Below, one piece after another: positions 1-64,000 of a DNA stretch of 64,000 bases; the stretch's first letter is position 1; each line of letters begins with the position of its first letter. The stretch covers positions 124,001 through 188,000 of the forward strand of contig CALKJI010000006.1 in assembly GCA_937995655.1 (NCBI GenBank), in the 5' to 3' direction. Under the pieces are notes generated by a model. That model searched no databases, had not been told where the DNA came from, and saw only the letters and a list, made by a program, of their open reading frames with translations. This stretch comes from an uncultured Pseudothermotoga sp. GTDB taxonomy: Bacteria; Thermotogota; Thermotogae; Thermotogales; DSM-5069. The position numbers were made by a program, and so were the translations under genes.

Positions 1-222
1 TAAACCGAGCCCGACTCTCCTTATGCGTGGATCACGTGTTGTATAAAAAGGATCGAATATTCTTGAGAGCTGCTCTTGATCCATACCTTTGCCATTGTCT
101 TGTACCTGAAAACAAAACCAGTTCTTATTCTGCTCAATTTTCAGAGTTACTTTAGTTGCACCGGCGTTGAAAGAATTTTGTACGATGTCCATTATATGAT
201 CAGATATCGTTCTCAATCCCAT
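1..222 (-). CDS. Histidine-kinase-like ATPase, C-terminus cut by window edge
   Basis: Reading leftward from an ATG at 222, 74 codons are visible before the window ends. They contain a GHKL-type ATP-binding fold: an N-box (DIVQNSFNAGA, about residues 12-22), a G1 box (DNGKGMD), then FDPFYTTRDPR and the start of a GLGL G2 box. No phospho-acceptor histidine domain precedes it, because the ATPase fold starts at the N-terminus. It is therefore probably a stand-alone ATPase or anti-sigma-like kinase rather than a complete sensor kinase. The start overlaps the end of the PHP gene by 10 bp, so it is translationally linked to the signalling operon upstream. Its specific target is unknown. Confidence 0.85.
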   Translation of the reverse strand, partial: MGLRTISDHIMDIVQNSFNAGATKVTLKIEQNKNWFCFQVQDNGKGMDQEQLSRIFDPFYTTRDPRIRRVGLGL

Positions 223-926
223 ACGGAAAGAATCCTTTCTCTACTTGGCATAGACAGGATGTTGAACAATTCCTTTGGGTTTGAATCTTCTACCTTTAAC
301 CTTGTGAATCTACAACCTATTTCATCGGGAGTGTGGGCATCAGAATTACTGAGTACAACAAAACCAGACTTAACAGCTTGAGCCCATCCTTCCCTACTGC
401 GTGCTTCGACCAACTTAACTTGGTCGTTTCTTGGGAAGATGCCCAGCTGATAAAGGACTCCGAATCTTCTTTCGATGTGTGCATAGACCGGTATTCCATC
501 ATAGGAATGAACGATTTCTATAAGATCGGTGAGTGATAGTTGTAAGGCAATACCCAAGAAATCTTCCTCTAATCTTTGAAACTGGTCTTGCTCATCGACA
601 ACGATTTGATATCCCATTATTTCGGGGTCATAGTTGACTTTTGGTAAGAAACTTCTAACGAAGTTGCATAGGCTGAGGGCCTGCTCGATTGAAGAAAAAT
701 AGGCAAGTACATGAACTTCTTCAAAAGAGGTAAGTTCTACTCCAGGAATCAAGCGATTTTTTATTTTCTTAGCAAAGCTATTTAAATTGTGACAGCCGTT
801 GTGATCTGTTATAGATATCACATCCATTTGCTTTTCTTTGACCACCTGAGATATGACACTTGGGACCATGGTTATTTGTGCACAAGGTGAAAGACACGAG
901 TGCACGTGAAGATCAGCCTTTATCAT
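213..926 (-). CDS. PHP-domain metal-dependent phosphoesterase
   Basis: This 237-residue protein has the motifs of the PHP superfamily: DLHVHSCLSPC at residues 5-15, ITDHNGCHN near 38-46, GVELTSFEEVHVLAYF near 62-77, a later HIERR, and SDAHTPDEIG near 195-204. These His/Asp residues would bind the metal centre of a phosphoesterase. The substrate cannot be read from the sequence. The start overlaps the DRTGG gene upstream by 4 bp, and the ATPase downstream overlaps its end. PHP proteins of this size recur next to DRTGG and CBS-ATPase genes in anaerobes (from memory), so a role in redox or hydrogenase-linked signalling is inferred. Confidence 0.85.
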   Translation of the reverse strand: MIKADLHVHSCLSPCAQITMVPSVISQVVKEKQMDVISITDHNGCHNLNSFAKKIKNRLIPGVELTSFEEVHVLAYFSSIEQALSLCNFVRSFLPKVNYDPEIMGYQIVVDEQDQFQRLEEDFLGIALQLSLTDLIEIVHSYDGIPVYAHIERRFGVLYQLGIFPRNDQVKLVEARSREGWAQAVKSGFVVLSNSDAHTPDEIGCRFTRLKVEDSNPKELFNILSMPSRERILSVWD

Positions 927-1255
927 GGTTTGATTCCTATGGAATAGAGCAATCCAGCAATTTCAAAAGCAGATTTATTGGTCTTCAATAGACATATTCC
1001 CTCGTGCTCTGCTTTGACAATGGTTTCTTGTGGATATTTGTGATCGTTACACAAGACTATCGCTCTTATACCTGAGATCGCTGCTACTGCAACGATATTC
1101 ACGTGTGATTGTACGGTCACCCAAATTGAAGAAGGTTTCGCATGTGACATAACCTCGCTGAGGAGATCCCCACTACAACCATGAAATACCTCTTGTTCGC
1201 AATTACCACAGCAAATTTCTAATCCAAGCCTTTGTGCAATTTCAGAGATTTTCAC
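923..1255 (-). CDS. DRTGG-domain protein (second copy)
   Basis: This 110-residue protein starts with GTG at 1255, preceded by a GGGAGG ribosome site. It aligns by eye with the other small protein at 2203-2556: MKISEIAQRL against [10 protein letters not shown], and LLSEVMSHAKPSSIWVTVQS against [20 protein letters not shown]. That is the pattern of the DRTGG ligand-binding fold. This copy is cysteine-rich near its N-terminus (ICCGNCE), a feature missing from the paralogue that could bind metal or a cluster. It sits between the CBS-ATPase and PHP genes with overlapping ends. Function is unknown, and a small-ligand or redox sensor is an inference. Confidence 0.75.
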   Translation of the reverse strand: MKISEIAQRLGLEICCGNCEQEVFHGCSGDLLSEVMSHAKPSSIWVTVQSHVNIVAVAAISGIRAIVLCNDHKYPQETIVKAEHEGICLLKTNKSAFEIAGLLYSIGIKP

Positions 1256-2199
1256 CCTTTTGCCTCCCTTCCCCTAAGAAACTCCATTTCAACTACCACG
1301 CCAGCACCCACTTTCGACATAACTATCATATTGTCTGAACAACGTTTCATATTGGCAAGCCCCATACCAGCACCAAAACCAAGCTCTCTCACGTAATCTG
1401 GTGCTGTAGAATAGCCCTCGCGCATTGCCAATTCAACATCTTCAATCCCTTTACCTGTGTCTTCTACTCTAACAAAGATGCTTTCAGGTTTTATGAAGCA
1501 ATATATGGCCCCTGTACTTCCGCTGTGAATGACCACATTTGTCTCGGCTTCGTATGTTGCAATCGATACTCTCCTTGCCGTTTTTTCATCGACTCCTTTT
1601 GAAAGCAAAAACTGTCTAAGTTTTGATGCGCCTACTCCAGCTAAGTTAATATCAAAGTAATCTATGGAAAAATAAAAATCTGCCCCAGATTTGTCGAGCC
1701 TTTCGCCTGTCAAGAGAGATCTTGCAAAATATTCGGGGCTATCAAGAACCTCGCGGCGCCTTTCATCGTGAAGATAAACAAGGCCGAGTTTTGCCAGTAG
1801 GGCCATCATCACGTCGTTCTTTGTGACTATTCCAACCAATCTTTTCTCGCCGTCTACGACTGGGAATCTCCCATAAGACCATTTTTCGAAAAATTCTATT
1901 ACTTCCTTCAAAGTCGCCGTACTTTCAATGGAAACAACATCTTTAGTCATCCTGTTCTCAACAGTGTCGTCTATGTACCCACCTTCTAATGCTTTAATTA
2001 TGTCTTCGATGCTTACTATGCCTATCAACTTTCTACTGCTATCAACGACAGGTAAACCAGAGATCCTTTTTATCCGAAGAATCTCTTTCACCTGTCTTAG
2101 AGTTCTGTCAGGTCTTACGGATATAACACTGTGATTCATTATTTCTGTAATGGACATATCCAAGAAGAAACTTTGTACACGATCAAAAATCTTTTCCAC
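1252..2199 (-). CDS. CBS-domain pair fused to anti-sigma-type ATPase
   Basis: The 315-residue product has two CBS repeats at about residues 17-70 (ITEIMNHSVISVRPDRTL...) and 80-135 (RMTKDVVSIESTATL...). A linker follows, then a C-terminal GHKL ATPase with N-box residues near 207-214 (NVVIHSGS), VEDTGKGIED and GFGAGMGLANM. CBS pairs bind adenine nucleotides, and the ATPase resembles RsbW-like anti-sigma kinases. An energy-state sensor controlling a kinase or sequestration activity is a reasonable inference. GTG start at 2199, 3 bp after the DRTGG gene. Its stop overlaps the next DRTGG start. Confidence 0.85.
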   Translation of the reverse strand: MEKIFDRVQSFFLDMSITEIMNHSVISVRPDRTLRQVKEILRIKRISGLPVVDSSRKLIGIVSIEDIIKALEGGYIDDTVENRMTKDVVSIESTATLKEVIEFFEKWSYGRFPVVDGEKRLVGIVTKNDVMMALLAKLGLVYLHDERRREVLDSPEYFARSLLTGERLDKSGADFYFSIDYFDINLAGVGASKLRQFLLSKGVDEKTARRVSIATYEAETNVVIHSGSTGAIYCFIKPESIFVRVEDTGKGIEDVELAMREGYSTAPDYVRELGFGAGMGLANMKRCSDNMIVMSKVGAGVVVEMEFLRGREAKG

Positions 2200-2202
2200 T
2201 TC

Positions 2203-2556
2203 TTAAGCACCCCAGACAGGTTTGAGATTTTTATTGTAGAGTCTTCCACATGCTTCAAACATGGTCATCTTTGTAACGGCGAGAACTACTCCACAAGCTC
2301 TTGCCATTTCTAAAGTCTCCGATGGAACAGAGTCTTTTCTAACGATCACAACCGCCTGTATCCCGACTACCTCTGCTGTTCTTACAACCTGAGGTGTTGT
2401 TAATCCTGTTAGCAAAACCATACTTGGTCTTGCGATAGCCAAGACCTCACTCATTAGATCCGAAGCTGCGATATATTCAAACTCAAGCTGATCGATTTTT
2501 TCTTCACCCACAAGAACCTTTGCCTTGACTTCCGATAATATCTCTGAAAGTTTCAC
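2203..2556 (-). CDS. DRTGG-domain protein (first copy)
   Basis: A 117-residue single-domain protein resembling the DRTGG family (about residues 28-110). Its GTG start overlaps the thyX stop (GTGA). It is a paralogue of the protein at 923-1255 but lacks that protein's N-terminal cysteine cluster. It joins the pterin/thymidylate part of the operon to the signalling part. The family is often found fused to CBS domains or phosphotransacetylase and next to hydrogenase genes, but its ligand is not established to my knowledge. Confidence 0.75.
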
Positions 2557-3206
2557 GAATTCACCTCCCTGAGTAAGTCTCCTGTGTATCGGTGTTGCAA
2601 AAATGCTTCATATGTCCAAGGACAGAGTTGTTTGAAGATGCGGGCAACGGCTATAGCAAACTGTTGCATTTCCCATTGTGCATGAGAATCTGCTCTTAAG
2701 GAAAGGAAGTTCATCAAACTTCTTCCGTTGACTGTCCAAATGAACTGTGTGTAGGTAGCAAGAGGGAGTACCAAACGAGCTATCTCTCTTTGAAAACCAA
2801 CCTCCAGCAATTGTTTGTAACATTGGTAGGATACCTCATAGGCTTGCTCAAAGATCTGTCTTGCCTTTTCGCTCTGACCTTTGTCGATTCTTTTCCCAAA
2901 ATCAGGTAGATAAAATTCATCATTGAATTCAGTATATCTCCCACTCAACTCATTGTACGATGCTATCCTGTGCCTCATCCATTGTCTCGCAACGAAAATT
3001 GGGCATTTAACGTGAAAGGTAAAAACAATATGCTCAAAGGGTGACTCATGACCGCTCTTCATTAAATGTTCCAAAAGTTTTTTGTCCCTTTGTTCATCTA
3101 TCGGTTCCTTACCGTGAGATATTCTTGCAGCTCGAACTACGGAAATATCATTGCCCATATTATCGATCAATTTTACGAAACCTTTGTCGAGGACTTCTAT
3201 CGTCAT
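2553..3206 (-). CDS. thyX: Flavin-dependent thymidylate synthase
   Basis: ThyX makes dTMP from dUMP, using methylene-tetrahydrofolate as carbon donor and FAD/NADPH as reductant. The 217-residue length fits the family, and the signature [13 protein letters not shown] (RHR-x7-S type) is present near residue 78. HESPFEH, typical of the dUMP/FAD site, lies near residues 53-59. The ATG at 3206 overlaps the folE2 stop by 4 bp and follows AAGGAGG. No thyA is visible. The folE2 and PTPS genes upstream would supply the pterin for its folate cofactor. Confidence 0.95.
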
Positions 3207-3985
3207 TCAAATTCCTCCTTGTTCTTAGTGACGCAGGCATATGCGTTGTGATCATGTATAGATTCAAAACTCTCAACTTCTATCTTGTACCACGAAATTC
3301 TACTATCGTCATTCAGCTTCAGCGCAATCTCTCTGGCAACATCTTCGACAAATTTCGGGTTGTCATAAGCGTGCTCAGTTACGAATTTCTCGTCAACTCT
3401 TTTTAGAATCGTGTAAACGGGTGAACTTGAGCTTTTCTCCGCATACTCTATCAGTTCCTCAAACCATATCAATCTTTTTGATCGTACATGTATCCAAACG
3501 ATCGCTCTCTGATTGTGCGCTCCTTTGTCACTGATCTCTTTAGAACAAGGACATAGGGTTAGTATAGGTACGCCAACAGAAACAATGAAATCATATGCGT
3601 CAACAGATTTTTGGCCGTCTATGCGGCAACTATACTTTGTGAAACTCTCTTGATTCGAAACAGGAGCCTTTTTCAATACAAAGTAGGGAAACTGTATTTC
3701 AACCCTTGCAACACTTGCGTTCAAATTTATTCTAATCTCCTCAAGCATCTGTTTTATAAGTTTTGGATCTATTCCCAAACGATATTTGTTAAGGACTTCT
3801 ACGAACCTGCTCATGTGAGTTCCCCTAAACTCAACCGGCAGATCGACGTACATGTTTATATTTGCTACAGTGTCTTGGTATCCATTCTTCTTATCCATTA
3901 CAGTGACAGGATAACTCAGATTTTTTATTCCAACTCTTTGTAAGTATATATTTCTTTTGTCAGGCTGGCTTTGAACATCTTTCAT
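3203..3985 (-). CDS. folE2: GTP cyclohydrolase I, type IB
   Basis: This 260-residue enzyme converts GTP to 7,8-dihydroneopterin triphosphate, the entry step to tetrahydrofolate and queuosine. The FolE2-type signature [18 protein letters not shown] (near residue 149) includes the conserved catalytic Cys, and the N-terminus ([19 protein letters not shown]) matches the family. The ATG directly follows the queD stop, and the gene's end overlaps thyX, so the three genes are co-transcribed. The type IB enzyme can use metals other than zinc, a known family property. Confidence 0.95.
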
Positions 3986-4345
3986 TCATTCACCCCTATA
4001 GGTTACAAAGGTGTCTTCACTCTCCCAAATGGCTATTTCGTAAAGTTTATACCTATTGCTGGTAAGTTTGATCTTCAATCTGTCCCAAACCCATTTTGTT
4101 ATATTCTCAGCTGTTGGTTGAGTAATGATTTCATTTAAATAACTGTGATCAAGTTGGTTAATGATTTCTTCCCTTACAATGTTTTTTAACTCAACAAAGT
4201 CTATGACCATACCTTCCTCGTTTGGGTAGCCGCAAAGTGTGACCCTCAGCTTGTAAGTATGGCCATGGAGTGCTTCGCATTTACCATGGTATTTCTCAAG
4301 TTTGTGCGCGGCATCAAATTTGAAATCCCTTGATATGTAGAACAT
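3986..4345 (-). CDS. queD: 6-pyruvoyl-tetrahydropterin synthase family (QueD/PTPS-III type)
   Basis: A 119-residue COG0720 protein acting on dihydroneopterin triphosphate. Zinc-ligand histidines are visible in DAAHKLEKYHG (near residue 13) and in HGH near 28-30. The active-site motif reads C-E-A-L-H-G-H, so both the cysteine typical of QueD and the adjacent glutamate typical of the folate-bypass PTPS-III variant are present. The protein may therefore serve queuosine synthesis, folate synthesis (as an FolB bypass), or both. Its operon position with folE2 and thyX favours a folate role. The assignment within the family is inferred. Confidence 0.9.
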   Translation of the reverse strand: MFYISRDFKFDAAHKLEKYHGKCEALHGHTYKLRVTLCGYPNEEGMVIDFVELKNIVREEIINQLDHSYLNEIITQPTAENITKWVWDRLKIKLTSNRYKLYEIAIWESEDTFVTYRGE

Positions 4346-4346
4346 T

Positions 4347-4901
4347 TCACATCCCTTTCTTAAAGATAAGAGTACCAGAAAAATTAGACTTTGAATTATC
4401 TTTGTTGTAACTCCGATGGATATCTGTCAAAACAAAGCCCATTATAAGAGTAATGGCGAACAAAATTCTGAGGATTCCTGTAAGAAAGAAAGTATTTCTG
4501 AAAACATTTACCATGATGCTGAAGGAGTCAGGAGGAATTCTTAGGATCGCAAAACTGATAACAGCACCGACAGATCCCACAGCAACAGGGATTTTTATTG
4601 GAAAGACTTTCATAAAAGTAGAATGCTGAAGATAACCCAAGATTTTTCCGTCTGGATAATGCTCATTTGTCGACATGAATATTCCTATATCTTCTGTGAT
4701 TTTTACAAGTCTGACTGAACCTTTGACAAGTGGTGCTTCATTGACATTGCTTAGATCAATGATGGTATAAGGTCCTTTATGCTCCATGGAGAAAGCTTCA
4801 TCCTGCAAGATGATCTTCCTATAAATTGAGCTTGTCATGTCTTGAATTTGTAAGGACTCTATCACAAAAAGCTTTCCTCCTTTACCATTTAATTTTATCA
4901 T
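4347..4901 (-). CDS. Unidentified membrane protein
   Basis: I do not recognise a family. From a start at 4901 the product is 184 residues. The first about 95 look soluble and beta-rich. Two hydrophobic spans follow, near residues 107-123 (PIKIPVAVGSVGAVISFAI) and 140-162 (FFLTGILRILFAITLIMGFV), so it is probably anchored by two helices with a basic C-terminus. A longer reading frame extends to 4973 but would run antisense into the start of mrp at 4947, so the internal Met is preferred. The stop is 1 bp from the queD start, placing it first in the leftward operon. Confidence 0.55.
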   Translation of the reverse strand: MIKLNGKGGKLFVIESLQIQDMTSSIYRKIILQDEAFSMEHKGPYTIIDLSNVNEAPLVKGSVRLVKITEDIGIFMSTNEHYPDGKILGYLQHSTFMKVFPIKIPVAVGSVGAVISFAILRIPPDSFSIMVNVFRNTFFLTGILRILFAITLIMGFVLTDIHRSYNKDNSKSNFSGTLIFKKGM

Positions 4902-4946
4902 CTCAAACCAAACAGTGTAGAATATCATAAAGAGGGAGGTAAAGAT

Positions 4947-5765
4947 ATGGAAAAAACGGATAGATTCGTACAAATCAAGGAAAGACAGAAAAGGATTGAA
5001 GAAAATTTATCAAGAATCAATCACAAGATTGCGGTTCTTAGCGGTAAAGGTGGCGTTGGTAAGACAACCGTCGCTGTAAATTTGGCCGTTGCTCTTGCAG
5101 AGGAAGGTTTCGAAGTAGGGTTAGCTGATCTGGATATACATGGTCCAAATGTTGCTCGTATGCTCGGCCTGAAGGATGAACCGTCCATGCAAAATGGTCT
5201 AATCGTCCCTCTGAAGTACCTAACAAACTTGAAGGTTCTTTCAATGGCGATGTTGCTTGAAGATGGGCAACCAGTTGTTTGGAGAGGTCCATTAAAACAT
5301 ACTGTGATTCAGCAATTTCTTGGTGATACCGATTGGGGCAAACTTGATTTTCTCATATTCGATTTACCTCCAGGAACTGGAGATGAGGCACTTAGTCTTT
5401 TTCAGATGGTAAAACTCGATGGGACTGTTATAGTTACAACACCGCAACGTGTCGCTGTAGACGACGTTCAAAGGGCTATAAACTTCGTCAACGAAATGGG
5501 TCAAATGGTCCTTGGATTTGTGACCAATATGTCCTATCTGATCTGTCCAAATTGTGGTACGAAAATCAAACCGTTTGGTGAAGGTGTCGTGAATGAGCTA
5601 ACAGAAGTCACGGGCGTAAAGTGTTTAGGTGAGATACCTATGGATCCCGTGATAGCTCAGTACTCAGATGTGGGGAAACCAGTTGTTTCCTTCCTCAGAG
5701 GTTCCGAAGCTGAAAAAAGTTTCAGATTGCTGGTGGCGAATGTACTCTCGTCAATTGGAGGTTGA
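4947..5765 (+). CDS. mrp: Mrp/NBP35-family Fe-S cluster carrier ATPase
   Basis: A 272-residue P-loop ATPase with the deviant Walker A SGKGGVGKTT (residues 32-41), a switch motif in LIFDLPPGTGDEA, and a C-terminal CPNCG (near 201-205) that bridges a labile 4Fe-4S cluster in the dimer. Family members load Fe-S clusters into apo-proteins in the cytoplasm. An N-terminal coiled stretch (KERQKRIEENLSRINHK) precedes the fold. GGGAGG lies upstream of the ATG. It begins a rightward run of genes, and the next gene starts inside its stop (TTGA). Confidence 0.93.
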   Translation: MEKTDRFVQIKERQKRIEENLSRINHKIAVLSGKGGVGKTTVAVNLAVALAEEGFEVGLADLDIHGPNVARMLGLKDEPSMQNGLIVPLKYLTNLKVLSMAMLLEDGQPVVWRGPLKHTVIQQFLGDTDWGKLDFLIFDLPPGTGDEALSLFQMVKLDGTVIVTTPQRVAVDDVQRAINFVNEMGQMVLGFVTNMSYLICPNCGTKIKPFGEGVVNELTEVTGVKCLGEIPMDPVIAQYSDVGKPVVSFLRGSEAEKSFRLLVANVLSSIGG

Positions 5766-6898
5766 TTGAAATTCATCTTTTTGCACCACTAAACCATTTT
5801 GTATCGGATTTCTATGTTTCTTTTCTGACACCTCTTGCACCGTATTTTATGCAGAAATATCAAGTAGATACAAAGCAGATCGCTTTGTTCATTACTGCGA
5901 TTTCTTTCATTTCATCTATCTTTCAGATTCTGTTTGGAGCCTTATCTGAAAGAATTGAGAAAAAACTTGAGTTAATGTACATTTTGACAGCTGCCACTGT
6001 ACTGTTGATAAGTGTGATTGAATTTGCTCCAAACATCTTTGTGCTATTTTTACTTTTCATAATGGCCTTCTTTGCAAACTCTGCTTTTCATCCAACAGGT
6101 GCAGCAGTTACCCATAGTTCATCTAAAAAATCAATGCCCTTCTTTGTTGCAGCAGGGACCCTCGGTACCGCTGCTGGGCCTGTCTTTATAACCCTTTTTT
6201 CCTCAAGAGTAGGGCTTAGATTCCTTTGGCTGGTGGGTTTACCCATACTTATTGTACTGATATTTGTTATGAAACTGGAAAGTTCGTACAGTTTTACGCG
6301 CACAAGAGCTGAAGCTGTGAAAATCACTTTGAGACAAAAGAGATTGTTGTTTGATTTATGGCTCTTGGTTACTCTCAGGACTTTGGTTATGTCTATTGCC
6401 CATCTTTATGCTCCTATAATATCTACACAGAAAGGCTTTTCACTGGTTTTCGGAGGAACTCTACTCTCCGTTGGTGTAGCCGTTGGTGTCTTTACAACGA
6501 TGTTAGGTTCCTGGTTGAGTAACAGGTTTGATAATCTTACTACGAACCTCATCAGTTTTCTTGGGATGGGCACTGCTCTTCTGCTCTTTGCCAATGCACA
6601 AAGTATGATGATCATGTTGATTAGTTATGTCTTGGTAGATGCATTTGGTTATTTGACGATGTCCTCGAACTTATCACAAGCTCAAATTGTATTACCCAAT
6701 CACACTTCTTTTGCTTCCTCTGTGGTAATGGGTTTTGCATGGGCATGTGGCATTGGACTCAGATTTTTTCTAATACTTCCTTTCGGAGATAATGTCAGCA
6801 TGCTCATCTATTCCACAGCATTGATATCCTTCTTGATGGTTTTTGTCGTATTCTTAAGGGGGCGTGAAAAATGTCCTTTTCACCGCAGAAGGACTTAG
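5762..6898 (+). CDS. MFS transporter, fosmidomycin-resistance-like
   Basis: A 378-residue, largely hydrophobic protein with about 12 predicted membrane helices. It opens with NHFVSDFYVSFLTPLAPYF and has FHPTGAAVTH after helix 4, both of which recall the Fsr (fosmidomycin resistance) branch of the major facilitator superfamily. SERIEKKLEL occupies the usual loop 2-3 position. Likely a proton-driven exporter with an unknown substrate. TTG start overlapping the mrp stop. Its 3' end overlaps the next gene by 28 bp. Confidence 0.85.
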   Translation: MIEIHLFAPLNHFVSDFYVSFLTPLAPYFMQKYQVDTKQIALFITAISFISSIFQILFGALSERIEKKLELMYILTAATVLLISVIEFAPNIFVLFLLFIMAFFANSAFHPTGAAVTHSSSKKSMPFFVAAGTLGTAAGPVFITLFSSRVGLRFLWLVGLPILIVLIFVMKLESSYSFTRTRAEAVKITLRQKRLLFDLWLLVTLRTLVMSIAHLYAPIISTQKGFSLVFGGTLLSVGVAVGVFTTMLGSWLSNRFDNLTTNLISFLGMGTALLLFANAQSMMIMLISYVLVDAFGYLTMSSNLSQAQIVLPNHTSFASSVVMGFAWACGIGLRFFLILPFGDNVSMLIYSTALISFLMVFVVFLRGREKCPFHRRRT

Positions 6899-7902
6899 AA
6901 CCGAATAAATTAGCCATGTATTTCACATTGTTTTATACATTAATTTTTATGGTTCTGTCTCTGCTATACAGAAATTTTTTCAACACCATTTTGTTCACAT
7001 TCATTGCAGTTATGATCGTCGATGCCCTAGCGAGTCTCATAAAAAGGATTTTCAGGATTCCTAAGAAACTGTCAGTCGTTATTTCACTTGTTGTTTGTTT
7101 TTCTGCCTTCATTTGGGGTTTAGTAACGATAATTCCAACTGCTTTCACGCAGCTCACTGGCTTTTACACATTGATTACAGATGTAATTGAAAAGAGGGCA
7201 TGGGAACAGTACATCCAAAATAATGAGCAACTGTTGGCTATGTTGAATAGCTTAGTGGATTTTATAAAACCAAGCATTAACGAGCTGGCAAACTATCTTT
7301 TGAAGCTTGTTGCATCACAAATTCCTGGAGCACTTGTTGTGTTATTCTTCACGATACTTGGTATCATCTATGTTTCTATATATTCAAGCAAAATGATTCG
7401 GGTTATTCCGCTCATGTACCCCAGAAGATGCAGAGATTACATTCATACTTTTGTAGAAGAGCTAAAAGTGAGTATGCGTCGATTCATAGGAGTCATAACA
7501 CTGAACGCCATCATAGTTGGTTTTGCCTTCTTTGTTTTGTTCAGAGCCATGAATACAAATTTTGCCCCACTGATAGCCTTTTGGGCTTTTTTGACAAATT
7601 TTATACCGATTGTTGGTGTTGTTTTTGAATTTGTGCCCGTCTTTTTATTTTCACTTTCTTTGGGATTAGAAGGTGTCTTGTGGGTACTCTTTTTCACGGT
7701 GATCATACACTTGGGTGTTTTTGTATTCTTCTTTGAGGTTATGAAAGGCTATGCTAAGGCAAATCCCGTTGTTATGATATTTTCGATTTTGCTCACGAGT
7801 GAGATTTTTGGGCCTGTTGGTGTTTTCTTTGGTGTACCAGTGTCAGTTTTCGTTAGCGTTTTCTATAAACAATTTGTTCATCCTCAATTTGAAAGGGATT
7901 GA
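6871..7902 (+). CDS. AI-2E family transporter-like membrane protein
   Basis: A 343-residue integral membrane protein of the size and layout of the AI-2E/UPF0118 family: paired N-terminal helices, a cytoplasmic or helical middle segment (about 110-150), and a C-terminal block of helices ending LLTSEIFGPVGVFFGVPVSVF, a conserved family ending. The name is historical. Members include Na+(Li+)/H+ antiporters and exporters, and substrate cannot be told here. The ATG start lies within the upstream MFS gene. Confidence 0.85.
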   Translation: MSFSPQKDLEPNKLAMYFTLFYTLIFMVLSLLYRNFFNTILFTFIAVMIVDALASLIKRIFRIPKKLSVVISLVVCFSAFIWGLVTIIPTAFTQLTGFYTLITDVIEKRAWEQYIQNNEQLLAMLNSLVDFIKPSINELANYLLKLVASQIPGALVVLFFTILGIIYVSIYSSKMIRVIPLMYPRRCRDYIHTFVEELKVSMRRFIGVITLNAIIVGFAFFVLFRAMNTNFAPLIAFWAFLTNFIPIVGVVFEFVPVFLFSLSLGLEGVLWVLFFTVIIHLGVFVFFFEVMKGYAKANPVVMIFSILLTSEIFGPVGVFFGVPVSVFVSVFYKQFVHPQFERD

Positions 7903-7904
7903 TG

Positions 7905-9068
7905 ATGAAACAGACAGTTTTGATTTTGTTAGTTCTTTCTTCCTTTCTATTTGCAGGGGCTGTTGATAATATTGGGAAAGACCCCGGACAGAGTTGGGAT
8001 CATTTGATAGACTTAATAAAGAAGGCCCCAGATTCTGAAGTGATTTTTTCTGAAGGACCTAAAATAGCAGCAAAGAGAAGACTCGCAAGTTTTGAGTCGT
8101 TGAAAAAGTCAGTCATCAATGAAGATTTTGACCAATTCATAAAAGATATGTCCAACTCCTTGGATCTTCAGGTAGATCTTTCGAGAGAGATCTTGGTGCT
8201 TTTTCCACAACTGAAGAATCATCTTGAAGGATTCGAAAAGGGTGAGTTCGGAGAAACGGCAATTATAAAAAGTCTTTGGAAGATAGGATTTAAACTCTCT
8301 GCTCCAGAAGGTTTTGGAAAGTGGTTGGTACAAAATTTCTTGAAGGATCCCTATTTGCTTGACTGGAATTTAGTAGGGATGATCAAAAATTTCAAAAATT
8401 TCCCTCAAATTTCTCAAGAGATAATCGACAGTTGCCTTTCCTATCAGAAGGAAGAATCACTATTCCCATCGTTGTATAGGATTCTTGAAATCGCAAATTG
8501 GTCTTTTAAGACTTCTCTCGTGGATTTTCATATCCAGTTGAAGCAGTACATGGACCTGTTGAATGCGTTAAATAGAGTGGAACCATCTCGATTGACCTCG
8601 GCAGAATTATCTAAGATTGTTGATCAATTTGACCAGTTATCGTTACCAAAAGAAGAGATCAGGAAAAGGTTAATATTCTTGATAGAAAGTGCTAAAAGAG
8701 CAGGTCTTCGCTTTGATCAAGTTGAATCAAAGGACAAGTATATTAACAATTCTCTGAGAGGGCTGGATACTTCTATGAGTAGGAGCAAATCATCTTTGAT
8801 TTGGATAATTCTGTCGATACTTGCCATTTTGATTGTTTTGTCTATAGACAAAATAAGACTGAGCTTATTAATCACACTTGGAATGAAGAAAGCAGCCGTT
8901 AAGACGTGCAAGAGAATTCTTCTGAGAAAACCTTCTGATCTAAAAATTAGATCAAGACTGGCAATGCTTTATGAACAACTTGGTGAGATCAATCAAGCAG
9001 TAAGAGAGTATCAATGTATAAAGGATTTGAGTAAAATGCTCAGATCAAGAGAAGAAAGGGAAAGTTGA
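7905..9068 (+). CDS. Exported, membrane-anchored TPR-like protein of unknown function
   Basis: The 387-residue product begins with a signal peptide (MKQTVLILLVLSSFLFAGA). About 280 mostly helical residues follow, then one hydrophobic segment near 297-317 (SSLIWIILSILAILIVL), and a basic C-terminal tail whose last about 45 residues read as tetratricopeptide-like helices (ILLRKPSDLKIRSRLAMLYEQLG). Topology would be a periplasmic helical domain, one TM helix and a cytoplasmic TPR. I do not recognise the large domain. TTG/ATG candidates lie at 7899, 7902 and 7905; the last is best spaced from GAAAGGGA. Confidence 0.7.
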   Translation: MKQTVLILLVLSSFLFAGAVDNIGKDPGQSWDHLIDLIKKAPDSEVIFSEGPKIAAKRRLASFESLKKSVINEDFDQFIKDMSNSLDLQVDLSREILVLFPQLKNHLEGFEKGEFGETAIIKSLWKIGFKLSAPEGFGKWLVQNFLKDPYLLDWNLVGMIKNFKNFPQISQEIIDSCLSYQKEESLFPSLYRILEIANWSFKTSLVDFHIQLKQYMDLLNALNRVEPSRLTSAELSKIVDQFDQLSLPKEEIRKRLIFLIESAKRAGLRFDQVESKDKYINNSLRGLDTSMSRSKSSLIWIILSILAILIVLSIDKIRLSLLITLGMKKAAVKTCKRILLRKPSDLKIRSRLAMLYEQLGEINQAVREYQCIKDLSKMLRSREERES

Positions 9069-9069
9069 T

Positions 9070-10488
9070 TCAACTGTGATGCGAGAGATCCACCATCTTT
9101 CGGTTCACCCTGAGTGCTGTTTTTTTTGCGGTTCCTTCCCACCTACCGGACAGATAGAATACCAGCTTTGTGAGACTTCGAAATATAATATCGGCTATCA
9201 TACCAATCCAAGCTCCAAGTAATCCCAGTTTGAAATATGCCACAAAAAGATAGCCAAGCGGTAATCTGATTAACCACATCGCAAGAGCCACTGTGATCAT
9301 AGGAAAAGAAGTGTTTCCCGTACCTCTCAATGCACCGTTCATTGAATAATCAATGGCTAAAAAGGCTTGGACCAATCCTATGAGTCTGACGGGAAACTCA
9401 GCCATAGTTATTATCTGTAGATCCTTCGTGAAAAGAGTTATCAACAATCTTGGAAATGTAAAAATGAATAGTCCAACGGTTACCTGAAAAATCGATGCAA
9501 GTATCCAACCTTGACGAACTATTCCTGCTATCTTTCTCAGATCACCCTTGCCATTGTATCGACCTACAAGTGCTGTTATAGCCACCGATATGCCCATTCC
9601 CGGCATGAATGAAATCGATTCGATGTTTATACCAACCCTATGGGCTGCATAAATCTTTGATCCTGCTAAGAGCAGTATATTTGCGAAAAGAAGTAAACCC
9701 GTGGAGAAGAGCATATTTTCTCCTGCGGTCGGTAAACCCACAGACAGAATATTCCTGATCGTTGTTAAATCGAATTTTCTGCCTCTTTTATTTCGTGCAT
9801 GAAGATTATAATTGTTAAGAACGGCAATTGATAATAGAAGGATACCCACTAAGCGCGATAACACGGTGGCAAGTGCAGCACCTTTTGTCTCGAGCCTTGG
9901 TAAACCGAACTTTCCGAAGATCATGGCATAATCAAGGTATACATTGAGAGTGTTCGAGACGGCCGCAACTATCATTGGCGTCTTAGTATCACCGGAGCCT
10001 CTCAAAGCAGCTCCAAGAGTTCCCATAAAGGACATTGTCAGTGTTCCAAGTAACATTATTCTCAAATAGTCAACACCTGATCGATACACTTGTGGGTCCA
10101 CGTTCGGAAAGATTCTCAAAATGACTGGTACCACGGGTACGAAAATCATCATCAATAATCCCCAGACGGTTGCAAGATATACACCGTTCCAAAGAGATCT
10201 CGATACCATTTCATGGTTCTTCGCACCTATAGCATTCGAAACCAACACAGTGATACCGGTTGATACAGCTATGAGAATGATTTGAAATATGAAAAGCACC
10301 TGGTTTGCAAGTGAGGCACCACTCATTGCTTGCCATGAAAGATGACCAAGGAAGGCCGTATCTACTAAACCAAGGATCATCTGTAGGGCATTCTCAGCCA
10401 TAGATGGCAACCCCAGAGCTAAAAGCTCTTTCCTAATTTCTCTCGCCTGATTTTTTGAAAGATATTCTTTGAGTAAAGAATATTTCAA
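9070..10488 (-). CDS. MATE-family multidrug/cation exporter
   Basis: A 472-residue protein with about 12 membrane helices and two homologous halves. The N-half start ALGLPSMAENALQMILGLVDTAFLG, cut short here, and the internal repeat start VGLPTAGENMLFSTGLLLFAN are typical of MATE (NorM/DinF) transporters, which expel drugs or organic cations using Na+ or H+. TTG start behind GGGGGCTGAGCG. The stop codon is 1 bp from that of the convergent TPR gene. Confidence 0.93.
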   Translation of the reverse strand: MKYSLLKEYLSKNQAREIRKELLALGLPSMAENALQMILGLVDTAFLGHLSWQAMSGASLANQVLFIFQIILIAVSTGITVLVSNAIGAKNHEMVSRSLWNGVYLATVWGLLMMIFVPVVPVILRIFPNVDPQVYRSGVDYLRIMLLGTLTMSFMGTLGAALRGSGDTKTPMIVAAVSNTLNVYLDYAMIFGKFGLPRLETKGAALATVLSRLVGILLLSIAVLNNYNLHARNKRGRKFDLTTIRNILSVGLPTAGENMLFSTGLLLFANILLLAGSKIYAAHRVGINIESISFMPGMGISVAITALVGRYNGKGDLRKIAGIVRQGWILASIFQVTVGLFIFTFPRLLITLFTKDLQIITMAEFPVRLIGLVQAFLAIDYSMNGALRGTGNTSFPMITVALAMWLIRLPLGYLFVAYFKLGLLGAWIGMIADIIFRSLTKLVFYLSGRWEGTAKKTALRVNRKMVDLSHHS

Positions 10489-10607
10489 CGCTCAGCCCCC
10501 ATTAGATTTAATCATTTATTCATTTCAAATTTAGTTCGTGTTCGTAACTGTTTCCAAATGTGTCGAAATCTTTCGATTCATCGTATACTCTTTTGAGGAG
10601 GCAGTGA

Positions 10608-11174
10608 ATGAGCGGTTATTACAGCACGAAGGATCAACAAATAGTGGTTAAAAGTGACTTAGATGCCGATAGAATTCTTGTCATATGTACAGGTGGCGAT
10701 GACCTGTTCACAAAACTCTTGAAACACAGAGCCGTCCTTGTTACACCAAGCGATGAACTAATGAAAAGTGCAGATCAAAGATCGCTGAGGATTCTTATGA
10801 ATCCACTCAGACTGTCTTTTGCTCCTGAATCGTTCGATATTGCCATCTGTTTTTTCACGTTTTTTTACCTTCCAAAGTACAAGGCAATTTTTGAGAATGT
10901 GAATCAGGTTTTGAAGAGATGGGGCAAATTGTTAATATGGGATTCAATAATCCCTAAAAAGGTTGGTCACAAGAGCTTTTTTGCTGTCCCTGTTTTGATT
11001 GATACTGGTCTTGAAGTGATAAAGAACGTGTATGTGACAAAATGGAAGTTCGAGCAGAATCCTGGATTGATAAAGAAGGTGGCGCGCGAAAGTGGTTTTA
11101 AACTTCTCAAAGAGGAATCTTACGATCAGATCTTTCATATAGAGTTCTCAAAGGTGGCGGAGATCAAAAAATAA
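10608..11174 (+). CDS. Degenerate class I methyltransferase-like protein
   Basis: A 188-residue protein with the outline of a Rossmann SAM methyltransferase: a beta-strand and loop ILVICTGGDDLF at the motif I position, LRLSFAPESFDIAICFFTFFYLP resembling motif III/IV of UbiE-type enzymes (shown in part), and an LKRWGKLLIWDSI strand. The glycine-rich SAM loop (GxGxG) is not intact and the N-terminal helix is short, so catalytic activity is doubtful. GAGGAGG ribosome site before the ATG. It stands alone between two leftward operons, its stop touching the fliI stop. Confidence 0.6.
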   Translation: MSGYYSTKDQQIVVKSDLDADRILVICTGGDDLFTKLLKHRAVLVTPSDELMKSADQRSLRILMNPLRLSFAPESFDIAICFFTFFYLPKYKAIFENVNQVLKRWGKLLIWDSIIPKKVGHKSFFAVPVLIDTGLEVIKNVYVTKWKFEQNPGLIKKVARESGFKLLKEESYDQIFHIEFSKVAEIKK

Positions 11175-12488
11175 TCATACCATGTTTGAGAGTTTCAAGA
11201 GTTGGTCTATCGTCTGACCATAGGTTGGCTTCTCATCTATTCCTTGTTTCAGAAAGTCGTTTATAGGTTCTATCATCTTTATCGCTTTGTCTATCTGTGG
11301 GTTAGACCCAGGCCTGTATGCACCTACGTCTATCAGGTCCTTTGCTTCATAATAAACTGCCATTAAACTACGCAATTTCTTGTTTGCCTCCAGGTGATCT
11401 TTCTCCACGATATCTATCATTAATCTGCTTATGCTTGCAAGAACATCTATTGCTGGATAATGATTCAGTTCTGCCAGTCTTCTGGAAAGCATTATATGAC
11501 CATCCACGACACTTCTAACGGTATCGGATATTGGTTCGTTGAAATCATCAGCTTCAACCAAGACTGTATATATTGCGGTGATACTCCCCTTGTCAGAGTT
11601 TCCAGCTCTTTCCAAAATGCCTGGTATCCCCGCAAATACACTTGGTGGATATCCCCGTGCTGTTGGAGGTTCTCCTGTGGCAAGACCTATTTCTCTCTGA
11701 GCCATTGCCCAGCGTGTTAGAGAATCCACCATCAAGAGTACATCAAGACCACGGTCACGAAAATATTCAGCAATACTTGTTGCCGTATACAACGCTTTTG
11801 CTCTCATCAAAGCAGGTTGGTCCGACGTTGAAACGACCACTACCGATTTTTCAATGCCACTGGCAAGATCTTTTTCTATGAATTCCCTGACTTCTCTACC
11901 TCTTTCTCCTATCAAGGCAATAACATTCACATCAGCAACGGTGTTTCTTGCTATCATTCCAAGGAGTGTACTCTTCCCCACGCCACTTCCTGCGAATATT
12001 CCAATTCTCTGCCCCTTACCTACAGTTATAAAACCATCTATTGCGCGTACACCCACAGGCAATGGTTTAGTAATCCTTGCTCTTTTCAATGGATGAGGAG
12101 CAGTGTTTGCCAGTGGGTATCTCTGTTTAGCTAACAACGGTTTTCCATCGATCGGTCTTCCAAGACCGTCAAGGACCCTACCTTTCATCTCATCGCAAAC
12201 GGCAACATCTAAACGTTTTCCTGTTTTGTGAATCACTGTTCCATGCTTCGCACCAGACAGGTCTTCAAGAGGCATGAGCAGAACCCTACCATCTCTGAAC
12301 CCAACTACCTCACAGAGTGGTTTTTTACTGTCCAGTTTCAGTCTACATATCTCTCCAAGGAACGCATCTGGACCTATAGACTCAACAGTCAGCCCAACTA
12401 TCCGACTTATCTTCCCATTGATTTTTAAGAAATCCTCCGCTTCTATCTTGTTCTTTAGAATCCCTAAGGTCTCGAGAGGATCATTCAT
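11175..12488 (-). CDS. fliI: Flagellar type III export ATPase FliI
   Basis: This 437-residue F1-beta-like ATPase energises export of flagellar subunits at the base of the flagellum. Walker A GIFAGSGVGKST is near residue 157, with the DVLLMVDSLTRWAMAQRE Walker B segment and the GEPPTARGYPPSVFA segment typical of FliI/YscN. ATG at 12488 (after GAGGAGG) overlaps the end of fliH by 8 bp. A longer reading frame to 12506 starts inside fliH without a better ribosome site. No fliJ follows before the operon meets a convergent gene. Confidence 0.96.
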   Translation of the reverse strand: MNDPLETLGILKNKIEAEDFLKINGKISRIVGLTVESIGPDAFLGEICRLKLDSKKPLCEVVGFRDGRVLLMPLEDLSGAKHGTVIHKTGKRLDVAVCDEMKGRVLDGLGRPIDGKPLLAKQRYPLANTAPHPLKRARITKPLPVGVRAIDGFITVGKGQRIGIFAGSGVGKSTLLGMIARNTVADVNVIALIGERGREVREFIEKDLASGIEKSVVVVSTSDQPALMRAKALYTATSIAEYFRDRGLDVLLMVDSLTRWAMAQREIGLATGEPPTARGYPPSVFAGIPGILERAGNSDKGSITAIYTVLVEADDFNEPISDTVRSVVDGHIMLSRRLAELNHYPAIDVLASISRLMIDIVEKDHLEANKKLRSLMAVYYEAKDLIDVGAYRPGSNPQIDKAIKMIEPINDFLKQGIDEKPTYGQTIDQLLKLSNMV

Positions 12489-13137
12489 GCCCGAAGACCT
12501 CCTCAAGGAGCTGCTCTATGATCTCATGTGCATATTGTTTTGTACCGTCTATGATACCTATCTGTGTATCTACGATTACATCGCCAGATTTCAGCGTATT
12601 CGACTTAGTCACTTCCACTCCTAAAGCTTTGAATTGTTCAACCAGTTGAGAGAAATTTTTAAAGTCATCTACACTCATGGTGACTTTGATATTGTTCATA
12701 CCTATGATCTTGGTCAGGATACTTTCGATCTTTCTTTCATAGTCTACCTTATCTATTTCTCTGTATGTGATTTTTTTTATCAGTATGTAAAGAACGTCCA
12801 CCAACTGATTAGAGATGTCAATGATTTTAGATTTCAATTGTTTTTGGAACTCTTCTATGATTCTATTTACGGTCTGAATGGTCGTTTTAATTTGATTCTG
12901 TGCCATAAGCGAATCTTTTTTTGCTTTTTCCAAAATGTTTTGAGATTCTTTCTTTGCATTTTCAATGATTTCTTGAGCTTTCATTTGGGCTTTGTTGATT
13001 ATTTGATCAGCTTCTTGGTGAGCGTCCAAAAGTTCTTGTTCAGCTCTTTTGAGAAGCTCTGTGGGATCTTGAGTTACCTTTGTTTGGCTGAATATGTAGG
13101 GGCTGTCAATGAACAGTTGACGTTTCTTGATGATCAC
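12481..13137 (-). CDS. fliH: Flagellar export regulator FliH
   Basis: A 218-residue protein located between fliG and fliI. Residues about 27-100 are a long Ala/Glu/Lys/Gln-rich coiled coil (ELLDAHQEADQIINKAQMKA...). The C-terminal half resembles the FliH/V-ATPase subunit E fold, including VTMSVDDFKNFSQLV and VIVDTQIGIIDGT. FliH binds and restrains FliI and links it to the export gate. GTG start overlapping the fliG stop (GTGA). Confidence 0.88.
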   Translation of the reverse strand: MIIKKRQLFIDSPYIFSQTKVTQDPTELLKRAEQELLDAHQEADQIINKAQMKAQEIIENAKKESQNILEKAKKDSLMAQNQIKTTIQTVNRIIEEFQKQLKSKIIDISNQLVDVLYILIKKITYREIDKVDYERKIESILTKIIGMNNIKVTMSVDDFKNFSQLVEQFKALGVEVTKSNTLKSGDVIVDTQIGIIDGTKQYAHEIIEQLLEEVFGHE

Positions 13138-14144
13138 ACGATCAACTCCTCGCCACCACCCTTAGCGACGATTATTTCACCAGCCTCTTCGAGCCTTCTC
13201 ACGACGTTTATGATTTTTTGTTGGGCTTCTTCGACGTCCTTTATTCTAACTGGCCCCATGTACTCGAGTTCGTCTTGGAGCAATTGGGCTGCCCTTTTTG
13301 ATATGTTCTTGAATATCTTCTCTTTGACCTCCTCCGATGCCCCTTTGAGGGCAAGTGCTAAATCTTTAGTTTCTACTTCGCGCAGGATCAATTGTACCGA
13401 TCTGTCATCAAGTTTTATAAGATCTTCGAAGACAAACATCCTGCGTCTTATCTCTTCTGCAAGTTCAGGTGAGTCATAACCAAGTTTCTCCATAATCTTT
13501 TTCTCCGATGATCGATCCAAACTATTCATGATTTCAGCTGCTGTACCTACTCCACCAACTTGACTGAAGCTCTGACTGACGAATCCCGACAGTTTTCTTT
13601 CCAGATTTTTCTCGATCTCTCTTATCACATCGGGAGATGTGCGTTCCAGCAAGGCTATCCTTTTCACAACCTCGATTTGAAGATCATCAGAGAGAGATGA
13701 TAAGATTCTTCCGGCAAGTTGTGGTTCAAGATAGCTCAATATGAGAGCTACTGTCTGAGGGTGTTCACTTTGTAAGAAATTGACTAGCTGTATAGGATCA
13801 GTCTGCCTGAGAAAATCGAATGGTTTAACCTGAAGGTTTGAAATTAGCCTTTCTATGATCTTCATTGCCTTTTCCGGTCCAAAGGCTTTCTGTAAAACTT
13901 CTTTGGCGTATTCGATACCACCTTGTGAAATCATTTCTCTCGCACGAGCGATCTCTTGAAATTCTGAAAGAACGGTTTTCTTTTCTTCATCAGATATTTT
14001 TCCAACATTAGCTATTTCAACTGTTAGTTGCTCCACATCAGCTTCATCAAGATGTTTCAACACAGAGGCAGCCTTCTCTGGTCCTAACATAACCAAGAGA
14101 ACAGCAGCCTTTCTCCTTCCGGTAACCTGTTTTTTTTCTGCCAT
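13134..14144 (-). CDS. fliG: Flagellar motor switch protein FliG
   Basis: This 336-residue protein joins the MS ring to the C-ring and contacts the stator. It shows the N-terminal domain that binds FliF (TGRRKAAVLLVMLGPEKAA), the middle EHPQTVALILSYLEP segment with the conserved EHPQ motif near residue 127, and a C-terminal domain with charged torque-helix residues (DDRSVQLILREVETKDLALAL, shown in part). Length is standard for FliG. It starts 1 bp downstream of fliF. Confidence 0.97.
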   Translation of the reverse strand: MAEKKQVTGRRKAAVLLVMLGPEKAASVLKHLDEADVEQLTVEIANVGKISDEEKKTVLSEFQEIARAREMISQGGIEYAKEVLQKAFGPEKAMKIIERLISNLQVKPFDFLRQTDPIQLVNFLQSEHPQTVALILSYLEPQLAGRILSSLSDDLQIEVVKRIALLERTSPDVIREIEKNLERKLSGFVSQSFSQVGGVGTAAEIMNSLDRSSEKKIMEKLGYDSPELAEEIRRRMFVFEDLIKLDDRSVQLILREVETKDLALALKGASEEVKEKIFKNISKRAAQLLQDELEYMGPVRIKDVEEAQQKIINVVRRLEEAGEIIVAKGGGEELIV

Positions 14145-14145
14145 A

Positions 14146-15759
14146 TCATATCCCTCTTTCCACTAACCAGAGTTTTATGATGTTTGCCACTTCTTCTGGA
14201 GATTCTCTATAGATCTTTTCAAGGCTTTCTTTAAGCTCAAGCAATGCCTGTTGTTCTGGTGTAAGAGGAGCCTCTTTAACTTTTTCTTCTTCGAAGACTT
14301 TCCTTAACTCTTCTTCCATCTTCAGTCTTCTCTGTTCTATCAATTTTCTTCCTTTGATTCTTCTTATCTGTACGATAATTAGATAGATCAGCAGGAAGCA
14401 GAGTACAAACAAAACACTCAAGCCAAAGATCATCATGGAAAAACGTCTTCTTTTTTCCATTTCGGCTAAACTTCTTCGGTATTCTTCTTCAAAAGATCTA
14501 TCAAAGGGCAGAAAAGCGACCGAGATGGAAAGTTTTGGATCACTTGTATTAGCTCCAACACCTTTGCTGACAAGGTCTGAGATAATACCAGCCCATTTTA
14601 TTCTCTCGTTTTCGTCGAATCTCTGGAAAACCGATGATGAAGCATCTATTATAACCGATAAACTCAGAGCTTCTATTTCTCCTTCTCTATTTTGTACGAT
14701 ATTTTCAACAATGGTATTTATTTCGTAATTGGTTATAGTATGAGTCCTTTCATAGGTTGATGTACCTTCACCCGTCGTACTTGGATATGTCGGCGGTATG
14801 TTTGAATCTGTACCAACTGGTCCACCTGTCGATGGCTGGTTTGTACTTTTCTCCATCTCCTGTTCTTGACTTCTTATGATCCCACCTTGTCTTGTGACTG
14901 GTTCGTATTTTGTAGATTGCCTTTCTATCTTTTCCCAGTTTAGCCTGATATCTGGAATGACCTCAACCTTGCTCGGTCCAAAGACGGCCTCAAGCGTCTG
15001 CTTTATCTTCTTTCCATAGTACGTCTCAAGACTCATCTTTAACTCAGTTCTAGTCGAAGCCAACATCATATCGCTCGAAGTGACTACTCTGTCGCTGAGA
15101 ACCCTTGACATTTGGTCGACGACCTTAACGTTTTCCAACTTTATTCCTTCGACGGCACCAGCCACTAATTCCATGATTCCTTTTATTTGGTTTTGTGTTA
15201 AGTCCTGACCAGGTTGCAAGACAACCAAGACAGATGCCCTTGGCTCGGCCATCTCGCCTCGCACATAATATGTGTATTTTGGCAAAGTGAGGTGGACTCG
15301 CGCCGCTCTAACACCGCTTATGGTCATGATACTACGTTCAAGTTCACCCTGTAGAGCTATCTGATATTTGACCTGTCTATCGAAACTTGTCGCTCCAAAA
15401 CTTTGCTGATCGATAATTTCGAAGCCTCTTGTAGTTGCACCGAGTACGCCCATGGAAGCAAGCCTCATTCTCAACTCATAAACGTTGTATTTATCTGGTA
15501 CGAGTATCCTTCCTGGTTCAACCTTGTACTGTATGCCCATTGTCTGAAGTTGTTGGATGAGATATCCAGATTGCTCATCGGTCAATCCACTAACCAATAG
15601 TACATATTTGGGCGTTGCAAAGATTGCAAGCATTATAATACTCACAACAAGTATTGCAATGGTAATGCCTGTGAATAACACCTTGCTGGGGACTGGAAGT
15701 GTCTTCCATTTTTCATAGTAATTCTTGATGTATCCCCAGATTCTTTTCAAAAAATTCAA
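14146..15759 (-). CDS. fliF: Flagellar MS-ring protein FliF
   Basis: FliF forms the MS ring in the inner membrane. From the TTG at 15759 the product is 537 residues. An N-terminal TM helix lies at about 24-46 (VLFTGITIAILVVSIIML), followed by secretin-like ring-building domains, a Ser/Thr/Pro-rich central linker (about 300-345), and a second TM helix near 440-463. A charged cytoplasmic tail at the C-terminus binds FliG. Two GTG codons at 15768/15765 also fit the frame but abut the AGGGAG ribosome site, so the TTG is better spaced; this choice is uncertain. Thirteen to twenty-two bases separate it from the transglycosylase gene. Confidence 0.95.
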   Translation of the reverse strand: MNFLKRIWGYIKNYYEKWKTLPVPSKVLFTGITIAILVVSIIMLAIFATPKYVLLVSGLTDEQSGYLIQQLQTMGIQYKVEPGRILVPDKYNVYELRMRLASMGVLGATTRGFEIIDQQSFGATSFDRQVKYQIALQGELERSIMTISGVRAARVHLTLPKYTYYVRGEMAEPRASVLVVLQPGQDLTQNQIKGIMELVAGAVEGIKLENVKVVDQMSRVLSDRVVTSSDMMLASTRTELKMSLETYYGKKIKQTLEAVFGPSKVEVIPDIRLNWEKIERQSTKYEPVTRQGGIIRSQEQEMEKSTNQPSTGGPVGTDSNIPPTYPSTTGEGTSTYERTHTITNYEINTIVENIVQNREGEIEALSLSVIIDASSSVFQRFDENERIKWAGIISDLVSKGVGANTSDPKLSISVAFLPFDRSFEEEYRRSLAEMEKRRRFSMMIFGLSVLFVLCFLLIYLIIVQIRRIKGRKLIEQRRLKMEEELRKVFEEEKVKEAPLTPEQQALLELKESLEKIYRESPEEVANIIKLWLVERGI

Positions 15760-15781
15760 AGGCACCACTCCCTGAACAGCA

Positions 15782-16666
15782 TTATTTTATCACTCCTATG
15801 TGTAAGCCTTTGGAAGAAAAACCAACTGTGAGATAAAATTGCCATATTTTCATTAGAATTGACAGATCGAAGTATTGGGAGCTTAACAAAAATTGTACAC
15901 CAAAATCTGGTAGTTTTCGATAACAAACCCCTGCCACAAGACCAAGATCTTTTTCGCCGATTATAGGCGAAAAAGAGTAACTCAGATTTGGGTAAGCTAG
16001 TATGAAATGAGAGATTTTCTCAAGAGATATATCCACTCCTGCCGCAAGATCAATTATACCAAATAATGAGAAGTACAGATTAGATCCAACAGAGAAAGCC
16101 TTACCAATTTGCACATAGGGTTCTATATAAAGAACATCCCTAAGAAGAACCCTGTGGTTTTTCAGTCTATCTGATTCTCTTAAGACTTTTTCAGCGTACT
16201 CAAGGCCAGCAATGCTGGGTCCCCTCAAAGCTACCCGAGTAGGTCCTTCATAGTAAGCTGAAAGTGCATACTCTATTTTTTCAAATCTATTTTGTAAGGT
16301 ATCAAGATAGCGTTTCGTTCCATCTAAAGCCCAAAAGACATTGAAGGGGTTGAGTACCCCAAGTTCTTGAGCAGTTGAAGGCATCAGTTGCGTTAGCCCC
16401 ATTGCTCCTTTATCAGACAAAGCATGAATGAAAAAATTGGATTCGACCTTAATCAAACCTTTAATCACATCTTTGTTTTGTCTTGGTAATATCCAATCAA
16501 CTGGTACAGATGTGTAAAGAAATGGTTGAAAAATAGACAATTTGAGTTGATTGTTGTAAAATTCTATGGAAAAGTGGGTTGTTGGATCTATAAATAGAAA
16601 TATAGGATCGCCTAAGGTCAGGAACGAGAAAGTCATCATGACCCAGAAAAGGGTAATTCTCTTCAA
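15782..16666 (-). CDS. SLT-type lytic transglycosylase with beta-rich C-terminus
   Basis: The 294-residue product has an N-terminal hydrophobic signal (ITLFWVMMTFSFLTLG) and an SLT muramidase domain at about 68-170. Visible motifs are LIKVESNFF (catalytic Glu), GAMGLTQLMPSTA and LSAYYEGP, the last in place of the more usual AYNAG. About 110 residues follow that look like alternating-hydrophobicity beta strands, for which I know no family. It is the first gene of the flagellar operon, so local opening of peptidoglycan for rod or ring passage is likely. Periplasmic. Confidence 0.85.
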   Translation of the reverse strand: MKRITLFWVMMTFSFLTLGDPIFLFIDPTTHFSIEFYNNQLKLSIFQPFLYTSVPVDWILPRQNKDVIKGLIKVESNFFIHALSDKGAMGLTQLMPSTAQELGVLNPFNVFWALDGTKRYLDTLQNRFEKIEYALSAYYEGPTRVALRGPSIAGLEYAEKVLRESDRLKNHRVLLRDVLYIEPYVQIGKAFSVGSNLYFSLFGIIDLAAGVDISLEKISHFILAYPNLSYSFSPIIGEKDLGLVAGVCYRKLPDFGVQFLLSSQYFDLSILMKIWQFYLTVGFSSKGLHIGVIK

Positions 16667-16708
16667 TGAGTCACCCCTTTTCCATTATAAAAGATTTGAG
16701 GTGGTTTT

Positions 16709-17248
16709 TTGAATTGGGTAATTGAACTGGAGAAACTAAGTCAAGAACGCAGAATGATACTGGAGGGTATATTTGAAGCACAGACGGTGGAACTTCCTGG
16801 TGTACAGTGTAAGGTCCTTCGACCAATAGAGGTCAAGATGGTGGTTGTCATGGCAAAGGATGGTGTGGTCGTTGGAGGTTACGCTAGAACTGTTCTTGAG
16901 CATCCTTGTGATAGATGCCTAAAACCAGTTCAAGTAAAAATCAATGGTACCATCGAGGCACTTTACAAACCCATCAACGAGGCACCAAAGGAAAAGGAAG
17001 AAGAGCTACAATCTCTCAGAAACGTGTTATACTACTCTTCGGATAAGATAGATTTATCTGAAAGAATAATAGAAGCCATAGTTATTGATGCGCCAATGAG
17101 GGTACTCTGTAAACCAGACTGCAGAGGGCTTTGTCCTCACTGTGGCACCGATTTGAATGATGATCCCAAGCACGTATGCGAAGAAAACAGAATCGATCCA
17201 AGATTGAATAAATTACTTTTGTTGAGGAAGATAAACGAGGAGGGTTAG
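16709..17248 (+). CDS. YceD/DUF177 family protein
   Basis: This 179-residue protein starts with TTG 8-9 bp after GAGGTGG. It carries the DUF177 cysteine pattern: CDRCLKPV (about 71-78), CKPDCRGLCPHCGTDL (132-147) and a final C in HVCEEN. The family is almost always immediately upstream of rpmF, as here. YceD has been linked to 23S rRNA accumulation and, in plants, to L32 and rRNA processing. Cys residues may bind zinc. Confidence 0.9.
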   Translation: MNWVIELEKLSQERRMILEGIFEAQTVELPGVQCKVLRPIEVKMVVVMAKDGVVVGGYARTVLEHPCDRCLKPVQVKINGTIEALYKPINEAPKEKEEELQSLRNVLYYSSDKIDLSERIIEAIVIDAPMRVLCKPDCRGLCPHCGTDLNDDPKHVCEENRIDPRLNKLLLLRKINEEG

Positions 17249-17251
17249 CAG

Positions 17252-17434
17252 ATGGCAGTTCCAAAATATAAGCGAACAAGGTCGCGAACGCATGCTAAGC
17301 GTGCGAAGATCTACAGAGCTATCACAGTACCTGTGAGCAAATGTCCAAACTGTGGTCAGCCAAAGTTGCCACACAGGGTTTGTTTGCACTGTGGTTATTA
17401 CAACGGAAGGCAAGTCCTGGAAATAGCAGAGTGA
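17252..17434 (+). CDS. rpmF: 50S ribosomal protein L32
   Basis: At 60 residues this is the usual length for L32. The N-terminus MAVPKYKRTRSRTHAKR matches the family. Two zinc-ribbon halves, CPNCG and CLHCG, are both intact (a C+ form). It sits 3 bp after the DUF177 gene and 4 bp before plsX, the widely conserved yceD-rpmF-plsX arrangement. Confidence 0.97.
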   Translation: MAVPKYKRTRSRTHAKRAKIYRAITVPVSKCPNCGQPKLPHRVCLHCGYYNGRQVLEIAE

Positions 17435-17438
17435 GGCA

Positions 17439-18425
17439 ATGGTACGTGTTGCACTTGATCTGATGGGAGGAGACAAGGCACCCACCGAAATCTTGGAGGG
17501 TGCCAAGCTGTCTTCTTCGAAAGATGTAAAGATCTTGCTTATAGGAACAAAGCAGGCCCTTACAGAGGCTGACGGCTTTGACAAGGTAGAGGTTGATGAT
17601 TTCCTACCTATGGATGTAAAACCTACCGAAGTCCTTCGAAGAAAAAACTCTTCCATGTATGTTGGCTTGAAATTGTTGAACGAAAGAGCTGTTGATGTTT
17701 TTGTCAGTGCAGGTAATACCGGTGCACTGCTTGCAGGTTCGACATTCGTACTTGGCAGAATCGAAGGCGTTGAGAGACCGGCTTTAGGTGTACCTGTTCC
17801 CTCTATAGGAGGATTTACAATTTTGATCGATGCCGGTGCAAACGCACACGTTAGAGCAGAGCATCTTTTGGATTTTGCCGTTATGGGGTTTTCTTATGCA
17901 AAAGTTCTTGGACGTGTAAAACCAAGGATTGGATTACTCAATGTCGGTGAAGAAGAGACAAAGGGAGATGAAACGACAAGACAGGCATATATCCTTTTGA
18001 AGGAAAATTTTCCAGATTCCTTTGTCGGAAATGTGGAAGGTCACGACATAAATACAGGGAAGGTGGATGTAGTTGTATCAGATGGCTTTTCCGGCAACGT
18101 GGCTATGAAAACCATGGAAGGAACAGCAAAGATGATTTTGCAGACCTTGAAAGATAAAGTGAATGAAGCAGGATTATTACAGAAAATTGGAGCACTCCTT
18201 ATGAAAAAGGTTTTTGCCGAGCTCAAAAAAACTCTCGATCCACGTACTTATGGTGGAGGTCTTGTTTTAGGCGTCAATGGGTTGGTTGTTAAAGCTCATG
18301 GATCATCGGATAGATTTGCGATTTCTAATGCAATCAGAATCGCTTGCGAAGGGGTAAAGATGGGAATGATTGAGGGACTAAGGGGTGAAATACAACGTGT
18401 GCGGGATAGTGGGGCTCATAGGTGA
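17439..18425 (+). CDS. plsX: Phosphate acyltransferase PlsX
   Basis: This 328-residue enzyme converts acyl-ACP to acyl-phosphate for phospholipid synthesis, working with PlsY and PlsC elsewhere in the genome. Family signatures are ALDLMGGDKAPTE at the N-terminus, VSAGNTGALLAGS near residues 88-100, LIDAGANAHVRAEHL, and GFSGNVAMKTMEG. The last 29 bases overlap the beginning of glmS. Confidence 0.96.
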   Translation: MVRVALDLMGGDKAPTEILEGAKLSSSKDVKILLIGTKQALTEADGFDKVEVDDFLPMDVKPTEVLRRKNSSMYVGLKLLNERAVDVFVSAGNTGALLAGSTFVLGRIEGVERPALGVPVPSIGGFTILIDAGANAHVRAEHLLDFAVMGFSYAKVLGRVKPRIGLLNVGEEETKGDETTRQAYILLKENFPDSFVGNVEGHDINTGKVDVVVSDGFSGNVAMKTMEGTAKMILQTLKDKVNEAGLLQKIGALLMKKVFAELKKTLDPRTYGGGLVLGVNGLVVKAHGSSDRFAISNAIRIACEGVKMGMIEGLRGEIQRVRDSGAHR

Positions 18426-20220
18426 ACAAATTAGAGTTAGCGCTCTTGTTGAAGCTCTTGAAAAACTTGAGTACCGTGGTTATGATTCTGCAGGGATTGC
18501 TTTCTTGAAAGATCGTAAATTGAATATCACCAAGTCTAAAGGCAAGGTCGAAAACCTCAAAAATCAATTACAGGACAGGCTGAATGAGGTGATCGAGACT
18601 GGTATCGCTCACACGCGCTGGGCTACACATGGCGAACCAAATGATGTCAATGCTCATCCCCATTCTGATTGCTTTTGTAAGATATCAGTTGTTCATAACG
18701 GTATAATTGAAAATTTCAGATCCTTGAAAATGAGACTTCAAGAACTAGGTCATAACTTCCTTTCTCAAACAGACACGGAAGTGATTCCACATCTGATAGA
18801 AGAACACTACAATGGTGATTTACTCGAAGCTGTAAGAAAAGCTGTTTTGAAACTCGAAGGGAGTTATGCGATAGCCGTTGTTCATGCTGATCATCCTGAT
18901 ATTATTGTTGGGGCAAGAAAGGGTAGTCCACTGATTGTGGGGGTGAATGGGTCAACAAAGGGATTGGCATCCGATGTCACACCTTTACTTAAATTCACAA
19001 GAGAAGTTGTTTTCTTACAAGATGGTGAAATTGTAGAACTTTCGAGAGATACTGTGAAGATAATCGGTTTTGACGGAACAATCCATGAGCGCAACTCTGT
19101 TCACGTAGATTGGTCTTATGAAGATGCACAGAAATCTGGTTACAAACATTTTATGCTCAAAGAGATCTTTGAGGAACCTTCGTGCATAGTATCTGTCCTG
19201 ACTGGAAGAATCAAGAATGGATCGGTTGTTCTTGAGGAGTTCGAACCTTTTGAGAAAACTTTGATAGATTCCAAGTCAATGAAGGTAATCGCTTGCGGGA
19301 CAAGTTATCACGCGGCACTCATTTTCAAGTATCTTCTAGAGAACAAAACAAATATTACCGTTGACGTAGATGTGTCTTCTGAGTTTCGTTATAAGCGAAT
19401 TAATTTAAAACCTGGATCGATAGTTCTAGCCATTTCACAATCTGGTGAAACTGCTGATACTCTCGAATCTGTAAGACTAGCAAAGAAGCATGGAGCAAAG
19501 ATTGTTGCCGTCACAAATGTTGTGGGTTCAACATTGACGCGTGAAGCAGATTGTGTACTCTATCTGAATGCTGGTCCAGAAATAAGTGTTGCGGCTACAA
19601 AATCATACGTTGCACAGCTTGTAATGCTTTACTTATTAATGCTTAGGGCAAATGAAATATTGAATGATTCCATGGAGCAGAATTCAGAACTGATTGACAG
19701 ACTCATGAGATTTCCGGAAATTTTCGAAAATTCTTTGAAGTTTGCCGATAAGATTCATGAATTGGCAAGAAAGTACAAAGATTACAAACATTTTATGTAT
19801 ATCGGTAGAGCTTATGGATATCCTACGGCACTTGAAGGTGCACTGAAGTTGAAAGAGATAAGCTACATTCATGCTACTGGATATCCTGCAGGTGAACTAA
19901 AACATGGCCCCATAGCAATGCTCGGGCCTGATTTTCCAGTCTTTGCAATTGCTCCGAATGATTCTTTGTTTCCAAAGATGAAAAGCAATATAATAGAGTG
20001 CAGATCCAGAAAGGCTCGAATTCTTGCCGTTACGAGTGATGATAATCAGGAAATATCAGAACTTGCAGATGACATTATCACAGTTAACAGTAGTAGAGAA
20101 GAACTTTATCCTTTGTTGATGGCACCAGTTATTCAACTGTTTGCTTACTTTGTTGCAGATGAATTAGGATTCGATCCAGATAAACCGAGGAATCTAGCCA
20201 AGAGTGTAACAGTGGAGTGA
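18397..20220 (+). CDS. glmS: Glucosamine-6-phosphate synthase (isomerizing)
   Basis: GlmS makes glucosamine-6-phosphate from fructose-6-phosphate and glutamine, feeding peptidoglycan synthesis. The GTG at 18397 is followed at once by TGC, which puts the catalytic Cys at position 2 (CGIVGLIG) as required for the N-terminal nucleophile hydrolase domain. A GTG at 18385 would leave four extra residues before it, so is rejected. The domain order is glutaminase (1-230), then two SIS domains with CGTSYHAAL and SQSGETADTLESV, ending KSVTVE as usual. 607 residues. No glmS ribozyme is possible because the start lies inside plsX. Confidence 0.97.
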   Translation: MCGIVGLIGEQIRVSALVEALEKLEYRGYDSAGIAFLKDRKLNITKSKGKVENLKNQLQDRLNEVIETGIAHTRWATHGEPNDVNAHPHSDCFCKISVVHNGIIENFRSLKMRLQELGHNFLSQTDTEVIPHLIEEHYNGDLLEAVRKAVLKLEGSYAIAVVHADHPDIIVGARKGSPLIVGVNGSTKGLASDVTPLLKFTREVVFLQDGEIVELSRDTVKIIGFDGTIHERNSVHVDWSYEDAQKSGYKHFMLKEIFEEPSCIVSVLTGRIKNGSVVLEEFEPFEKTLIDSKSMKVIACGTSYHAALIFKYLLENKTNITVDVDVSSEFRYKRINLKPGSIVLAISQSGETADTLESVRLAKKHGAKIVAVTNVVGSTLTREADCVLYLNAGPEISVAATKSYVAQLVMLYLLMLRANEILNDSMEQNSELIDRLMRFPEIFENSLKFADKIHELARKYKDYKHFMYIGRAYGYPTALEGALKLKEISYIHATGYPAGELKHGPIAMLGPDFPVFAIAPNDSLFPKMKSNIIECRSRKARILAVTSDDNQEISELADDIITVNSSREELYPLLMAPVIQLFAYFVADELGFDPDKPRNLAKSVTVE

Positions 20221-20224
20221 TAAG

Positions 20225-20551
20225 GTGGAATTGCTGAAAGAATTGATTAAATTGATGAATGAAAAGGAAGCCATTGAACCAATTGTATTAGACATGACCA
20301 GAACGCCGTTGCCGACAGAATATTTTGTTATAGCAACAGCCAATTCTCAAACACACATGGGAACACTTCGAGATGCTATTGTGGAATTCTTCATAAATAA
20401 CTCTCACCCATTGATCTATTTTGATAAGGGCACCGGATACGATTGGTTGTTGATCGATGCTGGAGACATTGTAGTTCATATATTTACGTCACATGCAAGA
20501 GATTTCTATGACTTAGAAGGTTTATGGAGTGATGCAGCCAGGCTTGATTAA
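20225..20551 (+). CDS. rsfS: Ribosomal silencing factor RsfS (Iojap/DUF143)
   Basis: This 108-residue protein binds ribosomal protein L14 and blocks joining of subunits during nutrient stress (family knowledge). The conserved segments are YFVIATANSQTHMGTL, GTGYDWLLIDAGDIVVHIF and the final FYDLEGLWSDA. It follows glmS by 4 bp. The stop overlaps that of the convergent aldolase gene. Confidence 0.94.
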   Translation: MELLKELIKLMNEKEAIEPIVLDMTRTPLPTEYFVIATANSQTHMGTLRDAIVEFFINNSHPLIYFDKGTGYDWLLIDAGDIVVHIFTSHARDFYDLEGLWSDAARLD

Positions 20552-20558
20552 GCCTGGC
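20537..20558. terminator. Stem-loop covering two convergent stop codons
   Basis: Nine-base arms GCCAGGCTT and AAGCCTGGC flank the loop GATT. The loop and arm junction hold the overlapping stops of rsfS (20549-20551) and fba (20548-20550). It is symmetrical, so it could end transcription from both sides, but neither side has a run of uridines, so strong intrinsic termination is not assured. Confidence 0.5.
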
Positions 20559-21477
20559 CACTGCAACCAAGTACGTTCTTCATCTTGTGTTTCACTAATT
20601 GCTTGATAGCATCTCTTGCAGGGCCTAAGTACTTTCTTGGATCGAACTCTTCTGGATGAGTTGCAAAGATCTCGCGAATCGTTGCTGTCAAAGCAAGTCT
20701 CAAATCGGTGTCTATATTGACCTTACATATTCCCATCGTTGTTGCTTTTCTAATCATTTCCTCTGGTACACCCTGTGCTCCAGAGAGTTTTCCACCATAT
20801 CTGTTAGCCTTCTCAACAAGATCCTGTAGGACACTTGACGCACCATGCAAGACTAAGGGGAAATTAGGAAGTCTCTTTGCTATCTCTGACAATCTTTCGA
20901 AATCTAGTTTTGGTTCACCTTTGAACTTGTATGCACCGTGACTGGTACCTATTGCTATGGCGAGTGAGTCGACACCTGTTCTTTGAACAAACTCTAGTGC
21001 TTTGTCAGGATCTGTATAACTAACTTCCTTTTCATTAACAACAACATGTTCTTCAACTCCAAGGAGTCTGCCAAGCTCCCCTTCAACGACTACTCCTCTT
21101 GGGTGTGCATAATCGACAACTTGCTTTGTTAGTTTCACATTCTCTTCAAATGGAAGGTGAGATCCATCGATCATCACAGAAGTGAATCCCGCATCGATGA
21201 CGGCTTTGCACAACTCAAAGGAGTCCCCATGATCAAGATGAACACAGATGGGAATATCAGGTGCATCTTCCACTGCAGCTTCGATCAGTTTCATCAAATA
21301 TATTTGTTTTGCATACTTTCTTGCACCCGCGGATATTTGAAGAATCAATGGTGCTCTTTCTTCTTTTGCAGCTTCGATAACCCCTTGGAGGATCTCCATG
21401 TTGTTCACGTTGAATGCACCAATTGCGTATTTTCCGTAGGCTTTTCTAAACATTTCTTTGCTACTTACCAGTGGCAT
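20548..21477 (-). CDS. fba: Class II fructose-bisphosphate aldolase
   Basis: This 309-residue zinc-dependent aldolase cleaves or makes fructose-1,6-bisphosphate. Zinc-ligand and active-site regions include VHLDHGDSFE (near 80-89), VEGELGRLLGVEE and LVLHGASSVL. The start MPLVSSKEMF at 21477 follows GGGAGGTC. A longer frame to 21534 would read into the tRNA and has no ribosome site. The gene lies 30 bp downstream of tRNA-Ser on the same strand and may be partly read through from that promoter. Confidence 0.95.
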   Translation of the reverse strand: MPLVSSKEMFRKAYGKYAIGAFNVNNMEILQGVIEAAKEERAPLILQISAGARKYAKQIYLMKLIEAAVEDAPDIPICVHLDHGDSFELCKAVIDAGFTSVMIDGSHLPFEENVKLTKQVVDYAHPRGVVVEGELGRLLGVEEHVVVNEKEVSYTDPDKALEFVQRTGVDSLAIAIGTSHGAYKFKGEPKLDFERLSEIAKRLPNFPLVLHGASSVLQDLVEKANRYGGKLSGAQGVPEEMIRKATTMGICKVNIDTDLRLALTATIREIFATHPEEFDPRKYLGPARDAIKQLVKHKMKNVLGCSGQA

Positions 21478-21506
21478 CTTAAGACCTCCCGTGGTAGGAT
21501 TAGAGG

Positions 21507-21596
21507 TGGCGGAGGCGGTGGGACTCGAACCCACAAGGTGGCTTCACCACCACCGATTTTCAAGACCGGCTCCTTAGCCAATTCGGACACGCCTCC
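21507..21596 (-). tRNA. tRNA-Ser (anticodon UGA)
   Basis: Reading leftward, the acceptor arm GGAGGCG pairs with CGCCTCC and is followed by G and an encoded CCA (21507-21509). The anticodon loop CUUGAAA gives anticodon UGA. The T-arm has GGTTCGAGTCC, and there is a long variable arm of the serine type between the anticodon and T arms (GGTGGTGAAGCCACC). All arms fold. It is upstream of fba on the same strand. Confidence 0.96.
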
Positions 21597-21604
21597 AAAG
21601 GTAT

Positions 21605-21632
21605 ATTATACTCGAGCAATCAAATTTTGCAA
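21605..21632 (-). promoter_or_regulatory. Promoter of tRNA-Ser
   Basis: On the minus strand, TTGCAA (21632-21627) is separated by 16 bp from TATAAT (21610-21605). It ends 8 bp before the first tRNA base, the right distance for initiation at or just upstream of the tRNA 5' end. A strong sigma-A type match. Confidence 0.75.
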
Positions 21633-21659
21633 CAATCAATTAATAGAAAGGAAGAATAT

Positions 21660-22856
21660 ATGAGAATAGCAATTCTCAACCATTATGCAAGTCTACCACA
21701 GATGGGCAGTTCGGAGACAAGGCATTTTGAACTGGCAAAGAGATTTGTGAGGGATGGCAACGATGTGGATGTGTACGTAGGAGATTTTTCCCATCTCAAC
21801 CGTCAAAAATGGACCGACATTTACACAGAAGTCTTCAAATTTCAGGGCATCAAATTCATTGTCGTCAAAACGAGAAAATACTCCAACAACTCCCTGGTAA
21901 GATTTCTTTCTTCTCATGATTACTTCAAAAATGGTAAGAAAAGGATTTTGAAAAGCGATTATGACATTGTTATTTCCTCATCGCCCCATCCCTTTTCTTG
22001 GAGTCTTGGTTGGTATTACTGTAAAAGGAAAAGGGCAAAATTCATAATCGAGATAAGAGATATCTGGCCAGATGATCTTGTTTCACTTGGAATGATAAGT
22101 TATTCCCATCCAGTGGCAAAATTTTTCCATTACATGTGCAAAAAATATTATCCAAAGGCATCACAAATAATTAGCCTAGTGCCAGATCTATCCCAACATT
22201 TCCGCCGTCTTGGTTTGCAAAATAGGGAGATTCTATATATACCGAATGGTGTTGATATTGAAGTTTTTCAAAATCCCATGCAATGTACAGATGTAGATGA
22301 AATTCTTTCTAAAGTACCACAAGGTGTTAAAGTTGTTTACGCTGGTTCAATCGTTCCACACAACGGTGTCAAAGAATTTGTTGAACTTTTGAATCATATT
22401 GATCAGATCATAATGCGAAAATTTGTCTTTCTCTTTGTTGGGCCATCGCAAAAGGAATACCTATCGCAAATAAAAGCGGTAGCAAAAGAGAATGTCTTTT
22501 TCTTCGGTGCAGTATCGAAGACTTCTATACCATATCTCTTTTCAAAGAGCGATGTTTTGCTATTCACGCTTTCAAAAACACAGATGAAAAACCCCGCCGT
22601 CAGTTCATACAAAGTACTCGATTACATGGCATCTGCTAAGCCCGTACTGAGCGTTGATGTTGATGGGTTGATCTTCAAATTGACCAATGGAGCTGTGTTT
22701 TATAAAAGCAATGATCCTTTGAGTCTTCAATTTGCCCTTGAAAAAATTTTGAGTCAAGATTTGTCAGAGCTCGGACAAAGAAACATCCAATATGTCATGA
22801 AAGAAAGAACCTGGGACATCCTTTATGAAAGATTGAAAAAGGCTATTCTCTATTGA
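21660..22856 (+). CDS. GT4-family glycosyltransferase
   Basis: A 398-residue GT-B fold enzyme. The N-terminal domain opens MRIAILNHYASLPQMGSSE. The hinge and C-terminal domain carry IYIPNGVDIEVF (near 195), VVYAGSIVPHNGVKEF (about 227) and a weak ExxxxxxxE region around SSYKVLDYMASAKPVLS. It resembles sugar transferases of capsule or extracellular polysaccharide synthesis (WcaL/WbuB-like), but donor and acceptor are unknown. ATG at 21660 follows AAAGGAAG. It is isolated, converging on anmK, so it is not in an evident polysaccharide cluster. Confidence 0.85.
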   Translation: MRIAILNHYASLPQMGSSETRHFELAKRFVRDGNDVDVYVGDFSHLNRQKWTDIYTEVFKFQGIKFIVVKTRKYSNNSLVRFLSSHDYFKNGKKRILKSDYDIVISSSPHPFSWSLGWYYCKRKRAKFIIEIRDIWPDDLVSLGMISYSHPVAKFFHYMCKKYYPKASQIISLVPDLSQHFRRLGLQNREILYIPNGVDIEVFQNPMQCTDVDEILSKVPQGVKVVYAGSIVPHNGVKEFVELLNHIDQIIMRKFVFLFVGPSQKEYLSQIKAVAKENVFFFGAVSKTSIPYLFSKSDVLLFTLSKTQMKNPAVSSYKVLDYMASAKPVLSVDVDGLIFKLTNGAVFYKSNDPLSLQFALEKILSQDLSELGQRNIQYVMKERTWDILYERLKKAILY

Positions 22857-22864
22857 TCACTCTG

Positions 22865-23959
22865 TCACCAAGGTAGAGCAATCTTACCGAGTACCGCTGG
22901 TCTTTTCGCCCCCGTTACAGTGGGTATGTTTGTCGCCAAACCGTTGAGAAAATCATTGGCAAGTAGCGCCATCGAAATGGCTTCCCTTGCCTTTGCAAAG
23001 GTTTTTGTTGGTATGAGAACTTTGTAGCCAAAGGATCTCAGATCCTCGAGGATGACCTTATTGAAAGCGCCTCCACCGAATACATAAATTCTTTCCACTC
23101 TTGGAAGGTATCTCTCTATGTTTTCATGGATACTGAAGGCTGTGAAATGGGTCAGAGTTCTCAGAGTGTCGTAATCTTTTGTTGGAAGTCCTTTGAGAAA
23201 TTCATCGTTATACCACTCTCTACCTGTGGTTTTAGGAGGTCTTCTGTTCAAGTAATCTCTATCTCTTTCAATAAGTTTTTCCAAAATCTGAGGGTCTATT
23301 TTTCCCTTCGTCGCTAAATCACCATTTTTGTCATATTCCAAGTTGAAGTTCTTTTTTACATACAGATCGATTAAACAGTTCCCAGGTCCTGTGTCAAAAG
23401 CCAAAACTTTACCGTCTATGTAGGTAACATTGGCTATACCACCTATGTTCAAGACAACTGTACGAGGTTTTCTGAAAAAGACCCAGTCAAAGTAAGAGGT
23501 GATTGGTGCCCCTTGCCCGCCCAGCGCCATGTCTTTTGTCCTAAAAGAATGGATCACCGGTACACCCAGCTCAACTGCCAGCACATCAGCCTCTCCTATT
23601 TGTAGCGTTGCCTTTTCTTGAGGCATGTGATAAACAGTTTGACCATGATACCCTATGGCATCAACTTTGATCTTCAAGTCTTTTACCATATCTGCATGAA
23701 GTCGAGCGATTTCAAAGTTCATCAAAGTGACGTCCCTTACAGAAGATGAAGAAGGATCATAGGTCTTTATTATGCGCTCTTTGAAAGCTTCAGGATAGTC
23801 AATACTTCTAAAATCTAAAAGTTTAAAAGTCGTCTGCCTTGCTGATCCTGAAAAGGATACAACGGCTATGTCAAGACCATCGGCACTGGTCCCAGACATG
23901 AGTCCCAATATAATTCGTTCTTTCCTATTGAGTAACTCTAAAAAAGTGCTCCAGTACAT
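22865..23959 (-). CDS. anmK: 1,6-anhydro-N-acetylmuramic acid kinase
   Basis: AnmK hydrolyses and phosphorylates 1,6-anhydroMurNAc to MurNAc-6-phosphate in cell-wall recycling. The 364-residue sequence has ILGLMSGTSADGLDIAVV (phosphate 1 loop, near residues 16-33), VIHSFRTKDMALGGQGAP and VLAFDTGPGNCLID, all family hallmarks, plus VFGGGAFN near residue 294. ATG at 23959 after GGAGGG overlaps the serine-hydrolase gene by 22 bp, so it is in the opp operon. No murQ is present in the window. Confidence 0.95.
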   Translation of the reverse strand: MYWSTFLELLNRKERIILGLMSGTSADGLDIAVVSFSGSARQTTFKLLDFRSIDYPEAFKERIIKTYDPSSSSVRDVTLMNFEIARLHADMVKDLKIKVDAIGYHGQTVYHMPQEKATLQIGEADVLAVELGVPVIHSFRTKDMALGGQGAPITSYFDWVFFRKPRTVVLNIGGIANVTYIDGKVLAFDTGPGNCLIDLYVKKNFNLEYDKNGDLATKGKIDPQILEKLIERDRDYLNRRPPKTTGREWYNDEFLKGLPTKDYDTLRTLTHFTAFSIHENIERYLPRVERIYVFGGGAFNKVILEDLRSFGYKVLIPTKTFAKAREAISMALLANDFLNGLATNIPTVTGAKRPAVLGKIALPW

Positions 23960-24969
23960 TGTATCCCTCCGAAAACTACGTTGTGCAAAAGTATTCTAAT
24001 TCTCATTATTTCATCTTCATGCCTTTTGATGAATCCCTTGTTGGTCAAAAAGATTACAAACAGCCCATCTTCCCTGCACCAAATGGTTGTGCCAGTGAAT
24101 CCGCTGTGCCCAAAGGATTTTTCAGAGAGCATGTCACCACTGCTTGTACCACTGGCAGGACAGATCCAGCCAAGGTGTCTCCTTGCCCCGCCTGCTTCAA
24201 CGATCCTTTGGGTAAAGAGTTTTACTACCTCTAAAGGAACGATCTTTCCCGTTAGCAAACAGGTCATGAAAATGAACAAATCTGGTGCATTTGAGAACAA
24301 TCCGGCATTTCCACTTACTCCACCAAGATAATAGGCAAGTTCATCGTCGACTAAGCCTACCAAGCGTTTATCATCCCTGAGAGAAGTTGGTGCGATTTTC
24401 TCAGATGGACCAGGGGAAAACCTTGTGTTTTTCATTCCCAATGGTTCAAAGATTGAGTAGACGTATTTGTCAAAAGAAGTGTCCGTTATTTTTTCAACAA
24501 TTGCCATCAAAGTTATGAAGTTCAGGCAGGAATAAACTATCTTCTTACCAGGTTCTTCAACGGGTTGAATTCTCAAAATTTCTTCCAGGAGTTCTCTACC
24601 TCTAAGATACTTCCACAGTTCTGAATATGGTTGCATACCTGAGGTGTGTGTTAACAACTGAAGAATGGTAATATCGCTCTTTGGTTTTGGAAGATCCAGA
24701 AACCTTCCTATCGTGTCGTGTAGATGGAGATATCCATCACAAAGTAGTTTCATTACAGCTGTAGTTGTAGCTACAACCTTCGTAACGCTTGCAAGATCAT
24801 AGATTGTATCGATCGTTGTCTTTCTTTGAAAATCCAAGGTACCATAAGGTTTCTGGTAGATTACCTCATCAGGCCTTCCAACCAAGACTACACATCCTGG
24901 ATAGATTTTGTTAAGCCCTTCTCCAACCACTCTGTCGATCTTTTCTGCTAATTTTCCAAAATCTGCCAT
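23938..24969 (-). CDS. Class C beta-lactamase-fold serine hydrolase
   Basis: A 343-residue protein without an obvious signal peptide. The SxxK nucleophile motif is SVTK (near 61-64), YxN is YSCLN (about 145-149), and the third motif reads HSG (HSGFTGT) instead of KTG, as in many esterase or D-amino-peptidase relatives. The fold covers beta-lactamases, D-Ala carboxypeptidases and esterases. Location between oppF and anmK, and a likely cytoplasmic position, suggest hydrolysis of imported muropeptides, but this is inference. ATG is 3 bp after the oppF stop. Confidence 0.85.
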   Translation of the reverse strand: MADFGKLAEKIDRVVGEGLNKIYPGCVVLVGRPDEVIYQKPYGTLDFQRKTTIDTIYDLASVTKVVATTTAVMKLLCDGYLHLHDTIGRFLDLPKPKSDITILQLLTHTSGMQPYSELWKYLRGRELLEEILRIQPVEEPGKKIVYSCLNFITLMAIVEKITDTSFDKYVYSIFEPLGMKNTRFSPGPSEKIAPTSLRDDKRLVGLVDDELAYYLGGVSGNAGLFSNAPDLFIFMTCLLTGKIVPLEVVKLFTQRIVEAGGARRHLGWICPASGTSSGDMLSEKSFGHSGFTGTTIWCREDGLFVIFLTNKGFIKRHEDEIMRIRILLHNVVFGGIQCTGALF

Positions 24970-24972
24970 ATT

Positions 24973-25941
24973 TTACACCTCGCTCAAGAAGCAGGCCACC
25001 TTATGTTTTTCATCACCGATGAGCTTTGGTTTTTCTTTTTCACATCTTTCTATTTTCAAAGTGCACCTTGTTGAAAATGGACAACCAGGTGGCGGATTCA
25101 TAGGATTTGGTGGTTCACCAGTAAGTGTTATCTTGTGCAGTTTTCTGTTCTCTGGGTCCCAACTGGGAGCAGAACTCATCAAAACTCTTGTGTATGGATG
25201 TAATGGATTGTCGAATATCTCGTTGGCATCACCACATTCTACAGTGTTACCCAGATACATGACGATTAACTTGTCACTCATATGATAGACTACATCAAGA
25301 TTGTGAGAGATGAACAGGTAAGATATCCTTAATTCCTCTCTTATTCTCGTCAAAAGGTTTATTATCTGGCTTTGAACAGAGACATCCAATGCCGAGGTAG
25401 GTTCATCGCAGACCACCAACTTTGGGTTTAAAGATATCGCCCTGGCTATGGCAATTCTCTGTCTTTGTCCCCCAGAAAATTCGTGAGGGTACCTTGAAAG
25501 ATAATCACTGGACAATCCCACTTTGCCCAGCAAATCTTTTATGTAATCTTCTTGCTCCTTTTTGGAAGAGAATATTTCGTGAGCTTCGAGTGGCTCACCG
25601 ATTATCTCTGATATTGTCATTCTGGGATCGAGTGAATTGAATGGATCTTGAAAGATCATCTGGACATTTTTTCTGAATTTTTTCTCTATCTCTTTCGGGA
25701 TTTTTCTAGAAATGTCGATTCCCTCGAAAGTGATCTTTCCAGAGGTTGGTTGTAGTATTCGTGCCACAATCTTACCAAGAGTCGTCTTTCCGCATCCAGA
25801 TTCACCAACTACACCGATGGTCTGGTTTTCTCCTATATCAAGGTCAGTCTCCTCGAGGGCTTTTATCCATCCGATTATCTGAAGGAAGACTCCAGACCTT
25901 ACTGGAAAATATTTTTTAATTCCTTTGAGTGAAAGAATCAT
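24973..25941 (-). CDS. oppF: Oligopeptide ABC transporter ATPase OppF
   Basis: A 322-residue ATPase of the Opp/Dpp family. Walker A GESGCGKTT (about 48-56), signature FSGGQRQR (about 155-162), Walker B LVVCDEPTSALDVS, and the C-terminal oligopeptide/dipeptide domain with a CPFSTRCTLKIERC cysteine cluster. Pairs with OppD to energise import through OppB/OppC. Overlaps oppD by 4 bp. Confidence 0.95.
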   Translation of the reverse strand: MILSLKGIKKYFPVRSGVFLQIIGWIKALEETDLDIGENQTIGVVGESGCGKTTLGKIVARILQPTSGKITFEGIDISRKIPKEIEKKFRKNVQMIFQDPFNSLDPRMTISEIIGEPLEAHEIFSSKKEQEDYIKDLLGKVGLSSDYLSRYPHEFSGGQRQRIAIARAISLNPKLVVCDEPTSALDVSVQSQIINLLTRIREELRISYLFISHNLDVVYHMSDKLIVMYLGNTVECGDANEIFDNPLHPYTRVLMSSAPSWDPENRKLHKITLTGEPPNPMNPPPGCPFSTRCTLKIERCEKEKPKLIGDEKHKVACFLSEV

Positions 25942-26903
25942 TTTTCATCGCTCCTAAAGTATAGCCAGCAACTCACGGAAGAATTATCTATCAAGATCTC
26001 GGGTGGTTCTTTTTCAGAACAGATAGGCATTACCTTACTGCATCTTGGGTGGAATCTACATCCTGTTGGGAATTTGGTTGCGGCCGGCACAGTTCCTGGA
26101 ATATAAGGAAGCGGGCGGCCTTTGTACTCTTTTTTCACTCTTGATTGTAAGAGGGCTTCTGTATAGGGATGTAATGGATTTCTAAACAGATCAAAGACTC
26201 GTGCCTTTTCTACAATCTTCCCTGCGTACATGACATGAACTTTGTCTGCAAGTTCTGCAACGACTCCAAGATCGTGAGTTATGAAAATTACCGAAGTTTT
26301 GAATGTTTCTTGGAGTTCTTTGAAAAGTTTTAGTACCTGTGCCTGAATTGTGACATCCAATGCTGTTGTCGGTTCATCTGCAATGATTATATCGGGGTTG
26401 GTTAGCAGAGCCATAGCGATCATGATTCTTTGTAACATCCCACCACTCATTTGGTGGGGATATTCATCAAATCTTTTCTCCGCCAAAGGAATGTGTACCT
26501 TTTTGAGCATGTTTATGCATATCTTTCTTGCTTCTTTTTCGTTCACTTCGAGGTGAGTCAGCGTAGCTTCCACCATTTGTTGACCGACTGTGTAGAGTGG
26601 GTCGAAGCTCGCCATCGGTTCTTGAAAGATCATGGATATCTTCTTTCCTCTGATTTTTCTGTATTCTTCATTGGATAGTTTTGTCAATTCCATATCTTTG
26701 TATTTTATTGAACCTTCGAAGATAGCATTTTTCACAAGTCCCATTATTGTGAGTGCCGTTATACTCTTGCCACAACCTGATTCACCAACGAGTGCCAATA
26801 TTTCGCTTTCCTTTAAATCAAAAGATATACCATCGACAGCTTTCACAACTCCTTCGAAGGTTTTAAAATAGGTCTTTAGGTTTCTAACTGAAAGGATTGT
26901 CAT
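25938..26903 (-). CDS. oppD: Oligopeptide ABC transporter ATPase OppD
   Basis: A 321-residue partner ATPase. Walker A GESGCGKSIT (near 39-48), a variant signature MSGGMLQR (Q replaced by M), Walker B IIIADEPTTALDVT, and the C-terminal GCRFHPRCSKVMPIC cluster that in OppD-type proteins can bind an Fe-S cluster. It overlaps oppC by 4 bp. Confidence 0.95.
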   Translation of the reverse strand: MTILSVRNLKTYFKTFEGVVKAVDGISFDLKESEILALVGESGCGKSITALTIMGLVKNAIFEGSIKYKDMELTKLSNEEYRKIRGKKISMIFQEPMASFDPLYTVGQQMVEATLTHLEVNEKEARKICINMLKKVHIPLAEKRFDEYPHQMSGGMLQRIMIAMALLTNPDIIIADEPTTALDVTIQAQVLKLFKELQETFKTSVIFITHDLGVVAELADKVHVMYAGKIVEKARVFDLFRNPLHPYTEALLQSRVKKEYKGRPLPYIPGTVPAATKFPTGCRFHPRCSKVMPICSEKEPPEILIDNSSVSCWLYFRSDEK

Positions 26904-27997
26904 ACTTTTTCAACCACCCTGTATGGATCTAAGGCATCTCTTAGTGCATCACCAACGAAGTTGAAAGCAAGAACGGAGATCATTATGAAGACACCAGGGA
27001 TCAGCAACCATGGACTTGTAGCAAGTGCCGAAATAGATTGAGCTTGCCTCAACAAAAGTCCCCAACTCGTCATTGGCTCTTTAATACCCAGTCCCAAAAA
27101 GCTTATGGCGCTTTCACCGAGGATCATTCCGGGAATAGAGAGGGTTGATACAACGATCAAATAGCTCATTATGTTGGGTATCAGATGCTTTCTTATGATT
27201 TTGAAATCCGAAACGCCTGCAACCTTAGCTGCAAGGACGTACTCTTTCTCACGAAGGCTCAAAACCATTCCACGAACGACCCTCGCTACTCCCATCCAAC
27301 CTATCAGAGAAAGTACTATCACTATTCCAAAATAAACCCACGTGCTCGGCCAACTTGGTGGCAAAATCACTGCCAAGGCTAGCCACAGAGGAATCCTTGG
27401 AAAGGAACGAAGTAGTTCTATAAACCTTTGTATTAAAACATCAACCCATCCACCGTAATATCCAGAAATACTTCCCATAATGGCACCTATGATAACACTT
27501 ATGAAAGTTCCGATCAATCCTACAGTGAGGGAAACTCTACCACCCACTAAGGTTCTGGAAAAAAGATCTCTGCCAAATCTATCGGAACCAAAAAGAAGTA
27601 TCATAGCTTGTGATGGGTCTGCGTCGATTCCAAAAAAATGCAAGTCTGTTTCAAACAATCCCCAGAATTTGTATCTTTCTCCCTTTACGAAAAATTTTAT
27701 CGGGTAGACTTTGGATCTATCTTCTTCGTACCGCGTCATGAAGGTTACAGGGTCACGAGTTCTCTTCATTCCGTATATGAAAGGTCTGTGGAGCTTTCCT
27801 TCGTGAACGATTCTCACGATCGTTGGTGGTGCGTAAGTAAACCTGCTGTGTGTTTCTTTGAAATTGTATGGTGAAATGAAGTCAGCAAAGATGATCAGAA
27901 TATAAAGAATTACAAGAACCCATATTCCAAAGACACCAAGTTTGTGCTTCTTGAACTGTTGATAAACTCTTGATGATCTTGTACTTTTTCTGCTCAT
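26900..27997 (-). CDS. oppC: Oligopeptide ABC transporter permease OppC, with insert
   Basis: This 365-residue permease has a first TM helix at about 21-43 and then an extracytoplasmic insertion of about 100 residues before the core five-helix permease fold. Ordinary OppC proteins are nearer 300 residues. The EAA loop reads YVLAAKVAGVSDFKIIRKHLIPN. The insert, with several aromatic residues, may contact the large binding protein. It is 1 bp from oppB. Confidence 0.93.
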   Translation of the reverse strand: MSRKSTRSSRVYQQFKKHKLGVFGIWVLVILYILIIFADFISPYNFKETHSRFTYAPPTIVRIVHEGKLHRPFIYGMKRTRDPVTFMTRYEEDRSKVYPIKFFVKGERYKFWGLFETDLHFFGIDADPSQAMILLFGSDRFGRDLFSRTLVGGRVSLTVGLIGTFISVIIGAIMGSISGYYGGWVDVLIQRFIELLRSFPRIPLWLALAVILPPSWPSTWVYFGIVIVLSLIGWMGVARVVRGMVLSLREKEYVLAAKVAGVSDFKIIRKHLIPNIMSYLIVVSTLSIPGMILGESAISFLGLGIKEPMTSWGLLLRQAQSISALATSPWLLIPGVFIMISVLAFNFVGDALRDALDPYRVVEKV

Positions 27998-27998
27998 C

Positions 27999-28967
27999 TC
28001 AGCTCACCCTTATTCTCGGATCAAGCAACGCTAGAGCAATATCAGCCAAAAGATTGCCAATTTGTGTTATCAGAGCGATGAACATCAAAAAAGTCATGAC
28101 CAAGTATTGGTCATGGTTCAAAAGGGCGTTGTAGAAAAAAGGACCGATCGTTGGAAGGTTGAGGACTATAGAAGCGATTATGGTACCACTGAAGATGTTG
28201 GGAAGTTCCATTCCAGCTATGCTAACTAGGGGATTGAGTGCGTTCTTCACCACGTGTCTTTTTACGACCTTTTCTTCAAGTCCACGTGCCCTGAGTGAAG
28301 TGACAAAAGGTGATCCCATTATGTCAAGCATGTTGCCCCTCATTATTCTCATAAGACCGGCAAGACCACTGACTCCAACGACAATTATGGGCAACCAAAT
28401 GTGATTGAGCAGATCGACGAATTTGTCCCAACTCCAAGGTGCACCTATGAACTGTGGTGAAAACAATCCACCGACCGCTGTTCCACCCAACCTCAGTACC
28501 AAATACATCAGAACCAAAGCCATGAAGAATTCAGGTATGGATAAGCCTATAAAACCCAAAACAGTTAAAGTGTAATCGCTAACTGTGTATGGATGAAAGG
28601 CCGAGTAAATGCCCATGGGTATGGCTATGAGCCATTGAAATCCTATTGTGAAAAGAGCAATCGCTACTGTCCAGCCTAGTCTTTCCCAAATTAATTCGAC
28701 AACAGGTCTTTGATATGAAAAGGAGTATCCAAAGTCACCTTTGAGGAATATATTCTTGATCCAAATCAGATATCTTTCGTATGCTGGCTTCTCAAGAGCT
28801 AGCTCTCTTTTGAGTGTTTCAATTTGTTCCGGTGAGATTCTTGGGTTTTCAAGATACTGTGAAAGGAAATCACCGGGTTGTAGTTCTGTGACAATGAAAC
28901 AAATGACAGAAATCAAAAACATCATTGGTATCATTATCAAGATTCTTCGAACGATAAAAGACCACAC
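27999..28967 (-). CDS. oppB: Oligopeptide ABC transporter permease OppB
   Basis: A 322-residue permease with TM1 at 9-31, the typical extracytoplasmic LQPGDFLSQYLENPRISPEQIE segment (shown in part), and an EAA loop FVTSLRARGLEEKVVKRHVVKNA. First permease gene of the operon. It follows oppA after a strong stem-loop. Confidence 0.93.
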   Translation of the reverse strand: MWSFIVRRILIMIPMMFLISVICFIVTELQPGDFLSQYLENPRISPEQIETLKRELALEKPAYERYLIWIKNIFLKGDFGYSFSYQRPVVELIWERLGWTVAIALFTIGFQWLIAIPMGIYSAFHPYTVSDYTLTVLGFIGLSIPEFFMALVLMYLVLRLGGTAVGGLFSPQFIGAPWSWDKFVDLLNHIWLPIIVVGVSGLAGLMRIMRGNMLDIMGSPFVTSLRARGLEEKVVKRHVVKNALNPLVSIAGMELPNIFSGTIIASIVLNLPTIGPFFYNALLNHDQYLVMTFLMFIALITQIGNLLADIALALLDPRIRVS

Positions 28968-28984
28968 TGACTTAAACCCCCAAA

Positions 28985-29013
28985 GCGGAGCTCCTCAAAT
29001 TGAGGAGCCCCGC
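28985..29013 (-). terminator. Stem-loop between oppA and oppB
   Basis: Arms GCGG-A-GCTCCTCAA and TTGAGGAGC-C-CCGC pair with one mismatch around a single-base loop. It lies 8 bp downstream of the oppA stop on the minus strand. There is no uridine run, so it is more likely an attenuator or a 3' RNA stabiliser for the binding-protein message than a full terminator. Confidence 0.7.
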
Positions 29014-29020
29014 AAAGATA

Positions 29021-30796
29021 TCACTTTCGATAGGCTGTCCAAACTGTGAAGACTATCATGCCATCTTTTGTTAAACCTGCATTTCCAAGAGTGTTGTTTA
29101 TGCCCCAAATATTCATACCTTTGCAGACAAAGATGACGGGTAGGTAGATATGATACAACTCTTGCCATTCGTCATAGTAAGCTTTTCTCTTAACTGGGTC
29201 CATTTCAATCTGGCCAAGTTCAAACAGTTCCCAAATTCTCTTTTCCCAATCAAACATGTTCTCAAAGACGGGTTTTGGTGGTGTAGCCGTTTTATCCATC
29301 GTTGAATAGTGCCAATAGTACAGTTGTGTGCCAGGCTGCCAGATAGCCTTTCTCAGTTGTGGGTCAGGTTGGTTTCCGAAGGCTCTTATACCTGCCTGGA
29401 AGTTCCCCGCTCCGAACATTTGGCCAACGAGCGAAGCATCAAGGATTTGCAGATTAACCTTTATACCGATCTTTTGAAGATCCTGGGCAAATATGAGCGC
29501 TACATCTTGATATTCTTGTGGAGAACTTTGAACAAGTAAGTTGAATTCAACACGTTTCCCATTGGGGAACAATCTGTAGCCCTCTTTATCGCGATTCTTA
29601 AGTCCAATCTTATCAAGTAATTCAGAGGCTTTTTTAAGATCGTATCTTCTCATGATTTGCTCGACCTTTGGATTATAGAATGCTTTGTTTGATGGGAGCA
29701 TTAACCCAGCGCCTGGTATGGCAAGTCCTGCAAAAACTTCGTCTATGATCCTTTGTCTATCGAGTGCATATTCCATTGCTTCTCTGAATTCGAGTTTTGC
29801 GAAGAGATCTTTCAGGTCAGGATCGTTGACATCGAAATTGAAAGATATGTGTATCGGACTTGGTGTTGCCTGATTTGGCTGAGTTGCATAAACTTTGTAC
29901 GGTACATTCCCAGCAAGTTCCTGTTGCTTGAGCATGGGGTAATCCTTTGAAGGTATCGCCATGAAATCAATTTCACCGGCCATGAACTTTGCTAATCTCA
30001 CTTCGGCATCTCTGATGATGAGGTATTCAACTCTATCAAAATACGGAAGTCGAGTTCCAAATCGATCTACCTTCCAATAATTTGGATTTCTCTCCAGCAC
30101 GACTTTTTGATCGGTTATCACTTGAACGAGTTTGTATGGTCCATTGACTACGATTTCCTTTGGATCTACATTTGACAACCATATTTTGTTTACGGAACCA
30201 AGATCGTTCTTGTCCACTAGAGGCTCAAGTTTATGCTTCGGGTATATATAGACATGAGACAAAACTGTGAAGAAAGGACCATACGGAGATGGCAATATTG
30301 CCTTGAGAGTCTTGTCGTCGATCTTCACCCACTGGATCATCTTGTTTTGACCTTTTTCATCTGGTATCGTGAATCGATCGATAGAGTTACCGCGTGCGTA
30401 TTTGTTCATGACAAAGTACTCAAAGGTGAAGATCACATCGTCTGCCACTATGGGTTTTCCATCGGACCAGTAGGCTTCCCTCATGACGAATGTAACCTCT
30501 TTCCCATCAGGAGAAACGGTCCAAGATTTTGCCAAACCAGGTCTGATTTCGTTGGTAACAGGATGCATCTCTACAAGTGTGGAAAACATAGGTCCCATGA
30601 TAACGCTGTAGGAAGAGGAATCTAAGGAACCATACAGCAAAAATGATTCTGGAGTGGATGCAAGTGCTAATCTCAGAACACCGCCCCATTTTGGCTTTGG
30701 ATCAGGTGTCAGTATGCTGTCTTCGACAAAAAATTCCGCCGCGGCAACGTTGAGAATTATGACAAAGGCAACAAGAAGAACAAACCATTTCCTCAT
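29021..30796 (-). CDS. oppA: Oligopeptide-binding protein, periplasmic
   Basis: A 591-residue SBP_bac_5 family protein. The signal peptide (FVLLVAFVIILNVAAA, cleavage before EFF) lacks a lipobox Cys. The family signature ESFLLYGSLDSSSYSVIMG / LAKSWTVSPDGKEVTF is visible near the N-terminus. Binds oligopeptides or, given the neighbours, muropeptides; ligand not determinable. The promoter upstream is strong and the stem-loop downstream separates it from oppB, consistent with higher expression of the binding protein. Confidence 0.92.
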   Translation of the reverse strand: MRKWFVLLVAFVIILNVAAAEFFVEDSILTPDPKPKWGGVLRLALASTPESFLLYGSLDSSSYSVIMGPMFSTLVEMHPVTNEIRPGLAKSWTVSPDGKEVTFVMREAYWSDGKPIVADDVIFTFEYFVMNKYARGNSIDRFTIPDEKGQNKMIQWVKIDDKTLKAILPSPYGPFFTVLSHVYIYPKHKLEPLVDKNDLGSVNKIWLSNVDPKEIVVNGPYKLVQVITDQKVVLERNPNYWKVDRFGTRLPYFDRVEYLIIRDAEVRLAKFMAGEIDFMAIPSKDYPMLKQQELAGNVPYKVYATQPNQATPSPIHISFNFDVNDPDLKDLFAKLEFREAMEYALDRQRIIDEVFAGLAIPGAGLMLPSNKAFYNPKVEQIMRRYDLKKASELLDKIGLKNRDKEGYRLFPNGKRVEFNLLVQSSPQEYQDVALIFAQDLQKIGIKVNLQILDASLVGQMFGAGNFQAGIRAFGNQPDPQLRKAIWQPGTQLYYWHYSTMDKTATPPKPVFENMFDWEKRIWELFELGQIEMDPVKRKAYYDEWQELYHIYLPVIFVCKGMNIWGINNTLGNAGLTKDGMIVFTVWTAYRK

Positions 30797-30848
30797 AAAA
30801 ACACCTCCCTTATAAATGTGATTACAATATGACTAATCCCCGAGAAGT

Positions 30849-30876
30849 ATAATATCATAAAGATAACTTTAGTCAA
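30849..30876 (-). promoter_or_regulatory. Promoter of opp operon
   Basis: On the minus strand TTGACT (30876-30871), 16 bp spacer, TATTAT (30854-30849). The 96-bp divergent region to the sugar kinase also holds TATAAT at 30848-30853 on the plus strand, so the two promoters would overlap and could compete. No clear -35 was seen for the plus direction. Confidence 0.7.
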
Positions 30877-30891
30877 AATGGGGGAATTAGG

Positions 30892-31752
30892 ATGAAAGTG
30901 CTAGGAATAGATGGTGGTGGAACATCTTTGAAAGCTACTGTTGTTCAAGAAAAGCAGATCATAGGCAGGATTGTTTTGGAAAAAGGTGTCAATCTATCTG
31001 CCGTTGATCCAAAGCAACTCGAAGAAACAATAAAAGATCTCTTCCAATGGTCTGGAAAGGTCGATCTTGTTAGGGCAGCCTTTTCTGGCGCGGGCAGTGA
31101 ACAGAGAAAACTCTTTCTCAAAGAAGTCTTAGCCAAGTACTTTACCAGTTCAACTTTACAGATCTTTACCGATGCCGAAGGGGTTTTGTACTCTTGTTAT
31201 GAGGACGAACCTGTGGTTGTTGTGATCGCTGGCACAGGGTCAGTAGTCATGGGAATAGATAGTTCGCAAAGGATTCATCGTGCAGGTGGGTGGGGGCATC
31301 TTTTTGATGATGAAGGCGGAGCATTCAGTGTTGTCTGTAAAATAATTCGAGCTGCTTTGGATTACAAAGATGGTATCGGTGATTTTGATCCTGTCTTTGA
31401 TGAACTAATCAAGTTTTACAAAGTGAATTTTATTGAAGATCTTGTCGATCTACAAAGATTGAGGGATTTCAAAGAGAGAATAGCATCTTTTGCAAGTTCT
31501 ATGAGCATCACACCTCTGGTGCTAAAGATATTACAAGAAGATTTCCAAGTACTTTTAAAAAGAACCAGATGTATTTTACACAAAACCAACGCAAAGAAAC
31601 TGTACATTCATGGTGGCATGTTCAAAATACCGCAGGTCCAAAATATCTTTAGAAAAAACTTTACCCAAGTACAGGTACTTAAACTTGAAAAAGATGTGGA
31701 TTACATGCTTGCATCTAATCAATCCTTGGAAGGTTTGAAAACCTTTTCTTAG
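30892..31752 (+). CDS. BadF/BadG-type N-acetyl sugar kinase
   Basis: A 286-residue actin-fold kinase. The phosphate 1 loop is LGIDGGGTSLKATVV (residues 4-18); the second is VVVIAGTGSVVMGID (near 109-123), followed by AGGWGHLFDDEGGAFSV and IHGGMF. The family contains N-acetylglucosamine and MurNAc/GlcNAc kinases. It is divergent from opp-hydrolase-anmK, so phosphorylation of an imported amino sugar is likely. The GlcNAc versus MurNAc choice cannot be made. Confidence 0.85.
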   Translation: MKVLGIDGGGTSLKATVVQEKQIIGRIVLEKGVNLSAVDPKQLEETIKDLFQWSGKVDLVRAAFSGAGSEQRKLFLKEVLAKYFTSSTLQIFTDAEGVLYSCYEDEPVVVVIAGTGSVVMGIDSSQRIHRAGGWGHLFDDEGGAFSVVCKIIRAALDYKDGIGDFDPVFDELIKFYKVNFIEDLVDLQRLRDFKERIASFASSMSITPLVLKILQEDFQVLLKRTRCILHKTNAKKLYIHGGMFKIPQVQNIFRKNFTQVQVLKLEKDVDYMLASNQSLEGLKTFS

Positions 31753-31931
31753 GTTTTTGTTTTTCGGTTCACCTCAATGTAAAGATTACTTTTTACACCC
31801 AAAAAAGCGATCCAAGGAGATCTGCGATCACATTGTTTCGAAGTTAATGTCGAAAGGTAATTCTTGAAGGATTCTTGAAGGTCGCTAAGAAATCACAGGA
31901 ATGTACCACAAACAAAAGATTTTTTGAAAAA

Positions 31932-33620
31932 CTATGTGGAATCGATCTTTTCATCGTTGTAAAAAACAACAGAGGTTTTCCTTTGTTTTGCTCTGTACAT
32001 TGCGATGTCAGCCTTTCTTATGAGTTCATCCAAGGTTTTTCCATCTTTAGGAAAGATTGCTACACCGATTTGAACATCGATCTGGAGTGTTTTGTTCTCC
32101 AGCTTGATGGGACTCCTGATAACTTCAAGGATGCGGTTCAAGAATGAGTTCAAATCATTCCCGCAAAGACCGTAAGAGACTATTATAAACTCGTCCCCAC
32201 CGAACCTTGCTACCAAATCATTTTCACGCACGGCTTTTTCTAACCTTTCTCCAATGATTCTTAAAACTCTGTCTCCGGTGCTGTGTCCATATCTGTCGTT
32301 CACTTGCTTGAATTTACTCAAATCCAGAAAGATCACGGAAACTTCTTTCTGTTCACGTCTAGCAAGATGAAAGATTTTTTCGCTAAATTCTTCCAAGGCA
32401 GTTCTATTTAAAAGCATCGTTAAATGGTCATGGTAGGACATATATTCTAGAGCATTTTGCTGCTTTATTATTTGTTCATAAAACTTTCTTTTGTAAAGAA
32501 AGATTCCAAGCTGATTTGCAAAAAGCTGTGCCAACTTTACACTCTCTTCATCAAAGGCATCTTCTGTTTCAAAGTTGTCCAGATTGAGCTGCAATGCGAT
32601 TTCACCTTCTATTTCTACTGCACAATTCAAACTGCACATTATTTCGTCCAATCTTCCAGCTTTACGCAATAATTTGAAATCTTCCTGATCAATTTTATTT
32701 TGATTTAGGTCTATCACTTCGCTTTTTTTCTTTATGGAACACCCTCCCTTGACCCATTCACGAACATGCTCACAAGAAAACTTGATCTTAGAAAGTTCTC
32801 TTAGATCATAGCCAATGGCAGCTACATAAACATAATGTCCATCTTTCTTGAGAATAACACTGCCAGCCTGAGCATTCGGAATCACCATGACAGCCTTTTC
32901 GAGAATTATAGTATAGATGTCCTCTTTTAATTCGTTTTGTAAGAATATGTTTGTCATCTCAACTATTGCTTCGTTTATCCTTCGTAAGGTTGATTCTCTC
33001 TGCAATGTCAGGGTTCTTGACCTTAGATTATACCTAGTGTGCAGATATAAGAAAAGAATGAAAACAGCTGTCCCTCCTACTAATAGCGCAATATAAAAGA
33101 CCCAAAGAAGGATAGGTTTTACGAACTGGTACTTCAAACCAAAGACAAAATCTATGCCTACATCGACTATTTTCAAAAAACCAGAAGGGTCAACTTCATC
33201 GAGGATGCTTTGGGCGTTGAGAGTAAAAAAGGCAACCTTGTCTGGTACGCATAAAGAAGCATCACCGTTGAAAATTCTGGTGAATACATGGATTTTTGTG
33301 CCTGATGAAGAGATCTTGAACAGATCGAAATCGATTTGGTCAATGTCTAAAATATCTATTTTCTCTATATATGGATAGTAAATTTTTACCTGTTCGAGCC
33401 AAACATTTAACTCTTCCAGTCTGTTTAGTACGACAAAGGAATAAACCCTGTCTCTGTGAAAGTAACTAAGACTTACTGACCTTGCAACTTCTAACACGCG
33501 CTTTTGATAGCTTTGTTTAATTTTGCTAATTCTTGAAGACAGCTGTTCAAAATGTAAGACATACAACAGCAAGACAAATAACACCAGGAGTGTTAGACTA
33601 ATAAACACATTATGGCGCAC
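31932..33620 (-). CDS. Membrane-bound diguanylate cyclase (GAF-GGDEF)
   Basis: This 562-residue protein has TM1 near 8-24, an extracytoplasmic sensor of about 130 residues, and TM2 near 166-190. A coiled linker and a GAF-like domain (about 215-370) follow, then a GGDEF domain (about 395-555). The active site FGGDEF is intact and the inhibitory I-site RxxD (REND) sits five residues before it, so it should make cyclic di-GMP from GTP with product feedback. No EAL domain. GTG start. No partner gene; the adjoining 150 bp to the peroxiredoxin has no evident terminator. Confidence 0.9.
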   Translation of the reverse strand: MRHNVFISLTLLVLFVLLLYVLHFEQLSSRISKIKQSYQKRVLEVARSVSLSYFHRDRVYSFVVLNRLEELNVWLEQVKIYYPYIEKIDILDIDQIDFDLFKISSSGTKIHVFTRIFNGDASLCVPDKVAFFTLNAQSILDEVDPSGFLKIVDVGIDFVFGLKYQFVKPILLWVFYIALLVGGTAVFILFLYLHTRYNLRSRTLTLQRESTLRRINEAIVEMTNIFLQNELKEDIYTIILEKAVMVIPNAQAGSVILKKDGHYVYVAAIGYDLRELSKIKFSCEHVREWVKGGCSIKKKSEVIDLNQNKIDQEDFKLLRKAGRLDEIMCSLNCAVEIEGEIALQLNLDNFETEDAFDEESVKLAQLFANQLGIFLYKRKFYEQIIKQQNALEYMSYHDHLTMLLNRTALEEFSEKIFHLARREQKEVSVIFLDLSKFKQVNDRYGHSTGDRVLRIIGERLEKAVRENDLVARFGGDEFIIVSYGLCGNDLNSFLNRILEVIRSPIKLENKTLQIDVQIGVAIFPKDGKTLDELIRKADIAMYRAKQRKTSVVFYNDEKIDST

Positions 33621-33770
33621 CCGTCCATCCCCCGGTTTTCAATAATATGACTTATTTTACCAAATTGTACCAAACATTGTACTGCAAGAAGATTTTGTTA
33701 AAGCATCTATAAAATGTCAAAACTTATTTGTCTTGGATCTTCGCCGATCTTTTGTAATTGGTTTGTAAAG

Positions 33771-34226
33771 TCAGTGACCTTTTATGAACTGGATGATCTC
33801 TGTTATATCTGGCAGTTCTCTAATCGGGTAGACCTTAAAAAAGACGATCTTTCCGTTTTCGTCTATTATGATATTGGCTCTTTCAGAAAAACCATCCTTT
33901 TCTCTGAATATGCCATAGAGCTTTGCAACCTCGCCGTGCGGCCAGAAATCGGATAGGATCTTCAACTTTTTCAAACCCAACGCTTCTGCCCAGGCCTTTT
34001 TACTGGGAACAGGATCCACACTCAGACCAAGAGGAACCGTGTTTAGTTTTTCAAATTCATCGTAATTCTCATGCAAAGATTTCATCTGATCGGCACACAC
34101 AGAGGTCCAAGCTAGCGGATGAAATGATAACAACACTTTTTTCCCTTTAAGTTGTGACAACTGAAGGGTTTCGCCATTTTGGTCTTTCAAAGAGAAATCT
34201 GGTGCAAATGAACCAACTTGTAACAT
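33771..34226 (-). CDS. Peroxiredoxin (AhpC/TSA family)
   Basis: A 151-residue thiol peroxidase. The peroxidatic Cys is in SFHPLAWTSVCADQM, near residue 47, in the usual P-x3-T-x2-C setting. No obvious resolving Cys is seen further along, so it may be a 1-Cys type using an external thiol donor. ATG at 34226 follows GGAGGTGG, 2 bp after korB, so it is the last gene of the kor transcript. Confidence 0.9.
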   Translation of the reverse strand: MLQVGSFAPDFSLKDQNGETLQLSQLKGKKVLLSFHPLAWTSVCADQMKSLHENYDEFEKLNTVPLGLSVDPVPSKKAWAEALGLKKLKILSDFWPHGEVAKLYGIFREKDGFSERANIIIDENGKIVFFKVYPIRELPDITEIIQFIKGH

Positions 34227-34228
34227 TC

Positions 34229-35086
34229 CTACCACCTCCGTTTTGAATCAATAAGATTCAGAATCTTTTCATGATCGTGTTTTCTTTTGAAAAGTGGCTC
34301 TTGAGAATCCTTGTAGATCCTTTGTTGTGACTCAAAGGTGGGCCTTTCCTCTACATAGAAGACGCCCAAAGGCAAGGGCAATGCTTCTAAAGCCCTTTGA
34401 AAGGCCTCTTGAAGGTTCCTTTCGTTGTGATCCTTGAGATAGTAAGTGTTCTCCTTGAACCATTTGTAAGTGTTGATTTTGTTGAAAGTCACACAGGGTT
34501 GGAATATATCTACCAAAGAAAAACCTTTGTGCAAGATGGCCCTCTTTATGATCTTTTTTGTTTCCTCTACATCTCCGCAGAATGCTCGTGCTACAAAGGA
34601 ACATCTCAAAGAAAGCGCAACAGCTAGGGGATTAAAAGGCTCGTTCAGAACACCGTAAACTTGCACAGGTGTCGTGAAACCTTTTGAACTGGTGGGTGAA
34701 GCTTGACCTTTCGTCAGGCCATAGACCATGTTGTTGTGAACTAAAAGGGTGATGTCAGAGTTTCTTCTAACGGCATGTATAAAGTGGTTGCCTCCTTCTC
34801 CATACATGCAGCCGTCTCCACTCTCGACTACGACTACAAGATTAGGATTAGAAGTCTTTATTCCAACGGCTGCCGGCAAACTTCTTCCGTGTAAACCGTT
34901 GAAGTAGTTACACTTTAAGTATTGAGGTGCCTTTGCGGCCTGTCCGATTCCTGAGACCATTACCAAGTTCTTTGGATCGATGTTCAATTCTTCTAAGGCG
35001 GCTTTGACTATGTTGTGTATAGAATAATTTCCACAACCTGGGCACCATGCCATGTCTATATTTTGAAGGTCGAATCTTGTAGTCAT
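34229..35086 (-). CDS. korB: 2-oxoacid:ferredoxin oxidoreductase beta subunit
   Basis: This 285-residue TPP-binding subunit has [12 protein letters not shown] (near 14-25), [14 protein letters not shown], and the TPP/Mg motif [14 protein letters not shown] followed by [12 protein letters not shown]. It pairs with the alpha/gamma fusion upstream (4-bp overlap, ATGA) to oxidise a 2-oxoacid to acyl-CoA while reducing ferredoxin. Substrate (2-oxoglutarate, branched-chain or other) is not decided by sequence alone. Confidence 0.92.
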
Positions 35087-36777
35087 TTGGCTTCCTCCTT
35101 TATGAATCTTTGCAGTGCGTCTTTTATTTCTTCCACATAGAAAGGTAAACCATTGAATTTGTTGAGTCTGCTAAAATTGGCTAAACCAACTTCCATTTTC
35201 AAAAGCCTTCCAAGTTGTGATGTTGCATTTGATTCGATAACGAGAACCTTTTTCGCTCTATTTAGATATTCAACAAGATTAGATGGCAATGGATAAACTT
35301 GCTGTAGATGGACAACAGCCAATTTTTCAAAGCCTTGCGCAGCCTCAAGGACTATCTCTCTTGTTGAACCAAAACATATGGCAAGGTACTCATAGTCTTT
35401 GTTACCTATCAATTCTGCAGGGATTTCATCGGAAAAATTCTCTAACTTTCTCAGTCTTTTTTCAACCATAGTGGTTCTCAACGTAAAGTCTTCCGTTATT
35501 CTGCCAAGTTCATCGTGTTCATCGCTGTCTACACACACAAAACCTTCACCGTAACCGGGTATTCCCCTGGGTGATATACCGCTCGCTGTCACTTCATATC
35601 TCTTGTACTGGGGTGAAGTTTGCACAATGAAACTCTCTTGCTGGATTATCTTTGGAAGTTCACCAAGGTTGTAAATCGTGTCCATCAAGTACTGATCTGT
35701 TAGGACAAATACGGGAATTTGATATTTATCTGCTATCTTGAAAGCTTTCATCGTACAATAAAAAGCCTGCTCGAGATTTCCTGGCGCAAGAATCACTCTT
35801 GGAAATTCACCGTGGCCAGAAAATAGCGCAAAGAGTAAATCGCCTTGTTCAGTTCTTGTGGGAAGTCCTGTTGCGGGACCAGGTCTTTGAGCAAGATGTA
35901 CCACAATTGGACTTTCTATAGCGCCGGCAAGGCTCAAAGCTTCTACCATCAAAGCAAATCCCCCACCGCTTGTGGTTACAAGAGCCTTCGCCCCAGCATA
36001 CCACGCACCTAGAGCCATGTTCATAGCAGAAATTTCATCCTCCGCCTGCTCGACTACGATCTCAAAGTCCTTTGAATAGTTAGCAAGATTTGTCAGAACG
36101 CCTGTAGATGGAGACATGGGGTATGAAGAAACGAAATTACAGCCACCAGCTATAGCACCAAGTGCGACTGCTTCGGCGCCGTTTATTAACAGATGATTTT
36201 TCACATCTGGGTCTGTTTTCGGCTCTAAAATACCAAGATCTATGTTTTCTACAATGTATTCATAGCCCAGCTTCATTGCCAATCTATTTTCGCCACATAC
36301 CTTTGCTCCCTTGTTGCAAAACCATCTTTCAATTGCCTGTAATGAATCTTCTAACGGCAACTTGAGTAGGGAACACAACATACCCAAAACAACAGAATTT
36401 GAATAAACCTTATTTCCTGCTTTCAAAGCAAGCCCTGATATTGGAACTTCTCTGACATTTCCCGAGACGTTAGAAGTCTCTTTTGAGTCAGAATCTATAA
36501 AAACAAAGGTTTTTTCATCGATCCTATCTGAAAGCCTCTTTAGATGTATCTCACCTTGAGAGAGCGAGAAAAGAACATCGGTCTTCCTGCAGAATGCCCG
36601 CACGGGGCCGTCACTGATTCTTATCAAAGTTGAGTTACTTCCACCCCTAATACGAGACATGTATTCTTTGTAAGAGAAGACATTCAAACCATAGTGTTTC
36701 AGAATGTTTGGAAAAAGATACTCTATCGTCTGGATACCTTGACCGGCTTCACCACAAATAACGATTGAAAGATCCAC
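35083..36777 (-). CDS. korA: 2-oxoacid:ferredoxin oxidoreductase, gamma-alpha fusion subunit
   Basis: A 564-residue fusion. Residues about 1-180 are the gamma domain ([15 protein letters not shown], then [14 protein letters not shown]). Residues 195 onward are the alpha pyrimidine-binding domain ([63 protein letters not shown]). This organisation fits the OafO/KorAC type with a separate beta subunit. GTG start after AAGGGGGC. No delta (2x[4Fe-4S] ferredoxin) subunit is visible. Confidence 0.92.
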
Positions 36778-36799
36778 AAGTATGCCCCCTTGTGTTCGA

Positions 36800-36824
36800 A
36801 AAGCCCTGGTTTACCCAGGGCTTT
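36800..36824 (-). terminator. Intrinsic terminator-like hairpin after superoxide reductase gene
   Basis: Ten-base arms AAAGCCCTGG and CCAGGGCTTT around the loop TTTAC, 3 bp past the stop of the superoxide reductase gene (minus strand). The transcript has four Us after the stem. It lies between that gene and korA, so it may end the rubrerythrin-superoxide reductase message or reduce read-through. Confidence 0.65.
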
Positions 36825-36827
36825 AAA

Positions 36828-37220
36828 TTATTCGACTTCAATTCTTTGACTGTTTTCCCACAAACCGTGTATGTTGCAGTATGACAGGGCGAGAATCGTT
36901 CCAGATTTGTTGAGTTTCACTACAGTTTTTACCACTGGTTCTGTGTAGACGTCCCCTGTGTTAGGTCCTTTTACAGATTCACCATGAACGTTGAATTCAT
37001 AATTTCCGACTTCATACACATATGGGTCGCCATCTGGCTGGAAGAATACTTTAATCCACTTTATGTGATGTTCTGTGGTATTTGGGTGGGGAATCTCCTT
37101 TCCCACAGAGACTGTGATCTCTGTTTTTTCACCCTTCTTGGCTCTTTCAGGAGCCTCTATGACCGGTACATGTTTTTCCTTTTTGAAATCTTCCGATTTG
37201 ATAAAATCCGCAAGTTTCAT
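36828..37220 (-). CDS. Superoxide reductase (neelaredoxin)
   Basis: A 130-residue non-haem iron protein. The Fe(His)4Cys ligands are visible: HVPVIEAP near residue 17, HPNTTEHHIKW near 46-56, and CNIHGLW near 114-120. It reduces superoxide to peroxide without making oxygen. No N-terminal desulforedoxin domain, so it is the one-iron class. It follows rubrerythrin by 13 bp; rubrerythrin would remove the peroxide. Confidence 0.94.
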   Translation of the reverse strand: MKLADFIKSEDFKKEKHVPVIEAPERAKKGEKTEITVSVGKEIPHPNTTEHHIKWIKVFFQPDGDPYVYEVGNYEFNVHGESVKGPNTGDVYTEPVVKTVVKLNKSGTILALSYCNIHGLWENSQRIEVE

Positions 37221-37233
37221 ATTATTCCCTCCC

Positions 37234-37746
37234 TCAAACAGAGAATTCTATATACATCTTTTTTGCGGTACCGCAAACTGGACATTTTTCAGGTGCTTCA
37301 TTTTCTACCGTGTGGCCACAAACTGGACAGATGTAAATCTTGCTGGTTGGGTAATCTTCCTTTTTCTCAGCAAGACCCTTGGCTAGTTTGTACATTTCAG
37401 CGTGAATTTTTTCTGCTTCCCAAGCGTATCTTGTACTCCTTTCAGCACCGTTCTCCTGCTGAAACTGTGCGACGGTGTTGTAAACTGGGTACATTTCGTT
37501 GATTTCGAAGGTTTCGCCATCGATGCACTGCTGGACATTATCCTTCATTTCCTGGTAGATCTTTCCAAGTTCTCTGTAATGATTTCTAGCGTGAACAAAT
37601 TCAGCATAGGATATTGCTCTAAAGAGATTGGCAAGTTTTTTTAACCCTTTCCTCTCAGCCTCTTCTGCAAAGATCATGTACTTCATGTGCGCCATGCTCT
37701 CGCCGGCAAAGGCATCTTCCAAAAATTTCTTGGTCATATCTCTCAT
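37234..37746 (-). CDS. Rubrerythrin
   Basis: This 170-residue peroxidase has a ferritin-like diiron domain (about 1-130, with EDAFAGESMAHMKY, EAERKG and EFVHARNHY) and a C-terminal rubredoxin domain with CPVCGHTV and CPVCGTAK. The ATG at 37746 follows AAGGAGGTGAG; an in-frame GTG at 37755 lies inside the ribosome site. It reduces hydrogen peroxide with electrons from rubredoxin/ferredoxin in anaerobes. First gene of the oxygen-defence group. Confidence 0.95.
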   Translation of the reverse strand: MRDMTKKFLEDAFAGESMAHMKYMIFAEEAERKGLKKLANLFRAISYAEFVHARNHYRELGKIYQEMKDNVQQCIDGETFEINEMYPVYNTVAQFQQENGAERSTRYAWEAEKIHAEMYKLAKGLAEKKEDYPTSKIYICPVCGHTVENEAPEKCPVCGTAKKMYIEFSV

Positions 37747-37771
37747 CGATCTCACCTCCTTGTTTGTATAT

Positions 37772-37801
37772 ATTATAACAATGACTTCATTTTCTTGGTA
37801 A
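37772..37801 (-). promoter_or_regulatory. Promoter of rubrerythrin
   Basis: On the minus strand TTACCA (37801-37796), 18-bp spacer, and TATAAT (37777-37772), followed within 25 bp by the rubrerythrin ribosome site. No distinct repressor palindrome was seen across it. Confidence 0.55.
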
Positions 37802-37840
37802 ATGTAAATATTAACATATCTTTCATAGTGAAGTGCTATC

Positions 37841-38863
37841 TCAAGATCTCAAGCATAAGGATATGAGATCCTCAACTTTGGCAGTTGCAAGGCAGATCAC
37901 GGTATCAGCAGCACCATAATAAATCTTTAATTCACCATCCTCTAAAAGGGCCGCCGTTGGAAAGACGACGTTGTTTCTAAAGCCGTTGCTGATTTCATAA
38001 GTCTCTTCTGGCACTATGAGAGGTTCTTTACAAACTCCCAAAACTTTCGTTGGATCTTTCAGATCAAGTAACATGACCCCTGCCGTGTAACGTTTGGTCC
38101 AGGTTTCTTCCCAACCATTTTTTCCTCTCGATGGGTCGATGTCCACGGCGTGGAAGATCACCAGCCATCCTTTGTCTGTTTTGACCGGCGGTGCACCAGG
38201 ACCGATTTTGATGTTGGCGAATGGGACGTCTTCGACGCCAAGAAGGAGTTGACTGTCGCCCCAATATCTTAGATCGGGAGAAAAACTGATCCACATGTCG
38301 AACCTTTCCAAACCAAGTCTTCCATAAACCGGGAAGGGTCTCTCAAGTCTCGCGTATAATCCCTTTACCTTTTCTGGGAATAGTACAATATTTCTGTTGT
38401 CTGGCGTCGATAGATGTAAGATCTCGAATCCTTCAAAATCCTCCGTTGTTGCTATGCCTGCCCTTATCCCATGCCATGTATCTATGGCAAAGGTCATGTA
38501 AATCTTTCCATCGATCACAGATAACCTTGGGTCGTAGACCCTGAGAAAATCATCAACAACTGGTGGAAAATCTAACGGAGCTGGTTCAACGTTCCAAGAA
38601 ACACCATCTGTGCTGTAAGCAAGACCCAGGTTTGTACCTTCCAGTGTCTTCTCTTGAAAGGATCCAAAGTCGTTTCGAAAGACCATGACATACCGATCCT
38701 TCACCTTACAAACCCCTGGGTTGAACACAAGCGCCGAACTGTAGGGGATATCTTTGTAGGTAAGTATGGGGTTAGAAGGATGCCTTCTGACAACTTCTTG
38801 AGATCTCAGCGCCCCTATGGGTTTTGGTTCAAAAAACTTTCTGATTCCACTGAAGTCCATCAT
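37841..38863 (-). CDS. GH130 glycoside phosphorylase (mannoside type)
   Basis: A 340-residue five-bladed beta-propeller enzyme. VYDPRLSVIDGKIYMTFA and DNRNIVLFPEKVKGLYARLERP, cut here to DNRNIVLFPEK, match the GH130 catalytic region, with the Asp general acid in FLRVYDPR. GH130 enzymes cleave beta-mannosides with phosphate to give mannose-1-phosphate; the exact linkage is unknown. The start MMDFSG at 38863 follows GGGAGGG; a longer frame to 38938 lacks a ribosome site. It diverges from the ROK regulator at 39103, as in the Thermotoga maritima mannoside region (from memory). Confidence 0.88.
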   Translation of the reverse strand: MMDFSGIRKFFEPKPIGALRSQEVVRRHPSNPILTYKDIPYSSALVFNPGVCKVKDRYVMVFRNDFGSFQEKTLEGTNLGLAYSTDGVSWNVEPAPLDFPPVVDDFLRVYDPRLSVIDGKIYMTFAIDTWHGIRAGIATTEDFEGFEILHLSTPDNRNIVLFPEKVKGLYARLERPFPVYGRLGLERFDMWISFSPDLRYWGDSQLLLGVEDVPFANIKIGPGAPPVKTDKGWLVIFHAVDIDPSRGKNGWEETWTKRYTAGVMLLDLKDPTKVLGVCKEPLIVPEETYEISNGFRNNVVFPTAALLEDGELKIYYGAADTVICLATAKVEDLISLCLRS

Positions 38864-38947
38864 GTTAACAACCCTCCCTTCAATCACTTCAATGTTACAC
38901 AAAAGCTTGCGGACAGAGGTGACAGGATTTTTCAGCAAGAACTATGG

Positions 38948-38967
38948 TTATAGGTGATTATAGGTCA
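38948..38967. repeat. Tandem 10-bp repeat
   Basis: TTATAGGTGA (38948-38957) is followed directly by TTATAGGTCA (38958-38967). One helical turn apart, in the region between the divergent GH130 and ROK genes. Read on the minus strand, each copy includes TATAA and could form alternative -10 boxes for the GH130 gene, or a regulator site. Confidence 0.5.
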
Positions 38968-38985
38968 TTAATTTTCAAAAAACAG

Positions 38986-39006
38986 TAGTTAGCAAATACT
39001 AAATTA
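38986..39006. promoter_or_regulatory. Probable weaker ROK operator
   Basis: TAGTTAG, 7 bp, then TAAATTA. The left half is identical to the strong site at 39064-39089 and the right half matches in five of seven bases. The two sites are 78 bp apart. A second operator in the intergenic region would let one regulator control both divergent units. Confidence 0.4.
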
Positions 39007-39063
39007 GTTTCTATAAATTTTTCTATCGTGTTAACATTTGACAAAATTAATTGACAAGGCAAC

Positions 39064-39089
39064 ATTTAGTTAGTAAGACATAACTAAAT
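39064..39089. promoter_or_regulatory. ROK operator-like inverted repeat
   Basis: Perfect 9-bp arms ATTTAGTTA and TAACTAAAT, separated by 8 bp (GTAAGACA). It sits immediately upstream of the ROK gene ribosome site (GAGGTG at 39091) and overlaps the region expected for -10 (a TTGACA is at 39051). The placement is typical of an autoregulatory repressor site. Confidence 0.65.
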
Positions 39090-39102
39090 CGAGGTGTGTT
39101 TC

Positions 39103-40242
39103 TTGCTGACGGATCTTGAGGCTAAGGTTTTGAAGATTATTCGTGATGCCGATCAAATATCTCGGCTTGAAATAGCCAAAGTTTTGAATCTCAGTAAACC
39201 TGTTATTACTCAGGTAGTTTCACGTTTGATCAACAAAGGACTCGTTGTTGAATCAGGTGTTTCCAAGTCTTCTTCAGGTAGACCCAAGATCAATTTGAAG
39301 TTTGTTCCCGATGCCTTCTACTGTGTTGGCGCCGAACTCGAGGAGAATACCTTTGAAATCATCGTCACAGATCTTTTGGGAAGGGAAAAGATAACCTCTC
39401 AGAACAACACACCTCAGAAAATAGATTCCGCAGACATTGTAGCATGGTGTGTGGAGAAGATCAAGGAACTAATAAAGGAGTCTCACCTACCCAAAGAGAG
39501 GATTTTGGGTGTGGGAGTCGGTATATCGGCGATGGTGGAACCAAAGACAGGGATGGTGAGAACGGCTCCTGCTTTTGGTATGAAAAACTTCAATCTGCAG
39601 AGCATTCTTGAGAGAGAATTAAACTTACCTGTCTACGTAGCAAACAGAGTCAAACTGGTTGCCTTTGCCGAGCATAGACTCGGGGCATCTAAAGGTTTTA
39701 AGGACGCACTCTATGTTTATCTAGATAGCGGTCTTGGTTCTGCTCTGATCTTGAACGACGAGTTGTTTCAGGGTTTTTATGGCAAAGCAGGAGAACTTGG
39801 ATGGATGATTACAGACATCGACCTCACAAAAGACGACATGTGTTTTGAACAAGACTTTGGACATTTGGCAAGAAAAATATCTGGTCATTGTTTGAAGAGG
39901 TATTTGGCTGGAGTTGTTCAGGGCAACGATTTAACAGAGATCATCGATACAGTTAGGCAAGAAAAAAACGAGTTGGGGAAGAAATTGAAACGTTCCTTGA
40001 TGCATTTTGCTGCAGCGATTGCCAATGCCATACTCATGTTCGATCCGCAAGTGGTGATAATGAAAGGAAGAATTGGTCAAAGATATTTCAATCAGATCAC
40101 AAAGATCATTCTGGAATTTCTCCACAACTTGTTGCCACCACAATTTTATGAAAACTTGGAGTTTCGAAAGGGAATCATAGAGAAATATGACGTTGCGTTG
40201 GGTGGAGTCTTTTTGGTTCAAAAAAAGATCATGAACATCTAA
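39103..40242 (+). CDS. ROK-family transcriptional regulator, no zinc motif
   Basis: This 379-residue protein has an N-terminal winged HTH at about 1-60 (ISRLEIAKVLNLSKPVITQVV) and a ROK sugar-kinase-like domain (LGVGVGISAMVEPKTG, VYLDSGLGSALILN). Where ROK proteins usually have GxGH then CxCGxxGCxE, this one reads GELGWMITDIDL and no cysteine cluster, so it lacks the zinc site. TTG at 39103 is 6 bp after GAGGTG; a GTG at 39094 is inside that site. It starts the operon running to 46899; the ligand is probably a sugar from the imported glycan. Confidence 0.88.
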   Translation: MLTDLEAKVLKIIRDADQISRLEIAKVLNLSKPVITQVVSRLINKGLVVESGVSKSSSGRPKINLKFVPDAFYCVGAELEENTFEIIVTDLLGREKITSQNNTPQKIDSADIVAWCVEKIKELIKESHLPKERILGVGVGISAMVEPKTGMVRTAPAFGMKNFNLQSILERELNLPVYVANRVKLVAFAEHRLGASKGFKDALYVYLDSGLGSALILNDELFQGFYGKAGELGWMITDIDLTKDDMCFEQDFGHLARKISGHCLKRYLAGVVQGNDLTEIIDTVRQEKNELGKKLKRSLMHFAAAIANAILMFDPQVVIMKGRIGQRYFNQITKIILEFLHNLLPPQFYENLEFRKGIIEKYDVALGGVFLVQKKIMNI

Positions 40243-40263
40243 CACTCATAGGGAGGTGATTTT

Positions 40264-41505
40264 ATGAGGAAAGCCCTGGTTTTCTTGATGGTTTTAGTGG
40301 CGGTTCTATCGATGGCAGATGTCGTTTTGATGTGGTTTACAGACGGTCCAGATTATGACATCATGCAATCTCAGGTTGCAAAGTTTGAAAGGGCTTACGG
40401 TGAAAAGGTTGTAGTTTTGAACCTGCCTTACTATTTGGAGTACAAGCCCAAACTTGCGGCTATGGCAAAGGCTGGATCACCACCAGATGTGGCAAGAGAG
40501 ACCGATCTTTTACCCTGGCTAGAGTATGCGATAGACCTTAAACCCCTGGTCGAGAAGTACGCTGGCATGAAATTCGAAGAATGGCTTGAGAACGTTTCTT
40601 TCTACAAAGCGGGATTCAAGAAAATCTACGAGAAATTTGGAAAGGTCGTTGGAATACCCTACACCTCAGATGCTCATGCAATCTTTTATAACAAGGAGAT
40701 CTTCAAAAAAGCGGGTATAGAACCACCAAAGGACAGACCATGGACGATCGATGAATGGTACTCAGCAATGAAAAAGATCAAACAAAGCGGTGCGGCACGA
40801 TATGCCCTTGTTTACGATTACAGCCCTTACAGATTCGCGAACCTGTTGTATGTTTTTGGTGGAGGAATCTGGGATTCTGAGGGCAAGAACATAATTATCG
40901 ACTCAGCTGAGTCTATAGAAGCCTTGGAGTTTTTCGTTAAACTCCACGACGAAGATCTAATACCCAAAGCGGTGTGGCTCACAGGTGATGCACCGGCGAA
41001 ATACTTCCAAAATGGAATGGCTGCTATGTATGTCTCCGGTACTTGGATGCTGGCACAATTCAAAGAACAACTCAAGTTTGACTGGGGTGCCATCATGTGG
41101 CCGTACAAACGCCAGAGGGCAGTTATGACTGGTGGAAAGTATATCGTTCCATTCACTGAAAAGGGTGCCAAACTGGCTTTCTTCCTAACAAACCAGGAAA
41201 ATCTTCCAGAATTCGCCGGGAAACTCTTCCTGGTACCTGACAGAAAGGATCTCAGTGATAAGGTAACGATTGAGGATCCTGTGATTAAACCAGTTTACGA
41301 TTTGGTGATGAAAGATCTTAATGAGTCAGGACGGGGAAGCCTTGTTGCCGATTGGTACGATCCCGATACAGCTTCTATAATACAAAAGAACAGAACGGTC
41401 ATAATCGATGCAATAAAATCTGCTGTTGCTAAAGAAAAGACTGCCTCTCAGGCTTTCAAAGATCTTGCAAAGTTTTTAAGGGAAGAGGCTGCAAAGAGTC
41501 GTTAA
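40264..41505 (+). CDS. Sugar ABC transporter binding protein (ROK locus)
   Basis: A 413-residue SBP_bac_1 protein with signal peptide (ALVFLMVLVAVLSMA, then DVVLMWF) and no lipobox. The core has AKAGSPPDVARETDLLPW, VGIPYTSDAHAIFYNKEIF and NGMAAMYVSGTWML, typical of the maltose/multiple-sugar class. It follows the ROK gene by 21 bp with GGGAGG. Sugar unknown; a GH130-compatible beta-mannoside oligosaccharide is possible. Confidence 0.9.
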   Translation: MRKALVFLMVLVAVLSMADVVLMWFTDGPDYDIMQSQVAKFERAYGEKVVVLNLPYYLEYKPKLAAMAKAGSPPDVARETDLLPWLEYAIDLKPLVEKYAGMKFEEWLENVSFYKAGFKKIYEKFGKVVGIPYTSDAHAIFYNKEIFKKAGIEPPKDRPWTIDEWYSAMKKIKQSGAARYALVYDYSPYRFANLLYVFGGGIWDSEGKNIIIDSAESIEALEFFVKLHDEDLIPKAVWLTGDAPAKYFQNGMAAMYVSGTWMLAQFKEQLKFDWGAIMWPYKRQRAVMTGGKYIVPFTEKGAKLAFFLTNQENLPEFAGKLFLVPDRKDLSDKVTIEDPVIKPVYDLVMKDLNESGRGSLVADWYDPDTASIIQKNRTVIIDAIKSAVAKEKTASQAFKDLAKFLREEAAKSR

Positions 41506-41511
41506 ATCTTC

Positions 41512-41535
41512 TTGGGTGGAGTATCCTCCACCCAA
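41512..41535 (+). terminator. Stem-loop between binding-protein and permease genes
   Basis: Perfect 10-bp arms TTGGGTGGAG and CTCCACCCAA around loop TATC, then TTGTTTCT. It begins 6 bp after the binding-protein stop and 27 bp before the permease start. Likely partial terminator or mRNA-stabilising element, giving more binding protein than permease. Confidence 0.75.
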
Positions 41536-41561
41536 TTGTTTCTATAATTGGAGGGAAGATC

Positions 41562-42425
41562 TTGAAGAGAAAGGTAATACCTTGGCTTTTCCTTTTACCC
41601 AGTCTTTTGATCTTTGTCATATTCATAGTGACACCGGCTTTGAGTAGTTTTTATTATTCTTTCACCGACTATGACATGCTCACCTTGAGGGGAAAATTCG
41701 TAAGTTTTTCTAATTTCATCAATCTGTTTAGAATGCCAAGTGATTTTGGTCGTGTTTTGATCAGGACATTTTTTTACACATTGCTGGTTGTTCCTCTGGT
41801 TTTTTTTATGTCTTTGCTTTTGTCGGTTATTACCACATCGGATTTCATTTACGGCAAGTCTTTTCTGCGCGCACTTTTTTACTGGCCCTGGCTCTTATCT
41901 CCATCGATCATAGGAATCAGCTGGAAATGGTTTTTGGATTACGACGCAGGGCTGATAAATATACTTCTTCTCAAGGGTGGCTTCAATCCAATATCATGGT
42001 TGATAGACAAGAGATTGGCCTTTCTTAGTGTTTTGTTGGTGACCGTTTGGAATGTTGCTGGTTATTTTATGGTCATGTTCAATGCTGCTCTAACAGCTAT
42101 TCCAAACGAAGTCTATGAAGCCGCGGCATTGGATGGTGCAAATCGATGGACAAGGTTTTGGAAGATAATCTTTCCTTTACTCAAACCTACTTCTGTGCTT
42201 GTAATAGTTCTTTCCACGATCATGGCTATGAGAAGTTTTGAGGTTATATACGTCTTCACCGCTGGAGGGCCTGGCACTTCAACTACCATGGTTGCCCAGA
42301 GAATATATCACACTGCTTTCATGGAAAGAAGACTCGGTGTGGCATCGAGCATGTCGGTCATATTGTTCGTGATCTTGATGATTCTCTCACTACTGCAATT
42401 CAGAATCTTGGAGGAGAAACAATGA
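41562..42425 (+). CDS. Sugar ABC transporter permease (MalF type)
   Basis: This 287-residue permease has six predicted TM helices and the EAA loop YEAAALDGANRWTRFWKIIFP near residue 186, shown here shortened to EAAALDGANRW. N-terminus VIPWLFLLPSLLIFVIF. TTG start after GGAGGGAAG. Its stop overlaps the next permease start. Confidence 0.92.
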   Translation: MKRKVIPWLFLLPSLLIFVIFIVTPALSSFYYSFTDYDMLTLRGKFVSFSNFINLFRMPSDFGRVLIRTFFYTLLVVPLVFFMSLLLSVITTSDFIYGKSFLRALFYWPWLLSPSIIGISWKWFLDYDAGLINILLLKGGFNPISWLIDKRLAFLSVLLVTVWNVAGYFMVMFNAALTAIPNEVYEAAALDGANRWTRFWKIIFPLLKPTSVLVIVLSTIMAMRSFEVIYVFTAGGPGTSTTMVAQRIYHTAFMERRLGVASSMSVILFVILMILSLLQFRILEEKQ

Positions 42426-43246
42426 AAAAAAGAAAGAGAGTTCTGTTAGTGATTCTCAATCTCATTGTGTATACTTTTGCCATCTTTTATGTTCTTCCCA
42501 TAGTTTGGACCGTGTTTTCAAGTTTTAAGGAAGAAGCTGATCTGTTTTCATGGCCTCCTCGGTTAATAACCAAGTTGACCCTGATAAACTATAGAAACAT
42601 TTTTTCAAAGACTCCATTGCCTCTATTCATGCGAAATTCTTTCTTGATATCAATTTCCGCCACCGTCTTGACCGTTATGATAAGCGTAATGAGCGGTTAT
42701 GCACTGGCAAAATACCGATTTGGTGCGAAAGGTTTTGTTTCTTCCTTTACCTTGTCGATGCTCATGATCCCTCTTCAGGTGATAATGGTACCAATTTATT
42801 TAGTGCTGTCAAAGATCGGTATGATAAATACATTATGGGGACTGATAATACCACCTTCGGCAACACCTACAGGCATCTTTCTTGCGCAAAGGTATTTACT
42901 GTCCGCGCTCCCAGATGAGATTTTAGAGAGTGCAAGGATCGACGGGGCAGGAGAGTTGAGGATATTTTTCAGGATCGTTTTACCTCTTTCGACGCCACTT
43001 ATCGCAGCCCTTTCTGTACTTTCTTTCACATGGAGATGGAATGATTTTCTCTGGCCATTGATCGTTGTCGGTACGCCAAAACTATACACTATTCAGCTGG
43101 CTTTGGGTATGTATGCCGGTGAACATATAGTACAGTGGGGGCCTTTGTTGGCTATGACCACCATTTCAATGTTGCCTGTCTTGGTTGTTTTCCTTTTGCT
43201 TCAGAAGTACTTTGTAAAAGGTATCACCACAGGTGCGATAAAGTGA
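42422..43246 (+). CDS. Sugar ABC transporter permease (MalG type)
   Basis: A 274-residue permease with six TM helices and EAA loop ESARIDGAGELRIFFRIVLP (20 residues, near 165-184). Forms the pore with the preceding permease. No ATP-binding subunit lies in this operon, so a shared MsmK-like ATPase elsewhere is expected. 4-bp overlap with the previous gene. Confidence 0.92.
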   Translation: MKKRKRVLLVILNLIVYTFAIFYVLPIVWTVFSSFKEEADLFSWPPRLITKLTLINYRNIFSKTPLPLFMRNSFLISISATVLTVMISVMSGYALAKYRFGAKGFVSSFTLSMLMIPLQVIMVPIYLVLSKIGMINTLWGLIIPPSATPTGIFLAQRYLLSALPDEILESARIDGAGELRIFFRIVLPLSTPLIAALSVLSFTWRWNDFLWPLIVVGTPKLYTIQLALGMYAGEHIVQWGPLLAMTTISMLPVLVVFLLLQKYFVKGITTGAIK

Positions 43247-43259
43247 AGGAGTGAATTCT

Positions 43260-45059
43260 TTGGACTACAAAATCTTGGAAAATGGCCTTGTTTCATACAC
43301 AAAAGCTGTGAACAGTTATGTACTTTCCAATGTTACCGAGAACTTTGTGTTAAAGGGTGCAAAACCCGACAAACTGTATTCTTCCAAAGAAGGTTTACTG
43401 TTACAGTTTTCAAAGTCAAATTTCGAGGAACCTTTGACAGCACAGTATTGGCCAAATGGATGCAGCTTCCAGAAGAATGGAATGAGCTGGTCCTTTCTTA
43501 CCTCTGACAAAGCAAGATCGATTCTGTTGATTGTAAATGGTCTCAGAAGGGTTGAGCTTCGTTTTGAAGTGCCACTCAAGAGAAGTTTCAAAGTACCTTT
43601 TCTTGAGCCGGTAGACTTTGAAAAGCCGCTGGAGGTTAACCTGTCAAAAAGATCGATAAATTTCTCAAATCTTTTGAAAATAAGCATTTTGGAAGGAAAA
43701 ATTGTGGACTTTGTACACAAAGATGGCAGGATTTTTGAACTAATAGTTGAGAGTAACGACAGTAATTTGGTCAAAATCTCTTTTGGTGAAGATACTTCAG
43801 CCGATGGTTCTGAAGAAAATGAAAACAGAGTGTATTTACGAAAACTTTGTGAATACTGTCCACCAGGCTTGAACAATTTGGAAAAGTCTTTGTACTTGTT
43901 TGCATTGCATACGGCAATTTCTTGCTGGAAGGATTTCGGTGTTGCCATGGCCTTATCGGCAGGTAACAACTACAGTTTTCCTCCGAGAACCTATTTCAGA
44001 GATGGCTTTTGGACATCGCTTACACTTCTTCGAAGTAACCCAGGAATCGTCAGAAAGCAGATCCTTGCTTTAGCCCAAGGCGTGCACGAAGATGGTTGTC
44101 CAAGTGCAGTGATGTTTTTGAACGACGATGAGAGGAAATTACTGAAAGATTTCATTTCAAAATCACCACAGCTTGCAAAATTCGTTAGATACGAAAACGA
44201 TTGGTGGTCAGACCATCACGATTCTGGTCCATTCTTTGTTTTGTTGGTTTACGAATATCTCAAGTTCACCGGTGACATGTCAATTTTGTTCGAGAAGGTT
44301 GATAAAAAGACTATCTTAGAGAAGTTAGATTTAATAATGCTTCGAATAGATAGATACCCCAAAGATAAAGATGGTTTGATGCTCAGACCGTACGATTCGA
44401 ACGATTGGGCAGATAATGTTTTCAGAAATGGCTTGGTTTCTTACGATCTAGCACTTCAAATAGCTGCTTTAGGGAAAGCTATTGAGATTTTAAAACTTGT
44501 CGCTGACGATGCGAAGAAGGAAAACCTGCAGCAAAAATACAACAAGTTGAAGATAAAATTCAATCAAAAGCTCTTTAATCATGAAAAAGGATACTATTAT
44601 GATTTTGTCGGGACTTATGTGGAGGATCATTTGAGTCTAGACACAGTTGTAGCCATCCTTTACGATCTTGCAGACAAAGACAAAGCTCTATCGACACTTT
44701 CTAAAATGGGTGAGTTACTGCAAACAAAGAACAACCCCCAGCAACCTTATGGTGATTGGGGTGTCATGAATGTCTGGCCTACTTACAGGAAAAGATCTCA
44801 TCTATTTGGGAAGAGTGCCTTTGCTTTCAGATACCATAATGCGAGTTGTTGGCCTTATCTGAGTTGTGCCTTTGCTTTGGCACAGTTCAAAAATGGTTTT
44901 GATCCGTCCTACGCACTTATCAGATGGTGGGAGTATTCATTGGAAAAGGGTTGGTTGAACTTGGTTGAGTACTATTCGCCAGTTTATCCTCGAGGTGGAT
45001 TAAACCAAGGTTGGAGTTCTTTTGCAGGTTTTGTCATAGATGAAATATACAGAAAGTGA
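43260..45059 (+). CDS. Six-hairpin (alpha/alpha)6 glycosidase-like protein
   Basis: A 599-residue cytoplasmic protein. Residues about 1-200 are beta-rich; after that it is helical and resembles (alpha/alpha)6 glycosidases of the GH63/GH78/debranching type. Possible active-site regions are YFRDGFWTSLTLL, HEDGCPSAVMF, YDSNDWADNVFRNG and PYGDWGVMNVWPTY. I cannot assign a GH family. Acidic residues Asp/Glu in RDGFW and GDWG are candidates for catalysis. TTG at 43260, 5-8 bp after AAGGAG, is preferred over the GTG at 43251 within that site. It probably hydrolyses the imported oligosaccharide. Confidence 0.6.
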   Translation: MDYKILENGLVSYTKAVNSYVLSNVTENFVLKGAKPDKLYSSKEGLLLQFSKSNFEEPLTAQYWPNGCSFQKNGMSWSFLTSDKARSILLIVNGLRRVELRFEVPLKRSFKVPFLEPVDFEKPLEVNLSKRSINFSNLLKISILEGKIVDFVHKDGRIFELIVESNDSNLVKISFGEDTSADGSEENENRVYLRKLCEYCPPGLNNLEKSLYLFALHTAISCWKDFGVAMALSAGNNYSFPPRTYFRDGFWTSLTLLRSNPGIVRKQILALAQGVHEDGCPSAVMFLNDDERKLLKDFISKSPQLAKFVRYENDWWSDHHDSGPFFVLLVYEYLKFTGDMSILFEKVDKKTILEKLDLIMLRIDRYPKDKDGLMLRPYDSNDWADNVFRNGLVSYDLALQIAALGKAIEILKLVADDAKKENLQQKYNKLKIKFNQKLFNHEKGYYYDFVGTYVEDHLSLDTVVAILYDLADKDKALSTLSKMGELLQTKNNPQQPYGDWGVMNVWPTYRKRSHLFGKSAFAFRYHNASCWPYLSCAFALAQFKNGFDPSYALIRWWEYSLEKGWLNLVEYYSPVYPRGGLNQGWSSFAGFVIDEIYRK

Positions 45060-45075
45060 ACTGGGAGGTGCCTTC

Positions 45076-46899
45076 ATGGTTGAAAAATGGAATCATTATC
45101 CAGTCTATATGTGGGCAGGTCCAGGGACGATAAGAATCAACAAGGTCAAGTTCCCAGGTAAGTCAATCGATGAAGAGGTTCACATCAAAGGAGGTTTGCA
45201 CGAGGGCGCTGCTCGCCTTAAGAAGATGGGATACAACTGGGCTTATTGTACCTATAACTGGGGTTTCCCACCGGAGATCGAAAAAGAAGATCACGAATAT
45301 TTCAAGAGGACTGTGGAAGAATATCATAGTGAAGGACTAAAGGTCTTTGGTTATGTACAGTTTTCCAACGTGGTTTTTACAGGATCGTATTTGACAAAGC
45401 GCTGGTATGCTCTGGATCCATATGGAGAAAGGATAAATTACTACTCTGGGAGATACTTAATCTGTCCAACAGATCCCCAATGGAAGGAACACTTAAGGCA
45501 AGTCGTTGTTGGAATAGTTAACGCAGGAGCCGATGGTGTTTTCTTTGATAACATCTTTGGCTCGTGGTTTGGTTTTCGCCCTTGTTACTGTGACAGATGT
45601 CAAGAATTGTTTAAAGAATTTGCAACAAGGCAAGGTTTTGAAGTAAAAGGTATACCTCATCATCTTGGTGAAGATATAGATTCAAAGTTGTATTTGATCT
45701 GGCGAAGAAAGGTGATTTGGCAAACGGTGCAAGAACTTTCGAAAGTTGCAAGAGAGTTAAAGCCAGATATTTTGATCTCATCGAACTCCTTCGAAGCGGG
45801 TATAAGTAAACTTTCCATCATGGCTGGAATAGACTTGAGAGAGGCATTCAGGGTTCAAGACTTAGTGATGATTGAAAATCACCAGATGCCAAGAAAGTTT
45901 AACGGGATACAAATCTTCAACACCATGACCTATAGAATAGCACACGCACACAGCAAAGGAAAACCAGTGACCTCTGTATCTTACATGTTTGGAATCGGTG
46001 ATGACTCAGTGTACCCAACCAGAATCTATCTTCAAACGATGGCAGAAGCTTATTCAAATGACTCGGTCATGGTTCTAAAGGGGACGGAATATTTTCACAA
46101 TGGGAAATGGACGTTGATAACCGATGACCAGTTCCAAGAGGTACGCAACCAGATTGAAGACTATCACAAATGGTACAAAAAGAGCCTTGAAAAAAAACTA
46201 TACGGTGAGAGAGCAACAAGGATAGGTATCTTCCACCCATACGACTCATTGACTTTTCACTGGGAAAGGACAGCATTACCCTTCTTCGCGGCGCAACATG
46301 AACTTATTCGATCTAATATAGATTACAGAGTGGTTTGGGATGACTTTGATGGGATCGATCTTTTGATTGTTCCACCTATCTTTGAAGAGAACGAGATAAA
46401 AGTAGTGAAAGAATTCAATAGAGAGAAGATCTTTCTTGGCTATTGTCCATTTGAGGGTGAGAAGTTGATATGGAAAGATGAATATAAAGTGATGTCTTCA
46501 CACCAAAAACCTGATCAGCAAATGGCTTTGGAACAAGATCTTGCATTGTTGAACTTTGCTACTTATTTCAATGACCCCCGCTGGAGAGAGAGACTTCAAA
46601 AAGATGGCTTCTTGTTCTTCAACTATCTGAACTACTGCTACACATTCACACATCCATTTGATCGCGATGAACTCATCAAGATGGTCGAGGGTTATCAAAA
46701 TTGGAAAGTAAAATCCAATGGGTTTGTCGTAGTTACTTCTTACATACAAGATAATTTTTTAAAAATACACGTTGTGAACCTAGAAGAAACAGAGGTAAAG
46801 ATCGATCTATCGCTGCCACCAAATTATAAATTAAAAGATCTTCTTGAGTACAAGTACGATAACGCCTTTGTGCACAGGATTTATTTTATTGCTATTTGA
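45076..46899 (+). CDS. Putative TIM-barrel glycosidase-like protein
   Basis: A 607-residue protein without signal peptide. About residues 30-330 read as a (beta/alpha)8 barrel: DGVFFDNIFGSWFGFRPCYC (near 157) places an Asp-Asn pair at a strand end as in amylase/melibiase-like barrels, and PCYCDRCQELF, a Cys-rich loop, suggests a metal or structural site. A second domain, about 385-475, resembles the Rossmann-type trimerisation domain of GH42-like enzymes (DLLIVPPIFEEN), and a small beta domain ends the chain. I do not recognise a GH family. ATG at 45076 follows GGGAGGTG. Last gene of the ROK-controlled operon. Confidence 0.55.
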   Translation: MVEKWNHYPVYMWAGPGTIRINKVKFPGKSIDEEVHIKGGLHEGAARLKKMGYNWAYCTYNWGFPPEIEKEDHEYFKRTVEEYHSEGLKVFGYVQFSNVVFTGSYLTKRWYALDPYGERINYYSGRYLICPTDPQWKEHLRQVVVGIVNAGADGVFFDNIFGSWFGFRPCYCDRCQELFKEFATRQGFEVKGIPHHLGEDIDSKLYLIWRRKVIWQTVQELSKVARELKPDILISSNSFEAGISKLSIMAGIDLREAFRVQDLVMIENHQMPRKFNGIQIFNTMTYRIAHAHSKGKPVTSVSYMFGIGDDSVYPTRIYLQTMAEAYSNDSVMVLKGTEYFHNGKWTLITDDQFQEVRNQIEDYHKWYKKSLEKKLYGERATRIGIFHPYDSLTFHWERTALPFFAAQHELIRSNIDYRVVWDDFDGIDLLIVPPIFEENEIKVVKEFNREKIFLGYCPFEGEKLIWKDEYKVMSSHQKPDQQMALEQDLALLNFATYFNDPRWRERLQKDGFLFFNYLNYCYTFTHPFDRDELIKMVEGYQNWKVKSNGFVVVTSYIQDNFLKIHVVNLEETEVKIDLSLPPNYKLKDLLEYKYDNAFVHRIYFIAI

Positions 46900-46907
46900 T
46901 CTTCAAA

Positions 46908-46935
46908 AACAAGTGAGGCAAAAGCCTCACTTGTT
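46908..46935. terminator. Bidirectional terminator
   Basis: Perfect 12-bp arms AACAAGTGAGGC and GCCTCACTTGTT with loop AAAA, then CTTT on the plus strand and TTTTGAAG on the minus. It lies 9 bp after the plus-strand gene and overlaps the final codons of the minus-strand dehydrogenase. Confidence 0.8.
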
Positions 46936-47913
46936 CTTTAAGATCTCTGTGTTAACCAAATTTGGTGGTATCTCACCTTTCAAAGCTTTTACAATATTTT
47001 CGGCTGCCATGATAGACATCTTTGTTCTTGTAGCGTGGGATGCTGAGCCAATGTGCGGAGCAAGAACGACATTTTCTAATTCAAGAAGCTCGGGCTCAAC
47101 CTGTGGTTCGTTCTCAAATACATCTAATGCAGCTCCTCTGATCCATTTTTCTTCCAGTGCTTTCACAAGGGCTTTTTCATCCACAATGGGACCACGTGCA
47201 GTATTTATCAGGTAAGCTCCCTTTTTCATGAGTTTGAACTGATCTTCCCCGATCAAATGATGTGTCTGCTTTGTGAGTGGAAGATGCAAAGTGATGAAAT
47301 CAGATTCCTTTAAAAGTGTATTTAAATCTACATAAGTTGCATTAAGTTCTCTCTCTATTTCTTCAGATACTCTCGATCGGCTGTAATAAAGAACCTTCAT
47401 TTTGAAACCTATCGCTCGTCTTGCAACGGCTTGACCTATTCTGCCAAAACCAATTATTCCAAGCGTTGCTCCATAAAGGTCTGTACCTAAAAGTAGCATA
47501 GGTTCCCATCCACGAAACTTTCCTGCCCTGACAAATTTGTCACCTTCAACAATCCTTCTTGCAACTGCCATCATCAAAGCCCAGGTCAAGTCAGCGGTAG
47601 TCTCTGTAAGAACACCGGGCGTGTTAGTCACCATTATTCCCCTCTTGGTAGCCTCTTCAACATCGATGTTGTTGTACCCAACAGCATAATTGGCAATAAC
47701 TTTCAGTCTTGGGCCCGCCGCTTCCATAACTTCTTTGTCTATAACATCTGCCAAAAGGCACAGAAGGGCATCGATACCCTTCACTTTTTCAACAAGTATC
47801 CCTTTGGGTATGAGCCCATCGTGATCGCTCACTTCAACATCGAAGTTTTCATACAATATCTTCAGTCCTTCTTCTGGTATCTTGCTCGTGACAAACACCC
47901 TAGGTCTTGTCAT
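46927..47913 (-). CDS. D-2-hydroxyacid dehydrogenase (glyoxylate/hydroxypyruvate reductase type)
   Basis: A 328-residue NAD(P)-linked enzyme. NAD loop LGIIGFGRIGQAVARRAIG (near 149-167), NTARGPIVDEKAL with the catalytic-region Arg, FENEPQVEP (Glu) and LAPHIGSA (His). The N-terminal VFVTSKIPEEGLKIL matches the GyaR/glyoxylate reductase class. As the last gene of a leftward operon with an HpaI aldolase it could reduce a 2-keto or semialdehyde product, e.g. hydroxypyruvate or glyoxylate; this is inference. Confidence 0.88.
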   Translation of the reverse strand: MTRPRVFVTSKIPEEGLKILYENFDVEVSDHDGLIPKGILVEKVKGIDALLCLLADVIDKEVMEAAGPRLKVIANYAVGYNNIDVEEATKRGIMVTNTPGVLTETTADLTWALMMAVARRIVEGDKFVRAGKFRGWEPMLLLGTDLYGATLGIIGFGRIGQAVARRAIGFKMKVLYYSRSRVSEEIERELNATYVDLNTLLKESDFITLHLPLTKQTHHLIGEDQFKLMKKGAYLINTARGPIVDEKALVKALEEKWIRGAALDVFENEPQVEPELLELENVVLAPHIGSASHATRTKMSIMAAENIVKALKGEIPPNLVNTEILKNK

Positions 47914-48852
47914 TCATCGAACCTCCTTTAGAAACTTTGAGTATGCCGCAAGGAATGTCCTTTTTGCATTCGCAATCACAAGGTCTGGGTCCTCATCTGG
48001 TAATGGCTTGATTTCAAAGGATATCACAGGCTTTTGTGTTGCCACCCTTTTTTCAAAATAATTATTTTTCCAAAGAGTCCTCAAGAAATAAGTGAGTTCT
48101 TCAACATCATTCACCCCACCATTTATGCCAAACCTTGGATGAAGATCTCCATAGAGGGGATGGTCTTTCTCAAGGACGGCGTTACCTATGTGAACGTGTG
48201 TTATAAAGGGTGAAAGTAAGCTGACGGTGTAAAATGGATCTTCAAAAAGTAATGGCTGATGAGATAGATCAACGGTGAGACCAAAGTTTCCGCAGTGGTT
48301 TCTAACTCTAGACGCGATCTCAAAAGCAACAGGTGCTGGCCCAACTAGAGCCTTTTTGTCGACTGCCCAATCAAAGATTTCTAAGTTCACTGAGATCGTA
48401 CGATCGTCCTCTATACATTTCGATTTGGCATAATCACAGAGTTCCACGAGAGATTTCACAAGCTGGTCTTTCGCTTTTTCAATCTCAGCTTTAGGTATCT
48501 TGCCGCTCAATAAAGCTACTGTTCTTGCACCACTGATATATGCTTTATCGATGGCCGATTTGAGTTCTTGAACCGCTTCGTTTCTTTCCCTTTCGTCGAT
48601 AGATCCAAGATCGAGTTTTTTAGTCAACACCACTGGCTGTGCTGCAACGAGTAATTCAACCTTTGCAGTTTCGCACATTTTTCCTATTTCCTTGAAAAGA
48701 TCTTCATCTATGAGTGCACTCACTTCTATTGCCTGGAAAAATTCGTCGGTGAGTACTCTCTTGATCGTTGAAAGTATCTCTTCCTCGGTCCTTGCGTCTG
48801 GATAAGCCATGAAATGTATCAAACCCATGTGAAATTGATCGTGCCAAATCAA
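47914..48852 (-). CDS. Sugar phosphate isomerase/epimerase (AP-endonuclease-2-like TIM barrel)
   Basis: A 312-residue xylose-isomerase-like barrel. Metal-binding residues are seen in SVNLEIFDW (Glu), LTVDLSHQPLLF (Asp/His), FITHVHIGNAVL (His), and SFEIKP (Glu) near the end. Substrate unknown. It begins 13 bp after the aldolase and stops next to the dehydrogenase start. Possibly an epimerase or isomerase in the same pathway. Confidence 0.8.
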   Translation of the reverse strand: MIWHDQFHMGLIHFMAYPDARTEEEILSTIKRVLTDEFFQAIEVSALIDEDLFKEIGKMCETAKVELLVAAQPVVLTKKLDLGSIDERERNEAVQELKSAIDKAYISGARTVALLSGKIPKAEIEKAKDQLVKSLVELCDYAKSKCIEDDRTISVNLEIFDWAVDKKALVGPAPVAFEIASRVRNHCGNFGLTVDLSHQPLLFEDPFYTVSLLSPFITHVHIGNAVLEKDHPLYGDLHPRFGINGGVNDVEELTYFLRTLWKNNYFEKRVATQKPVISFEIKPLPDEDPDLVIANAKRTFLAAYSKFLKEVR

Positions 48853-48865
48853 CTTGCACCGCCTC

Positions 48866-49639
48866 CTAACTGAGCCTTAAAGAGTCTACGATCCTTTTTC
48901 CCCCATCTACAATAAGGTTTATGTCACTTGAACATACTAAAAGTCTCATACCTTTGTTCATCCAAGGTTTTATGGCATCTGGTGTTGAAAGATGAATACC
49001 GCATGGCAGACCAAGATCGAGAGATTTTGTAACAAATTTCTCTATCTGTTGTTGAACATAGGGGTTATCGACTTCGCCGGGATAACCAAGGTCTTGAGAT
49101 AGATCGTTTGGTCCGAGCAAGAGTGCATCGATCCCGGGCATGATTAATTCTTCGAGATTATCTATTGCCTTTTTATTTTCGATTTGGAGAATTATCATCG
49201 TGTTCTCGTTTGCCCATTTGATATACTCGTCCTTCCTAACAGATGAAAAGCCTGTTGGAGCCTTTCTCGTTGCCATGCCCCTTGCGCCCATGGGGTAGTA
49301 CTTAGTAGCTTTTATGATTTGTTCAACGATTTCTTTTTCTTGAGCTTGTGGTATCACAAGACCTTCTGCACCACAATCAAGGGGTCTTGACAAGTTGTCA
49401 TGACCAAACCGAGTTGGAACTCTGACGATGGGTGTTATCTCGCTTGCCTTGGCAGCCCAGATCATGTCTTGCACTGTTTCAAGAGTGAACGATGAATGTT
49501 CCATGTCTATGATGAAGAAGTCAAAACCTGCAGTGGCAAGCATCTGAGCTATACTTGGTGTTCTTATTTCACTCACCATTGTTCCGATAACTGTTTTGCC
49601 TTCTTTCAAAAGTTTCTTCACCTTGTTTACTTTCATCAA
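48866..49639 (-). CDS. HpcH/HpaI family aldolase
   Basis: A 257-residue class II pyruvate aldolase-like enzyme. Conserved parts are GTMVSEIRTPSIAQMLATAG, FIIDMEHSSF (near 42-51, catalytic His), RVPTRFGHDNLSRPLDCGAE and ILQIENKKAID (metal-binding Glu), then LLLGPNDLSQDLG. Family members split 4-hydroxy-2-keto acids (5-keto-4-deoxyglucarate, 2-keto-3-deoxyrhamnonate, HHED) to pyruvate and an aldehyde. Its neighbours, two hydroxyacid dehydrogenases, suggest a sugar-acid route. ATGA overlap with the upstream dehydrogenase. Confidence 0.88.
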   Translation of the reverse strand: MMKVNKVKKLLKEGKTVIGTMVSEIRTPSIAQMLATAGFDFFIIDMEHSSFTLETVQDMIWAAKASEITPIVRVPTRFGHDNLSRPLDCGAEGLVIPQAQEKEIVEQIIKATKYYPMGARGMATRKAPTGFSSVRKDEYIKWANENTMIILQIENKKAIDNLEELIMPGIDALLLGPNDLSQDLGYPGEVDNPYVQQQIEKFVTKSLDLGLPCGIHLSTPDAIKPWMNKGMRLLVCSSDINLIVDGGKRIVDSLRLS

Positions 49640-50613
49640 TCCACCTCGTATCCATATTTTTTCAAAAGATGTAGATTGGCTGGAAAGGTTGGTTTTTTTC
49701 CAGAAAGGACCTCAATGACGCCCTGTGCAGCATCTCGAGCCATTCTAAAAGTGCATTCCTTTGTCAAAGCAGAGTTGTGTGGTGTGAGTAAGATCTTATC
49801 ACAACTGAAAAAGGGATGATCAGACATTGGTGGTTCATCAACGAAAACATCTGTGGCTGCTCCGGAGATCCATCCTTCTTTCAAAGCTTTCAAAAGTGCA
49901 TTTTCATCCCACAACGAGCCGCGCGCCATATTTATGATGAAAGCAGTTGGTTTCATAAGTCTCAACTGTGGTTCACCTATCAAATTTTTTGTTTCTTCTG
50001 TGAGTGGTGCATGTATTGTGACAAAGTCAGAGCCCTTCAAAAGTGATTCCAAGGGTACAAGTTCTGCACCGATTTCGGCAGCTTTTTTTCTATCGACGTA
50101 TGGGTCAAAAGCCAGTATCTCCATCGAAAAAGCCGCCTGGCATTTCTTGGCTACCAATGTACCTATTCTCCCCAAGCCTATGATTCCTAAGGTTTTTCCC
50201 TCTAAATCTATAGTTGAAAAGAGATCTCTTACTTTGAAATTGTTGTTCCTTGTCTCAAAATCCATCTGTTTGATTTTTTTCGCTAATGCGAGGATGAACA
50301 TGATAGTCGCTTCTGCTACCGAAACAGCGTTTGCATTCGGTGTATTCACAACCCAGATACCTCTTTTTGAGGCTTCTTCAAGATCTACGTTATCCAAGCC
50401 GACACCATGGCGAGCTATCACCTTCAGTTTTTTAGCATTTTGAATGACTCTGGCATTGAAAGGTGATGTTCTAACTATGACACCATCGACATGGGTTATT
50501 TCTCCTGCCACGATTTCTGGATCGGCACTGGAAGCATGAACAATCTCAAAGTTTGCTTCTTTTAACATCTGTAGACCAATTTCATGAATCGGTTGGATGA
50601 TCATGACCTTCAC
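49636..50613 (-). CDS. D-2-hydroxyacid dehydrogenase (PGDH-like)
   Basis: A 325-residue paralogue of the 46927 gene. NAD loop LGIIGLGRIGTLVAKK, NMARGSLWDENALL, VDEPPMSDHPFF and LTPHNSALT. First gene of the operon. The GTG at 50613 lies 6 bp after GGAGGG; a longer frame to 50643 starts before the ribosome site. It is closer to SerA/lactate dehydrogenase-like proteins than to the GyaR type, but substrate is unknown. Confidence 0.87.
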   Translation of the reverse strand: MKVMIIQPIHEIGLQMLKEANFEIVHASSADPEIVAGEITHVDGVIVRTSPFNARVIQNAKKLKVIARHGVGLDNVDLEEASKRGIWVVNTPNANAVSVAEATIMFILALAKKIKQMDFETRNNNFKVRDLFSTIDLEGKTLGIIGLGRIGTLVAKKCQAAFSMEILAFDPYVDRKKAAEIGAELVPLESLLKGSDFVTIHAPLTEETKNLIGEPQLRLMKPTAFIINMARGSLWDENALLKALKEGWISGAATDVFVDEPPMSDHPFFSCDKILLTPHNSALTKECTFRMARDAAQGVIEVLSGKKPTFPANLHLLKKYGYEVD

Positions 50614-50660
50614 CTTTATCCCTCCGAAGATTATGATTATCACTTTCGTAATGACCAGTA

Positions 50661-50683
50661 TTCATTCTATTGATTAGAATGAA
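50661..50683. promoter_or_regulatory. Inverted repeat, putative operator of the aldolase operon
   Basis: Perfect 9-bp arms TTCATTCTA and TAGAATGAA with a 5-bp spacer (TTGAT), downstream of the promoter-like TTGCAT/AATGAT and 48 bp before the GTG start. A+T-rich rather than a terminator-like hairpin, so a repressor site is likely. It does not match the LacI palindrome at 57258. Confidence 0.55.
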
Positions 50684-50699
50684 AAATTTGATCTTCATG

Positions 50700-50728
50700 A
50701 TCATTTATGCACATACAAAGGTATGCAA
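50700..50728 (-). promoter_or_regulatory. Predicted promoter of the hydroxyacid/aldolase operon
   Basis: On the minus strand TTGCAT (50728-50723), 17-bp spacer, AATGAT (50705-50700). A moderate match. Upstream, an imperfect palindrome GTTGATT-T-AATCAAC spans 50766-50780, near the lacI stop, and may be an additional site. Confidence 0.4.
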
Positions 50729-50803
50729 GAAGTGCCCCTTCAATTAGATTATAAATCTTGCCGAGGTTGATTTAATCAACAAAGGTCTTTTCGAGTAAAT
50801 CTC

Positions 50804-51808
50804 TCAGGCGCTACGTCTAACTATTAATTCAACGTCCAATACGAGCTGCTTATAATCTTTTCTCTTACCTTTGAGCTTTTCTAAGAGGATCTTGAAGGCT
50901 TCAAAACCCATTTCATACTTTTTTATTCGAATGGTAGTCAAGGGGGGACGAAAATACGATGCGAACGCGATATCGTCATAACCGATAACAGGTATGTCAT
51001 CGGGCACCCTTTTCCCAATTTCATCTAATGCTCTGATGGCGCCGATGGCAAACAAGTCGTTATAACAAAGGATAGAATCAAAATCTAAACCTTTTTCAAC
51101 AGCCCTTTTCACTCCTTGGTATCCTGCCTCCATATTTTTATTGTATGGCACGGGGATTAGATAGTCTTCTGAAAGATCTATCATTGATTCAGCAAGCGCC
51201 TTTTTATATCCCTCGTACCTCATTTTGGAGGCTGAGTTGTTCAAGTCCGTATTAATGAAAAGTATGCGTCTTCTGTTCTTTGAAATGAGGTGTTTTGTTG
51301 CTAAGTATCCACCATTGATTTCGTCGCTGTATATTTCATCGATGTCAGGCCTATACATATGTCTTCCCAACAGAACGAATGGAAAGTTCATCTTCAAAAG
51401 TTTTTCAAAATCTTCGGTGTCTTGACCAAAAGGGCTGATCAAGAGTCCTTCGACCCTTCTTTCTAATAAGGTTTTGATTGCTTGAGACTGCAATTTTGGG
51501 TCTGTTTCCGTATTCATCAGGAGCAATTGGTATCCGAATTTTCTGGTGGCAGATTCTATTCCTTTTAGGACTTCCGCAAAGAATGGATTGGAACTGTCTT
51601 CTATGATGACACCTATGGTCTTTGTTTCATTCCTTCTTAGGGCAAAAGCAGTTGTATTCTTTATGTATCCAATCTCTTTGGCTATTTTGAAGATTTTCTG
51701 TCTTGTCTGCTTACTGATGTCCGTTTTACCCCGCAACGCTTTAGAAACAGTGTTTACAGAAACACCCGCGCGCTGAGCTATATCTTTCATCGTTACATAT
51801 TTTTTCAT
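50804..51808 (-). CDS. LacI-family transcriptional regulator
   Basis: A 334-residue regulator. The HTH (TMKDIAQRAGVSVNTVSKAL, residues 6-25) is classic for LacI/GalR, with the hinge and periplasmic-binding-like effector domain following (KTIGVIIEDSSNPFFAEVL; PVIGYDDIAFASYF). It is the last gene of the ABC-GH2 operon, 20 bp after GH2, and probably binds the palindrome at 57258. The ligand is expected to be a sugar released or imported by the operon. Confidence 0.93.
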   Translation of the reverse strand: MKKYVTMKDIAQRAGVSVNTVSKALRGKTDISKQTRQKIFKIAKEIGYIKNTTAFALRRNETKTIGVIIEDSSNPFFAEVLKGIESATRKFGYQLLLMNTETDPKLQSQAIKTLLERRVEGLLISPFGQDTEDFEKLLKMNFPFVLLGRHMYRPDIDEIYSDEINGGYLATKHLISKNRRRILFINTDLNNSASKMRYEGYKKALAESMIDLSEDYLIPVPYNKNMEAGYQGVKRAVEKGLDFDSILCYNDLFAIGAIRALDEIGKRVPDDIPVIGYDDIAFASYFRPPLTTIRIKKYEMGFEAFKILLEKLKGKRKDYKQLVLDVELIVRRSA

Positions 51809-51828
51809 CGGTCACCACCTTATGATAC

Positions 51829-54195
51829 TTAATACATTATATAAGATATAACCAATCTTGACAAAGCTGAATCTTTCAGTGTCGTATAGATCTTTTTGCC
51901 ACTTGAGTTTTCTTTCACATACAGGATAGATCCAATTCCATATCCCCAACCTATGATTTTGCTTATCAACGAATTCTCAGAAGACAATTCTAAATCTTGC
52001 TTTTTCAAAAGAATGTATTCTGATGAAATCTCTCCTAACGACCACAGAAGGGCAGCAATATTCTTGTTTCTTTTTGTATTGAACACGGTTATGTTGCTTA
52101 TCCAGTCTCCTGAAAGATCCAAAAAGCCGTAAAGCTTTTGGCTCTGGGAAATCGATACAAGGTCTGTTTCATCCAGCTTTTCATCCCTCACCCATATTAT
52201 TTCCTCGGGCAACGGTGAGAGTTCCACAACAACCACCGGGTAGAAGTTACGGCTTATGAGCTTTCCGTCTTCGAAAATTTCTAAGAATATGTTCTGAGTG
52301 TCTTGTTTTAATTCCAGAGACAAGTCAGTTATCTTCGAAACAGTCCATTTTTTCGAAAAAATCCTTATTTCCCTGAGCACTTCTCTGTCTGTTCTCACAA
52401 TCAATCTTGCAGAGAGGTCTCTTTTGGAATTGTTGGCGACGTATATTTCTGCATTGTAGATCTCTCCCTTTTGAAGAATTGATCTATGGTTCCTTACAAT
52501 CGTTAGAATCTCACCATTTAGAAATTTCAACTTCGAATAAAAAGTCTTCGGCATGCGGTTATAGTCTAATAAACCATTGGCTTCCCAAGCGATATCTGAA
52601 AATTCAGTTATGACATAGCCTGATATCTCTGGTCTGAGTCGAATGCTCTCTATCTGGTATTTCAAACCCAGGAATTGGTGGAGTTGCGCTTGGTAGACAA
52701 AGTCATCTAGGTTGTGAAAATTGCAGACCTTTGAAATGGCAGTTGCAGGGGCTGATTGTGGGAATATATTGCCCATAACCATCACAGGAAAGTTCATCCA
52801 ATTACCTTCCCAGTCCTTTGGATCGGAAAGACCCCAGACACCAAATTCTGACACAACTTTTGGGAGTTTAGTTTTGGTTTCGAGAAAACTTTTAAACTCG
52901 TTGGTGGCAAAGATTTTTATCTTCTCATCCCATTGTTCATTGTGATAAGGAAAGGAATTGTAGAAATGAAAATCGTCGATATCGGATTGAACATGAAAAT
53001 TTCCCACACATGCAGAATTGTCTACGTACAACCTCGTAGAATCAATTGTCTTGGCTCTTTCATAGAAATTTTTCAACCATTCTCTTGTCTCCTTATTCGA
53101 GAGATCTATTCCCCAACTTTCGTTTATCAAACTTAGTATCACGAAACTTGGATGGTTCGCGTGCCTCTTCAGAAGATTCTCAAGTAAATCTTCTAAATAT
53201 CCTTCTGATTTTTTGTCCAGCTGTCTTGCATATGGTAGATCTATCCACACCAAGAGCCCAAGTTCGTCTGCAAGTTCTAAATAAAGATCGTCAGGGACCT
53301 TCACATGAAATCTGAGAAGATTCAGTCCCATCTCTTTTGCCTTTAATAATTCTGAGAAGAGATCATTTTTTTTGGGCAACGTGTAATGAGTGATTGGATA
53401 AAAATTCTGATCAAGTGCACCAAACAAATAAAGGGGATCACCATTCAACAATATCCTGTCCCTATCTGTCTTTATCACCCTGATACCGAACCTGGTTTGG
53501 TACCTATCTTTTGAATCACCGTCGTTGAAATCAATTATAGCCGTGTACAATTGTGGGGATTCCAAAGACCAAAGTCTTGGATTCTCAACAGCAAAGTTGA
53601 ACTCTGAGCGGTGTATTTTTTCGTTGAAGGTCACTACCCCAAGTGGATCTGTAACACTCAGAGAAAATTCGTGTTCCTTGTCGTCTGAAAACTCAACTTT
53701 ACACTCTATTGTTTTCAAATCTGGGAGCGGAAAGAATCTAGCAGACTTTATAAAAACTTTGTCCATAACCCAGAGTTCGACCTTCTGAATTATTCCGCAA
53801 GCGTTCCCGTACCAATCTTGCTTCCCCATGACGGTGTGTGGATTTTTGGTTATATCAAGGTCAGAAACAAAGATCTGTAGTAGATCTTGCCCGTCAAAAT
53901 TGAGGTAATCATCTATTTGAATCTCAAAAAGATCGTAACCATTCTCATGACTTGAGACTAATTTCTGGTTGACATACACCTTTGAGAAAAAGTCAATTCC
54001 ATGGAATTTCAATAAAACATGCTTTTTTGATAGCCCCTTCAATTCCGGCAGCTTTCTTTCGTACACACCAGAAAAACAAAGTGGGTTTGGATAGCTTTGC
54101 TCAGTTATTGGAAACTGGTGTGGTAGCGAGATATTATCGAAAACTACACCATTTTCATATCTCAGTTTCCAGTTGTGATCCAAGTTCACTCTCAT
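51829..54195 (-). CDS. Glycoside hydrolase family 2 protein
   Basis: A 788-residue protein without a signal peptide. It has the GH2 order: N-terminal sugar-binding jelly roll (about 1-165, with LPHQFPITEQ and VLLKFHGIDFFSKVYVNQ), an Ig-like domain, and a TIM barrel. The acid/base Glu is in LINESWGID (near 366) and the nucleophile Glu in KVVSEFGVWG (near 436). The C-terminal region is beta-rich. Substrate (beta-galactoside, glucuronide or mannoside) cannot be chosen from motifs. Intracellular action on imported oligosaccharides is likely. ATG after AAGGGGGC, 16 bp from the permease stop. Confidence 0.85.
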   Translation of the reverse strand: MRVNLDHNWKLRYENGVVFDNISLPHQFPITEQSYPNPLCFSGVYERKLPELKGLSKKHVLLKFHGIDFFSKVYVNQKLVSSHENGYDLFEIQIDDYLNFDGQDLLQIFVSDLDITKNPHTVMGKQDWYGNACGIIQKVELWVMDKVFIKSARFFPLPDLKTIECKVEFSDDKEHEFSLSVTDPLGVVTFNEKIHRSEFNFAVENPRLWSLESPQLYTAIIDFNDGDSKDRYQTRFGIRVIKTDRDRILLNGDPLYLFGALDQNFYPITHYTLPKKNDLFSELLKAKEMGLNLLRFHVKVPDDLYLELADELGLLVWIDLPYARQLDKKSEGYLEDLLENLLKRHANHPSFVILSLINESWGIDLSNKETREWLKNFYERAKTIDSTRLYVDNSACVGNFHVQSDIDDFHFYNSFPYHNEQWDEKIKIFATNEFKSFLETKTKLPKVVSEFGVWGLSDPKDWEGNWMNFPVMVMGNIFPQSAPATAISKVCNFHNLDDFVYQAQLHQFLGLKYQIESIRLRPEISGYVITEFSDIAWEANGLLDYNRMPKTFYSKLKFLNGEILTIVRNHRSILQKGEIYNAEIYVANNSKRDLSARLIVRTDREVLREIRIFSKKWTVSKITDLSLELKQDTQNIFLEIFEDGKLISRNFYPVVVVELSPLPEEIIWVRDEKLDETDLVSISQSQKLYGFLDLSGDWISNITVFNTKRNKNIAALLWSLGEISSEYILLKKQDLELSSENSLISKIIGWGYGIGSILYVKENSSGKKIYTTLKDSALSRLVISYIMY

Positions 54196-54211
54196 TGCTT
54201 CAAAGCCCCCT

Positions 54212-55018
54212 TCATCTCACACTTAAGACTACGCCACGCGTCAGGTATCTTTGCATAAAAAGATAGACCACTATAACCGGGAGCGATGCCATCACATTTG
54301 CTGCCATTATGGGACCGTAACGTATATTCACATCGGATCCAGCCAACGCCACCAATCCAACTGGTAAGGTGTACATTTTTTCGTTGGTCATTACAATCAA
54401 GGGCCAGAAGAAGTCGTTCCATATCCAAGTGAAGTGGAGTACAGCGACCGTTATGATAGCCGGTACGGACATGGGTAAGATGATTTTGAACATGATATCC
54501 AGTTCACCCGCACCGTCCAGTCTTGCAGCTTCTTCGTAATCTGCTGGTATGGCCTTCATGAATTGTGAAAGTATGAAAACTGCCATTGAAGAAGGCAAAG
54601 CGGGCAATACAATTCCAAGGAGGTTGTTCACAAGTCCAAATTTTCTTATCATCAGATAAAGAGGGATTGCAATTGCTTGACTTGGTATCATGAATCCCAT
54701 CAAGGAGAATATATATAGCAAATTCCTTCCTGGGAAATCCATTCGGCTCACTGCATATGCCGACAGTGTGCATATTATGACAATACCAGCTGTTCCTATA
54801 GAAGAAGAGATCAAGCTATTTAAGAACCAGTTGCTAATTTTTGCCCTCTGAAGTATTGTTCTGTAATTATCCATTTGCCACACAGAGGGTATCCATCTCC
54901 CAGCTAATATATCCTTCTGCGATTGAAAAGATGCCAAGACCATCCAAGCAAGAGGAAGCAAATAGACTATGGACAGTAGGACCGCCAGAGCTGTCAAGAG
55001 ATATTTCTTTACTCTCAT
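54212..55018 (-). CDS. Sugar ABC transporter permease (MalG type, LacI locus)
   Basis: A 268-residue six-TM permease with EAA loop EEAARLDGAGELDIMFKIIL (20 residues, near 162-181), and N-terminal LLTALAVLLSIVYLLPLAWM. Directly follows the partner permease gene with no gap. ATP-binding subunit not in this operon. Confidence 0.92.
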   Translation of the reverse strand: MRVKKYLLTALAVLLSIVYLLPLAWMVLASFQSQKDILAGRWIPSVWQMDNYRTILQRAKISNWFLNSLISSSIGTAGIVIICTLSAYAVSRMDFPGRNLLYIFSLMGFMIPSQAIAIPLYLMIRKFGLVNNLLGIVLPALPSSMAVFILSQFMKAIPADYEEAARLDGAGELDIMFKIILPMSVPAIITVAVLHFTWIWNDFFWPLIVMTNEKMYTLPVGLVALAGSDVNIRYGPIMAANVMASLPVIVVYLFMQRYLTRGVVLSVR

Positions 55019-55912
55019 TTATATCAACTCCTCTTTTGAAGAGGAAGTCATCAATCGCAACTGTAAATAAGAAAATACAAGCATTATGAGAAACAGAATG
55101 AAAGCCATGGTTTGTGCATAACCCATTCTAAAGTATCTGAAACCTTGTTCGTATATGTATTGCATGATCGTTCGAGTCTTTCCAGCTGGCCCTCCTGCCG
55201 TCATGATGTAGACCTGGCCAAAGATTTGAAGTGAAGCGATAATTTGAGTTACAATCACCAAAACATGCACCCTTTTCAGAAGTGGGATTGTTATGAAGAT
55301 CATCTTCTTAAAGTCAGTTGCACCATCGAGTTCCGCAGCTTCGTAATAAGAGGCTGGTATCTGCTGTAAGCCAGCGATGTATAGAATCACACAAAAACCT
55401 ATTGTCCACCACACGGTGGTGATGGCGACAGCTGGCATAGCCCAGGTAGGATCAACGAGCCAATTGATAGTTTTCAAGCCCAAAGATTTTGTAGCCTTTG
55501 AAATTAGTCCAAAATAAGGATTGTAGAGCAAAGTCCAGGTCAAACAGACGACTGAGATTGTGAGGGTGTATGGTAGATAGAAAGCGGATCTGATAAAACC
55601 CTTTGCTTGTGTATAAATCTTGCTGTTTGCCAACACAGCTACCAAGAAAGATAGAACCATGATTGGAGGGACTGTGAGAATGACAAAATAAAAGGTGTGC
55701 CAAAGAGATGAGACAAAAACTTTATCAGAGAACATACGCCTAAAGTTGGCAAGACCTATGAACTGAGGTGTACCCAGGATATCCCATTTGTAGAATACCA
55801 TCCTGACCGAATTGGCAAATGGTATTAACTTGAAGATAATCAATAGAATGGCGAATGGTAAAAAAAGTAAATAAGCAAGTAGTGTGCGTCTTCTTTTGCT
55901 ATGGATTATCAT
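55019..55912 (-). CDS. Sugar ABC transporter permease (MalF type, LacI locus)
   Basis: A 297-residue permease, TM1 at about 9-28, EAA loop YYEAAELDGATDFKKMIFIT near 205. ATG at 55912 follows GGAGGG; a longer frame to 55951 has no ribosome site and would cross the hairpin region. Pairs with the gene at 54212. Confidence 0.92.
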   Translation of the reverse strand: MIIHSKRRRTLLAYLLFLPFAILLIIFKLIPFANSVRMVFYKWDILGTPQFIGLANFRRMFSDKVFVSSLWHTFYFVILTVPPIMVLSFLVAVLANSKIYTQAKGFIRSAFYLPYTLTISVVCLTWTLLYNPYFGLISKATKSLGLKTINWLVDPTWAMPAVAITTVWWTIGFCVILYIAGLQQIPASYYEAAELDGATDFKKMIFITIPLLKRVHVLVIVTQIIASLQIFGQVYIMTAGGPAGKTRTIMQYIYEQGFRYFRMGYAQTMAFILFLIMLVFSYLQLRLMTSSSKEELI

Positions 55913-55936
55913 AAGATCCCTCCAAATCTTATTAGT

Positions 55937-55964
55937 ATGGAAAGGGGGCATGCCCCCTTTCCAT
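55937..55964 (-). terminator. Stem-loop between binding-protein and permease genes (LacI locus)
   Basis: A perfect 28-bp palindrome: arm ATGGAAAGGGGG, centre CATG, arm CCCCCTTTCCAT. It begins 8 bp after the binding-protein stop on the minus strand and ends 24 bp before the permease start. No run of Us. Same position as the stem-loops at 28985 and 41512, so probably an mRNA stabiliser or partial terminator. Confidence 0.75.
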
Positions 55965-55971
55965 GGTAAAG

Positions 55972-57198
55972 TTAATCAGCTAGCACATCCTTGATTACTT
56001 GTTGCAACTGTTTCGCTGCATCTTCAGGTTTAGCCTGTCCAAGTATAACGGCTTGGCCGAGCTCCCACATCTTAATCCTAACTTCGAGCCATCCTTTCAC
56101 ACTGGGTGCCGGTACGACGTAGTTTGCAACATCTGCGTAATCTTTTCTCATCGGTAATTGTAGGAATTCGCCAGATTTGAGAACACTATTAAGAACGGGG
56201 AGGTGTCCTGCATTTGCCCAATCGGCAGAATGTCTTGCAAACCATTCAATGAATTTGACAGCTGCTTTGATTTTGTTTGGATCCTCTTTTGCCTGTTTGG
56301 GAATAACCCAAGTGTGGCTGTCAGCCCATGTGTAAGGTTTGCTTCCAGCGACTGATGGCAGGCTTGTCACACCAAATTCCAGACCAAGTGTCGGATAGAC
56401 TGCCATTACCCAAACACCATTCAGATGGAAGACCGTTTGATCGTTCTGAAAGAGTGATTCAGCAGTTGGGTAGTCCATTGACTTTGTGATATTGGAATCA
56501 TACAAATTCTTAATGAATTCATAAGTCTTTTTAGCTTTCTCAATATCAAGCTTGATTGTATTTGTTTTCTGGTCGTAGAATTCACCACCAAGTTGTGTGT
56601 AGTAAGCCACAAACAATCTTTCACCAATCATTGGGCCAAGTTCGACGCTCAGCGCAGTCTCCAAACCAAGCTTGCTTTTCACAGTTTTCGCATATTCGAT
56701 CATTTCATCCCATGTTTTTGGAACGAGTGGTTGTCCATTTTGATCAACCAACCCTGCTTGTTTCAGGAGTTTCTTGTTGTAATAAAAAACCAGAGGATGT
56801 GTATCAAAGGGAATTGCATAAAGCTTACCGGCGAAGTATGCTTTCGAAATGATGGGAGGCACGTAGTCTGCTATTAGATCTTTGGAAGCGTACTTGTCCA
56901 GAGCCGTCAACGCGCCTCGGGATGCAAAATCAGGCACAAGCGCAAGATGCATAACGGATACATCTGGCGGATCTCCTGCGACAACTGCTGTTGTCAATTT
57001 GTTGTACAGCTCTCCCCATTCAACGATTTGTTCCACGACCTCGATATCTGGGTTTTCAGCATTGAACTTTTTGATCAGGTCTGTTACTATGAAACCTTCA
57101 CCGCCGCCGAAGAATGTCCAGACAGTTATTTTTGTTTTTGCTGTGACTGAGACTGATAACAAAGCTGCGATGAGCAAAACCAGAAGTAGTTTCTTCAT
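55972..57198 (-). CDS. Sugar ABC transporter binding protein (LacI locus)
   Basis: A 408-residue SBP_bac_1 protein with signal peptide KLLLVLLIAALLSVSVTA (cleavage near AK) and no lipobox. Core segments VVAGDPPDVSVMHLALVPDF, YAIPFDTHPLVFYYNKKLL and DQTVFHLNGVWVMAVYP. Sugar unknown. First gene of the LacI-controlled operon; preceded by a hairpin and an operator/promoter. Confidence 0.92.
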   Translation of the reverse strand: MKKLLLVLLIAALLSVSVTAKTKITVWTFFGGGEGFIVTDLIKKFNAENPDIEVVEQIVEWGELYNKLTTAVVAGDPPDVSVMHLALVPDFASRGALTALDKYASKDLIADYVPPIISKAYFAGKLYAIPFDTHPLVFYYNKKLLKQAGLVDQNGQPLVPKTWDEMIEYAKTVKSKLGLETALSVELGPMIGERLFVAYYTQLGGEFYDQKTNTIKLDIEKAKKTYEFIKNLYDSNITKSMDYPTAESLFQNDQTVFHLNGVWVMAVYPTLGLEFGVTSLPSVAGSKPYTWADSHTWVIPKQAKEDPNKIKAAVKFIEWFARHSADWANAGHLPVLNSVLKSGEFLQLPMRKDYADVANYVVPAPSVKGWLEVRIKMWELGQAVILGQAKPEDAAKQLQQVIKDVLAD

Positions 57199-57227
57199 AA
57201 TCTTACCTCCCCCTTTGCAATTTTTGA

Positions 57228-57253
57228 GACCATGGAGATTAACTCCACTGGTC
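57228..57253 (-). promoter_or_regulatory. 5'-UTR stem-loop of the LacI-locus operon
   Basis: On the plus strand GACCATGGAG, loop ATTAA, CTCCACTGGTC, with one mismatch. It lies between the operator and the GGGGGAGG ribosome site, so it would be in the 5' UTR of the transcript. Not GC-rich enough to be a clear terminator; it could stabilise the mRNA or block ribosome access in part. Confidence 0.45.
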
Positions 57254-57257
57254 TACT

Positions 57258-57289
57258 TTAACGATAACGTTATCGTTAACACAAGTCAA
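57258..57289 (-). promoter_or_regulatory. LacI-type operator inside the promoter
   Basis: A perfect 22-bp palindrome at 57258-57279 has half-site TTAACGATAAC and its exact complement. On the minus strand TTGACT (57289-57284) is followed by a 17-bp spacer and TATCGT (57266-57261). The operator therefore covers the spacer and the -10 box. The CG-centred symmetric site is typical of LacI/GalR proteins, so the regulator at 50804 probably represses the operon in the absence of inducer. Between the TTGACT box and the cupin start (57290-57610) I see only A+T-rich sequence with no clear feature. Confidence 0.8.
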
Positions 57290-57610
57290 ATTTTAAAAAA
57301 AAGTAGTAAATGCCATCTTTTTAGAGCTATTTCAAGAGAATAAACACGATCGTTGGTTTGGGCTGTAAAAACTTCCTTTTTTGGAGATCAGTTGTCTGAT
57401 GAGTGTCTTTCCTGTCTTCCAGTTAAAAAATCAGAAGATCAGTTAACAAAAAAGCAAAATTTACTCTCTCACAAGAAGCATTGTATGAGGAAACCAATCA
57501 CAAAGAGCCCGTTGATGATTCAGCTTTGATAACTTCAAAAATGTATCAATTGTGTTGAGAAGATTAGATCTCCATCGAAAAGATGTAAAATGATAAAGGA
57601 GGTGTGTTTT

Positions 57611-57949
57611 TTGAAAATAGGTACTTACAAAAATATACAACCCGAGAGTTTTTTTAATGGGATGGTGTTGAAAAGAGTTTTGATAGGTCCGAAGGACAAC
57701 TCTCCAACCTTTGCAATGAGACTCTTCACGCTCAAACCAGGTGCCAGTACACCTTATCATTCCCATGATTGGGAACATGAGGTTTTTGTTGTAGACGGAA
57801 AAATAAAAGTTAAGTCAACAGATGGGGAAACAGTAGTCGAAAAAGGCGCTTTTATCTTTGTACAGCCGAATGAAGAGCATCAATTTATAAATATTGGTGA
57901 CAAACTTGCTCATTTCATATGTGTTGTACCCAATCGTGGTGAGCAGTAA
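57611..57949 (+). CDS. TM1459-like manganese cupin
   Basis: A 112-residue single-domain cupin. The metal-ligand pattern YHSHDWEHEVF (His-x-His-x3-His, residues 50-56) and EEHQF (fourth His near 89) match the four-His site of Thermotoga maritima TM1459, and KRVLIGPKD, MRLFTLKPG and FIFVQPNEEH also match it as I recall. TM1459 binds Mn and shows oxidative C=C cleavage in vitro, but its natural role is unclear. TTG at 57611 follows AAAGGAGGTG; an ATG at 57590 lies before the ribosome site. Confidence 0.85.
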   Translation: MKIGTYKNIQPESFFNGMVLKRVLIGPKDNSPTFAMRLFTLKPGASTPYHSHDWEHEVFVVDGKIKVKSTDGETVVEKGAFIFVQPNEEHQFINIGDKLAHFICVVPNRGEQ

Positions 57950-58670
57950 AAGCTGTGTAGAGACGCAAAGTATTCTTGGAGCTTAGGGCATCTGTTCATG
58001 GGATTCTTTTTGATGACTTTTTCAGAAAAAGATGCAAACCTCCCTTTTGCTTCGATCTGATTTTGGGGAAGCTATCATGAAGTGATCTTTACTGCTGAAG
58101 CCTTTTTGATAGTTTAAACTCTGTATAGTCTTGTTGACGGTATCTGAGTAGTTGCACTCGGACCAGAAGCCAGAATTGATTCATTTTTTCTATCATCATT
58201 GTATTGGCATTTTTTGGTGGAACTAATGTTCAAATTTTGTTATTTGCTCAAGAAGAAAGATAAACGGCAGGATGGCTCTGCAAAATATGTTTGGTAATTC
58301 TTGCTCTTATTGAAGCAATTGAAACAGCACTTTTATTTTCATCCGTTGAATCGATTTTTGAAATCGATCTGGGCAAGCGATAGCTAGTGTAATACAAATC
58401 ATCTAGCAACTATGAACATTCCCTTGGGTTTTTTGTTTAAAATCCACTGTTACGTTGAAGGTGCAGCTACTGCTTTATCCACATATTCAAGCATTTAATA
58501 TCGATTTTCTTCAACAGATGATCATTCACAGGACTGTTTTCTTGTTGGTCTTTCTATCAAAGGGTTTTAATTTTACAATCTGTCCGTGATCTTTTCTAGA
58601 CTCATATAATTTTCACTCAACCAATATCAGATTGACCCGACCAGATAAATGAGACTGAAAATTCTATGGC
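57950..58670. pseudogene. Possible decayed membrane-protein gene(s)
   Basis: This 721-bp gene-free stretch is unusual for such compact DNA. On the plus strand, hydrophobic segments appear in more than one frame, for example IFSIIIVLAFFGGTNVQILL (about 58183-58242) then, past an in-frame TAA at 58261, CLVILALIEAIETALLFSSV (about 58294-58353); other frames give GHLFMGFFLMTFSEKDA near 57985 and MNIPLGFLFKIH near 58410. These look like a transporter with stops and frameshifts, but no family was recognised. No terminal repeats or transposase motifs were seen. Confidence 0.35.
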
Positions 58671-58699
58671 TTGACAGGTAAAATATCTTGCTGTATTAT
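58671..58699 (+). promoter_or_regulatory. Promoter of the treT operon
   Basis: TTGACA (58671-58676), exactly 17 bp, TATTAT (58694-58699). A near-consensus sigma-A promoter, the strongest in the window. Immediately downstream, overlapping small palindromes TTCTATAGAA and GAATTAATTC occupy about 58700-58717 and could form an operator over the start point. Confidence 0.8.
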
Positions 58700-58729
58700 T
58701 TCTATAGAATTAATTCATGTTACAACAAA

Positions 58730-58750
58730 TTTCTGGCTTCGTGCCAGAAA
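58730..58750 (+). promoter_or_regulatory. 5'-UTR stem-loop before the ribosome site
   Basis: Perfect 8-bp arms TTTCTGGC and GCCAGAAA with loop TTCGT, ending right beside the GGGAGGGAG ribosome site of the binding-protein gene. Could protect the 5' end of the mRNA or tune initiation. Comparable in position to the hairpin at 57228. Confidence 0.6.
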
Positions 58751-58764
58751 GGGAGGGAGTGTAT

Positions 58765-59940
58765 ATGTCAAGGTGGATTGTACTTTCCTTGGTGTTAATT
58801 TCTGCTGTCTTGAGCGCTGTGACACTCACCATCATTGGTCCGTGGGCAGGGGCAGAGATGGAAGGTTTCATGCCAGTCATCAGGGAGTTCGAGAGGCAAA
58901 CAGGCATAAAAGTTGAGTACAAAATTTACAGAGCTGAAGATCTTGCGAATCTTTTACCTGCACAGTTCGTTGCAAGGAGGACGCCTGGTGATGTCATCTT
59001 CATGTGGGCGAGTTTTATCAGAGAGTATGGACAAAAGGGGCATATAATACCTCTGACCAATGTGATCGATCAGGCAAAATACTTACCAGGATCACTTGAT
59101 GCAGTAATGGTTGGCAAAGAACTCTACGGGGTTGCTTACACTGGTAAAGTGAAACCAGGTTTTTGGTACAGAAAATCTTTTTTTGAAAAACATGGCTTAC
59201 AACCACCAAAAACTTGGGAGGAGTTCGTTGCACTACTTGAGAAAATAAAGAACATACCTGGAATCAAGGCGCCTATTGCCAGCGGTGACGGTGTTGGTTG
59301 GCCCCTTTCAGACGTGACGGAACACTTCTTGATAACCTTTGGTGGGCCGGAACTACAACTAGATTTGATAGAGGGCAACACCAGATGGGACAGCTATGCT
59401 GTGAAGAATGCCTTCGACAAATTGACATTCCTGCTCAACAAGAAATACTTCGGAGAGCCCACAGAGTGGACACTGGTCTTGAAGCAATGGTGGAACGGAG
59501 ACTACGGATTGTACTTCATGGGAAGTTGGATAACGGGTATGGTGGACAATTCAAGTGATCTTGGTGTCTTCTCCTTGCCAGGAGCAAGAGGAGTTGTCTT
59601 TGGTGCTGATTACGCATTCGTCCCCAAATACACTCAGTATCCTGAAGAAGCCAAGAAGCTCATTGCTTGGCTCTCTGGACCACAAGGACAAGCGGTGCAG
59701 GTGAAACAAGGTGGACACATAGCGACAGCAGTAGGTATCGATCTTTCAAATTACCCAGCCGTTGACAGAGAGGTTGCCAAAATAATACAGGGTGTAACGG
59801 CCCTTCCAGATCTCGATGACTCCATTGGTGGAGAATTCCAACCTGCCTTTTGGGATCAGCTGAAACTACTTTGGGTGCAACCTAACAGACTCAACGATGT
59901 TATAGAAATATTACAACAAAAGGCACCAAAGAAAAGATAA
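58765..59940 (+). CDS. Sugar ABC transporter binding protein (treT locus)
   Basis: A 391-residue SBP_bac_1 protein. Signal peptide WIVLSLVLISAVLSAV then TLTIIGPWAGAEMEGFMPV. The TPGDVIFMWASFIREYG segment and GDYGLYFMGSWITG are typical. ATG at 58765 follows GGGAGGGAG; an upstream ATG at 58717 is before that site. Trehalose, maltose or a related alpha-glucoside is likely because treT is in the operon. Unlike the other ABC operons there is no hairpin after it; the permease starts 6 bp on. Confidence 0.9.
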   Translation: MSRWIVLSLVLISAVLSAVTLTIIGPWAGAEMEGFMPVIREFERQTGIKVEYKIYRAEDLANLLPAQFVARRTPGDVIFMWASFIREYGQKGHIIPLTNVIDQAKYLPGSLDAVMVGKELYGVAYTGKVKPGFWYRKSFFEKHGLQPPKTWEEFVALLEKIKNIPGIKAPIASGDGVGWPLSDVTEHFLITFGGPELQLDLIEGNTRWDSYAVKNAFDKLTFLLNKKYFGEPTEWTLVLKQWWNGDYGLYFMGSWITGMVDNSSDLGVFSLPGARGVVFGADYAFVPKYTQYPEEAKKLIAWLSGPQGQAVQVKQGGHIATAVGIDLSNYPAVDREVAKIIQGVTALPDLDDSIGGEFQPAFWDQLKLLWVQPNRLNDVIEILQQKAPKKR

Positions 59941-59946
59941 TAAGAT

Positions 59947-60825
59947 ATGAATACCAAGAATCGCTATGTTTTGTTCTTTGTTCTGCCGGCTGTTGTATTG
60001 CTGCTGGTCTTTGTAGTCTATCCAGTTGTAAAAACAGTTTTGCTCAGTTTTCTTGACTCAGAAGGACGTTTCGTCGCGATAAGAAACTATGTCAGCGTCC
60101 TAAGAAGCAGAGAAATATTTGATGCACGGGGCTTTTCCAGGGGTTTTCCCCTGGGAGCCCTTGTTCACAATTTGTTGTGGATAGCTATTCACTTGCCCAC
60201 CACGATGATTTTGGGATTGTCTCTCTCGGTTCTCTTAAAGAACGTAAAGGGTGGATCGGTAATCAAATCTATAGTCTTTCTTGGTATGGTCATGCCTATG
60301 ATCGTTGGCGGAGTAATGATAAGTTTCATATTTGACAGAAACCTTGGGGTCGTCAACGGTTTTCTAGGTCTTTTTGGAATTCAGACAAAAACTTGGACTG
60401 CACATCCAGACAGTGCTTTGTTATCTTTGATCTTTGGTTCAGTCTGGCTCTGGACCGGTTTTTCGGTGATACTATACTCTGCCGGTTTAGAAACTATACC
60501 AAGAGACTACTATGAGGCAGCTCAACTGGATGGCGCTAACCCATGGAAGATATTCACCAAAATAACCGTACCCCTTCTGAGACCAGTGACAGTTGTTGTT
60601 ATCACTATGACTTTGCTTTGGGAACTGAAGGTCTTTGATATCGTATACGTTGCGACGATGGGAGGACCTGGCGGAGCATCAAATGTTCTTGCTCTGCAGA
60701 TGTACATCTATGCCTTTAGGGCTATTGATTTCAACCGTTCTGCTGTTGTCGCCGTCATTTTGACTCTTTCGACTCTCGGCGTAGGTCTTTCACTTCTCAG
60801 ATCGGTGAAGGATGATCCAACATGA
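59947..60825 (+). CDS. Sugar ABC transporter permease (MalF type, treT locus)
   Basis: A 292-residue permease with about six TM helices. N-terminus YVLFFVLPAVVLLLVFVVYP (20 residues) and EAA loop YYEAAQLDGANPWKIFTKIT near residue 192. Overlaps the next permease gene by 4 bp. Confidence 0.92.
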   Translation: MNTKNRYVLFFVLPAVVLLLVFVVYPVVKTVLLSFLDSEGRFVAIRNYVSVLRSREIFDARGFSRGFPLGALVHNLLWIAIHLPTTMILGLSLSVLLKNVKGGSVIKSIVFLGMVMPMIVGGVMISFIFDRNLGVVNGFLGLFGIQTKTWTAHPDSALLSLIFGSVWLWTGFSVILYSAGLETIPRDYYEAAQLDGANPWKIFTKITVPLLRPVTVVVITMTLLWELKVFDIVYVATMGGPGGASNVLALQMYIYAFRAIDFNRSAVVAVILTLSTLGVGLSLLRSVKDDPT

Positions 60826-61640
60826 GAAAAACCTTTTTCACTCTTTTAGGTTGGTTAGTTGCTCTCATATGGATAACTCCTTTCTTTGGTGTCTTCATGA
60901 CTGCCATAAGACCCCTGGAAGAGTTATTGAATGGGTGGTGGAGGTTCGAATCCTTCAACCCGAGCCTGAAAAATTTTGTTGGAGCCTTGAATCATCCAAC
61001 GGCGGGTTTGTCAAAAGGTATCATCAATTCACTCACGGTAGCTGTCCCTGCAACGATATTTCCACTTTTGTTGGGTACCATGGCTGGTTATGGATTTTCA
61101 AGATACAAGTTCGTCCTGAAAGTGCCACTATTCGTCCTCATAGTTATTACTTTAGCTCTTCCACAACAGACTATCGCTGTCCCCATCTTTCAACTTCTCA
61201 ACGCCATGAATCTCATAGATAGTTATCTTGGACTGATCATTGTTCACACAGCCTGGGGTATACCTTGGATTACCTTTTTCATGAGGAACTTTTTTGTAAC
61301 GATACCTAAAGCCATGGAAGAAGCTGCAAGAATGGATGGTGCAAATGACATAATCATTTTCTTTAAAATCGTTCTACCCATGGCTTTTCCAGCTATAGGT
61401 TCAGCTTTTGCGTTGCAGTTCACATGGGTTTGGAGCGACTTTTTCCTTGCCTTGATATTGATATATTCACCGGATAAACTTCTTGCGACACAGAGAATTC
61501 CACTCATGAGAGGCGTTTATCATGTTGATTGGGGACTTCTTTCCTCAGCGGCAATAATCGTTATGATGGTTCCTATATTGGTCTACCTGTTATTGCAAAG
61601 ATATTACATCAAAGGCATGATCGGTTGGTCTTTGAAATAA
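60822..61640 (+). CDS. Sugar ABC transporter permease (MalG type, treT locus)
   Basis: A 272-residue permease with EAA loop EEAARMDGANDIIIFFKIVL near residue 166. Ends MIGWSLK. Followed by treT 14 bp later. No ATP-binding component before the window ends. Confidence 0.92.
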   Translation: MRKTFFTLLGWLVALIWITPFFGVFMTAIRPLEELLNGWWRFESFNPSLKNFVGALNHPTAGLSKGIINSLTVAVPATIFPLLLGTMAGYGFSRYKFVLKVPLFVLIVITLALPQQTIAVPIFQLLNAMNLIDSYLGLIIVHTAWGIPWITFFMRNFFVTIPKAMEEAARMDGANDIIIFFKIVLPMAFPAIGSAFALQFTWVWSDFFLALILIYSPDKLLATQRIPLMRGVYHVDWGLLSSAAIIVMMVPILVYLLLQRYYIKGMIGWSLK

Positions 61641-61654
61641 AAGGAGGAGTGATC

Positions 61655-62881
61655 ATGAGAGTTGAGTTAAGGCAAAGATCGATTGATGAGTACAGGACCA
61701 TAATTGGTGATGAAATTGAGAATATCAAGAAACTTGCAGAACCTCTCCAGGGTAAAAGGGTGATCCATGTAAATGCAACGGCCTTTGGTGGAGGAGTTGC
61801 CGAGATTTTGCATAGTTTAGTACCCCTCATGAGGTCTGTTGGTATTGATGCCCAGTGGTATGCCATAGAAGCACCGAATGAATTCTTCAATGTGACGAAG
61901 AAATTTCACAACACACTCCAAGGTGCACAGATCGAAATATCTGAAGACGAGTGGAAACTTTATGAAAAAGTCTGTGAACAAAATGCAAAGATCATAGATG
62001 AAAAAGCAGACATAGTGGTTATTCACGATCCACAGCCCGCTGCAATGAGACTTTTCACAAAGACAAAACCTTCGACAAAATGGTTCTGGAGGTGTCATAT
62101 AGATCTTTCAACACCAAACCAGGCCGTATGGAATAGATTTGCGAAGTATTTGGAAAAATATGACAAGATGATCTTTCATCTTCAAGAATATTTTCCAAAA
62201 GATATCACTCAAAGGTGTATAGCCTTTCCACCGAGTATTGACCCTTTGAGTGAAAAGAATACTGAACTCGAAAGTAGATTCATTGAACAGACCTTTGAAA
62301 GGCTCAAGATAGATATGCACAGACCCTTGATCACCGTGGTAGCCAGGTTCGATCCATGGAAAGACCTCTTCTCGGCCATAGATGTGTATAGAATGGTGAA
62401 GGAGGTGGAGCCATCGGTCCAGTTGGCGATTGTTTCAGCTATGGCTTCAGACGATCCTGAAGGTTGGATTTTCTTTGAAAAGGTTGCAAGGTATGCCGGT
62501 ATGGATGAAGATTTAGTCTTTTGCACCAATCTGAATGGTGTGGGAAACAGTCAGGTAAACGCTATTCAAAGGATGTCGACTGTGGCACTTCATACAGCAA
62601 CAAGAGAAGGTTTCGGTCTTGTTATAAGCGAAGCCCTTTACAAAGGTGTACCTGTAGTTGCAAGGCCCGTTGGTGGCGTGAAGATACAGATCAAACACGG
62701 TGAGTGTGGTTATCTTGCACAGGAAAAAGACGAACTGGCAGGGTATATAATCGAATTAATCAGGAAGGAAGAACTAAGAAAGAAGATGGGTGAAGTTGGT
62801 AGAAAGATTGTCATAGACAATTTCATAATAACAGTTAACCTGGCAAATTATTTGAAAGCATTTTTGTCCTCTACGAGGTGA
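61655..62881 (+). CDS. treT: Trehalose glycosyltransferring synthase (TreT-type GT4)
   Basis: A 408-residue GT-B enzyme. TreT-type features are the N-terminal HVNATAFGGGVAEILHSLVP (20 residues, near 34-53), WFWRCHIDLSTPNQAVW near 145, and the C-terminal EGFGLVISEALYKGVPVVA with the GT4 E-x7-E pair. TreT reversibly joins NDP-glucose and glucose to form trehalose, so it can also degrade imported trehalose. ATG at 61655 follows AAGGAGGAG. Longer upstream frame lies in the permease gene. Its stop overlaps the ROK gene's possible GTG start. Confidence 0.9.
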   Translation: MRVELRQRSIDEYRTIIGDEIENIKKLAEPLQGKRVIHVNATAFGGGVAEILHSLVPLMRSVGIDAQWYAIEAPNEFFNVTKKFHNTLQGAQIEISEDEWKLYEKVCEQNAKIIDEKADIVVIHDPQPAAMRLFTKTKPSTKWFWRCHIDLSTPNQAVWNRFAKYLEKYDKMIFHLQEYFPKDITQRCIAFPPSIDPLSEKNTELESRFIEQTFERLKIDMHRPLITVVARFDPWKDLFSAIDVYRMVKEVEPSVQLAIVSAMASDDPEGWIFFEKVARYAGMDEDLVFCTNLNGVGNSQVNAIQRMSTVALHTATREGFGLVISEALYKGVPVVARPVGGVKIQIKHGECGYLAQEKDELAGYIIELIRKEELRKKMGEVGRKIVIDNFIITVNLANYLKAFLSSTR

Positions 62882-62886
62882 AAGTT

Positions 62887-64000
62887 TTGCCGGCACCAGC
62901 TTTGAGAAAAAGAAACAAGCTCAATGTTATAAGAAATATTTTCGATCACAAAAAGCTATCCCGGACACAGATATCGCGCATGACTAATCTTTCTTTGAGT
63001 ACTCTAAGTTATATTATCAGAGAACTGGAACAAGAGGAATTGGTATATAGTGAAGAGGTTCTGCAAGGCAGAGGTAGGCCCTCTCAAGTAGTTAAGATCA
63101 ATCCAAGCGGATGGTCAGTGATTGGTGTCAAGATAGGTAGAGAAGAGGTACGTGGTACGCTCTTTGACGCGGCAATGAGGCCATTGAAGGTTCATGGTGT
63201 AAGGGTTCTTTCCTATTTGAGAAACAACGATGGTTATGTAAAGGCTTTCAAAGATGTTCTTGAACATCTCCTTTGTGAGAATCTTTTGGGTATTGGTATA
63301 TGTTCTTCTGGCATCGTCGAGGGTGGTAAAATAGTTGTTTCACATCTAATGAATGTGGGCAACCTTGATCTTGGAAAGATTGTGCAAAGGGATTACCAAA
63401 TTAAGAGATTTGTGTTGATGAATGATACAGACGCACTGTGTTATGACATTCCAAAAGCCGAAAGGTCGGATTTTCTTGTTGTTACATACGGTACAGGAAT
63501 CGGAGCAAGTTTCTGGACAAAAGGACAAGCCCAGCACTTTGAAATCGGTCACGCAATTGTTTCAACCGACGGTAAATGCTACTGTGGTCAAACCGGTTGT
63601 CTTGAATATCATGCCTCGGAGTATGCGGTTCTCAAATCTTACGCAAATCGAGAGATAGATTTTGAAGATTTTGCACGAAATGAGGAAGAAAAATATAGGG
63701 AGATCATAGAAAAGATCAGATCGATTGCTGCTAAAGACTTTCACCTTGTGGAAACTCATTACAGAAAAGCCTTCCAAATGCTTGGTACGATCCTTGGAAA
63801 CCTTTTGATCGTTCTAAAACCTTCAACTGTTTTCTTGCTTGGGGAAGGCATGGTCAATGAACAGATGGCAAAGCTCTTGAAGGAGTACATAAAAGGTACA
63901 TTCAACAGGGAGTTCATAAATGACGTACCTTTCCTCATTGTCAAAGCCGATTGGGAACAAGGTGTTGCCACAGCAACAGTGCATAGATTCTTGCATGAAA
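62887..64000 (+). CDS. ROK-family transcriptional regulator, 3' end past window
   Basis: 371 codons are visible and the frame is still open at 64000. N-terminal HTH at about 17-65 (LSRTQISRMTNLSLSTLSYI), then a ROK domain with LLGIGICSSGIVEGGKI, VVTYGTGIGASFW and the intact zinc motif CYCGQTGCLEYH after FEIGHA. That zinc motif is missing from the other ROK protein at 39103. TTG at 62887 is 6 bp after GAGGTG; a GTG at 62878 (overlapping the treT stop) is possible. Likely controls the trehalose locus in response to a sugar; the position corresponds to that of trmB in the archaeal cluster. Confidence 0.9.
   Translation, partial: MPAPALRKRNKLNVIRNIFDHKKLSRTQISRMTNLSLSTLSYIIRELEQEELVYSEEVLQGRGRPSQVVKINPSGWSVIGVKIGREEVRGTLFDAAMRPLKVHGVRVLSYLRNNDGYVKAFKDVLEHLLCENLLGIGICSSGIVEGGKIVVSHLMNVGNLDLGKIVQRDYQIKRFVLMNDTDALCYDIPKAERSDFLVVTYGTGIGASFWTKGQAQHFEIGHAIVSTDGKCYCGQTGCLEYHASEYAVLKSYANREIDFEDFARNEEEKYREIIEKIRSIAAKDFHLVETHYRKAFQMLGTILGNLLIVLKPSTVFLLGEGMVNEQMAKLLKEYIKGTFNREFINDVPFLIVKADWEQGVATATVHRFLHE

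Follow-up and report, generated by a model that had tools for sequence, protein, structure and literature searches.

A probable ROK-regulated glycan uptake module in a Pseudothermotoga-like genome, with two glycosidase-like proteins that probably represent new families or deep branches

Two glycosidase-like genes close a putative glycan operon in a Pseudothermotoga-like genome (Thermotogaceae, approximately 2.1 Mb), which raises the question whether their products belong to known glycoside hydrolase (GH) families and on which imported glycan they might act. The original prediction placed a six-hairpin protein (here SH) and a barrel protein with a Cys-rich loop (here TB) behind an ABC transporter and a ROK regulator divergent from GH130, and regarded both as candidates for new families. 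We report an analysis of the window (the whole stretch of 64,000 nucleotides), in which these genes occupy positions 37841-46899, and on balance we lean towards a ROK-regulated stand-alone module for glycan uptake and dismantling, with putative activities, step order and substrate for GH130, TB and SH as proposed below. The features are as follows:

37841-38863, minus strand: GH130, dedicated phosphorylase-type enzyme (PF04041, 2e-48)
39064-39089, no strand assigned: predicted ROK operator, inverted repeat ATTTAGTTA-gtaagaca-TAACTAAAT, just upstream of the ROK start
39094-40242, plus strand: ROK-family transcriptional regulator with a winged HTH (PF00480, 3.6e-35, and HTH models)
40264-41505, plus strand: extracellular sugar-binding protein (SBP) with signal peptide (PF13416/PF01547; hydrophobic N terminus)
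41562-42425, plus strand: ABC sugar permease, MalF type (PF00528)
42422-43246, plus strand: ABC sugar permease, MalG type (PF00528)
43251-45059, plus strand: SH, cytoplasmic six-hairpin glycosidase-like protein, GTG start, 602 aa (AF2 model, Foldseek, Pfam)
45076-46899, plus strand: TB, cytoplasmic barrel protein with a Cys4 cluster, 607 aa (alignments; GHL6, 31.9 bits)

These Pfam matches agree with the transporter, regulator and GH130 assignments that had been made from the letters of the window. The order on the plus strand is ROK-SBP-permease-permease-SH-TB, with GH130 divergent on the minus strand, and since plus-strand neighbours overlap by 4 bp or are separated by gaps of at most 56 bp they look like one operon. 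The listed TB open reading frame begins at 45040; its homologues have a common start at MVEKW, and the true start is therefore most likely the ATG at 45076, 16 bp past the SH stop codon. For GH130 the conserved start is at 38863 or 38860, and the longest frame reaches 38938. As judged by hydrophobicity, the SBP has a signal peptide and SH, TB and GH130 are without one, as had been stated for SH and TB, which supports the view that the imported oligosaccharide is processed in the cytoplasm, with a GH130 phosphorylase-type enzyme taking part. Separately, an attenuator-like 10-bp hairpin with a T-rich tail (41512-41535, plus strand) lies behind the SBP gene; the signal is weak, with 8 such sites against 7.1 expected.

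Both closing genes are real and conserved. SH and TB are present in 7 of the 11 genomes of the family, with identities to their homologues of 48-69% and 68-83%, respectively, and in view of these values and the unbroken synteny they are not chance open reading frames. Gene order is kept in five relatives (G009, G006, G004, G005 and G003), and G007 also has the module. The same seven genomes carry the dedicated GH130 (63-80% identity in six relatives, and found only where SH and TB are present), although in G005 it is split into two frames, reflecting either decay of the gene or an error in sequencing. All three genes are absent from the remaining four family genomes, where only GH130 paralogues of at most 41% identity were detected. 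Hence, GH130, SH and TB travel together in this family. Scanning GTDB contigs with a TB pattern gave only one Pseudothermotoga MAG, and tblastn searches of TB against plasmids and of SH against phages gave no match. Further Thermotogota and rhizobia have SH next to an ABC importer but are without TB.

The intergenic region between GH130 and ROK suggests how the module might be controlled. Alignment of the intergenic regions revealed the operator, which a strict search for palindromes of 16-22 bp had missed. Its core, TTAGTTA-N8-TAACTAA (39066-39087), is perfect, and TTRGTTA-N8-TAACTAA is found exactly in the syntenic loci where the surrounding intergenic sequence has diverged. The whole genome of the window has a single perfect site, no site at one mismatch and five at two mismatches; a control pattern read backwards gave 27. 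Being unique in the genome and conserved in relatives, the operator makes the module look like an autoregulated, single-locus regulon, and we infer that the ROK protein binds at 39064-39089. For the "hypothetical sugar" regulon (UgtR/TM1228) described in T. maritima (PMC3750489), no tie to this module could be established.

Aligned to TM1225 and UhgbMP, GH130 retains the YDPR motif, the Lys of KIGxG and the His of FHAV, i.e. it shares with these GH130_2 phosphorylases the catalytic core and the phosphate-site Lys and His. The Tyr before the catalytic Asp (YDPR) is a signature of GH130_1/2, whereas the GH130_NC group bears Glu at this position (PMC4264767). It differs from TM1225 and UhgbMP in forming a separate clade, with at most 41% identity to paralogues in the same family and with a clade-specific insertion around GKNGWEExWTKRY, past the conserved active-site His. 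By expectation, GH130 would be a beta-1,4-mannoside phosphorylase in a clade of its own.

The AF2 model of SH, built from nine sequences (pLDDT 84.5), has an N-terminal beta-sandwich of approximately 180 residues followed by an alpha-helical barrel, and Foldseek places GH94 phosphorylases first (E 1.4e-17, with the chitobiose phosphorylase 1v7v on top), followed by GH116 and GH63 (GH63 1.6e-15), all at 10-13% identity; the six-hairpin call thus stands. In Pfam, SH exceeds the cut-offs for DUF608 (GH116; 3.7e-10, 40 bits, cut-off 26.3), where the match spans only profile positions 93-218 of 361, and for GDE_C (2.4e-5, 23.9 bits, cut-off 21). With PF17167 (Glyco_hydro_94) it scores 15.1 bits, under the cut-off of 27, and one distant homologue scores 29.6. 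Other SH homologues match GDE_C, GH94 or MGH1-like instead, the pattern that a branch outside all of these families should show.

Acidic residues conserved without exception in 11 homologues, some of them rhizobial, are D251, D317, D324, D342, D385, D388, D399, E458, D459, D464, D502 and E573. The predicted general acid is D388 (44412-44414), which aligns with the Asp of the TYD motif, the GH116 acid/base position, in a solved glucosylceramidase, and the predicted general base is E573 (44967-44969). When profiles were compared with hhalign, a GDE-like paralogue matched SH at E 3.2e-15 (score 127, against a maximum of 26 in 40 shuffles), and here a Glu aligns with D388 and the Glu before the QAWS motif aligns with E573. 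With E. coli YgjK (GH63) the match was confined to 41 columns of helix and does not map residues. In TxGH116 the nucleophile E441 and the acid/base D593 are 152 residues apart; in SH the first Glu that is invariant across the 11 homologues is at residue 458, and so the GH116 nucleophile is missing. Because the D388/E573 pair is kept and this nucleophile is missing, the simplest reading would be that SH is a single-displacement inverting hydrolase.

Two other placements of SH have to be weighed. That it is a GH94-type phosphorylase, in which case SH and GH130 would both yield sugar 1-phosphates, is suggested by the leading Foldseek matches, by the weak PF17167 matches and by the DWADN motif, which we take to resemble the DWND acid motif of GH94. 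Indeed, SH and GH94 (1v7v and the cellobiose phosphorylase 8ho8) have in common the beta-sandwich, the (alpha/alpha)6 barrel and an Asp acid in a DW-D motif, at a sequence identity of approximately 11-12%. We nevertheless consider this unlikely: the PF17167 score and the low identity argue against it, SH is approximately 200 residues shorter (about 600 versus about 800), and its additional invariant Glu, E573, occupies the place of the general base in hydrolases, a residue that phosphorylases can do without. The second placement, as a divergent member of GH116 or of GH133 (debranching enzymes), draws on the DUF608 and GDE_C scores, on the hhalign match to the GDE-like paralogue and on the annotation of a rhizobial member (see below). 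SH shares the fold and the acid/base Asp with the GH116 beta-glucosidases TxGH116 and TeGH116, and the fold, acid/base positions and RD, YH-x-WP and QAWS-like motifs with the inverting hydrolases of GH63/MGH1-like and GH133 (GDE_C). GH116 itself was rejected on account of the missing nucleophile, despite the DUF608 match and the acid/base Asp. With GH63/MGH1-like and GH133 the similarity is at the profile level only, and the SH blocks DWWSDHHDS and DWADNVFRNG are distinct; moreover, homologues prefer different Pfam families and the operon is without glycogen genes, and membership in GH116 or GH133 thus appears quite improbable. We therefore retain the inverting hydrolase as the working assignment for SH.

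For TB the AF2 model was unusable (pLDDT 46.9) and the domain order, barrel followed by a Rossmann-like domain and a beta-sandwich, was read from motifs. A profile-profile comparison with Thermotogaceae GH42 (hhalign) gave an alignment over 232 columns at E 2.2e-7, and its score of 64.5 compares with a maximum of 28 for shuffled sequences. The invariant C130, C170, C172 and C175, i.e. the CYCDRC loop and an upstream Cys, align with the Cys4 Zn site of GH42 beta-galactosidases, in keeping with the barrel and Cys-rich loop that had been described, and metal binding is predicted. TB thus shares barrel strands and a Zn-type cluster with A4-beta-Gal (1kwg), but it lacks the catalytic Glu of TDNEYG: at the GH42 acid/base position (DNE, after beta4) I, M or V is present in all five aligned homologues. 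A usual working GH42 enzyme was rejected on this ground. The motif DGVFFDN would put the invariant D158 (45547-45549) at the end of beta4, where the low-confidence model has it after strand 154-157, and E267 (45874-45876) aligns with the GH42 beta6 region. The predicted catalytic pair is D158 and E267, where the choice of E267 over E240 rests on the alignment.

In outline TB resembles a GH151 enzyme. GH151 has the barrel-Rossmann-sandwich order, with the nucleophile D154 on beta4 and the acid/base E235 on beta6 (PMC10154630), and for one of its members, Mfuc3, matches to GHL6 and to the middle domain of GH42 have been reported (PMC4723247). The best Pfam match of TB is also GHL6 (PF14871), with 31.9 bits for the whole protein and 35.2 for the stretch in the genome search (cut-off 35). 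TB might thus be a GH151 alpha-L-fucosidase or an immediate sister, that is, a member of a known family perhaps already in CAZy, which is a serious possibility that we hold at less than even. The length class speaks for it, as do the domain order by motif, the borderline GHL6 match and the predicted beta4 Asp and beta6 Glu, which recall ALfuk2, Blon_0346 and Mfuc3 (PMC10154630, PMC4723247). Conversely, phmmer and profile searches of the PDB to E 10 matched no fucosidase (the presence of 6TVK among the entries searched is unconfirmed), the match to the GH42 middle domain is marginal (hhalign probability 6.5%), the operon has no fucose-specific gene, and the Cys cluster does not figure in the GH151 descriptions (PMC10154630, PMC4723247). 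Other GHL6-matching Thermotogota proteins that were inspected have no Cys cluster and are not close relatives of TB.

How new are SH and TB? Searches of NCBIfam and of PDB sequences gave no confident assignment for either protein, and no characterised relative was found in the literature searched. The statement that neither can be assigned to a GH family thus holds as far as NCBIfam and PDB are concerned, with GH116 (SH) and GH42 (TB) excluded by catalytic residues; it is weakened by SH exceeding the GH116 and GDE_C cut-offs and by the resemblance of TB to GHL6/GH151 and GH42. The Pfam matches of SH and these likenesses of TB point to deep branches of known superfamilies, and on sequence grounds the two proteins are probably new families or such branches and not categorically new; their fold and mechanism class are familiar.

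The wider distribution of SH provides some insight into the substrate. Two other Thermotogota families have SH after homologous SBP-MalF-MalG genes (SBP identity 49% and 36-37%) with a PIG-L deacetylase in between; in one of them sugar-acid dehydrogenases and a kinase of the FGGY type are present as well, and in the other GH2 beta-glucuronidase-like and GH4 enzymes. On rhizobial plasmids SH is accompanied by a ROK kinase, a ROK regulator, permeases and GH28, and one record there annotates it as "glycogen debranching protein", a label that is probably wrong. The importer and SH are the stable core, and TB with GH130, PIG-L or a kinase are lineage-specific additions. That the two proteins act with a mannoside phosphorylase, as was originally proposed, is thus supported by co-occurrence with GH130 within this family but does not extend to SH elsewhere, as its loci in the other Thermotogota families and in rhizobia are without any GH130. 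Since SH is found without GH130 or TB, beta-mannose need not belong to its own substrate.

These neighbourhoods suggest that the imported substrate is a small glycan, with an N-acetylated sugar in several lineages. As SH recurs beside PIG-L and a homologous transporter in two Thermotogota families, our leading but weak guess, which taken by itself is rather unlikely, would be an amino-sugar core, e.g. Man-beta-1,4-GlcNAc-beta-1,4-GlcNAc, possibly fucosylated. A plant or microbial gum oligosaccharide (a xanthan-type Man-beta-1,4-GlcA side chain or glucomannan) is a doubtful but possible substrate instead. A GH130 phosphorylase acting on Man-beta-1,4-GlcA is known (PMC8950772), and SH adjoins the GH2 and GH4 genes in one family and GH28 in rhizobia; against this, PIG-L beside SH points to N-acetylated sugars and the operon in the window has no uronate enzyme.

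With the amino-sugar core kept as the leading guess, the module might operate as follows. The SBP and the two permeases would import a short oligosaccharide bearing beta-linked mannose, powered by an ATPase that is presumably shared and encoded elsewhere. In the cytoplasm GH130 would phosphorolyse the terminal beta-mannoside, giving mannose 1-phosphate; TB, with its GH42-architecture barrel and GH151-like Asp/Glu pair, would act as a retaining enzyme and take off an alpha-linked substituent; and SH, as an inverting exo-glycosidase (D388 acid, E573 base), would cleave the remaining core linkage.

Tentatively, and at less than even confidence, the locus may represent an undescribed pathway by which thermophiles process a mannosylated oligosaccharide that possibly resembles an N-glycan core, composed of a new inverting (alpha/alpha)6 family (SH; Thermotogota and rhizobia), a new retaining family in which an Asp/Glu pair replaces the Glu pair on a GH42 Zn-barrel (TB), and a GH130 clade with a new acceptor. 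The conserved acids of SH and TB make the mechanism directly testable. Finally, should these predictions prove right, this small locus alone would provide three cytoplasmic enzymes that are thermostable and new in specificity, two of which fall in unassigned branches, along with a specific ROK sensor and an SBP that can report the natural substrate.

The sugar module in the window is bordered on both sides by other genes:
33771-37755: peroxiredoxin-like, two-subunit 2-oxoacid oxidoreductase-like and rubrerythrin-like genes
46927-50643 (minus strand): convergent sugar-acid cluster

The former adjoin the dedicated GH130 gene and, judged by eye, apparently have no relation to the module. The latter comprises two D-2-hydroxyacid dehydrogenases, a xylose-isomerase-like protein and an HpcH/HpaI aldolase, and is followed by LacI and GH2 genes; a cluster of the same kind also adjoins the module in the family relative G009.

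Apparently disrupted module copies were seen in two genomes. In G101 (contig C141, L052:7436-8497) a fragment of the barrel protein TB, with an in-frame TAG within its match, directly follows a truncated ROK gene and the middle part of the ROK-to-TB operon is absent; the locus looks like what a deletion, or an error of assembly, would leave. In G005 the dedicated GH130 gene (G005:C11:228629-229530; L062, L067) lies in two frames, with TB and the six-hairpin protein SH intact.

Other six-hairpin proteins were:
G000:C2:98779-99546 (L017): second, GDE-like protein
L053:11467-13209 (CP091033.1): rhizobial SH homologue, annotated 'glycogen debranching protein'

The GDE-like protein (~1000 aa; motifs YFGRDSEW, YHEGTVWP and PHQAWSES) is kept across the family of the window genome. 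No glycogen genes were found in the neighbourhood of the rhizobial homologue.

Upstream of the SH transporter genes, two loci encode a 716-aa protein in which a xylose-isomerase-like barrel is fused to a Cgl0159-like aldolase domain:
L049:1886-4036
L050:2534-4684

In two Thermotogota families, a PIG-L (BshB1-like) deacetylase gene is placed between the MalG-type permease and SH:
L047:10259-10912
L051:5394-6059
L049:7569-8243
L050:8218-8886

This placement suggests that the imported glycan includes an N-acetylated sugar.
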